A DNA stretch of 35,980 nucleotides from Gammaproteobacteria bacterium (lineage in GTDB: Bacteria > Pseudomonadota > Gammaproteobacteria > QZLD01): positions 1 to 35,980 of the forward strand of contig QZLD01000200.1 of assembly GCA_004796385.1 (NCBI GenBank), read 5' to 3'. Each line of letters opens with the position of its first letter. The first letter of the stretch is position 1. The notes below the pieces were generated by a model, which searched no databases, had not been told where the DNA came from, and saw nothing but the letters and a program-made list of their open reading frames with translations. This document shows positions 1 to 35,980 of this stretch, in pieces. The position numbers and the translations under genes were made by a program.

Positions 1-600
1 AACGATTTCGTATTTGAACTTGCCGCCTTCGATAGCTTCTTTAGCTTTTTGCTGAGAAGACAGAGCAAATTCATCTTGCTCTTCACGAGTGATGTCGAAC
101 TGGTCAACAAGGTTCTCAGCAGTGATACCCATGTGGTATTTGTTGAATACTTCGGTCAGACCGGTATAAACCATTTCGTCGATCATTGCAGCATCGCCCA
201 TTCTTGCGCCCAGTCTCATTTTAGGCACAACGTAAGGAGCTTGAGTCATGTTCTCAAGACCACCAGCAACGATGCAATCAGCATCGCCAGCTTTAATAAG
301 CTGAGCAGCAAGAGAAACAGAACGCAGACCAGAACCACAAACGATGTTGAGAGTCATGCCAGGAACAGTATCAGGAATACCTGCGTGGATAGAAACCTGA
401 CGAGCAACGTTTTGCCCCAGACCAGCTTGAAGAACGCAACCAAGAATAACTTCGTTTACGTCTTTTGGCTCGATTTTTGATCTTGAGATAGCTTCTTTGA
501 CTGCTGCTGTACCTAGGTCAACAGCTGAAACTTTTGTAAAAGAACCTTGGAATCCACCAATCGCAGTTCTGGCTGCAGCGGTAATCACTACTTTAGTCAT
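1..600 (-). CDS. Acetyl-CoA C-acetyltransferase (biosynthetic thiolase), 5' part only
   Basis: The first 200 codons read from the minus strand; the C-terminal half lies outside the window. The reading frame is absent from the ORF track because it has no stop inside the window. The protein opens [20 protein letters not shown] and carries the nucleophilic cysteine at residue 88 in NIVCGSG, with [13 protein letters not shown] just before it, both typical of AtoB/PhaA-type thiolases that condense two acetyl-CoA to acetoacetyl-CoA. The catalytic His and second Cys would lie in the missing half. The ATG at 600 is preceded by AAGGAG at good spacing. The family also includes FadA/PcaF-type degradative enzymes; the N-terminal sequence favours the biosynthetic type. 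The upstream 600 bp are gene-free, so it has its own promoter there. Confidence 0.93.
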
Positions 601-908
601 TTAATACTCCTTACAAAGGGTAGTTGAGTTTAACTATGATAATCCTGAGGAAGATCACACCTATAATTTCGCGGCTTTATAATAAAGGCGATTAACTTTT
701 ATTTAAAGTCTTTTTTATGACAGTGTTCTCGAAAATGGTTTTTTATTGTTTATATTCAGACCAGCATTTCCAAACATGCAATACAGCAAAAGTATATAAA
801 GACGATTATCGATTATATTTCATAATGTTACGTAAAACTTCCAACTCAAAAATAAGGATATTTTTATAACATAATGTATTAACGATAGTTTAATCAACTA
901 CAGATCAT

Positions 909-931
909 TTATCCACAACTGCTGTGGATAA
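909..931. promoter_or_regulatory. Inverted pair of perfect DnaA-box consensus sites
   Basis: TTATCCACA at 909-917 and its exact reverse complement TGTGGATAA at 923-931 are separated by five bases. TTATCCACA is the strong E. coli R1-type DnaA box. The sequence match is direct; DnaA binding is inferred. The palindrome could instead serve an unrelated dimeric regulator. Confidence 0.5.
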
Positions 932-1159
932 CTTTGTTGGTAACTTGTCTTTTAATATGTAACTTGCGGAGTACTAAAGAGATTACCTTTTCCGATCACT
1001 TTTTAAACACCAGGCATTTTAACCATAATTTCAACAGCTTATCTAAAAACAATATCTTCTTAGCCAATTTAATTTTACAAAGCCGCTTTTTCACAACAAC
1101 CAAAATGAATGTTGGTAACTTTTAGCCACAAATATCACGATCAAGCTGCAGCAGTTAAA

Positions 1160-1189
1160 CAGTTTACATACTTTCAGAAAGATAAACTG
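1160..1189 (-). terminator. Weak hairpin after the outer-membrane protein gene
   Basis: CAGTTTA (1160-1166) pairs with TAAACTG (1183-1189), with a smaller CTTTC/GAAAG pairing inside, 12 bp past the stop of the gene ending at 1202. The stem is AT-rich and only TTTAA follows, so it is a poor intrinsic terminator. A separate palindrome GATATGCATATC overlaps the stop codon itself. Confidence 0.3.
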
Positions 1190-1201
1190 ACGATATGCAT
1201 A

Positions 1202-2083
1202 TCACCAACTCTTTGATAAATTGAAATATAGATACCTATTAGAATAGCTATTGCTTATATCCACATCCTCAAAGTTCTCCTGCCCGATAATAGTCATCAT
1301 GGAATAGCTATTCCCCAAATCCCATGAAGAACCAACAGAAAATGAGCTCTTCTGCACATTAGCAAGGTTGTATACTGCACCCGCATTATTATCGACAGCA
1401 TAAATTCTCTCTCCCAACATGACATTTGCCGTTAAAAAGCTGATCGGCAGAATTCTCTCCCCGGTCAGCCAGTGTGTAAGATTTAACTCAATAGCCCTGG
1501 TAGTCAACCTCCCCTGAGACCTTAGGGTGTTATCAGGATAAATAAGATATGCGCCAACACTTAACCAGTCTTTTTTGTCGTTAAAACCAAAACCAAAACC
1601 AGGAGTATATTGATATACGGACAGATTATTCTGAAAACTCGAATAGGCAAAGCCAAAATTTATTGCATATGCACCGGAATACGGTACATATGTTGCCTGC
1701 GGAGCAAATGCCTTAACCTGATCTGTATCTTGCGTTGGATCATCATTATCAATGTAATGAAGATCACTTCTCAAAATAACCTTACCACTTATAGAATCGG
1801 AAAAAATATTATATCTGCCACTTAAATAGAGTGAGTTTTGGGAAATATCACCATACCCCAGATTAAACTTTACATTGGAATGATTAATACCAATTGTTAT
1901 ACCACCACTATCAAGATAATCCCCTGAAAAAATCACACCTCCTGAAACTATACTGTCACGCTTAACAGAGCCAGAATACTCACCAAAGAGAGATTGTGCA
2001 GTTATTGAATTATTCCAACTGCTTTCGGCAAAAGCTGTGCCTGATAAAATAATTGCCGCGCAAAAAAATATTCTTTTAATCAT
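1202..2083 (-). CDS. Predicted outer-membrane beta-barrel protein, unknown function
   Basis: 293 residues. A classical signal peptide (MIKRIFFCAAIILSGTAFA, cleavage after AFA) is followed by alternating polar/aromatic stretches typical of amphipathic beta strands, and the chain ends in Trp after an alternating strand (LYFNLSKSW), as many Gram-negative barrel proteins do. About 12-14 strands would fit the length, but I did not count them rigorously. I do not recognise a named family. It is the last gene of the PqqD/ATP-grasp operon; its ATG overlaps the stop of a possible 45-codon ORF. A channel or export pore for the product of the upstream enzymes is a guess from position only. Confidence 0.75.
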   Translation of the reverse strand: MIKRIFFCAAIILSGTAFAESSWNNSITAQSLFGEYSGSVKRDSIVSGGVIFSGDYLDSGGITIGINHSNVKFNLGYGDISQNSLYLSGRYNIFSDSISGKVILRSDLHYIDNDDPTQDTDQVKAFAPQATYVPYSGAYAINFGFAYSSFQNNLSVYQYTPGFGFGFNDKKDWLSVGAYLIYPDNTLRSQGRLTTRAIELNLTHWLTGERILPISFLTANVMLGERIYAVDNNAGAVYNLANVQKSSFSVGSSWDLGNSYSMMTIIGQENFEDVDISNSYSNRYLYFNLSKSW

Positions 2084-2217
2084 GTTATTTCCACTCCATA
2101 TTTCAGAGAAGCTCTAAGTGATTGCCTCTGAAAAAGTGCTTTCCCACACTTTTTCAGAAGTCTCTTCAAAAATACCGACACCCTCTCCATGAAAAGATCA
2201 GGTGGTTTTGCTTGCAT
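2080..2217 (-). CDS. Possible 45-residue cationic small protein, ATGA-coupled to the outer-membrane gene
   Basis: Too short for the ORF track. ATG at 2217, TGA at 2080-2082, sharing an ATGA overlap with the ATG of the next gene, the same coupling style as the genes upstream. The product begins MQAKPPDLFMERVSVFLKRL and is rich in Lys/Arg and Leu/Phe, so the middle could form a cationic amphipathic helix. There is no strong ribosome binding site (only AGG seven bases ahead), and part of the frame is made of a perfect inverted repeat (2127-2158), so it could be a chance ORF. If real, it is the only peptide-sized gene beside a PqqD-like protein. Confidence 0.3.
   Translation of the reverse strand: MQAKPPDLFMERVSVFLKRLLKKCGKALFQRQSLRASLKYGVEIT
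2127..2158. repeat. 12-bp perfect inverted repeat upstream of the outer-membrane gene
   Basis: TCTGAAAAAGTG (2127-2138) and CACTTTTTCAGA (2147-2158) flank an 8-base loop; one or two flanking pairs extend it with a G-U. It lies between the TPR gene stop and the outer-membrane gene start on the same transcript. The stem is AT-rich and has no U-run after it on either strand, so it is not a standard terminator; it could be an mRNA-processing or stability element that sets different levels for the last gene. Confidence 0.6.
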
Positions 2218-2251
2218 TTTCTGGCCTGCATTTGCACAACCACTAAACAAA

Positions 2252-2854
2252 CTAATTTACGTTAGCTATATAATTAATTGCCTCAATATGCCCGGGGTAG
2301 CGAATCAATATCCTTTTATAGTTTTTTTTTGCCTCATCCGTTTTACCAAGATTTGCATAGGATCTTGCCAGGTACACTAAAATAGTTGCATCTGTTGGAT
2401 AACGACTGGAAATTCGCTGCGCATGATCTTTCAGCGTCGCCCACTGCTTTCTGCTCTGCTCACACATCATAAGCCTTACGTGAGCCGTGTAATTCCATGG
2501 TGAAGCCTCTATTACCTGTCCTGCATAGCGTGTAACTTTTGCACATTCCTGCTTAGCCAGATAGGGCAGAGTTATTCCAAGCCTGGCATCAATAGAGCTG
2601 CTATTTATGGAAAGCGCCTTGCGATAATATCTTATTGAATCATCATAATTACCCAACATATAACTTAACCATGCAAAACGAATATTGGCAAACTCCTTAT
2701 CAGAAACCGTATTCAGGTTCTTTTCAATAAGAGCCGCGGCTTCACTGTATTTACCAGCAGCCTCGTATTTATAAGATTCAGACCATATATCGGCCTTTTC
2801 AGCCGCTGCCAATAAAGAAAAAAGCAATGTTAGTAGCATAATAAGACTTTTCAT
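2252..2854 (-). CDS. Periplasmic tetratricopeptide-repeat protein
   Basis: 200 residues with a signal peptide (MKSLIMLLTLLFSLLAAAEKA) followed by helical repeats of TPR type: YKYEAAGKYSEAAALIEKNL, LSYMLGNYDDSIRYYRKALSI and LARSYANLGKTDEAKKNYKRIL are clear units, with a more diverged one around residues 110-130. It is probably an envelope adaptor that holds a partner protein. Its ATG overlaps the stop of the urea-transporter/M23 gene (ATGA), so the two are translated together. No catalytic motif is visible, and the specific partner is unknown; the flanking M23 protein or the outer-membrane barrel are candidates by position. Confidence 0.85.
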   Translation of the reverse strand: MKSLIMLLTLLFSLLAAAEKADIWSESYKYEAAGKYSEAAALIEKNLNTVSDKEFANIRFAWLSYMLGNYDDSIRYYRKALSINSSSIDARLGITLPYLAKQECAKVTRYAGQVIEASPWNYTAHVRLMMCEQSRKQWATLKDHAQRISSRYPTDATILVYLARSYANLGKTDEAKKNYKRILIRYPGHIEAINYIANVN

Positions 2855-5058
2855 TCCGGACTTACCTCCGATTTATTATTGCTGTTTAGTATTATCCATT
2901 CTTCCACACCTGTATCTCCTTTTTGTTCTGTTAAGAGCATATTAAGCTCATATAATACCCCATCAAGTTCTGCAGATATTTTGTTAAAGCCTCTTTCAGG
3001 ACAAATCATGGAACTTGTTTTCAGGCTGATATTTATAAAAGGAGGCTTTACCAATTGATGAGTCGATTCCTGCACCCAGAATCCGCCTGTATCTTTCCAG
3101 CTTCTTTTATATTGACTTTTAAGCCCGGGCTGAAAAAGAGTCGTCATGTATAGAGCTATTTTTTTCAGCTTATTCAGAGGAACAAGTGAACCCGCCGGAC
3201 GATCATGCCAGCAGCAAGCCTCCTCTGAAAGAGGCGTCACACCATGACTTAAGAGCCAAATATCAAAAAAGATATCTTTAGCGCCGGCACGATCATAAAA
3301 TGCCAAAACCCCGTCATTTTCTTCAAAGGCACAACTTGCCCCTGAGCTTGTTTCAATTCTAAACTGTCCGGTAAGTGTTATAACAGTTATTAGCTCCAGT
3401 ATATCCTCTCTACTTTCTGAAGTTTTGCAGTTATAACAAATACGCCTGCCAACAGGAAGGTGAATAGGCCTTGCCAACTTTGCGGTTTTTTCTGCCGATT
3501 TTATTATCTCGCCCCGTTGAGGTATATGGTTAAGTTTGAAATATGCACTTCTGTTTTCAGCGCTTTCCACAATAACCGATAAAAGATGAAACGGTGCAGT
3601 AGCACTGCCTAAAGTTGCTTCGGTCTGAACATGTATATGCAAATGAGGCTGCGGCGATCTCCCCGAGTTTCCGCAATAGGCAATTATCATTCCCGGTTTT
3701 ACATAATCACCTTCATTGAGTTTTATACTACCGTTTTTCAGGTGGCACAAAAGAATATAAAGATTGCCTGATGTTTTTATTAGAATGAAATTTCCCCAGT
3801 TATTTTTGGTATCGACCTCTCCCGGAGTATTATCTGCAATACCATCATTTATCCTTACCACCTGACCATATGCAGGAGAAGTTACAGGAAGACCAAAGCA
3901 GAAGTAATCCTCAGTTTTTTTACCGTCATACTGATGGCTCTTGCCATTTTCCAATACAATAAAGTCCAGCGCATATTGCCATGGGGATTTATGTGTATGT
4001 TCTCCGTCAAACCCCTGATATACACTCCAACTGCCAAAAAATGGAACCGCAAGCGGCAAGCTATTAATATTGCCTGAGCGTGCTCTTGCTATTCTGGATT
4101 TTTCATAATTGACCTCGGGAATATTCGGGTCTTCAAGCAACAAATAAGGCGCTGCAAAAACAGCTCTTTTTCTCATAGCTGCTAATACCGAAAATGTTGC
4201 TACTAAAAACGGAATTGCAAATACCGGAATTCCGTAATCCTTGAGAAAGTTATGAGTAGCAGCAGTAATCAGAGCAGTGATCGCCGATGAGATCATGGCA
4301 AGAATAAAACTCTTCCATTCTGGAACTGTAAACATACCGCCAATAGCCATTGCTGTCAGGATAAAGTTAAAACCACTATTACCAAAACCACTTGTATTTG
4401 ATCCGCTTTTAAAAAAGAAAAAGAGTATTGTCCCTACGCAATAACCGCAAACAGCAAGAAGAGCAAGATACCTTGATGTTATAATGATTCCGCAAAAAAA
4501 AATGACTCCTGCCCAGAACAATGGAAGAAACAGAGTTGCACCAAGAGAGGTAAAAAAACCGTCGATAGCTGGATGCAGCACGGTTACAGCAGGCAAATAA
4601 GGCTTCATAAAGTGCGTTAGAGAGCCATACCCATCCACAGCAAAGGCTACTATAAGAGCAACCACAACGAAAGGCAGACTCAAAACTGGCAAATGCTCCC
4701 ACCGCCACAAAAGATCAGTGGCAACTGCAGTAACAAAAACAGCCATTATCGACCCAAAAATTATGAGTACGGCAAGGTAATGATCAAAATGATAGGTTGC
4801 ACCAAGTGTTAAGCCTACCAACAGGCTATTATACACATACATACCGTTTTCAATATGGGGAAAACGAAGAAGTCTTGCTGTAAGATATCCACTGATCGCT
4901 GCAACTACTCCTGATATACCTGTATTTGGCAAAAGAAAAGTTGCCATAATATAAGCCATACCGATAAGCGGGTGATGGCAGAACAAAATAGTGGCATACG
5001 CCTTTAAAATACCGTAAGGGGCCTTGCTTTTTGTAGTTAGGTTATCAGCAATCATCAT
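2851..5058 (-). CDS. Urea-transporter-family membrane domain fused to an M23 (LytM-type) peptidase domain
   Basis: The ORF track begins at a TTG (5112) deep inside the preceding gene; I prefer the ATG pair at 5058/5055, which overlaps the decarboxylase stop by 11-14 bp. Using ORF-track numbering, residues about 45-325 form a polytopic domain with urea-transporter (PF03253-like) signatures in two halves (YVYNSLLVGLTLGATY; GFNFILTAMAIGGMF). Residues about 355-500 resemble an M23 peptidase: HLHIHV (490-495) supplies the HxH motif and ALDF (381-384) the Asp ligand. The residue expected to be the first His (HxxxD) is Gln379, so zinc binding and peptidase activity are in doubt. The last 250 residues have a CYNC pair near 555 and no recognised domain. 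Known urea transporters normally lack such a C-terminus. Role inferred: a membrane transporter with an envelope-facing binding or peptidase module, serving the linked enzymes. Confidence 0.85.
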   Translation of the reverse strand: MMIADNLTTKSKAPYGILKAYATILFCHHPLIGMAYIMATFLLPNTGISGVVAAISGYLTARLLRFPHIENGMYVYNSLLVGLTLGATYHFDHYLAVLIIFGSIMAVFVTAVATDLLWRWEHLPVLSLPFVVVALIVAFAVDGYGSLTHFMKPYLPAVTVLHPAIDGFFTSLGATLFLPLFWAGVIFFCGIIITSRYLALLAVCGYCVGTILFFFFKSGSNTSGFGNSGFNFILTAMAIGGMFTVPEWKSFILAMISSAITALITAATHNFLKDYGIPVFAIPFLVATFSVLAAMRKRAVFAAPYLLLEDPNIPEVNYEKSRIARARSGNINSLPLAVPFFGSWSVYQGFDGEHTHKSPWQYALDFIVLENGKSHQYDGKKTEDYFCFGLPVTSPAYGQVVRINDGIADNTPGEVDTKNNWGNFILIKTSGNLYILLCHLKNGSIKLNEGDYVKPGMIIAYCGNSGRSPQPHLHIHVQTEATLGSATAPFHLLSVIVESAENRSAYFKLNHIPQRGEIIKSAEKTAKLARPIHLPVGRRICYNCKTSESREDILELITVITLTGQFRIETSSGASCAFEENDGVLAFYDRAGAKDIFFDIWLLSHGVTPLSEEACCWHDRPAGSLVPLNKLKKIALYMTTLFQPGLKSQYKRSWKDTGGFWVQESTHQLVKPPFINISLKTSSMICPERGFNKISAELDGVLYELNMLLTEQKGDTGVEEWIILNSNNKSEVSPE

Positions 5059-6439
5059 GATCCGGAGCAACAAATGTATTCTGCAAGTCCTGTGGCATTC
5101 TCTCTTGAGCAACCATTACAGAGAGATCTTCTGCAGCTCTAACCAGATCAACATCTCCACTCTCTCTTACCATTATCACATTTGGCCTGTACTCAATAAA
5201 CTGCATCCACTGTGTGTTGTTATATGCACCTACAGGACTAAATACCAAGATATCACCCACATCAAGCGACGGCATGGTAATACTTGCTCGCATAACATCT
5301 ATATTCATGCACAAAGGGCCGTAGAGAACAACATCTTCAGCTATTCCAGTAAGCTGTCTGACAGGAATAACATTATGGTTATACCAGAATGAAGTAAACA
5401 TATGATTAACCCCCGCATCCAGAATCACAGCTTTTCTACCATCAGGCAGCCTTTTATTAGCTACAACGGATGATGCAAGCACTTCAGCGTCATCTACTAC
5501 AGAGCGACCGGACTCCAGAATTAAGGTCGGTCTTTCTTTACCGTTAGCCTCTCGCTGACTTGTGGCTTCAATTAATGCACTGCAAATCACATCCGCGTAT
5601 TGATCAAACGTAGGAACAACTTGCTCAGGTGGCAAATATGTGCCCTGAAGAGAGTTTCTGGAACCAAAACCACCTCCGATATCAAGGCTTTCAATTAAAG
5701 CTCCTGTCTGAATTTCCACCATTTCCATGAAACTGCACATAATTTGAATCTGTACAGCATAGGCCTTGGGATCAAGCACGAATGTGCCTATATGACTGTG
5801 CAACCCGTTAAGATAAAGATTACCGCTTTTGGCTATACGAGTAGCCACATCCAGCGCCTGCCCGGACTCTACATTGAATCCGAATCTACTCCATGATTCA
5901 GTATATCCAGTATTAAAATTAAGCCTGATTGTAACCGGAACTTTACTGTTTTTTTCCTGTGCAATTTTTTCTATAAGAAAAAGCTCATCAAGATGATCAA
6001 TATGTATTTTAGCTCCTTCCGTAATTGCCTGCTCAAGAATTGCCCGCTCTTTATGGGGCCCATTGAAAATAATATATTTCCCAGGAACTCCTAAAGAGCG
6101 AGCCTTTTGATATTCAAATTCAGATACCACTTCAGCCCATGAACCTTCGCTATGCAAAGTATTACAAACAGCCCCAAGATAGTTGGTTTTGTAAGACCAG
6201 CCGTGAACAACTTTAGGATAACGCGACCTGAATGCCCTTAATAAACTGCGAACATTATTTTTTAACTGCCTTTCTGAAAGAATGAACAACGGAGAACCAA
6301 ACTGCCCTATAAGATCCTTATATAAAACGCCATCAATATTATCTGTATAATTTTTGGCAGAAGCTGCTCCAAATTTATTTGTAACACCAGAAACGTGTGT
6401 ATTTATTATTGGTTTTTCCCAAACTTTTTTATTATTCAT
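5045..6439 (-). CDS. Fold-type III PLP-dependent decarboxylase (LysA/ornithine decarboxylase-like)
   Basis: The ORF track starts at 6487, but the ATG at 6439 (MNNKKVWEKP) is preceded by AGAAGGA and avoids overlap with the ATP-grasp gene. The alanine-racemase-like barrel carries the PLP lysine in HGWSYKTN (residue 84 from this start), LHSHIGTF, the phosphate-binding DIGGGFG, ESGRS and the active-site Cys in YGPLCMNID (residue 377). This set is typical of diaminopimelate, ornithine/arginine and carboxynorspermidine decarboxylases, so it probably removes a carboxylate from an amino acid or an amino-acid conjugate. It is not housekeeping lysA by context, as it sits between an ATP-grasp ligase gene and a transporter gene. 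The substrate cannot be told from sequence. Confidence 0.9.
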   Translation of the reverse strand: MNNKKVWEKPIINTHVSGVTNKFGAASAKNYTDNIDGVLYKDLIGQFGSPLFILSERQLKNNVRSLLRAFRSRYPKVVHGWSYKTNYLGAVCNTLHSEGSWAEVVSEFEYQKARSLGVPGKYIIFNGPHKERAILEQAITEGAKIHIDHLDELFLIEKIAQEKNSKVPVTIRLNFNTGYTESWSRFGFNVESGQALDVATRIAKSGNLYLNGLHSHIGTFVLDPKAYAVQIQIMCSFMEMVEIQTGALIESLDIGGGFGSRNSLQGTYLPPEQVVPTFDQYADVICSALIEATSQREANGKERPTLILESGRSVVDDAEVLASSVVANKRLPDGRKAVILDAGVNHMFTSFWYNHNVIPVRQLTGIAEDVVLYGPLCMNIDVMRASITMPSLDVGDILVFSPVGAYNNTQWMQFIEYRPNVIMVRESGDVDLVRAAEDLSVMVAQERMPQDLQNTFVAPDHDDC

Positions 6440-6461
6440 TTTATGTCCTTCTAACTGTTGT

Positions 6462-7538
6462 TCAGGAAAGATTATTTGTAAAACCATGCATTATCATAGA
6501 CTCAAATTTTTCCAGATCCAGAATCAACTCTTCAGCATATCTTATAAACAAAACACCCGACTTGTAATCCGAATAATTTGTTGTTGTTTTATCTTCGTAC
6601 TCTTCGTTTAACACCAGATTAACCAACAATTCAGGCAAGTTCCTGCCAACCCCCCTGGAGAGATAAATCCACGCCGGAAAACGAGGGTTTATCTCTATAA
6701 GGTAGTAATTATTATTTTTATCAACCATCACCTCTACCTCAAGCGCCCCTTGCCAATTAGAAGCCTCTACAATCTTTGAGGCAGCATTCTCGAGTCTTTT
6801 ATCAGCAATACTGATTCCTGCCCAGGCTTTACCCTTGTCGGTAATCGCGCGTTTTTTCATCATAACCGCGCCCAGCATATTACCTTTGCCATCACCCAGA
6901 GCGGTTAGATTTACCTCTTCACCACTAATAAACTCCTGCACCAATATCGGATACCCCCACTCTAAAGCTATTTTATGAAAAGCGCCAACAGCCTCTGCCG
7001 GAGAGTGTGCAATATAAGCATCATAAAAGACGCCTTTAACAACCATTGGAAAGCCCCATCCATGCTTATGGCATGTATGGAAAAAATCTGCTGAGGTTAT
7101 TTTGGTAACAGCCGGGGTCTTTATACCTGCCATTTGAGCCAAACGTGGCAGATTGTCTTTTGCGCGAAGGTCAATCTGCTCTTCATTTGGAGAGAGAACT
7201 TTTATGCCAAGAGCTTCGAGTCGAGGTTTTATTCTGGCTATTGTTTTCAGCTCTGCATCAAGACACGGAATAAGTATATCAATTTTTTCAAGGGCGCTTA
7301 TCTGCTCCAACCTTGAGCATAATGCATCTTCTCCACTTGATGGATAGGGAATAAGATATGATGCATCGGCATATTCACTACGATACATCCCCGGATCAAG
7401 CACATCATAACTAAGCCCTATGATTTTAGCTTTGAGCTCCGCCGACTCTTTTATACATCTTGCCACAGCCATACCCGGCCCCGGATTATCCGGCTTAGCA
7501 TTCATACCGGTTATGGCAATAACAGGAGCAGGGCTCAT
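6462..7538 (-). CDS. ATP-grasp ligase (carbamoyl-phosphate-synthase-large-chain-like)
   Basis: 358 residues. An N-terminal alpha/beta pre-ATP-grasp domain (VIAITGMN at the start) leads to an ATP-grasp core of about residues 120-310: Lys168 in MVVKG, QEFISGEE (201-208) for the adenine-binding hinge and IEINPRF (281-287) for the Mg-ATP Glu and Asn. Such enzymes activate a carboxylate as acyl phosphate and join it to an amine or thiol. The ATG overlaps the PqqD-fusion stop (ATGA), and the decarboxylase begins 22 bp after its end, so the three are one translation unit. ATP-grasp ligases often act on peptides when an RRE/PqqD-like domain is nearby; here that is an inference. Confidence 0.9.
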   Translation of the reverse strand: MSPAPVIAITGMNAKPDNPGPGMAVARCIKESAELKAKIIGLSYDVLDPGMYRSEYADASYLIPYPSSGEDALCSRLEQISALEKIDILIPCLDAELKTIARIKPRLEALGIKVLSPNEEQIDLRAKDNLPRLAQMAGIKTPAVTKITSADFFHTCHKHGWGFPMVVKGVFYDAYIAHSPAEAVGAFHKIALEWGYPILVQEFISGEEVNLTALGDGKGNMLGAVMMKKRAITDKGKAWAGISIADKRLENAASKIVEASNWQGALEVEVMVDKNNNYYLIEINPRFPAWIYLSRGVGRNLPELLVNLVLNEEYEDKTTTNYSDYKSGVLFIRYAEELILDLEKFESMIMHGFTNNLS

Positions 7539-8311
7539 GAAAAAAGACCTCTTAGATTTACAGAGAAATCTAAAATATCTCTCTCTGCCATGCTACTTAA
7601 AACATCGTACTCATCAGTTATAATCGATGTTATTTCACCAACATCGGTTGTCCGCTGTAAAATTTTTAATATGGACATAGCGCTACTATTAGCGCTATAA
7701 CTTTTGCCGCTAACCGGATCAAAGATAAATCCGCTTTCGCTTACAGCAAGCCTTTTTATAACTTCCTGCGATGGAAACAGATCGCATTCAATCTCCCATG
7801 GCAGGTTCTTTTTCAAAGATGCAATTTTACGCCGGGAATCCTTACTGCCATAAGATACAACTTCACTCAAAGTAAACATTACCTCTCCCGCCAGCTCTTC
7901 ATGACTTCTGTCTGAAGTACCTTTTAAATGAACAATTGCCTGCAAAAGTGATTCCCTGAAGCTATGGCGCAAATCTTCAATAATATCAACATCAATCATG
8001 CGATCGATATTCTTGGCAACAAGCAAAGTCAACAGGGATGGTAATTCAAGCAAATTACCCATCTGTTGAAGATAACCTTCTTTGGAATCAACACCGTTAA
8101 AGCCATCAATAACCACTCTTAGCTTTCTTTGTTTAAGCTGAAACCAGCTTGCAACAATCACATCAAGAGACGATATATGCCTCAACATCTTTGCCTCAGG
8201 AATACCTGAATACCTGGAAACAAGCTGAGTAGTTATATTACCAAGACGGTTTTCAGATGCGATAACATCCAGACCTTTTAAAAGGCTCTCCTCAAAATTG
8301 CTATATGTCAT
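7535..8311 (-). CDS. TetR-like helix-turn-helix / PqqD-like fusion protein
   Basis: The ORF track uses a TTG at 8320; the ATG at 8311 (MTYSNFEESL) follows TTTGGAAATT and is preferred, giving 258 residues. Residues about 3-55 read like a TetR-type DNA-binding head (LLKGLDVIASENRLGNITTQ, then a second helix pair and SWFQLKQRKL). The middle is helical and not recognised. The last 75 residues match PqqD (FIFDPVSGKSYSANSSAMSI, then EITSIITDEYDV and ILDFSVNL). PqqD-like domains are the peptide-binding RRE of many RiPP pathways and also peptide chaperones. It is the first gene after the phased operator at 8401-8426. It might couple peptide binding to transcription or be a pure chaperone; the TetR assignment is the weaker of the two. 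Confidence 0.7.
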   Translation of the reverse strand: MTYSNFEESLLKGLDVIASENRLGNITTQLVSRYSGIPEAKMLRHISSLDVIVASWFQLKQRKLRVVIDGFNGVDSKEGYLQQMGNLLELPSLLTLLVAKNIDRMIDVDIIEDLRHSFRESLLQAIVHLKGTSDRSHEELAGEVMFTLSEVVSYGSKDSRRKIASLKKNLPWEIECDLFPSQEVIKRLAVSESGFIFDPVSGKSYSANSSAMSILKILQRTTDVGEITSIITDEYDVLSSMAERDILDFSVNLRGLFS

Positions 8312-8400
8312 AATTTCCAAACTCTGTTTTTAGTTTTTATTATCATTTTGCGCTATTGAGCAAAAGAGAGTCCAGTGTAGTAAAAATTGTGTTTTCTGTT

Positions 8401-8426
8401 TGTTAATTTTTGTTAAGAAGTGTAAA
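8401..8426. promoter_or_regulatory. Triple 10-bp-phased CpxR-like operator before the PqqD/ATP-grasp operon
   Basis: Plus-strand half-sites TGTTAA (8401), TGTTAA (8411) and TGTAAA (8421) recur at exactly 10 bp, that is GTTAA-N5-GTTAA-N5-GTAAA. The CpxR box is known as GTAAA-N5-GTAAA. It lies 90-115 bp upstream of the PqqD-fusion start, in the 130-bp gap after the kinase gene. The same layout in the same orientation occurs before the regulator gene. Confidence 0.6.
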
Positions 8427-8440
8427 GAAACAGCAGGTTA

Positions 8441-9802
8441 TCAAGTTGGCAAACTAATAATAACCTGCAGCCCCTCTTTTACCCCATTACTCAGAGTAAT
8501 ATTCTCAGCAGAAATACTCCCCTTATGTACTGCCACTGCACCTGCAGCAATTGCAAGCCCTAGACCAAAACCCTCCGATTCTGAATTTCTATGCGACTGC
8601 TTATCTCTGAAAAATGGTTTAAAAATATCCTTCAGCTTTTCTTCACCAACACCACCGCCATCATCTGAAATGGTTATCGTGTATAAATGCACCTCCTTTT
8701 CAAGGCTTATCCTAACAACGCTTCCATCTGGTGAATATTTAAGGCTGTTTCTGATTATATTTTCAAAGGCACTATGTAACAGATTGCCACTGGTATTTAT
8801 CAGATACTCATTATCATCGACAATTAACTCAAACTGCATATTTCTGTTTTGGCTTTCAAAACCGGCATCTTTAATAATCTCTTGCAAAAGAATGCGGATA
8901 TCTATTACATCTTCAAGGGTATAGTGATGATGTTCTCCCAGAGTCGGCAAAGTTAATATCTGCTGAATCAGGTGGTTTATCCTAATAATCTCTCTTTCAA
9001 TAATCTTTATCTCTTTACCATCACCATTATGTTTCTGAGAGGCTATTTCAACAGCAACCTGAGCCCTGGCAAGAGGTGAACGTAATTCATGCGAAATATT
9101 CCTCAATAACTTTTTTTGATTATCTTTTGATAGTTGAAGCTTTGCAGTCATATCATTAAAGGTTTTTGCCAACATCCCAAGCTCATCATTTCTCTGACAG
9201 ATACTATTATCTATTTTTGTATCCAGATCACCATTTGTAATTAACTCTGTTGCAGCCTGCAGAGATGATATTGGCTTTGTCAGGTACTTTGCCAGGATAA
9301 GACATAATATCCCACATATCACTATTACTAAAAATGCTTTAGCTAAAAGAGAGTGCGGTGGATTTTCCATAATGAATTTACTATCCTCATTAAACGAAAA
9401 CCCAACTATGTAACGCACGTTGCTGTTTATATCTTCAATCTTCTTAATGTGTACAAAAGGTGAAGTAAAGTAGTCGCTTCGTTTCTCCTTTATATATCTT
9501 TGAATCTCCATATTTGCAGGCATTGGCAAGTTTCTGTTAAGCAGGTCATTACCAGCCTGATCAAGATAGAAAACCGGGGTTCTATATCCCGGAGGAGCGC
9601 TGTTAACTATCTGTTTATAGGCAACCTCGCCTCCAACAAAAAGCGCCTTTTCCCATGAACTCATGGCACTGTGAATTGTATCTTCCTGCTTTTTTATTTT
9701 AGGGTGAATCATCACAACAAAAACGACCATAAGAATCACGAGCGCCAATAGTGTTGTAAACAAAAAGCCCATAAAAAATCTAAAATATATTTTTGAAAAC
9801 AT
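8441..9802 (-). CDS. CpxA-like sensor histidine kinase
   Basis: 453 residues: TM1 about 8-31, periplasmic sensor about 32-152, TM2 about 153-172, HAMP about 173-225, HisKA with the phosphorylated His238 in NISHELRSPLARAQ, and HATPase_c with the N box (ENIIRNSLKYS), DDGGGVGE and GFGLGLAI. Architecture and H-box wording fit CpxA, the envelope-stress sensor kinase. It starts 5 bp after the regulator's stop. The periplasmic part is of CpxA size but I cannot verify a CpxP-type partner, and none is encoded in the window. It phosphorylates, and probably dephosphorylates, the paired regulator. Confidence 0.92.
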   Translation of the reverse strand: MFSKIYFRFFMGFLFTTLLALVILMVVFVVMIHPKIKKQEDTIHSAMSSWEKALFVGGEVAYKQIVNSAPPGYRTPVFYLDQAGNDLLNRNLPMPANMEIQRYIKEKRSDYFTSPFVHIKKIEDINSNVRYIVGFSFNEDSKFIMENPPHSLLAKAFLVIVICGILCLILAKYLTKPISSLQAATELITNGDLDTKIDNSICQRNDELGMLAKTFNDMTAKLQLSKDNQKKLLRNISHELRSPLARAQVAVEIASQKHNGDGKEIKIIEREIIRINHLIQQILTLPTLGEHHHYTLEDVIDIRILLQEIIKDAGFESQNRNMQFELIVDDNEYLINTSGNLLHSAFENIIRNSLKYSPDGSVVRISLEKEVHLYTITISDDGGGVGEEKLKDIFKPFFRDKQSHRNSESEGFGLGLAIAAGAVAVHKGSISAENITLSNGVKEGLQVIISLPT

Positions 9803-9807
9803 TGCTA

Positions 9808-10497
9808 TTACCCCGTAAAAATATACCCCTTACCCCTAACACTTTTAATAAACTCTTTACCACTCACATAAGGCTGAATTTTTTTACGCATATTACTTAC
9901 ATGAACATCAATACTTCTATCATATGGAGTCAACCTTCTACCCAAGGCTATTCTGGAAATATCCTCCTTTGAAACAGCAACGCCAAAATTCTTATTTAGT
10001 AAAGAAAATATATTGAATTCGGCTGTCGTGAGGTTAATATCAACATTATCAATTTTCACAACCAACTGTTCATCCAGAAACTCAAAGGGACTATCCTGCC
10101 GCTCTTGTTGCCTCTCAGTCGTTGGAGCAGAATTGCCAAATCTTCTGGTAACTGCAGTGATTCTCGCCAGCAACTCTCTTGGTCGACAAGGCTTGGCTAT
10201 ATAGTCGTCCGCCCCCATCTCTAAACCGACAACCAAATCAACCTCATCTCCTTTTGCTGTTAGCATTATTACTGGAAGAGACATAGACTGCTGTATTTTT
10301 TTCAGAACATCATAACCGCTCATATCAGGTAACATCACATCAAGAATAAGCAGATTGTAAACACCGCTTAATGCTACATTAATACCTTCCTGCCCGGTAT
10401 AAAAGGTGCCTACCCTCAACCCCTGCCCCTCAAGATACTCCTTAAGAAGAGAACATAGCTCTTTATCATCATCAATTATCAGAATATTTACAGTCAA
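9808..10497 (-). CDS. CpxR-like OmpR-family response regulator
   Basis: 229 residues. The receiver has the acid pocket IIDDD, phospho-acceptor Asp53 in ILDVMLPDMSG and Lys in YIAKPCRP; the C-terminal winged helix contains LGRRLTPYDRSIDVHVSNMR, closely resembling the CpxR recognition region. The start is a TTG with AAGGA eight bases ahead; no upstream in-frame ATG fits. Phased half-sites 70-95 bp upstream suggest autoregulation. It and its kinase lead directly into the PqqD/ATP-grasp operon, which has a matching operator, so that operon is the likely target. Whether this is the organism's only CpxR or a dedicated paralogue cannot be seen here. Confidence 0.92.
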   Translation of the reverse strand: MTVNILIIDDDKELCSLLKEYLEGQGLRVGTFYTGQEGINVALSGVYNLLILDVMLPDMSGYDVLKKIQQSMSLPVIMLTAKGDEVDLVVGLEMGADDYIAKPCRPRELLARITAVTRRFGNSAPTTERQQERQDSPFEFLDEQLVVKIDNVDINLTTAEFNIFSLLNKNFGVAVSKEDISRIALGRRLTPYDRSIDVHVSNMRKKIQPYVSGKEFIKSVRGKGYIFTG

Positions 10498-10566
10498 ATT
10501 TTTATTCCTTAATTATATTTTTAGTTACTAGACATAATTAATTGGCCAGCCCTAAAAATGAGTCTT

Positions 10567-10592
10567 TGTTAAACTTTCTAAAGGTATGTTAC
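10567..10592. promoter_or_regulatory. Triple 10-bp-phased CpxR-like operator before the response-regulator gene
   Basis: Half-sites TGTTAA (10567), TCTAAA (10577) and TGTTAC (10587) keep the same 10-bp spacing and orientation as the set at 8401-8426, although two of the three are degenerate. Position suggests autoregulation. Confidence 0.45.
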
Positions 10593-10624
10593 GCAATTTT
10601 CATGTCCGACTAAATAAAAAAACC

Positions 10625-10653
10625 AAAAAAAAGCCGACGATTGGGTCGTCGGC
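10625..10653 (-). terminator. Strong intrinsic terminator after the hybrid kinase gene
   Basis: GCCGACGA (10633-10640) and TCGTCGGC (10646-10653) form an 8-bp GC-rich stem with a 5-base loop; on the minus strand it is followed by eight T. It ends the hybrid-kinase/HD-GYP transcript, 122 bp after the stop codon. Confidence 0.85.
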
Positions 10654-10680
10654 AAAAAGCTACGTATATCAGGAGGAAAA
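10625..10680 (-). ncRNA. Candidate small RNA with an anti-Shine-Dalgarno motif
   Basis: In the long 3' region of the hybrid-kinase gene, the minus strand has a perfect TATAAT (10692-10687) followed by TTTTCCTCCTGATATACG and then the strong terminator. A transcript starting near 10680 would be about 55 nt, with CCUCCU near the 5' end, identical to the anti-SD core of 16S rRNA. No good -35 is visible, so the promoter may be activator-dependent (palindromes lie at 10719-10745), or the RNA may be cut from the mRNA. Prediction only. Confidence 0.25.
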
Positions 10681-10775
10681 TACTAGATTATATTGTTATA
10701 AATAATTGCTTTTTATTCCGTGACCCAGTCACGTATATCACGTGAACTATTTCTCAATTCCATACAAAAAGGCAG

Positions 10776-13049
10776 TTATAATTCATTTAATTCAGCACCT
10801 GGCAACCACTTTTCCAGCATAAGCTTCAGGTGTTCTGGTTTAAACGGCTTTGCCAGATAGTCATCCATTCCGGCAGCAAGGCATTTCTCTTTATCTCCTT
10901 CCATGGCATTTGCAGTTAATGCAATTACGGTAATTCCCGCTTTTGATTCTCCATCAGCACGAATTTTGGCTGTTGCATCAAAACCACTCATTTCCGGCAT
11001 CTGGCAATCCATTAGAACCAGATCATATTCATTTGCCATTACCAGCTCGTATGCCTCTTTTCCATTATTGGCTATATCTGCCTGCAATCCGAGCTTCATC
11101 AGCATTCCTAGGGCAACCTGCTGATTTACCATATTATCTTCTGCCAATAACAAGCTTGCTTTTCTTCCTATTGATTTAATTTTCTCTACTTCTTTTTTAA
11201 CTCCTGCCTCACCATCATTAACACCAAAAGCTTTGGATAATCCCGCATGAATACCATCCAATCTGATAGGTTTATAAACTACTACACCGTTAGAGAAATC
11301 TCTTTTGGATAATCTGGAGGAGAGGTAAATAAGAGCTGTTTTTTCTGATGTAACTTTCTGAGATATATCTTCCAATCCGTTATTATGCAGAAAATTCTCA
11401 TCACAAATCAGCAAATCGAAGCTATTAAAATCTGTACTTTGAAGTATGTTTTTATCTGCGCTTTCAGCTTTAATACCAAATCTTAACAGATACTCCTGCA
11501 ATATTTTTTCATTTATGCCTTCTGCTAAAATCAGACAAGATCTGCTTTCAAATATACTGTAGCTAAGATTATTTGCTGAGCTATCCACAGGAAGAAATGC
11601 AGTAAAAATAAAATTACTACCTTTACCTGGCTCCGACTCCACCCAAACTTCGCCCCCCATCTGTTCTACAAGAAGGCGGCTGATAGCAAGACCAAGACCT
11701 GTCCCTCCATACTTCCTTGTTGTTGAATCATCTGCCTGAGTAAATAATTCAAAAATACTCTTATGCTGCTCTTTTGGAATCCCTATTCCGGTGTCTTTTA
11801 TCTGACATTTCAGGCAACACTCTTCTTCTGTAACCTTATCCACTACAAGATCAATAAACACATACCCCTTTTCGGTAAACTTAATAGCATTACCAACAAG
11901 ATTAGTTATTACCTGTCTATAACGGGTTGTATCGCCTAACAACATTGCAGGAATATCTTCCGGAACTTTTACCGCCAGATCTATGCCTTTGTTTTCAGCT
12001 CTTTCCGAAAGAATCTCCGCCACCTCTTCAGTTGCGGTTGTCACAGAGAATGGAGCTTTCTCCAACACCATTTTTCCTGCTTCGATCTTTGAAAAATCCA
12101 AAATATCATTAAGTATTTCCAGCAGAGTTTCTCCAGAGTGATGAGCAATTTTCAGCAACTCACGCTGCTCCTCGGTTAACTCTGAATCAAGTGCTAATGC
12201 CAACATTCCAAGAACCCCATTCATCGGAGTTCTTATCTCGTGACTCATATTTGCCAAAAATGCGCTTTTAGCTGTATTTGCTGCCTCAGCTGCAACTTTT
12301 GCTTCTTCCAGATCCGATTGAGCTCGCTTCTGCTGGGTTATATCAGCACCATATGCTCTGGTAACATTTGAATCTGCCAGATAGTGAAAATGCCAGGCAA
12401 TCCAGTTCCCTTCTATCTCCGTCTCTACATCATGCACCTGCAGTTTTTCTGAAGAGCATTGGTCTATTATTTCGTAATAATCCTCTGGAAATACTGCCGG
12501 AAAACCGAAATCACTATACCCATAGCTAACAAGAAGTTCAGTCATTGCTGGATTGACATACATCAGGGCACCGGTTTCATCTATTTCTGCAACCGGAGAG
12601 GGGTGTAATTCGGCAAATGATACCAGTTGATTAGATTCTTCACGACTATATTCGAGAGATGAAACATCCCTAAAATTAAGCATGGTGATAAATGACATGC
12701 CATTCTGTTCAATCTGAGAAATCCGGTATTCAACTCTTACTATAATTCCATCATCCCTTATCCAGGAACCTTCAACAAAATCCTGATCCAGATCTTCATC
12801 ATTAAAATACATATAAGGACAATCATCAAGATCATGCAGTTCTTCACTACCATCGGCACAAACAAGATCATGTATACAACACCCCAAAGCCTTACCGCCA
12901 TCCCAACCCAATAAACCGGCTGTTGTCTCATTGTAATAAACAACATCGCCTTTAAGATCAAGCAATATAATACCGTCCTGCCACTGAGAAAGAATATCCC
13001 CCGCTATGTCTTTAAGTATTTCGTTATCTGGTTCAAAATAGGCTGCCAC
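10776..13049 (-). CDS. PAS-PAS hybrid histidine kinase with pseudo-receiver and receiver
   Basis: 757 residues from a GTG start with AAGGTG ahead. No membrane segment. PAS domains at about 12-130 and 140-240, then a coiled linker, HisKA with His270 ([14 protein letters not shown]), HATPase_c with DTGIGIPKE and [11 protein letters not shown], a receiver-like segment about 500-605 whose N-terminal acid pair is degraded (LILAEG), and a full receiver about 630-750 with Asp681 in [11 protein letters not shown]. There is no HPt domain, so phosphate must pass to an external HPt protein or the receiver acts internally. It follows the HD-GYP gene by 12 bp and is likely in the same operon, suggesting control of a c-di-GMP output. 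A cysteine-rich stretch in the first PAS (CCIHDLVC) might bind a ligand; this is speculative. Confidence 0.9.
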
Positions 13050-13061
13050 GAAACCACACCT

Positions 13062-14252
13062 TTATCTGTCATCTATCTTCAGCAGGTTAAGAGGATCGAC
13101 TCCGGAAATTGCCGGATCAATTATCTTTTCTATAACCATGCGGCCACTACCGGATTCAGACTCTTCCGCCAAATTAACAATCCTTGGATCGGAAAGAGGA
13201 TTACCGACAGAGTCATAACAAACTTTTACCGTTGGAAGAATTGGGGATTTTCGATTCATCTCTATAACAACCCCTTTTTCTCCAGACTCAAAAACCACTG
13301 CACTGGTTATTGGATAAACTCCTAACACATGAACCAAAGGCGGTATTATCGCGCCGTCTATTTTCCCCTCCTTAGATGCTTTATATAAATTCTTTAATGC
13401 TGTATTTGGTGTTCTTCCCTGATTACCCATTATGCCGTGCACCAACATATCATACATGTCCACAACTGTTAGCAAACGCCCCATATCAGATATATAATCT
13501 CCAGTAAGCCTGTTAGGATAACCTGAGCCATCAAGATACTCATGATGCTCACTTATTATCTGTATTACCTCTTCAGGAAGTTCTTTACTCTTTTTTAGAA
13601 TTTCAACCCCGAAAGCGGGATGCTTACTTACCAACTGTTCTTCTTTGTCTGTAAACGATTTATCTTTTGATACCAAATTTGCCGGCAATCTAACCCAACC
13701 AACATCATACATCATGGCGGCCATCCCCAGCATTTCTATCTTTTCATATTCATACTCAAGCCTGTTGGCAACTGCCGTTACCAAACTCAGAACACTAAAA
13801 GCATGTGACAACAAAACAGAACCATGTCTTTTCATGTGCATTAGAGTCAATAATGCCTGATCATTTCTAACAAGGCTCTCATAGGTCTGATTTACCACGG
13901 GAGTCAGAACCTTTGCCTCAACAGGCTGATCCTGCAATACGCTCTCCATAGCCTTGTTAATTGTCTCTTTGGCATTATTTTGCAGATTCTTAGCAGCCTT
14001 AATCTCTTTCTTTAGATCTTTGGAGACCCCCTTGGTAAGCTTTTCTATAGCTACTGCCTCTTCTGCTTTTTCACTCTTATCCAGATCGATAACGACCTTG
14101 GTAACATTAGCGCGCTTAAGGCGGGTAACGTCTTTTTCGTTTCTTATTCTGAAATTTTGAAAAGATTGGGGTAGTGAAACAGCAGAACCACCAAGCCTGT
14201 CCACAAACATGCCCGGTTTAAGCTCTGAAATATCTATCTCTTTAGTTGTCAT
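13062..14252 (-). CDS. HD-GYP domain protein with altered HD motif, DUF3391-like N-terminus
   Basis: 396 residues, ATG with GAGGG ahead. The N-terminus (EIDISELKPGMFVDRL) is the DUF3391-type domain usual before HD-GYP. The HD-GYP core is about 130-310: EHHEYLDGSGYPNRL (235-249) keeps HHE and GYP, but the site that should read HDxGK is MYDVGW (residues 181-186), so the metal-binding His is Tyr182 and the Lys is Trp186. HD-GYP proteins hydrolyse c-di-GMP with two or three metals bound by the HD pair, so catalysis is probably lost and it may act as a c-di-GMP sensor or scaffold. The codon is TAT in the genome. It is the first gene of the unit with the hybrid kinase and is divergent from the 165-residue protein gene. 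Confidence 0.88.
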   Translation of the reverse strand: MTTKEIDISELKPGMFVDRLGGSAVSLPQSFQNFRIRNEKDVTRLKRANVTKVVIDLDKSEKAEEAVAIEKLTKGVSKDLKKEIKAAKNLQNNAKETINKAMESVLQDQPVEAKVLTPVVNQTYESLVRNDQALLTLMHMKRHGSVLLSHAFSVLSLVTAVANRLEYEYEKIEMLGMAAMMYDVGWVRLPANLVSKDKSFTDKEEQLVSKHPAFGVEILKKSKELPEEVIQIISEHHEYLDGSGYPNRLTGDYISDMGRLLTVVDMYDMLVHGIMGNQGRTPNTALKNLYKASKEGKIDGAIIPPLVHVLGVYPITSAVVFESGEKGVVIEMNRKSPILPTVKVCYDSVGNPLSDPRIVNLAEESESGSGRMVIEKIIDPAISGVDPLNLLKIDDR

Positions 14253-14420
14253 ATAATACCCTCTCTTATTTGAGAATAGACCAGCAAAAACCGCTTTGCC
14301 ACTATTCCATAGCCCTTTTCAAAAGAATAATTGAGATACAACCTGTACAAACCAATATTTTTCGAGTAATTTACCTGCTTCTTATACGGTCATACTTTAT
14401 ATTTTACGGAGATTACGAAG

Positions 14421-14918
14421 TTGATTAGCGATAAAAAAGAATGGATTCAACAACTTCTGGATTGTTGTCGCTTTGTTCCTGATTTTGGCTCCCTTAATCT
14501 TATAAAACATGCGAAAAACAGTTTTGATAAATATTTATTTCTACTTGAAATGGTAGAAGGAAATGAAGGCCCTGAGATTGTCAGAGCGCTAATTGATTCC
14601 ATTCAAATTCAAAGTGACTCCGGAGCCTATCTGGTTACTGTTGATACTTTAAAAAAATTTCTTAAGCCAGGATATGCTCGAGCTTTTATTGACCCGTTAG
14701 CGCGACTTACTTTTCGCCGCCCGGATCTGGCAAGTGATTTGCTGTTCAACATGGCTAATTATTTTACTGAGGAACAAAGAATATTTGTTGATGAATTCAA
14801 TGATGAATTAAGACGCTCTCACTCCGGCGCAACAACTCAGTTAATTAATTTTATTAAAAGTGAAGAGAAAAAATCATTTTTTTCCGACTTTGCCGGAGTT
14901 CTGGCAAAACGCGGGTAA
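14421..14918 (+). CDS. Conserved-looking hypothetical protein, 165 residues
   Basis: TTG start with CGGAG nine bases ahead. No signal peptide or membrane segment; the sequence looks largely helical and soluble (WIQQLLDCCRFVPDF, DPLARLTFRRPDLASDLLFN, FVDEFNDELRRS). I do not recognise a family. It is the only plus-strand gene in a signalling block, divergent from the HD-GYP gene (168 bp between) and ends 2 bp from the convergent GGDEF-EAL gene. The helical character would suit a small partner or adaptor of these signalling proteins, but nothing in the sequence proves it. Confidence 0.65.
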   Translation: MISDKKEWIQQLLDCCRFVPDFGSLNLIKHAKNSFDKYLFLLEMVEGNEGPEIVRALIDSIQIQSDSGAYLVTVDTLKKFLKPGYARAFIDPLARLTFRRPDLASDLLFNMANYFTEEQRIFVDEFNDELRRSHSGATTQLINFIKSEEKKSFFSDFAGVLAKRG

Positions 14919-14920
14919 TA

Positions 14921-17455
14921 TTAAAACCCGAGACTGCCTTTAGGCTTGGATATAAAATATCCTTGTGCATAATCAACCCCCATCTCGCTAAGTATTCTGA
15001 CTATTTCGCTGTTATCTATATATTCAGCTACAGTCATCTTACCAAATGAATGGGCTATCTGATTTATGGATTTAACCACCGCCTTATCCATAGCATCTGA
15101 CACAACTCCCTGAGTAAACAAACCATCTATTTTTACATAGTCTATATCCAGGTGTTTTAGATGGCCAAAAGATGAAAAGCCGCTACCAAAATCATCAAGA
15201 GCAAATTTACATCCAAGATTCTTCAATTCAGATATCAACCTGCGGGCTGCTTCAATATTTGTAATAGCGCTGGTTTCCGTTATTTCAAAAGTCACATACT
15301 GACCTGAAACTTCATATTTATTAAGCAGCTTTCTAACGTATTCTCCAAGAGACTTGTCTATTATGGTGCTCCCGGATAAATTGATAGAAAAGCGTATATC
15401 CCGCCCAAGGCTGCGCTCATACGACAAAGAGCTTAATGCTCTTGATATAACCCATTTATCTATATCTATCATCAGATTAAAACGCTCAGCTGTTGGCAAA
15501 AACATATCAGGAGCAAAAAAAGCACCTTCATCATTAGCAAGCCTCAATAAAACTTCAAACAAAACAGGAGAGCTTTTTCCATCTTCATTTAATACTGCCC
15601 AAGGAGATGACAAATCAACCATCCCTTCACTTGGAACATCTAACCCCACCAAACTTCCCATTGGAACTATTGGCTGATAAACCAACTCGAATTTATCCTT
15701 ACCAAGCGCATCTCTAATTCGTGACGACCACCCCATATCAACATCCATAATGGTTCTGTCATCATTCTCTGCCGAATAGACATGAACCTTGTTCTTACCT
15801 GCATTCTTGGCTATATGACAAGCCAGATCAGCATTTGCAAGAACATCCCCGGGGCCTGTAGTTTCGGAATTTATAACTTCACAACCTATTGACGCTGTAA
15901 CCGGATACTTCTTTCCTTTATATTCAAATTTAATGTCTTCAATAATCCCCCGAAACCTGTTTGCTGCAAGCGGAATTTCATGAGTTCTAAGCTCTCTTAA
16001 AATAAAAGCAAACTCATCACCACCAAGACGAGCCATCGTGTCAGATGCTCTTAGTTTTGTCAGAAGCTGGTGCCCTATTTCAATAAGCAACTGATCTCCT
16101 GCAACATGTCCTGCTGTATCATTCAGATATTTAAAGCGATCAACATCCAGATAAAGCAATGCGCTAATATCGTCTCTATCATCGTTTCTCTGCTTTAAAC
16201 TAACCTCCTGATCAAGCTGCTTTTCAAAGTAATGTCTATTTAAAAGTTTAGTTAAAGGATCATGGTTTGCCTGCCATAAAAGTTCTTCTTCGAACAGTCT
16301 TTTTTCGGAAACATCCCTGAATGCTATTACTGAGCCATTATCTCCACCTGAAATATCCGCAGGATTAAGGCTGCATTCAACTGTTATAGACTGCCCACTT
16401 TTGGTAAAAAACTTTGTTTCAAGATCCTTTATAAAGCTGCACATATAATGCGCTTGCAAAAGTTCCCTACTACGATCATCAGGATACTGCCCAGAAACCT
16501 TATTATTAAACATGAATTCAGATGGATCAGCCCCTATAAGATCATACTCTCTGTATTCAAGCATCTCTAACGCAGCACGATTTATAAAAGATATTTTATT
16601 ATCGCAATCAATACCGAAAACTCCATCGGAAATTGATGAAAGAATACTTTGCAGATTTTCCCTTTCCGATTCAATTCTATTAATAGCATGCAAAGATCTT
16701 GAAACTGAGTTAATACGAGCCAGAAACATATCTTCCGACTGATCTTTAAAAACAAATTCGGTTGCTCCAGCCTCCAAACACTTTTTTACTGTCTTTGTTG
16801 AGTAACTTTCAAAAAAAACAACCTTAACAGTTCCGCAAGTATTGCTGTTTCTCATAAGCTTCATACACAACAAATCACCTGTCATATCCGGCATTTGATA
16901 ATCAATAATTACCATATCGTAATTTTTACTGCAGGCTTTATCATAACCCTCATTTACAGAAGATGCCGTGTCAACTTCATAATCAACACTTTTAAGAAGT
17001 GTCGAATATCTGTCCTGAAAAGCTTTAGAATCATCCACAAAAAGAACTTTTAACGGATGAACATCTGCAAAACCCACAAAAGCATCAATATTATCATCCT
17101 CTTCCGCAAGCCTCTCAATTGCATTAGCCAATTTATCCTTATAATTTCTCCTGAATAATAAAGACGTGCTGGTTCTGTTATTAACAACCTCCAGAATAAT
17201 TTCCGAAATATTTTCCGAAATAATCAGAATTGGCATATTTACAATCGGGAACTCTGAAAGTCGCTGATGAGGTAAATCACTTTTCCAGACTAGAATAACT
17301 GCAGAAAAAAAATTGGTATCCGTACTATTTCCAACAAGAACAATAAGATCATCAACAGAATCTGCAAACTTCACAGAGCAACCTATCTTTTCAAGAGAAA
17401 GCGACAGCTCCGACCTAAAATCCCTGTCGTTATCTACAATAAGTATCTGTTTCAA
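14921..17455 (-). CDS. REC-REC-PAS-GGDEF-EAL c-di-GMP signalling protein
   Basis: 844 residues from a TTG start (GAAGG eight bases ahead). Residues 1-115 form a receiver-like fold lacking the phospho-acceptor Asp; 135-255 a full receiver with Asp185 in IIDYQMPDMTG; 265-390 a PAS domain; 395-565 GGDEF with intact GGDEF (478-482) and an upstream RxxD inhibitory site (RASD, 469-472); 585-840 EAL with the signature as EVL (634-636), NLS, FEITET, LDDFGSG and AEYID present. Both cyclase and phosphodiesterase activities look possible; the motif changes (EVL, AEYID for AEGVE) leave the balance open. Phosphorylation by one of the neighbouring kinases is the expected input. The gene is convergent with the 165-residue protein gene with only 2 bp between. 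Confidence 0.92.
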   Translation of the reverse strand: MKQILIVDNDRDFRSELSLSLEKIGCSVKFADSVDDLIVLVGNSTDTNFFSAVILVWKSDLPHQRLSEFPIVNMPILIISENISEIILEVVNNRTSTSLLFRRNYKDKLANAIERLAEEDDNIDAFVGFADVHPLKVLFVDDSKAFQDRYSTLLKSVDYEVDTASSVNEGYDKACSKNYDMVIIDYQMPDMTGDLLCMKLMRNSNTCGTVKVVFFESYSTKTVKKCLEAGATEFVFKDQSEDMFLARINSVSRSLHAINRIESERENLQSILSSISDGVFGIDCDNKISFINRAALEMLEYREYDLIGADPSEFMFNNKVSGQYPDDRSRELLQAHYMCSFIKDLETKFFTKSGQSITVECSLNPADISGGDNGSVIAFRDVSEKRLFEEELLWQANHDPLTKLLNRHYFEKQLDQEVSLKQRNDDRDDISALLYLDVDRFKYLNDTAGHVAGDQLLIEIGHQLLTKLRASDTMARLGGDEFAFILRELRTHEIPLAANRFRGIIEDIKFEYKGKKYPVTASIGCEVINSETTGPGDVLANADLACHIAKNAGKNKVHVYSAENDDRTIMDVDMGWSSRIRDALGKDKFELVYQPIVPMGSLVGLDVPSEGMVDLSSPWAVLNEDGKSSPVLFEVLLRLANDEGAFFAPDMFLPTAERFNLMIDIDKWVISRALSSLSYERSLGRDIRFSINLSGSTIIDKSLGEYVRKLLNKYEVSGQYVTFEITETSAITNIEAARRLISELKNLGCKFALDDFGSGFSSFGHLKHLDIDYVKIDGLFTQGVVSDAMDKAVVKSINQIAHSFGKMTVAEYIDNSEIVRILSEMGVDYAQGYFISKPKGSLGF

Positions 17456-17592
17456 AACTCCCGCCTTCTTTATCCTGCTCCATAAGATAAATATGGTTCA
17501 CTCAAGTTCAGAAAGCAAATTTGAAAGGTTATTTTGGTGAGGCGTGTCTCATTATTATTTATCAATTGCCAATATAACGTTAATAAGGACTA

Positions 17593-18069
17593 CTAGGAAT
17601 CGGACGAGTCAGGCAAAATTTCGGAAACCATCTTATCTAAACCGCCAACACTCTTCTCATGACTCTCTCTTATCTCCGAAGAACTTTTTGCGGAATATGC
17701 TTTACGAATATCCTCGGCACTACTCTTTACCATTTTTCCGTTTACTTCGGCTCCACAAGAAATCTCAATAACCTCATAATAAACACTACCACTAACTCTG
17801 GCCTTACCAGCCAACTCCAGACGCGAAGCAGCCCTAACATCCCCCTTAACAACCCCATTGATAACCACATTAGGAACATTTATATTGCCATCAACAACAC
17901 CGGAGCTACTAACTATAAGCGTAGCATTTTCAGCTTCAGCAACATCAATATCACCTTTAACAAAACCATCAACATGTAATCCACCATCAAAACTGATATT
18001 ACCGATAACATTTGTATTCTGCCCAACAAGAGTATCAATTCTGGAACTAGCTGACTTTCTGCCCCACAT
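17593..18069 (-). CDS. Bactofilin (polymer-forming cytoskeletal protein)
   Basis: The ORF track begins at 18084, but GGAGG lies just inside that stretch and directs the ATG at 18069 (MWGRKSASSRIDTLVGQNTN), giving 158 residues. IDTLVG, GNISFDGGLHVDGFVKGDI and repeated short hydrophobic/Gly beta turns to about residue 120 are the right-handed beta-helix of the bactofilin (DUF583) family, followed by a disordered polar tail. Bactofilins polymerise without nucleotide at the inner membrane and place enzymes or signalling proteins at poles or septa. Here it sits between two c-di-GMP proteins, which suggests, without proof, that it scaffolds one of them. The short N-terminal tail could be a membrane-targeting patch. 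Confidence 0.93.
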   Translation of the reverse strand: MWGRKSASSRIDTLVGQNTNVIGNISFDGGLHVDGFVKGDIDVAEAENATLIVSSSGVVDGNINVPNVVINGVVKGDVRAASRLELAGKARVSGSVYYEVIEISCGAEVNGKMVKSSAEDIRKAYSAKSSSEIRESHEKSVGGLDKMVSEILPDSSDS

Positions 18070-18248
18070 ACAAAATACCTCCATAATTAGTTTATTAAAA
18101 ACAAATCATCCATAAAATCTCATCAGCCTCGTAGCAAAAAACAAACTGCCATGACCACTAAACAAGGATTAATTGAGTGCGGCAGGCATAATAACACAAT
18201 ACCTCATAAGCAAGAAAAATATTTTCCCATTAGAATCTTATATATATT

Positions 18249-19613
18249 CTATTTTAGAACAGTAAGGCAGTTAGCCATTTTCTCCAGATTTTCCTGCAAT
18301 ACAGCATAGTTTTCGTTATCTTTATCAACACACTCGTGATCAACATACTCACCCAGATTTTTCCTAACGCTTTCCAATTGCCAAGTCAGCTCATTTAACA
18401 TCAAATTCGTGTAGGTAAGCTCTGCAAGATCAGACTTCCCAGGAGCACTCTCCTTCTCTACCGATTTTATCCATTCGGTAAGCTCTTTACTGAAAATTCC
18501 AGAAGAACTAATCCTTTCAATCAGACGTGACGAAATTCTTATTACAGCACCTCCCCTTTTTCGCGCCTTTAGAGCTTCCATTATATCGTGAGATGATCGT
18601 AATGGCGCAATTATATTCTTCAAACCTTCTGTTTTTCCTAAAAGATCAAGTGCCAACCTTGAGTGCTTATTACCGGGTATATGAGTAGCTGGCTGCAATG
18701 TAGAGTTCTTAACCAACATGTGTGCTGCACGATAAACAGAATGAAAAAAGGTTGTAGAATTCAACTGCAAATAAGGAGTAGCATTCGCAAGATTCAATCC
18801 TTTTTTTTCAAACTGATTAACTCTGATAGCCTGAATACTATCTGCCAAACCTACAATTTGACCAAATGTTTCCAAACCAGACTCATTCTTACCAGCGGGA
18901 TAACCTGTACCATCGCAGCGCTCATGATGTTCCAGAACAGCTCGAGATACAGAGGACGGAATCCCCTTTATTGACTTAAACATCAACTCACCAATTACAA
19001 CATGACTTTGAATAGCCCGCCACTCTTCGCTTGAAAGCTGCTCTTTCTTATTAAGAATATCAGGAGAAATTCGCAACAACCCCAAATCATGCACAAGCGT
19101 TGCCAAATAAACGTTCTGCTGCTCATTCACTGGCAAACGCAACTGAATTGCCAGCATAGCGGCAAAAACAGCAGAAAAAACACTCTTCTCAAAAACATCC
19201 TCTTGCTGATGACTTAAAACAGTAAGGTTTTGAAAAATAATTGTAGGAATAGAACACCCCAAAATAACATTATTTACTTCCTTATTCATTTCGTTGTCAG
19301 AAATAATAGTTTGAATATCATGGTATTTATCCAACAGAGAATTACTATGATCTAATAATTTCTTATTATCAATAGAGTCATTTATAGCAATTTGATCTTC
19401 AAGGGGACGGGTAAGCTTATGCTGTACAATTTTTTTTACTGCTCTATTGTCAATTCTGGCTCCTTTTTTAACCAGCAAAACCCCCTTGGAATTTCTTATA
19501 TCTCCGGTAGAAAGAACCTCATTATCCTCATTAACATCAGCAAGATGTTGAGCATAGTGATCTTCTCCCAAATCCACCTCTGACTTATTCTTCTCCACAA
19601 TCTCTTCTGACAT
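18249..19613 (-). CDS. HD-GYP domain protein with intact HD pair
   Basis: 454 residues. The N-terminus (about 25-95) resembles the DUF3391-like domain of HD-GYP proteins (VLSTGDIRNSKGVLLVKKGA). The HD-GYP core has LATLVHDLGLLRIS (HD present, Lys of HDxGK replaced by Leu), LEHHERCDGTGYPAG (HHE and GTGYP variant) and GLADSIQAI. The C-terminal 150 residues are helical and unrecognised. It may hydrolyse c-di-GMP or pGpG, with the Lys change making this less than certain. It is 164 bp upstream of the bactofilin gene on the same strand and is the last signalling gene before the tRNA. Compared with the other HD-GYP protein of the window, the two form an intact/degenerate pair. Confidence 0.88.
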   Translation of the reverse strand: MSEEIVEKNKSEVDLGEDHYAQHLADVNEDNEVLSTGDIRNSKGVLLVKKGARIDNRAVKKIVQHKLTRPLEDQIAINDSIDNKKLLDHSNSLLDKYHDIQTIISDNEMNKEVNNVILGCSIPTIIFQNLTVLSHQQEDVFEKSVFSAVFAAMLAIQLRLPVNEQQNVYLATLVHDLGLLRISPDILNKKEQLSSEEWRAIQSHVVIGELMFKSIKGIPSSVSRAVLEHHERCDGTGYPAGKNESGLETFGQIVGLADSIQAIRVNQFEKKGLNLANATPYLQLNSTTFFHSVYRAAHMLVKNSTLQPATHIPGNKHSRLALDLLGKTEGLKNIIAPLRSSHDIMEALKARKRGGAVIRISSRLIERISSSGIFSKELTEWIKSVEKESAPGKSDLAELTYTNLMLNELTWQLESVRKNLGEYVDHECVDKDNENYAVLQENLEKMANCLTVLK

Positions 19614-19816
19614 ATTAAAATATTCAATAAAAAAACAGATATTAATAGAATAGTCCCTCTACTCAATAAATCTATTATCCTATTCAAAAAAACAACATTT
19701 AGAATTTAGATTAAATTTCATAGAGATAGCAATTTCATTCAAAAAAAAACTAAAAAAATTCAAATTAGGGGTTGTTTTTGGCCAAAGAAATCTGGAGAAT
19801 ACGCTTCTCATATCGC

Positions 19817-19904
19817 GGAGAGGTGGCTGAGTGGTCGAAAGCGGCGGTCTTGAAAACCGTTGAAGGGTGACCTTCCGGGGGTTCGAATCCCTCCCTCTCC
19901 GCCA
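19817..19904 (+). tRNA. tRNA-Ser (anticodon UGA)
   Basis: Acceptor stem GGAGAGG (19817-19823) pairs with CCTCTCC (19894-19900); the discriminator G and an encoded CCA follow. The anticodon TGA is at 19851-19853 in loop CTTGAAA; a long variable arm (TGAAGGGTGACCTTCC region) and T-arm GGGGGTTCGAATCCCTC mark a class II tRNA. A possible promoter is TTGTTT (19772-19777) with GAGAAT (19795-19800) 17 bases on. It is followed by a terminator at 19948. Confidence 0.97.
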
Positions 19905-19947
19905 CTAACACTTCCAATAACATCCAAATTAATCCAATTTCCCCTTT

Positions 19948-19972
19948 AAAAACAGCAAGTAACGCTGTTTTT
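19948..19972 (+). terminator. Intrinsic terminator of tRNA-Ser
   Basis: AAAAACAGC (19948-19956) pairs with GCTGTTTTT (19964-19972) around a 7-base loop, ending in five T, 44 bp after the tRNA. Confidence 0.75.
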
Positions 19973-20174
19973 GCATCCGTCATCGTCCATCAAAATATTG
20001 CATAATCCATGCGTTAATGTTTTTTGTTTTTACACTCGCCGCAAGTAATCTTCAACATTACTTAACCACACATAGCTCTCCTCTTGCCTAAAATGAGCAT
20101 TACTCCGGATCAATATGTGCTATATCAGATTATTCTGAAGACAATTACAAAATATATTATCATTACCTAACCTG

Positions 20175-20197
20175 CGAAAAAGAATTCGGCTTTTTCG
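20175..20197. repeat. Hairpin in the leader of the methyltransferase-rnhA-dnaQ operon
   Basis: CGAAAAAG (20175-20182) and CTTTTTCG (20190-20197) form a perfect 8-bp inverted repeat 31 bp before the methyltransferase start. No U-run follows, so it is not a terminator; it may be a leader structure. Confidence 0.45.
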
Positions 20198-20228
20198 TGA
20201 AATGCAGCTATAAAAACAGGTTTAATAT

Positions 20229-21026
20229 ATGCGAAGAAACCCATCAATAAAACAAGTTCAGATATGGAAAAAAAGCTCTCTGGCCACAATCATTAATCAC
20301 ACCGAAAAACAAGCTGTTAATAATGCCATTAACTCTATTCCAGGAATAAGAATACTGCAAATCGGGGTTTTCAATGAAAACGAACATCTTTCGGTTAACC
20401 GCAAAAACGACTATTTTATTATGGATCCGTTTGATAATCCCAGCAGCAAAGTTACAATAGTAGCCAGCCCTAGAGACCTGCCATTTCAAAATGAAACTAT
20501 AGATATTGTTATCCTGCTACATACTCTTGAATTCTCAAACAATCCTCAACAAGCTCTTCATGAAGCAGAAAGAGTGTTATGCCCGGATGGACATATTATA
20601 GTTATCGGCTTCAATCCTTTAAGTATTGCTGGAATCAAATCTTTAATGCCATTTCAAAAATCTCACTATCCGTGGTGTGGAAAATACCTTTCCTGCAAAA
20701 GAGTCAGTGAGTGGTTTGCTGTTCTGGGAATGGAAATAATGCGTGAACAAAAATATATAAACAATACTCAATTCAATATAGGGCTTAAATTCTGTCGCTG
20801 GAATAAGATTTCAGACTATACAGATAATTTACTCTCATGTTTTGGTCAAATTTACATTATCATGGCAAGAAAAAAGCTTTATCCTATGTCATTACTCCGA
20901 TCAAGATGGCTTAAAAGAAAAAGAAAAATAATTACAGGCGGTGTTGTACAACCATCGCCTAAATCCACTAAAGAATTAGTGAACGAAGAGTGTTATTCTG
21001 CCGACTTTAACCGTAAGGATGTTTAA
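20229..21026 (+). CDS. Class I SAM-dependent methyltransferase (YafS-like position)
   Basis: 265 residues. The Methyltransf_11-type core runs about 35-140: [28 protein letters not shown] (motif II/III region with the acidic and aromatic pattern) and [21 protein letters not shown]. Motif I is poor ([10 protein letters not shown] rather than the usual Asp/Glu-x-Gly-x-Gly), so SAM binding may be atypical. It is placed directly before rnhA and dnaQ, the same neighbourhood as yafS in E. coli, where the substrate is also unknown. Its TAA overlaps the rnhA ATG by one base (TAATG), showing an operon. The C-terminus is basic ([10 protein letters not shown]) and could touch nucleic acid or membrane. 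Confidence 0.85.
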
Positions 21027-21466
21027 TGACCAATGTAGTGGATATATTTACAGATGGTGCCTGTCGTGGCAATCCTGGTCCTGGAGGATGGGGAGCTTTA
21101 CTGCGGTATAACGGTAAAGAAAAAAAATTAAATGGATATACCAAAAAGACAACAAACAATAGAATGGAGATGATGGCGGTCATAGAGGCTCTATCGGCAC
21201 TTAACAGACCTTGCAACATAAGGCTATCTTCGGATTCTCGCTATGTAATTGATGGTATTACCAAATGGATTAATGGCTGGAAAAAAAACAATTGGAAAAA
21301 CTCTTCAAAAAAGGAGGTTAAGAACTCCGATCTTTGGAAAAAATTGGATCTGCTAACCGAAAAACATAATATTGAATGGGTTTGGGTAAAGGGGCACGCA
21401 GGACATATAGAAAATGAACTGGTAGACCAACTTGCAAATGAAGCTATAGATAAATATCACAAGTAG
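21026..21466 (+). CDS. rnhA: Ribonuclease HI
   Basis: 146 residues, cytoplasmic, removes RNA from RNA-DNA hybrids (Okazaki primers, R-loops). The catalytic acids fall at the E. coli positions: Asp10 ([12 protein letters not shown]), Glu48 (NNRMEMMA), Asp70 (SSDSRYV), Asp134 (ELVDQLA), plus His124 (KGHAGH). The basic substrate-binding protrusion is present ([12 protein letters not shown]). The start shares a TAATG overlap with the methyltransferase stop, with AAGGA six bases ahead inside that gene, so it is translationally coupled. dnaQ follows after 8 bp. In E. coli rnhA and dnaQ are divergent; co-direction as here is the arrangement of many other gammaproteobacteria. Confidence 0.97.
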
Positions 21467-21474
21467 TAAAAAAT

Positions 21475-22209
21475 ATGAGACAAATTGTACTTGATACTGA
21501 AACAACAGGACTTGAAACCAAAAACGGACACAGAATTATTGAGATTGGCTGTGTTGAGATGATTAACCGCCGACTTACAGGCAATAATTACCATCAATAT
21601 ATTCAACCGGAAAGAGAAATTGATGCAGAAGCAATGAATGTTCATGGAATCACTCATGAGTTTCTGGAAGACAAACCTGTATTTGCTGAAATCGCAGATG
21701 ATTTTTACAACTTCATAAAAGGTGCTGAACTTATAATCCACAACGCGCCCTTTGATGTTGGTTTTATTGATTATGAATTAGGGATGTTGCAGAACAAATA
21801 TCAAAAGTCATCAGAAATATGCACAATAACCGATACTTTGGTTATGGCCAGAAAGATGTTTCCCGGGCAAAAAAATAATTTGGATGCCCTTTGCCGGAGA
21901 TATTCAATAGATAACACCAAAAGAGTGCTTCACGGAGCGCTACTTGATTCTGAGATCCTTGCTGATGTTTATTTGGCAATGACCGGAGGACAAATAAGCT
22001 TATCTCTTGGCAGCAATAAAGATGATTCATCTGCTGAAGTTACCAATAACAGAGAAGAAAACATCAAGATTACTACTCCATCACAAAAGCTCATGGTTAT
22101 ATCAGCCTCAAATTCTGAATTAGAAAAACATAATTGCAAACTTGATACTATAGATAAAAAATCTGGCGGTGCTTGTCTCTGGAGACAAAACGATAACGTC
22201 GCAGATTAA
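21475..22209 (+). CDS. dnaQ: DNA polymerase III epsilon subunit (3'-5' proofreading exonuclease)
   Basis: 244 residues, the usual DnaQ length. DEDDh exonuclease motifs are intact: Asp7 and Glu9 (LDTETTG), Asp94 (NAPFDVGF), His153 and Asp158 (HGALLDSE). Residues after about 185 form the flexible tail that binds the alpha subunit; the clamp-binding motif was not clearly located. No good ribosome binding site precedes the ATG, but rnhA stops 8 bp earlier, so ribosomes may carry over. The stop codon lies within the long palindrome at 22187-22229, and the last few residues (DNVAD) are coded by its left arm. Confidence 0.97.
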   Translation: MRQIVLDTETTGLETKNGHRIIEIGCVEMINRRLTGNNYHQYIQPEREIDAEAMNVHGITHEFLEDKPVFAEIADDFYNFIKGAELIIHNAPFDVGFIDYELGMLQNKYQKSSEICTITDTLVMARKMFPGQKNNLDALCRRYSIDNTKRVLHGALLDSEILADVYLAMTGGQISLSLGSNKDDSSAEVTNNREENIKITTPSQKLMVISASNSELEKHNCKLDTIDKKSGGACLWRQNDNVAD

Positions 22210-22229
22210 ATCTGCGACGTTATCGTTTT
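22187..22229. terminator. 43-bp near-perfect palindrome, bidirectional terminator between dnaQ and the cold-shock gene
   Basis: Two 21-base arms (22187-22207 and 22209-22229), exact reverse complements, sit around one central base. Each strand ends in CGTTTT. It contains the dnaQ stop codon and lies 20 bp from the cold-shock gene's stop, so one structure can end both convergent transcripts. Confidence 0.8.
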
Positions 22230-22249
22230 CATGTTACTTGATATTCGGA

Positions 22250-22480
22250 TTATCTAACTTCAGCCCCTGATGTTGTTATGGCAACATCTTCTGCTAACAA
22301 ACCTTTTGGGCCTTGATTAATTGAAAATTCGACTAACTGTCCATCGCTCAATGACTTGTACCCTTCTCCCTGAATAGACTTGAAATGAACAAAGACATCA
22401 TCTCCACTTTCCTGCTGAATAAATCCATAACCTTTAGCGTTGTCAAACCATTTGACAGTCCCTATAACTCTATTTGACAT
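22250..22480 (-). CDS. Cold-shock protein, CspA family
   Basis: 76 residues forming a single cold-shock (OB-fold) domain: [17 protein letters not shown] holds RNP1 (KGYGFI), VFVHFKSI holds RNP2, and the nucleic-acid-facing aromatics Trp, Phe and Tyr are present. Such proteins bind single-stranded RNA and DNA, act as RNA chaperones and can prevent transcription termination. A strong AAGGAAGGA site precedes the ATG. The upstream region carries a hairpin with a U-run 40 bp before the ATG and a tiny ORF ahead of it. Whether cold-inducible or constitutive (CspC/E-like) cannot be told. No canonical cold box was found by eye. Confidence 0.95.
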
Positions 22481-22519
22481 ATCAAAATCCTTCCTTCCGA
22501 TACTTAATATACATAAACT

Positions 22520-22540
22520 AAAAAAAGCAACAACTGTTGC
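22520..22540 (-). promoter_or_regulatory. Attenuator-like hairpin plus U-run in the cold-shock gene leader
   Basis: On the minus strand GCAAC-AGTT-GTTGC (22540-22527) is followed by seven T (22526-22520), an intrinsic-terminator shape, 40 bp upstream of the cold-shock ATG. It could end an upstream RNA or attenuate the cold-shock mRNA. Confidence 0.35.
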
Positions 22541-22541
22541 C

Positions 22542-22571
22542 TTAAAAGCTCCTCAAATCACTTACATCCAT
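22542..22571 (-). CDS. Possible 9-residue leader peptide before the attenuator-like hairpin
   Basis: ATG at 22571 with AAGGGGAAGG directly ahead (a strong ribosome binding site for so short a frame), encoding MDVSDLRSF and ending in TAA two bases before the hairpin at 22520-22540. The position matches a leader-peptide/attenuator arrangement, but the peptide has no obvious run of regulatory codons. May be chance. Confidence 0.2.
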
Positions 22572-22856
22572 GCCTTCCCCTTGTACCAAGGCTGTCCACA
22601 CCACAATAAAATGAAAGAACTCTAACGAAGATACACTTTTATCATGACAAATTCAATATTTTATTTATATAAAAGCAAAAACATAAGAAAAAACCTCTAT
22701 TTACACAATATTAACATTAAAACAGTCCTACCCGTTTTGGGGCATAATTATTTTTTATTCTTCAAAAATAATTAACGACTAACCATAAAAAAACAATAAT
22801 CAACAACCTAACGAAATCACAATGACACTCAGTGACTCCCCTAATTTTATGAAAAA

Positions 22857-22876
22857 AGGCGCCAATATAGGCGCCT
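22857..22876 (-). terminator. Intrinsic terminator of the metalloprotease gene
   Basis: AGGCGCC (22857-22863) and GGCGCCT (22870-22876) form a GC-rich 7-bp stem with a 6-base loop; on the minus strand the stem runs directly into six T. It lies 31 bp after the protease stop. Confidence 0.88.
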
Positions 22877-22907
22877 AAAATCCATAGCCATCTTAAGGGG
22901 GAGATAA

Positions 22908-24794
22908 CTATTTCAGGTTGGTTTGGTTGGTTTTTATATATACTAACTTTTCTCCTTTGCTGGTTACTACTTTTAATGCCATTATCAAACTCATCATTAA
23001 AACAATCAATCTAATATCTATAACCCCTCCACCACCGCCACTACTTGAACTTGAACCTGAATCTGTAACACCATATTCAAGCGGTATCTGGATATTATCT
23101 GAATTGTTGCTGCTAAAAGATTCGGTTCCGTCTATCGTAACATTACCTGATACAACTAAGGAAGACATTCCACTTGACGAGTAAATATCACTTCTATCAT
23201 AATTAACTCCATCGACTAGTTCTATAATTACATTTACAGAGAAAATATCTCCAGCCCCCATAACTCCTATTTCACATGTAATAACTGACGAATTATAACT
23301 ACATTCTTCATTGTAACTAACCACTTCAACACCACTCGGAATAGATATTGATAATTCGACACCTGAAGCATCAATAGAAGAGAGATTTTCAACTTGTGAG
23401 GTAACTTTTACCAAATCTCCTTCTTCGTTGTTATTTTCCTCGTCACTATCTTCCTGATCATTTTCCTGTAAAATGTCGTCATAACTCATTTCAAGAGAAA
23501 CATCCGCCGTTGATGAAAAACAGCTAAGATTTTTGTTCCCTTCTATTTGCCCCTGTGTTCTGTCACTAAAATTCATAATCACTGAACTCGATGCACTTGG
23601 CCACATTATATAGCGACCATCTTCTGAACTATCATGAGTTGCACCAAGGTTATGTCCAATCTCATGAGCACTAACAAGAATCTGCGACATATAGAATGAT
23701 TCATAGCTTTGCGTTATTGATGTTGCGTAACGATTTCCATCACAAACGGTATCAACATATGCCAAACCGATTATATTGCTATCAAAATCCTTACCACTTA
23801 TAAAATGATTAAGCCCATTGCTGGAAAACTCTGCTCTAGCACTTGCATATGCACCTACCTCTCTTAGCAGCGCATAAGAATCTGTTGTATCTGAAAACGG
23901 ATCTTCACTCTCAGTAAATACCGTTATGCTGGTTATATTTAATGCTATTTTCAGATCATTTCTATATATACCATCCAGCTGATTTGCTATTGATTCTAGC
24001 TTGGCTACCGAGTTACTGCCATATTTTTGATAAAATTCGTAATCTACAATCATCCCGATTTTCAACTCTTTCATTTCTGTTGTTGAACCACCAGAATATG
24101 ACGCAGCCATTTTAATATCGTCTTTAATATCTTCTATGAATTCAACATACTCATTATCCGATTCTTGCTGAAGTTCATCACTTTGCTTATTTCCTGCTTC
24201 TACTCCACAGAAGTTTTCCGGCAAACCAGTTCCAACATCAGACATTTTATACATAACAGAGCCAGATGCTGCTCTCGCTGTTTTATCTGAGTCATAACTA
24301 ATAAATGCTTCTCCAGGCTCAATAACATAAACATCATAAGGCGTATGTATTGATCCTCTGATTACCGCTCCATCAATCTCAAGCCTAACCCAAGTGCCGG
24401 CCATCTCTTTAACCACGCCAGAATAATACTTTGCAGTACGTCTCTGTTCAGCTCCACCACCGACTATATTTACTTTAAGATTCTTATTAAATCCATTGAA
24501 TTCATTTAATAAAAGATGAAAATCCTGACCTAACGCAGTAATAATCAACTCTTTTTCCCAAGAATCCGCTGAGCTTCTATTTACTCTTGAGTCATTACTC
24601 GATAAAGGTGAGCTAATAGATTCAATCGGCTCAATATAAGACATTTTTTGTTTTACCAGAGGATTCTCAAAGGCATTTTTATAATTTGCAGCCCATGTTT
24701 TATCTATTCCTACAACAACAAAAATTAGAGCAATGACTACTCCTGCCAGAATTTTTTTAGCAACTAATCGTTTTTCAGTCCTTACGTTTTTCAT
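22908..24794 (-). CDS. Secreted M12B (reprolysin/ADAM-like) zinc metalloprotease with GlyGly-CTERM-like tail
   Basis: 628 residues. A signal or anchor segment (about 14-36, ending TWAA) is followed by a prodomain-like region to about 235, then the catalytic domain with AHEIGHNLGATHD (zinc ligands His377, His381, His387; catalytic Glu378) and a Met-turn at YIMWPS (396-400). After an acidic linker (about 440-460) comes a DUF11/CARDB-like beta domain (465-570). The end has a Ser-Gly run, GGGGG, a hydrophobic segment (about 590-610) and a short basic/polar tail, the layout of GlyGly-CTERM sorting signals cut by rhombosortase in type II secretion hosts; the tail is longer than usual. Probably exported and then held at or shed from the surface. 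Terminator at 22857. Confidence 0.88.
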   Translation of the reverse strand: MKNVRTEKRLVAKKILAGVVIALIFVVVGIDKTWAANYKNAFENPLVKQKMSYIEPIESISSPLSSNDSRVNRSSADSWEKELIITALGQDFHLLLNEFNGFNKNLKVNIVGGGAEQRRTAKYYSGVVKEMAGTWVRLEIDGAVIRGSIHTPYDVYVIEPGEAFISYDSDKTARAASGSVMYKMSDVGTGLPENFCGVEAGNKQSDELQQESDNEYVEFIEDIKDDIKMAASYSGGSTTEMKELKIGMIVDYEFYQKYGSNSVAKLESIANQLDGIYRNDLKIALNITSITVFTESEDPFSDTTDSYALLREVGAYASARAEFSSNGLNHFISGKDFDSNIIGLAYVDTVCDGNRYATSITQSYESFYMSQILVSAHEIGHNLGATHDSSEDGRYIMWPSASSSVIMNFSDRTQGQIEGNKNLSCFSSTADVSLEMSYDDILQENDQEDSDEENNNEEGDLVKVTSQVENLSSIDASGVELSISIPSGVEVVSYNEECSYNSSVITCEIGVMGAGDIFSVNVIIELVDGVNYDRSDIYSSSGMSSLVVSGNVTIDGTESFSSNNSDNIQIPLEYGVTDSGSSSSSGGGGGVIDIRLIVLMMSLIMALKVVTSKGEKLVYIKTNQTNLK

Positions 24795-25303
24795 GTCCGT
24801 ATCCCTTATTTTTTAACCAACCTGTAATTAAAATTAAGTGATACGCACAAAATTAAATTTGAACCAGTTCTCTATTTTTTCTTATAAAAACAGCACTTTA
24901 CAATAGTGCAAACAAATTATCATAAAGAACAACAACTCATTCACTAACAAAAACAAAAGACCCTCACAATTTTAATAATTAATGATTTTACCAATCCAAA
25001 AACGTGAGATTAAACGCTTATTAATCATATTTTGTAACCAGTTATCATTTAAAATGCGAATTAGTCACACCCTAAATATTAACCGATACTCATATTTGCA
25101 TTATTAAACAAACCAGTTCATGCTTTTTATTTGAACCTCCCTCCTTCATGTAACATAATTACATTTGCATGTTTTATACAGAAATAAAACAAAGATTATT
25201 TGATGACATTTTTTTTCAATTATGTGAACATAGAAAATCGTGTGTGCATTAGCAGAGGCCCTTATAATATGTGGTATGGGCTCAATTCCGGAATAAAAAA
25301 CCT
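24795..25303. other. Divergent intergenic region between metalloprotease and Zur-like gene
   Basis: About 510 bp, very AT-rich, with no gene that I can support. It must hold promoters for both genes. Noted: a small hairpin GCACT/AGTGC (24893-24909), a 17-bp Fur-family-like palindrome (25148-25164) and a TATAAT (25263-25268) that could be the -10 of the Zur-like gene but lacks a good -35. Confidence 0.6.
25148..25164. promoter_or_regulatory. Candidate Zur/Fur-family operator
   Basis: ATGTAACATAATTACAT has 6-bp inverted arms (ATGTAA/TTACAT) and matches the gammaproteobacterial Zur pattern ATGTTATAWTATAACAT at 13 of 17 positions by my alignment. It lies about 140 bp before the Zur-like gene. 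Confidence 0.35.
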
Positions 25304-25777
25304 ATGATAAAAATTTCCAATATTGAACATCAAGAGTGCAGGGAGCAGCTTCTTGAAAAAGCAGAAAAAATCTGCAAGGAAAATAACGCCAGACTAACTA
25401 AAACCAGAAAACGGGTTCTTGAGATAATTTGCGATCAGCCTGTTGCTATTAAAGCGTACGACATACTTGAAATTCTGGCAAAAGAAGATAAATCGGCAAA
25501 ACCAATTACAGTTTACAGAGCCCTTGATTTTCTTATGGCGCAAAAACTGGCTCATAAAATCGAAAGTACAAACTCATTTTTTGCCTGCCCATGCCCCGAC
25601 CAAAAGATTGAATCACAACTGCTAATTTGCAATAAATGCGGAACTGTTACTGCTCTACACGTTCCTGATGCCTGCTCTGTTCTTGATACTTATGCAAAAG
25701 ACGTGGGTTTTATACCTGAGAGTAAATCTATTGAGATTCACGGCATTTGTGCAAAATGCAAGCAAAAATCAGCATAA
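25304..25777 (+). CDS. zur: Fur-family transcriptional regulator, Zur-like
   Basis: The ORF track begins at GTG 25271, but that lies at or before the likely transcription start if TATAAT (25263-25268) is the -10; the ATG at 25304 (MIKISNIEHQ) gives 157 residues, the usual Zur size. The winged helix (ARLTKTRKRVLEIIC, then PITVYRALDFLMAQKLAHKI) is Fur-type, and two CxxC pairs (ICNKC and ICAKC) form the structural zinc site. The sensory-site His/Cys set around FFACPCPDQ and IHGIC fits Zur rather than Fur. Expected role: zinc-dependent repression of zinc uptake genes, but no znuABC is in the window. No strong ribosome binding site is visible for either start. Confidence 0.8.
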   Translation: MIKISNIEHQECREQLLEKAEKICKENNARLTKTRKRVLEIICDQPVAIKAYDILEILAKEDKSAKPITVYRALDFLMAQKLAHKIESTNSFFACPCPDQKIESQLLICNKCGTVTALHVPDACSVLDTYAKDVGFIPESKSIEIHGICAKCKQKSA

Positions 25778-25841
25778 TATCCACTACACAATCTATACTA
25801 AAATTGTTCTATACTTTTAATTAGTTATTGGAATTGTAATG

Positions 25842-25882
25842 GCTATTAAAAGCTCTAATGCAACGTTTTGAGTTTTAATAGC
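25842..25882. repeat. Imperfect 13-bp inverted repeat before the polytopic membrane protein gene
   Basis: GCTATTAAAA-g-CTC (25842-25855) pairs with GAG-TTTTAATAGC (25870-25882) with one bulged G and a 14-base loop. No U-run follows. It lies 23 bp before the start at 25905, in the position of a leader structure or operator. Confidence 0.55.
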
Positions 25883-25904
25883 GCTCTAGTAGAATGAGGA
25901 TTTT

Positions 25905-27083
25905 ATGCGTCGTTTAAAACCAGCTATAGATTATAACCCTCAGTATATGCTCGGATCTCTTGGAGCAGGAGGCATTGCTGTTACTTTTTTTATTTATCTC
26001 ATGTTTATGATTAAACACCCTAAACGCCCAATGGTTACCTTCGATGAAATATACCCACAAATAATAAACTCTCCATTTATTATAAAAATTCTGATAATAG
26101 CAGTCTTAATTGCAATAGTTTTTTTTGCCTTTCTCCATTTTCGCTATCTTATCTGGAATCTGAAAAATATTCGCGAATTTAAAAAAACCTATTCCTATCA
26201 AACCATGATGGATAGCAATGGTGAAATATCAATGATGGTTATTCCGCTAACGCTCGCAATGAGCATAAATGTTGGTTTTATTCTTGGAGCTGTATTTATT
26301 CCTAAGTTATGGACTATTGTTGAATACCTTTTCCCAGGAGCTCTTCTGGCATTTTTTGCTGTCGCATACTATGCCGTAAAGATATTCTTTAACTATTTTT
26401 TGCGACTTTTGGAAAAAGGGGGATTCAACGAAACAAGCAACAACAATTTTTCACAGCTTATAGCCATATTTGCATTTAGTATGATTGCAGTTGGCTTTGC
26501 AGCTCCTGGGGCAATGAGTCACACAAAGGCATTTAATGCTATTGGCCTGTTCTTTTCTGCTACGTTTCTTACTGTTGCCATTATGTTAATGCTAATTCAA
26601 TACTCAATGGCTTTTCGCGCTATGATGACTCAGGGTATTGCTGAAGAAGCTGTGCCTACCATTTGGGTATTAATTCCAATTTTCACCCTTTGGGGAATAA
26701 CTATAATTCGTTATATTAATGGGCTAAGCCATCATTTTGAATTTTCCTTTGGGCTTGGGGCTTACTATATTTTCACATCTGCTGTAGTTGGAATTCAACT
26801 AATGTTCGGCCTTTTCGGATTTTTGCTAATGATAAAAATCGGATATTTTAAAGAATATCTTTTTGGCGAAAAAAAACATGCCAGCTCTTTTGCCCTAATT
26901 TGCCCTGGAGTAGCTTTTTTTGTATTTGGAATGTTTTTTATAAATTTCGGCATGGTATCCAATAAGATCATTCAAAAATTCACTGCTCCTTATTACTTAA
27001 TGCTGATTCCGTTTTTTCTTATACAAGTAATCACTATTGTCCTGTACCTAAAGCTAAATAAACGTCTGCTAACAAAACAATAA
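25905..27083 (+). CDS. Polytopic membrane protein, about 10 segments, transporter-like
   Basis: 392 residues, ATG with TGAGGA ahead. About ten hydrophobic segments evenly spaced over the whole chain, with conserved-looking Gly/Pro motifs (GSLGAGGIAVTFFIYLMF, AVGFAAPGAMSHTKAFNAI, ALICPGVAFFVFGMFFINFG). The overall layout resembles the tellurite-resistance/dicarboxylate (SLAC1-like) fold, and from memory it is similar to proteins annotated as TsoY-family (seleno)protein; I cannot verify this here. There is no internal TGA, so if it is that family this member uses Cys (CPGVAF is the candidate site). It follows the Zur-like gene by 127 bp on the same strand; a leader hairpin intervenes. Substrate unknown. 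Confidence 0.75.
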   Translation: MRRLKPAIDYNPQYMLGSLGAGGIAVTFFIYLMFMIKHPKRPMVTFDEIYPQIINSPFIIKILIIAVLIAIVFFAFLHFRYLIWNLKNIREFKKTYSYQTMMDSNGEISMMVIPLTLAMSINVGFILGAVFIPKLWTIVEYLFPGALLAFFAVAYYAVKIFFNYFLRLLEKGGFNETSNNNFSQLIAIFAFSMIAVGFAAPGAMSHTKAFNAIGLFFSATFLTVAIMLMLIQYSMAFRAMMTQGIAEEAVPTIWVLIPIFTLWGITIIRYINGLSHHFEFSFGLGAYYIFTSAVVGIQLMFGLFGFLLMIKIGYFKEYLFGEKKHASSFALICPGVAFFVFGMFFINFGMVSNKIIQKFTAPYYLMLIPFFLIQVITIVLYLKLNKRLLTKQ

Positions 27084-27248
27084 ACTTTATTATTTGAAGC
27101 AATAAAATGGTTGTACGATATGTTTGCAATAATAAAAAATTGGGGCAACATATTTTCAAAAAAGAAAACAACATTATATATATTTAGATACAACTAAATT
27201 TATTAAACGAAAAACTCACATAAATGTTAGTACTTCAAAAAACATCAT

Positions 27249-30200
27249 CTAATGCAGATTGTATTTAATAAGATCTGCATATTTTCTGGCCGAGTCAAAA
27301 TCAAATCGATAAATACTCTCTTCAAGAGTATCAAGCAGTTCTGTTATTGATTCTGTTCCAATAATTTTTCTCAGTTTGGGAATAATATCTTTTACGCAAT
27401 AATTATTAACCAATAATAGCTTATCCACCTCCTGCAGAAGTTTTTCTGCATTACCAATATCTTTTGAGTTCAATTCGGTTTTATAGTTAAAAACCGATTT
27501 TCCCAGTGGGGTTTTTCTATTTTTTTCTAGTATTCTTCCTGACATAAATATCGGATTGATAGCTCTGGCAAACTTTTCAAGTGCAGAACCAAACTCATTA
27601 ACGGCATCTCTTTTTAATACATCATCAAGATGTATTGCCAATTTGTGGATAACATCGCTGGCAAATGTTCCTATAACTCCTTTTAAGGTATGAGAAATTA
27701 CCCTCGCACCTTCTTTATCGCCTGCGTGATAAAGATTGTTAATACACTCTGTCACATCACTATATTCTCTACAGAAACTGATAATCACCTTATCCAGTAA
27801 AGAACGATTTCCCCCCATAGAACTAAGTGCCTTCACAATATCAACCCCAGGTAGAGCATCCTTTGCATCCGTTTTTTCTTTTTTATCTAACTGAACATTT
27901 GGTACACGTTCAATATCTTTTATCCACTTTGCCAATACCAAATATAGTTGTGATACGTTTATCGGCTTTGCCAGATGATCGTTCATTCCTGCCTGCAGAC
28001 ACTTCTCTTTGTCATCCTGCATTGCATCTGCTGTAAGCGCTATTATAGGCAATTCATCATAACGTTTTTTCATCCTTACTCTTTTAGCAAACTGATAACC
28101 ATCCATTCCCGGCATACGAATGTCTGTTAATATAGCATCATAATCATCATGCTCTTTGAGAAAATCCATAGCCTCTATTGCATTTGGAGCAATATCCACA
28201 TACATAAAAGCATCTTCTAATAGTTCTCTAGCCACTTGTTGATTTATCTCGTTATCTTCTATAAGCAATATTCTCGCGCCACTGATTTTTTCAATATTTA
28301 CTGAATCTATTTTAAGGTTATTGGTTTTTATTGTGCATAAATTCGGGGTATCGACACCTTCTATCTTACATATAAGTTCTATCAAATCTTTTTGCCTTAA
28401 CGGCTTATCTAAAAAATATCTCATTCCCGCACTTTCTGCCTGAAAACGGAACCCCTCTTCTCCTCCAGCCAACATAAATACAAAAGGTTTGTTTTTATTT
28501 TTTTTGTACTGAGCAACTCTTCTACATAAATCCATTGATTTGAAGTTTTTCAGATTCCAGTCACAGAAAAACAGGTCAAAATCTCCTTTCTCAAGATTTT
28601 TCTCAATAGATTTCCTTGTAGAAGCCGATGTTACCTTAATATCAAGTGGTGCCAGTAAATTCTTTATAAATGTGCGTACAACAATACTATCATCCACAAC
28701 AAATACATTTTTTATTTTACCTCTTAAGCACTCTAATTGTTGCCCGGTAACAACCTGTTCGTTTTCTGCCGTTTTTTTAAGATAGACAAGAAAACAGAAG
28801 GTACTACCCTTCCCCTGTACACTATCTGCCCATACTCTGCCACCCATCATTTCCGCTATTGATTTACATATACTTAAACCAAGACCTGTACCACCATATT
28901 TTCTGGTTGTTGAACCATCTGCTTGTGTAAACGACTCGAACAGGTGATTTATTTTATCTCTCGGCATCCCTACACCTGTATCTTCCACGACAAACTCAAG
29001 GCTAATATCATCAGATTCGCTTTCAAGCATTACTACAGAAATTCTTATGTATCCTTTTTCGGTAAATTTTATTGCATTACTAACAAGATTTATAAGTATC
29101 TGATTCAGTCTTAAAGGATCTCCAATAACTTTAAGAGGAATATCATTAGCCATAGAGACAACCAGCTCAAGGTTCTTTTCACATATCCGTTCTGCGAATA
29201 GATCAACTATCAGATCAAGAGAATCACACAGATTGAATTCGACATTTTCCATTTCCAGTTTGCCGGCTTCTATCTTCGAAAAATCCAGTATGTCGTTAAT
29301 AATACCTAACAATGAATCAGATGCTCGACCTATCTTTGTGAGATAATCATGTTGTTTTTGATCAAGATTTGTTTTAAGTGTTAACTCAAGCAAACCTGTA
29401 ATTGCATTTAGTGGAGTGCGAATCTCATGACTCATATTAGCCAGAAAACTGCTTTTAGCCTGCGTTGATGCCTCAGCCAACTCTTTGGCTTCTTTCATCG
29501 CCTCTGCTCTGCGACGTTCTGTTTCTACAAGTTGCTGCTGAGTATCTTTAAGCTCCAGCATGGCTTTTTCGATCTCGTCTTTCTGAGCACCAACTGTACT
29601 ATAAAGATTTGCATTTGCTATGGTTGTTCCCATAAATGAGCAAAGCAGCTCTATCATCTGTAAATCAACTTCAGATAACTCTACCACTTCAGAAATTGCG
29701 TATAACCCTAAAACCCCAATAGGCTTGTCTTGTACTCGTATAGGTACTTGCAATACAGTTCTATTTGTGCCCAATACTTTTATTGATTTCCGATCTTTCT
29801 CTGACATTGGGAGGTTTATAACCTCCTGCACATCAGGAATATAAACCCGTAAATTTTTGAGAAGTACTGTAGCTAAAGAACCTTCGTGCATATTTAATTT
29901 GTAAACTGTGCTCTCCATAAAACTTTCAAGTTTACGATGCTCATTTTTTAATCTGCTATCAGCGCATGTAAGTTTTTTAAATTGTATCTCTTCATTAGAA
30001 CACATATACACTGATGCAAAATCAAAATGAAACCGTCTTAAAATTTCTTCCGAAAATAGTTTGTATATCATTTCAATTGAGGTGAGATTATTAACTCTTG
30101 CAATAAACTCCAGAAATTCTTCATTGAGTTTTGTGGCGTGCCTAATATTTTTTTCCTGCTCTTTAAGTCGGCTATATGTAACTGAGCTTAGTATTTGATC

Positions 30201-31316
30201 TCCAAACAGCGGTATAATTTCAGATATTTTCTCAAGATCGCTATAGCTAAAATCGAAAGACTGGCTAAATACCATTATTGCCCCAAGTGAATCTCCGGAA
30301 ACAACTATTGGCAAAACCAGCATTGATTTCATTCGCCAACCATCAAATTGATATTTAGTTGTCTCAGAAAATCTAACAATGTTCTTCTTATCATAAAATG
30401 CTGTTTTTTTTGTTTTATAGCTTTCCACTAAAGCCTCTGGCATATCCAGTGACAAACGAAATTTTTTATAGGTTTTTTCTATTCCTTTATATTCATTTGG
30501 CAAATTAACCATTTCGCAAATCAATGCTTCTGATTTATCATCAATTATTGCGGCAAGAATTCCGTCATAATGAACCCTTCCAATTAATGTCTCTGCAAAC
30601 AGCTCCATTAACCTTTCTATATCAATAGTTTTACTGATTTCCCCTATCAGTTTTATTAATTCTCCTTGTTTTTTTTTGCCGCGTTCAAGCTCTTCGTTCT
30701 TTTTACTGGTCTGCACCAAACCAGACACACCCATTATAAAAACTTCAATATCGGATATTATCTGTCTGGTTAGATCAAGCCTTTTCTTCAGGGAAAAAAG
30801 ATGTATTACTCCAACAGATTTTCCGTCTATCACGATGGGAAGAATAAGATTCTCAATAATACCTAACGCATTTATTGCCTCCCTATCAATCTCCGACATA
30901 CCATTTAAAGACGACATAGAGTCAAAATCGGCATAAATTACTTTTTGTTTTCTTGCTACATATGCTGAAATTGATTCTTTACTTGTCTCAAGCGAAACAT
31001 TTTTTCCAATAGCATTATTGATACGCTGATCTGACTGTTCCATTCCGTAATATTTATAAAGTTCAAGGGTATTGCTCTCTTCATTTACCAATTGAACCTG
31101 AAAAGCATTAAATCCCCAGCGCTCTTGAAGATACTCCATTATTTCAGATAGCAAATCATCAAGAGACGCAGAAGCAGCTACTTTTAGCAGTAACTGCCTC
31201 TCTTTTTTTTCCTGCTGAAGCTCTTTTTCAAGAAAATCGAGTCCGTCAATAAGAATACGGTCTTCTTCTATTGCAATTACGTCTTTTTCATCTCTGATAG
31301 ACATCTCATCAGCCAC
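27249..31316 (-). CDS. GAF-rich hybrid histidine kinase with two receivers and an HPt domain
   Basis: 1355 residues, no membrane segments. Three GAF domains at about 45-200, 230-375 and 405-575, a coiled coil (575-620), HisKA with His630 ([14 protein letters not shown]), HATPase_c ([17 protein letters not shown]), receiver 1 about 868-985 (Asp919 in FFCDW), receiver 2 about 1015-1130 (Asp1065 in LTDIRMPGMDG) and an HPt domain with His1209 (VISHTLKGVIG), plus a 100-residue helical C-terminus. A full internal phosphorelay, cytoplasmic sensing of a small ligand or redox state. The GTG start overlaps the EAL gene's TAG by one base (TAGTG), so the two form an operon; an ATG at 31304 is an alternative start. 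No strong terminator follows; an ATGCAGAT/ATCTGCAT stem lies at its 3' end. Confidence 0.9.
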   Translation of the reverse strand: MADEMSIRDEKDVIAIEEDRILIDGLDFLEKELQQEKKERQLLLKVAASASLDDLLSEIMEYLQERWGFNAFQVQLVNEESNTLELYKYYGMEQSDQRINNAIGKNVSLETSKESISAYVARKQKVIYADFDSMSSLNGMSEIDREAINALGIIENLILPIVIDGKSVGVIHLFSLKKRLDLTRQIISDIEVFIMGVSGLVQTSKKNEELERGKKKQGELIKLIGEISKTIDIERLMELFAETLIGRVHYDGILAAIIDDKSEALICEMVNLPNEYKGIEKTYKKFRLSLDMPEALVESYKTKKTAFYDKKNIVRFSETTKYQFDGWRMKSMLVLPIVVSGDSLGAIMVFSQSFDFSYSDLEKISEIIPLFGDQILSSVTYSRLKEQEKNIRHATKLNEEFLEFIARVNNLTSIEMIYKLFSEEILRRFHFDFASVYMCSNEEIQFKKLTCADSRLKNEHRKLESFMESTVYKLNMHEGSLATVLLKNLRVYIPDVQEVINLPMSEKDRKSIKVLGTNRTVLQVPIRVQDKPIGVLGLYAISEVVELSEVDLQMIELLCSFMGTTIANANLYSTVGAQKDEIEKAMLELKDTQQQLVETERRRAEAMKEAKELAEASTQAKSSFLANMSHEIRTPLNAITGLLELTLKTNLDQKQHDYLTKIGRASDSLLGIINDILDFSKIEAGKLEMENVEFNLCDSLDLIVDLFAERICEKNLELVVSMANDIPLKVIGDPLRLNQILINLVSNAIKFTEKGYIRISVVMLESESDDISLEFVVEDTGVGMPRDKINHLFESFTQADGSTTRKYGGTGLGLSICKSIAEMMGGRVWADSVQGKGSTFCFLVYLKKTAENEQVVTGQQLECLRGKIKNVFVVDDSIVVRTFIKNLLAPLDIKVTSASTRKSIEKNLEKGDFDLFFCDWNLKNFKSMDLCRRVAQYKKNKNKPFVFMLAGGEEGFRFQAESAGMRYFLDKPLRQKDLIELICKIEGVDTPNLCTIKTNNLKIDSVNIEKISGARILLIEDNEINQQVARELLEDAFMYVDIAPNAIEAMDFLKEHDDYDAILTDIRMPGMDGYQFAKRVRMKKRYDELPIIALTADAMQDDKEKCLQAGMNDHLAKPINVSQLYLVLAKWIKDIERVPNVQLDKKEKTDAKDALPGVDIVKALSSMGGNRSLLDKVIISFCREYSDVTECINNLYHAGDKEGARVISHTLKGVIGTFASDVIHKLAIHLDDVLKRDAVNEFGSALEKFARAINPIFMSGRILEKNRKTPLGKSVFNYKTELNSKDIGNAEKLLQEVDKLLLVNNYCVKDIIPKLRKIIGTESITELLDTLEESIYRFDFDSARKYADLIKYNLH

Positions 31317-33193
31317 TATTCCTTATATGGGTCTACTTCCCACTCGGACTCTTTTAACCAGTTTTCTAGATCTGCAGGTGGTACCGGTCTGCACATATAG
31401 TATCCCTGAGCAAGATCACATCCAAAATCCTTAAGTTGATCCAAAGATTCAACGTCCTCTACCCCTTCAGCAACAACCTCTAATCCCAAATTATGGCTCA
31501 TATCAATTGTTGTGCGAACAATCATAAGGTCATCTTTCTGATTAATCATATCCATTACAAAAGAACGATCTATCTTTATCTCTTTAACTGGGAGCTGCCT
31601 TAAGTAAGCTAGAGATGAATATCCTGTTCCGAAATCATCAATTGAAAGCCTGAAGCCTTTTTTATCAAGAGAAGATAGTATTTCAAGTGCTTTTTCTCTA
31701 TCAGCCATCATTGCGCTCTCTGTTATCTCCAACACCAACATTTCTGCAGGAACACTATATTCTTCTATAAGCGTTTGCAGATATTCAACAAGCCCTTCTT
31801 CTTGTAAATTTCTTGCAGAAAGGTTTATTCCAACTTTTATAGATTTATTGCTCTTTAGGAAATCTGAACACTGTTTTATCGAAGTATTGAGAACCCACCT
31901 TGTAAGCGGTTTAATTACACCAGTCTGTTCTGCCAGTGGAATAAATTCGTCTGGAGGAATAAATCCAAGCTCCTCATGCTGCCAACGAAGTAATGCTTCT
32001 ACCCCCATCACCTTTCTCTGGGAAACATTTATTTGTGGCTGATAAGCCATTTTAAGCAGATCATTATCTATTGCTGTTCTCAACTCTCCCATAAGAGACA
32101 AACGTCTGGCACTATATGGATCTACACTTGGAGAGTAAAAGGCAAACTGAGATGTACTAACCTGTGCTAATTCCAATGCTATATGTGCATGCTGCAGTAA
32201 TTCACTTGGTGTCTGCCCATGAAATGGATAAGTTGCTATTCCGGTATGCGCTCCAATATCTAATGACATACCCTGAAAATCAAATGGTTCCTGCATAACC
32301 GACTGTATTTTTGATATCAACTTATCAAACTTTGGGGGAATTGCTTCATCACCGGAAATTTCATATCCCTCTCCAAAGAGAATCATTCCAAAATTCACAC
32401 CTTCAAGAACCACTATTGAATATTCGCGTCTACTCTCCTCATTTTTTTCTATAACTGCAAAATCTTCGGCAGACGCAATATCATTAAGCCTTGAAGATAC
32501 ATCCAGAAGTAACTTACTACCATTCTGATAACCAAGCGTATGGTTTATTTCATGAAAACGATCAAGCGAAACCACTACTAATGAATAATTATCGACTCCA
32601 TTTTTATCCGTTAGATCCTGCATGTAATTTTCAAGCATAACCCTGTTCGGGAAACCTGTACGCACATCGTGCATAGCCATAAAAATATTTTTGCGCTCAG
32701 CCTCTATTCTACTCTGAGATTCCAAACGCAACTCTGCAGTTCTCTCATTGACCAACTGATCAAGATTTTTATTCTGTGCAAGAAGCTGGTTATACATCCA
32801 TCTTATTGAAAGCAAACTCTCAACTCTGGTAAGCCCTTCAACGAAATCAAATGGTTTATTCAAAAAATCGCTTGCGCCTGCCTTTAGTGCTCTTACTCGA
32901 AAATCCTGATCAGTTTCTGATGTAAGAACAAGTATTGGGGCATGTGACTCTTCATCCATTTCTATAATTTGAGACATCACCTCAAAACCATCCATATGAG
33001 GCATATTGAGATCAAGAATAACCAAGTCAGGAGAAAAAGATTCATAGGCTGCAACTGCCTGCCTAGAATCAATAATATCGTTTATTCTGCTATAACCAGC
33101 ATCCCTGAGCATCCCATTAAGCAACTCATGATTAATAGGCTGATCATCCACAATAAGTATTTTTAGTTTTATTAGCTCTTGTCTGTTATTCAT
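31316..33193 (-). CDS. Response regulator with degenerate GGDEF and intact EAL phosphodiesterase domain
   Basis: 625 residues. Receiver at 10-125 with Asp61 (VILDLNMPHMDG), a coiled linker, a GGDEF-like fold (about 170-355, starting DVRTGFPNR) whose signature is lost (GVNFGMI where GGDEF should be), then EAL (about 365-615) with VEALLRW (398-403), NLSARN, LEITES, DDFGTGYSS and VAEGVED intact. It should hydrolyse c-di-GMP when phosphorylated, with the dead GGDEF perhaps binding GTP as an activator. It overlaps the hybrid kinase gene by one base; the kinase is its likely phosphodonor. The ATG at 33193 is preceded by GGTGG. Confidence 0.93.
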   Translation of the reverse strand: MNNRQELIKLKILIVDDQPINHELLNGMLRDAGYSRINDIIDSRQAVAAYESFSPDLVILDLNMPHMDGFEVMSQIIEMDEESHAPILVLTSETDQDFRVRALKAGASDFLNKPFDFVEGLTRVESLLSIRWMYNQLLAQNKNLDQLVNERTAELRLESQSRIEAERKNIFMAMHDVRTGFPNRVMLENYMQDLTDKNGVDNYSLVVVSLDRFHEINHTLGYQNGSKLLLDVSSRLNDIASAEDFAVIEKNEESRREYSIVVLEGVNFGMILFGEGYEISGDEAIPPKFDKLISKIQSVMQEPFDFQGMSLDIGAHTGIATYPFHGQTPSELLQHAHIALELAQVSTSQFAFYSPSVDPYSARRLSLMGELRTAIDNDLLKMAYQPQINVSQRKVMGVEALLRWQHEELGFIPPDEFIPLAEQTGVIKPLTRWVLNTSIKQCSDFLKSNKSIKVGINLSARNLQEEGLVEYLQTLIEEYSVPAEMLVLEITESAMMADREKALEILSSLDKKGFRLSIDDFGTGYSSLAYLRQLPVKEIKIDRSFVMDMINQKDDLMIVRTTIDMSHNLGLEVVAEGVEDVESLDQLKDFGCDLAQGYYMCRPVPPADLENWLKESEWEVDPYKE

Positions 33194-33306
33194 ACACCCA
33201 CCGATAGAAAAAATTAAGAAGCTAGCTCCATTTAACTATAGTAGATAATCTGAATTTTTTATGGGGAAAGTGAATAAATTGTACAAATGTAGTTATAGAT
33301 CACATA

Positions 33307-34419
33307 TTACCAACGCACCATCCCCCTTGCGACCCCCGCATGCCCTATAGCAGCCACTATTGCTCCAAGTATCAATAGTAAAGCAAAGAGAGTAATTGTT
33401 GTAATTGCTATAGTAAACAAAACAATATCTTTTGTATCATTTGGCGGAGCCTCACTACCATATCTGTTCCTACCATACGAACCTGGCACTATCGCAAAAA
33501 ACAAGTGCAGCAATAAATCCATAATCACAAATGCAATCAGAAACTTGAAATTTTTTTGTGACAGTAGATACATCTCAACAATTGAAATAATCAGTATAAA
33601 CAGGGAAAACCACCCTGTAACCCCGATATCACGAAATCTTTTCGCACCCTGAAATGTTAAGAAAACTAACAGCATCAATAACACAATCAATGTTATTATT
33701 GATGAGGAAGTCATAAATTGCGCCTTAGATTCACGTCCTCCAGAAAAAAGGCTTACAAGAACTAAAGAAAAAATTACGTTTGAGACAACAAATATGAGTA
33801 CAGCAAAAAAGTTATAGTAAACCCAGCGCATTCGCCCAAGCCTTCCAAATGGAGAGAACAGCTTCAACTGGCAATAATTTTCACTAGAATCTTCATATAA
33901 AAACTCATGCTCAGGACTTTTATAGGGATTACTATCGAAATCAGTTTTATAACTGGTTCTATTGTTGTGATTTTCCCTTGTTGTTAAAGATTTTTTAACA
34001 ACCACTGGTTCTGCAAATTTTTCAACTGAGGGCTCTTCCTCTCCCTCCCTTAACAAGCGAATCTTTTTGTTGAAAATAAGATTACCTCTTCTCTTAATCA
34101 ACAAACGTAGCTCACCACCAAACTTTTCAATTTTAAGCCCGCTGATACTGAACTTTTCTTCAGGCTTATCTTCATTTGAAATAGCTCCGTCAAAAACATT
34201 CACTTTTATCCTGCTCTTACAGGAAGGGCATTCAACATCTATACAACCCGGTTCCGAACTGAAGGGCACTACATTTTCAAAAAAGGTTTGTATTTCAAAA
34301 AGATGATTACAATTATTGCAAGTAACCCCATCTATCTCATCACCATGAACTTGCTCTAAAGGTGTAAAACCCATATCCCTACCCCCAAAGAATCCCATAA
34401 ATTTCCGATCAAACAGCAT
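33307..34419 (-). CDS. Zinc-ribbon / DUF805 membrane protein
   Basis: 370 residues. The N-terminal half is soluble: a zinc-ribbon-like four-Cys cluster (CNNCNHLFEI, then CIDVECPSCKSRIKV) and an acidic linker. From about 190, FSPFGRLGRMRWVYYNFF starts a DUF805 domain with about four to five membrane segments and KRFRDIGVTGWFSL and GRNRYGSEAPPND. DUF805 proteins have no known role. The ORF start at 34419 overlaps mlaB by 11 bp; an ATG at 34374 (MGFTPLEQ) with GGGGGTAGGG ahead is an alternative. It is the distal gene of the mla block; a link to lipid transport is by position only. Confidence 0.8.
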   Translation of the reverse strand: MLFDRKFMGFFGGRDMGFTPLEQVHGDEIDGVTCNNCNHLFEIQTFFENVVPFSSEPGCIDVECPSCKSRIKVNVFDGAISNEDKPEEKFSISGLKIEKFGGELRLLIKRRGNLIFNKKIRLLREGEEEPSVEKFAEPVVVKKSLTTRENHNNRTSYKTDFDSNPYKSPEHEFLYEDSSENYCQLKLFSPFGRLGRMRWVYYNFFAVLIFVVSNVIFSLVLVSLFSGGRESKAQFMTSSSIITLIVLLMLLVFLTFQGAKRFRDIGVTGWFSLFILIISIVEMYLLSQKNFKFLIAFVIMDLLLHLFFAIVPGSYGRNRYGSEAPPNDTKDIVLFTIAITTITLFALLLILGAIVAAIGHAGVARGMVRW

Positions 34420-34732
34420 CCCTGTATATCGGCAACACTACCTCAAGACTGCTAACCCTAGCTATTGCACAAACTTGATCCTGTATATTATAAAATTTAA
34501 GTTCTTTGCCTGATCTTTTAGCTGTACGGGTAATCTCTACCATTAAGGACAACCCAACACTGTCCATTCGTGTTACTCTGGAGAGCTCGAACTCAACTAG
34601 TTGCTGCTCTCCTGTGCTTTTTACAACATCAAGTATTCTATTTTTAATTAAAGGTACAGTTTCCAAACTAAGAATACCGTTTAGATGATAACGATTGCTT
34701 TTTTGATCGAAAACCATCTGTACATTAGGCAT
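34409..34732 (-). CDS. mlaB: MlaB-like STAS-domain protein
   Basis: 107 residues, a lone STAS domain: beta-strand LVEFELSRVTRMDSVGLSLM is the phosphorylation-loop/helix signature shared with anti-sigma-factor antagonists, and in this position (after mlaC, 2 bp gap) is diagnostic of MlaB, the cytosolic subunit of the MlaFEDB phospholipid transporter that stabilises MlaF. The gene is short for the family but complete. Its last codons overlap the start of the DUF805 gene. Confidence 0.88.
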   Translation of the reverse strand: MPNVQMVFDQKSNRYHLNGILSLETVPLIKNRILDVVKSTGEQQLVEFELSRVTRMDSVGLSLMVEITRTAKRSGKELKFYNIQDQVCAIARVSSLEVVLPIYRDAV

Positions 34733-34734
34733 TG

Positions 34735-35460
34735 CTACTCTCCGCTTTTCAACTTTTTGAAAAGGGCATCAACCCCATCTTTTTGAATTATTGAATTAAA
34801 TGTTGTTCTGTAATTAGCTACAAGACTAATACCATCTACAAGCGCATCATAAACTTTCCAGCTACCGTCTTTAAGTCTTCTAAGCTTAAACGCCAACGGT
34901 ACTTCTGAAGCTCCGTCTCTTGCAATCGACAGTTTTACTGTAGCCTTTCTTGATTTTGTCATTTGCTTAAAAGGCATATATGTAATTTTCATTCCAATAT
35001 ATTGAGATAACGATCCTGCATAAGTTCTAACCAATAACTCCTTGAACAGCTTAATAAATTCTATTTTTTGCTCTCTACTCAACTTTTTCCAGTTTCTACC
35101 CAAAACCCACTGAGACATAAGCTGCGTACCAACACTTGGTATAACGATTTCTTCTACCAACTTCCTCACTCGCTCTTCAGAAACGCCTTCGCCTTCAGCT
35201 TCAAGCTCACAGAACAAACGGGTTATAGTAGACCTAACTACTTTATTAGGCTCATCTGTTTCCGCAAAAATCAAATCTGCTTCATCAACTATATAGCTGC
35301 ATTTCTTCTTACTCTCTGCCTTTAACTGCTCGTTATTAGCTGCCGATTTTCCTGTTTTTTCAGCAACTACTACCGTTTTACTATCTACCGACTTTTCTGT
35401 ATCACCAGCATAAACTGTTGAAACCATTGTTAATGAGAATACAAAAAGTAATTTTTTCAT
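34735..35460 (-). CDS. mlaC: MlaC periplasmic phospholipid-binding protein
   Basis: The ORF track begins at 35484, but the ATG at 35460 is preceded by TTAGGAG and starts a classical signal peptide (MKKLLFVFSLTMVSTVYA, cleavage after VYA). The mature part has the MlaC/Tgt-type fold markers: YAGSLSQYIGMKITYMPF, VKLSIARDGASEVPLAFKLR, GSWKVYDALVDGISLVANYR and FNSII near the end. MlaC ferries phospholipid between the outer-membrane MlaA complex and MlaD. It starts 24 bp after the mlaD stop and ends 2 bp before mlaB. The insert before the core is longer than in E. coli, with acidic residues of unknown role. Confidence 0.93.
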   Translation of the reverse strand: MKKLLFVFSLTMVSTVYAGDTEKSVDSKTVVVAEKTGKSAANNEQLKAESKKKCSYIVDEADLIFAETDEPNKVVRSTITRLFCELEAEGEGVSEERVRKLVEEIVIPSVGTQLMSQWVLGRNWKKLSREQKIEFIKLFKELLVRTYAGSLSQYIGMKITYMPFKQMTKSRKATVKLSIARDGASEVPLAFKLRRLKDGSWKVYDALVDGISLVANYRTTFNSIIQKDGVDALFKKLKSGE

Positions 35461-35484
35461 GGTATCTCCTAATTCTATTTCCAA

Positions 35485-35980
35485 TTATTCTTGTTTTTCT
35501 TTGGCTGCCTGACTAAACAGAAATTCGCCGATTACCTTTTCCAGTATTATCGCAGACTGCGTTATATCAAGCTCATCACCATCTTCAAGGAAAAACTCCG
35601 CACCACCAGGCTCAAGAGCTATATACTGACTTCCCAATAAACCAGCAGTAAAAATACTAGCACTGGTATCTTCTGGAATCTCTTTAAAATCTTCTCTTAT
35701 ACCAAGTATAACAACCGCTTCAAATTGCTTTTTGTCATAATAGATATCAAGCACTTCTCCAATTTTAACTCCTCCCATTTTCACAGCAGCGTTCTTTTTT
35801 AGACCGCCAATATTAATAAATCTTGCCTTTACAGAGTATGTTGCCCCAATTTCCACCTGATCTGCACCAAAAAAGTTGCCTACTGCATCTCCAAGCATTA
35901 CTGCAGACCTGGTATTCTTCATTGTACTGTTATTGACTAAATACTTATCGCTTCTTCCCATATCAAAAGAGATAAACTGC
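35485..35980 (-). CDS. mlaD: MlaD MCE-domain protein, N-terminus outside the window
   Basis: The frame is open to the window edge; the ORF-track start at 35961 is internal, since the upstream codons read QFISFD and the MlaD membrane anchor must lie further upstream. The MCE core is present: YSVKARFINIGGLKKNAAVKMGGVKIGEV, GIREDFKEIPEDTSASIFTAG, LLGSQYIALEPGG. An unusual segment of about 35 residues (KYLVNNSTMKNTRSAVMLGD region) sits between the presumed anchor and the MCE strand. MlaD forms the hexameric lipid channel of the inner-membrane MlaFEDB complex. Confidence 0.9.
   Translation of the reverse strand, partial: QFISFDMGRSDKYLVNNSTMKNTRSAVMLGDAVGNFFGADQVEIGATYSVKARFINIGGLKKNAAVKMGGVKIGEVLDIYYDKKQFEAVVILGIREDFKEIPEDTSASIFTAGLLGSQYIALEPGGAEFFLEDGDELDITQSAIILEKVIGEFLFSQAAKEKQE

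Follow-up and report, generated by a model that had tools for sequence, protein, structure and literature searches.

A PqqD-type RRE protein and a decarboxylase with a lasso-leader-like tail in a conserved six-gene operon: a candidate biosynthetic cassette in which no separate precursor peptide was found

Six co-directional genes on the minus strand of a contig from a Gammaproteobacteria bacterium (GCA_004796385.1, contig QZLD01000200.1) belong to an operon that is real and widely conserved. We consider it somewhat better than an even bet (probability of about 0.58) that these genes make up an undescribed biosynthetic cassette, in which a RiPP recognition element (RRE) would grip the tail of the decarboxylase and thereby couple a ligase with the decarboxylase, so that a conjugate is made, decarboxylated and handed to a channel-M23 protein and then to the envelope. 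The window, that is, the whole stretch of DNA analyzed, comprises 35,980 nt, and the operon occupies positions 1202-8311, with the gene order PqqD fusion, ATP-grasp, decarboxylase, UT-M23, TPR and barrel. The features of the locus are as follows.

7535..8311, minus strand: fusion of a TetR-like HTH and a PqqD-type RRE, 258 aa (PF05402, 3.6e-8)
7538-7774, minus strand: RRE domain within the PqqD fusion
6462..7538, minus strand: ATP-grasp ligase, CPSase/PylC-like, 358 aa (domain matches; orthologues in 83 distinct loci)
5045..6439, minus strand: fold-III PLP decarboxylase, FigC/FslC-like, with the CM..D motif, 464 aa (fold-III match 4.1e-33)
6368..6421, minus strand: RiPP-leader-like tail of the decarboxylase, W7-E-K-P10-I-I12-...-G18-V-T-N21-K22-F23-G24 (motif in homologues)
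2851..5058, minus strand: urea-transporter (UT) fold, M23 peptidase and C-terminal beta-rich domain (UT 4.1e-53, M23 1.3e-12)
3619..4023, minus strand: M23 (LytM-type) domain of the UT-M23 protein
2252..2854, minus strand: TPR protein with a signal-like N-terminus, 200 aa (TPR domain match)
1202..2083, minus strand: conserved putative outer-membrane barrel, 293 aa (family alignment)
8441..10497, minus strand: CpxA/CpxR-like two-component system upstream of the operon, a possible regulator but not part of the core (domain matches)

The initial annotation, made from the DNA sequence without database searches, described six co-directional genes with four tight junctions, and this layout is borne out with refined gene starts. 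The PqqD fusion and ATP-grasp genes, as well as the UT-M23 and TPR genes, are joined by ATGA overlaps of 4 bp; a 22-bp gap separates the ATP-grasp and decarboxylase genes, with an RBS-like aagga ahead of the ATG at 6439; and the UT-M23 gene, which starts at 5055 or 5058 and ends at 2851, overlaps the decarboxylase gene by 11-14 bp. The only looser junction is the 168-bp gap between the TPR and barrel genes; in the window, it contains an open frame of some 55 codons that lacks an equivalent in the sister locus L029. The domain assignments of that annotation (PqqD, ATP-grasp, fold-III decarboxylase, UT, M23 and TPR) hold in profile matches. The barrel protein has no match in Pfam or NCBIfam, and the alignment shows that it belongs to a conserved family whose N-terminus resembles a signal peptide. 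Scans for promoters and terminators produced matches no commoner than expected by chance.

A scan with one genome per species yielded relatives of the ATP-grasp protein in 39 loci. Strong profile matches (E <= 1e-40) were detected in 12 of 369 sampled genomes of the class, in 37 of 399 of the phylum, in 27 of 297 of Bacteroidota and in 7 of 198 of Spirochaetota, and the loci are spread across Gamma- and Zetaproteobacteria, Magnetococcales, Bacteroidota and Spirochaetota. For linkage, 83 distinct ATP-grasp loci were scored wherever the flanking DNA was sufficient. The PqqD gene lies directly upstream of the ATP-grasp gene in all 78 testable loci, the decarboxylase gene directly downstream in all 76, and the UT(-M23) gene next after the decarboxylase in 66 of 69; one of the three exceptions, L089, carries by inspection a stand-alone urea-transporter-like gene in place of UT-M23. 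The TPR and barrel genes usually come next, in variable order, and no further neighbors are common to the whole locus set. Recurrence of these genes in distant genomes, across several phyla, is what the first reading of the locus had asked of a genuine pathway; it is far beyond chance, and given the near-invariant gene order across loci, the possibility that these genes are chance neighbors is rejected. No orthologue was found on plasmids, where the closest ATP-grasp and decarboxylase proteins are at most 28.5% and about 30% identical, respectively. Separately, an anti-phage defence system was considered and rejected, as the PADLOC models gave no match.

The operon decarboxylase is not the housekeeping diaminopimelate decarboxylase LysA but belongs to a supported group of its own. 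It scores 205.5 bits against the LysA model TIGR01048 (cut-off 297.9) and 205.4 bits against the FslC/FigC model NF041039 (cut-off 500), thus falling below both thresholds, and a separate LysA in the same genome scores 527 bits. A tree built from 37 operon decarboxylases and 25 controls, obtained by a quick search and containing long branches, separates the two sets by a branch with full SH-aLRT support, so that the proposed distinctness from LysA and the other housekeeping relatives found is upheld. The reading of the genes as housekeeping enzymes of lysine or polyamine metabolism that are neighbors by accident could draw on the match to the LysA model, but this score is below the cut-off, and together with the separate LysA, the distinct clade and the conserved linkage, it leaves this reading with hardly any probability. 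By both sequence and fold, the nearest solved protein is the N-citrylornithine decarboxylase FigC (7KH2), which shares the C-M-x-x-D motif with the operon enzyme, whereas the M. jannaschii DAPDC has C-E-S-S-D at this site; BtrK is also among the relatives. The 7KH2 enzyme groups with SbnH, AcsE, MccE and BtrK, the substrates being amino acids joined distally to another moiety, and for the members of clade 2 other than DAPDC or D-ODC, a role in specialised metabolism has been predicted (PMC7857480).

The ATP-grasp protein is CPSase-like (ATPgrasp_Ter, 7.6e-11) and weakly matches the PylC families. PylC joins a carboxyl to the epsilon-amine of lysine. Two tailless or adapterless relatives were identified. 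On a plasmid of Streptomyces zaomyceticus, a related ATP-grasp and a CM..D decarboxylase form a single fused protein, with no PqqD found within the 8.8 kb examined near the fused gene, so that the fusion of the ligase with the decarboxylase may stand in for an adapter; and a locus in Clostridia carries a related decarboxylase-ligase pair that lacks both PqqD and the tail. These two cases, a single one of each kind, fit a role of the RRE and the tail as joiners of the two enzymes.

All 78 distinct operon decarboxylases contain a disordered N-terminal tail of about 24 residues with the consensus KK-[W/Y/F]xxPx[I/L]...G..NKFG. The motif [WYF]xxPx[ILVM] is present in every one of the 78, with an aromatic residue at position 0 (45 W, 30 Y, 3 F), P at +3 and I, L, V or M at +5; position -3 is usually K or R, and position -2 usually K, R or L. 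Further along, the conserved positions are G at +11 (68/78), N at +14 (66/78), K at +15 (73/78), F at +16 (61/78) and G at +17 (71/78, the next residue being S, A or G in most cases), K[FYHSIV]G is found in 73 of the 78, and the spacing from the tail to the catalytic domain equals 42 residues in 71. In the predicted structure of the decarboxylase, the tail blocks have a pLDDT of about 57-69, compared with a mean of 91.6 for the whole model. The tail is absent from 19 LysA controls, and among 29 non-operon decarboxylase relatives, one has a chance match to the motif in its first 60 residues. In the window's genome, the full tail motif occurs once, at the decarboxylase gene. The catalytic YGSPLF motif of the decarboxylase happens to fit the same pattern as the tail motif.

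In lasso peptide leaders, a [Y/W]xxPx[L/V/I/F/A] motif is bound by discrete PqqD-type RREs (PMC13381572), and the leader motif has also been given as W/Y/LxxP/L/I (PMC12710340). The first half of the decarboxylase tail is this lasso-leader motif, [Y/W]xxPx[L/V/I], three of the 78 having F instead of Y/W. Correspondingly, the best PDB matches of the PqqD-domain family profile are the lasso RREs TbiB1 (3e-10) and TfuB1 (1.9e-9), with the PqqD of the PQQ pathway (3g2b, 0.008) ranking behind them in the profile search. The leader-contact positions, taken as the PbaB1/LppB pocket positions quoted in PMC13381572 and mapped by us through the profile alignment, are retained: an aromatic residue at 26 in 32 of 34 proteins, Y/F56 in all 34, D66 in 29, F70 in 31 and L74 in 30. 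The PqqD domain of the operon is thus kin to the discrete PqqD-type lasso RREs and keeps their leader-contact residues. The scan of the loci for a separate leader-bearing precursor peptide near the operon gave no coherent candidate; for positions outside the loci, the exclusion of such a peptide covers the full motif in the window's genome. The tail motif, the identity of the partner and the gene linkage together make it a strong prediction that the RRE binds the decarboxylase tail.

Under the preferred reading, the client of the RRE would be the operon's own decarboxylase, recognized via the lasso-leader-like tail, rather than a separate precursor peptide, and by holding this tail, the RRE would unite the decarboxylase with the ATP-grasp ligase in a single complex. 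An amino acid would first be linked by the ligase to a partner through an amide (or thioester) bond that spares its alpha-amino and alpha-carboxyl groups; the FigC/BtrK-like decarboxylase would then take off that alpha-carboxyl. The product would be passed to the urea-transporter/M23 membrane protein, where the peptidase, probably facing the cytoplasm, could shorten it; transport onward through the envelope would fall to the TPR and barrel proteins. What the sequences show is the gene linkage, the tail, the kinship of the RRE and of the decarboxylase, and intact catalytic residues. We infer that the tail is bound and that ligation comes before decarboxylation; the direction of transport, the cargo and the identity of the product are likewise our interpretation. 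The ligate, decarboxylate and move scheme put forward at the outset is still the most reasonable chemistry.

Docking may not be the sole function of the tail, since its GxxNKFG half lies beyond the stretch gripped by known RREs. This extra conservation would be accounted for if the RRE-held ATP-grasp loaded an amino acid onto the side chain of the tail lysine (K22 in the window), after which the tail would swing into the decarboxylase site and the M23 peptidase, or another step, would free the product. Such a scheme would work like BtrJ/BtrI/BtrK, except that the enzyme would contain its own carrier, resembling a thiotemplate without a carrier protein or precursor peptide. The conservation of K at +15 and of K[FYHSIV]G is higher than RRE binding requires, and the PylC-family matches of the ligase and the presence of BtrK among the decarboxylase relatives point the same way; however, the PylC-family scores are weak and L028 has R and L189 has T in place of the lysine, so we regard this scheme as unlikely, albeit worth keeping in view.

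The PqqD fusion of the window additionally contains an N-terminal region of about 190 aa that weakly resembles a TetR-type HTH, as judged from the alignment and a sub-threshold TetR_N match in one homologue. Both this HTH-like domain and the lasso-like tail, the likely target of the PqqD partner, were overlooked in the initial annotation. The HTH-like fusion is found in the window's family, Zetaproteobacteria and Magnetococcales, and most other loci, including those fetched from Bacteroidota and Spirochaetota, encode a PqqD domain without a recognizable HTH. CpxR/CpxA-like genes, which lie upstream of the operon in the window, precede both operon copies in a genome of the same family as well. 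The fusion and these upstream genes could be taken to indicate a regulatory pair, in which the TetR-PqqD protein would regulate the operon in response to the decarboxylase tail and the RRE would play no part in catalysis; yet in most other loci the PqqD domain, although always present, has no recognizable HTH, which makes such a purely regulatory function decidedly improbable.

The UT-M23 protein is predicted with high confidence (pLDDT 92.6). The first ~330 residues match solved urea transporters and are followed by the M23 domain and the beta-rich C-terminal domain. The UT assignment relies on the Pfam and fold matches, the score against NCBIfam urea_trans_yut being 114 bits, below the cut-off of 274.6. 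In 42 homologues, the zinc-binding and catalytic M23 residues H355, D364, H438, H471 and H473 (counted from the start at 5055) are invariant. Known urea transporters have cytoplasmic termini, and in the operon protein, the last membrane helix is followed by a strongly K/R-rich segment; by the positive-inside rule and by analogy with the transporter termini, the M23 domain probably faces the cytoplasm. The interpretation offered in the initial annotation is therefore sustained only in part: the recurrence of the genes and the distinctness of the decarboxylase from LysA stand, but the assignment of M23 to the envelope is probably incorrect. The split of UT and M23 in locus L160 was dropped as support for a cytoplasmic M23, because the split coincides with a homopolymer and could reflect a frameshift. 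The glutamate in the second half of dvUT (GEVMFQ) is replaced by A or S in the operon UT proteins, and therefore, the cargo may not be urea.

The M23 relatives include glycyl-glycine endopeptidases. Combined with the invariance of the M23 residues and with the glycine at +17, mostly followed by a small residue, this would suit a true RiPP precursor, with the decarboxylase as a very long follower, cleavage by M23 after KFG and export of the modified peptide. Such a precursor would, however, cost one enzyme per peptide, and its supposed core hardly varies between phyla, whereas natural-product cores do. Furthermore, the divergent locus L089 retains the tail, as NKQG, along with a urea-transporter-like gene after the decarboxylase in which M23 was not seen. 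We therefore deem a precursor role of the tail improbable.

The lasso B1 proteins (TbiB1, TfuB1 and PbaB1) with their [Y/W]xxP leaders resemble the operon in both the RRE family and the leader motif, but in the operon the leader is on a decarboxylase rather than on a precursor peptide, and the Asn-synthase-like lasso cyclase and the B2 protease are absent among the core genes; an Asn_synthase-family gene is present in the L182 locus, and similar ORFs are found in L184 and L185. FigC/FslC (7KH2) shares the fold and the CM..D motif and is nearest by sequence, but it works with an NIS synthetase and an MFS exporter, both absent in the operon (an NIS synthetase is also absent from the conserved neighbors), and the FigC family has no RRE partner. 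BtrJ is the ATP-grasp enzyme of the butirosin cassette, which acts with a decarboxylase on a tethered amino acid. The BtrJ/BtrK/BtrI set thus has a similar combination of an ATP-grasp and a fold-III decarboxylase; BtrK, although alike in fold, acts on a carrier protein, and in the operon no acyl-carrier protein is seen, an RRE and a leader being present instead. The urea transporters (dvUT 3K3F, SLC14) are alike in the UT fold over ~330 residues but lack the fused M23 and beta-rich C-terminal domains and differ at the dvUT glutamate. Graspetide and other ATP-grasp RiPP systems likewise place an ATP-grasp in a RiPP-like setting, but in the operon no precursor peptide was found and the ligase is of the CPSase/PylC type.

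Literature searches found no paper on a urea transporter with an M23 peptidase, with or without ATP-grasp, and nothing relevant on PqqD with ATP-grasp, decarboxylase and urea transporter, or on an RRE with diaminopimelate decarboxylase. In the searchable, non-subscription literature, ATP-grasp surveys do not describe PqqD and a decarboxylase in such a context. No description of the operon was found in this literature, and an earlier gene-neighborhood survey may mention it. Recognition of leaders by RREs is known; a leader carried by an enzyme, in a multi-phylum pathway in which no precursor peptide was found, appears to be new.

RiPP clusters are recognized by the hallmark of an RRE, and precursor peptides by that of a leader motif. 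In this operon, both hallmarks are strictly linked over several phyla, yet the leader forms part of a metabolic enzyme. If the preferred reading of a tail-gripping RRE is correct, leader recognition would be a general means of assembling enzyme complexes, precursor-hunting tools would misassign loci of this kind, and a pathway that is widespread, with frequent occurrence in Zetaproteobacteria and Bacteroidota, and that yields a small product would become testable with a short synthetic peptide.

CpxA/CpxR-like genes (window 8441-10497) lie upstream of the operon, and such genes also precede both operon copies in the sister genome (loci L023 and L024). In Accumulibacter (locus L062), the end of the operon is overlapped by a histidine kinase and a response regulator (14649-16882). 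These adjoining genes hint at envelope-stress control of the operon.

The sister genome, G001, which belongs to the same family, carries the whole operon twice, as diverged copies on contigs C114 and C115, each with its own CpxRA-like pair. On a plasmid of Streptomyces zaomyceticus (L225, 3992-6265), a related ATP-grasp is naturally fused to a decarboxylase containing the CM..D motif.

Asparagine-synthase-family genes were detected near genes for UT-M23, the urea-transporter/M23 peptidase fusion, at three loci:

L182, 1533-3035: family member, Pfam-confirmed
L184, 3389-4867: family-like, with a similar sequence start
L185, 1812-3329: family-like, with a similar sequence start

The lasso cyclase of lasso peptide pathways belongs to the same superfamily.

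Elsewhere in the window, signalling genes predicted from the sequence are densely packed around a putative bactofilin-like gene:

10776-19613 and 27249-33193: signalling genes, apparently encoding hybrid histidine kinases and GGDEF/EAL-like and HD-GYP-like proteins
17593-18084: putative bactofilin-like gene, amid the signalling run

At 22908-24794 the window also encodes a large secreted metalloprotease-like protein with a HEIGHNLGATHD motif and a glycine/serine-rich, anchor-like C-terminus.

Between the barrel gene and a coding region that runs leftward at the edge of the contig, the DnaA-box sequence TTATCCACA occurs twice (909-931), both copies perfect, in inverted orientation and spaced by 5 bp.
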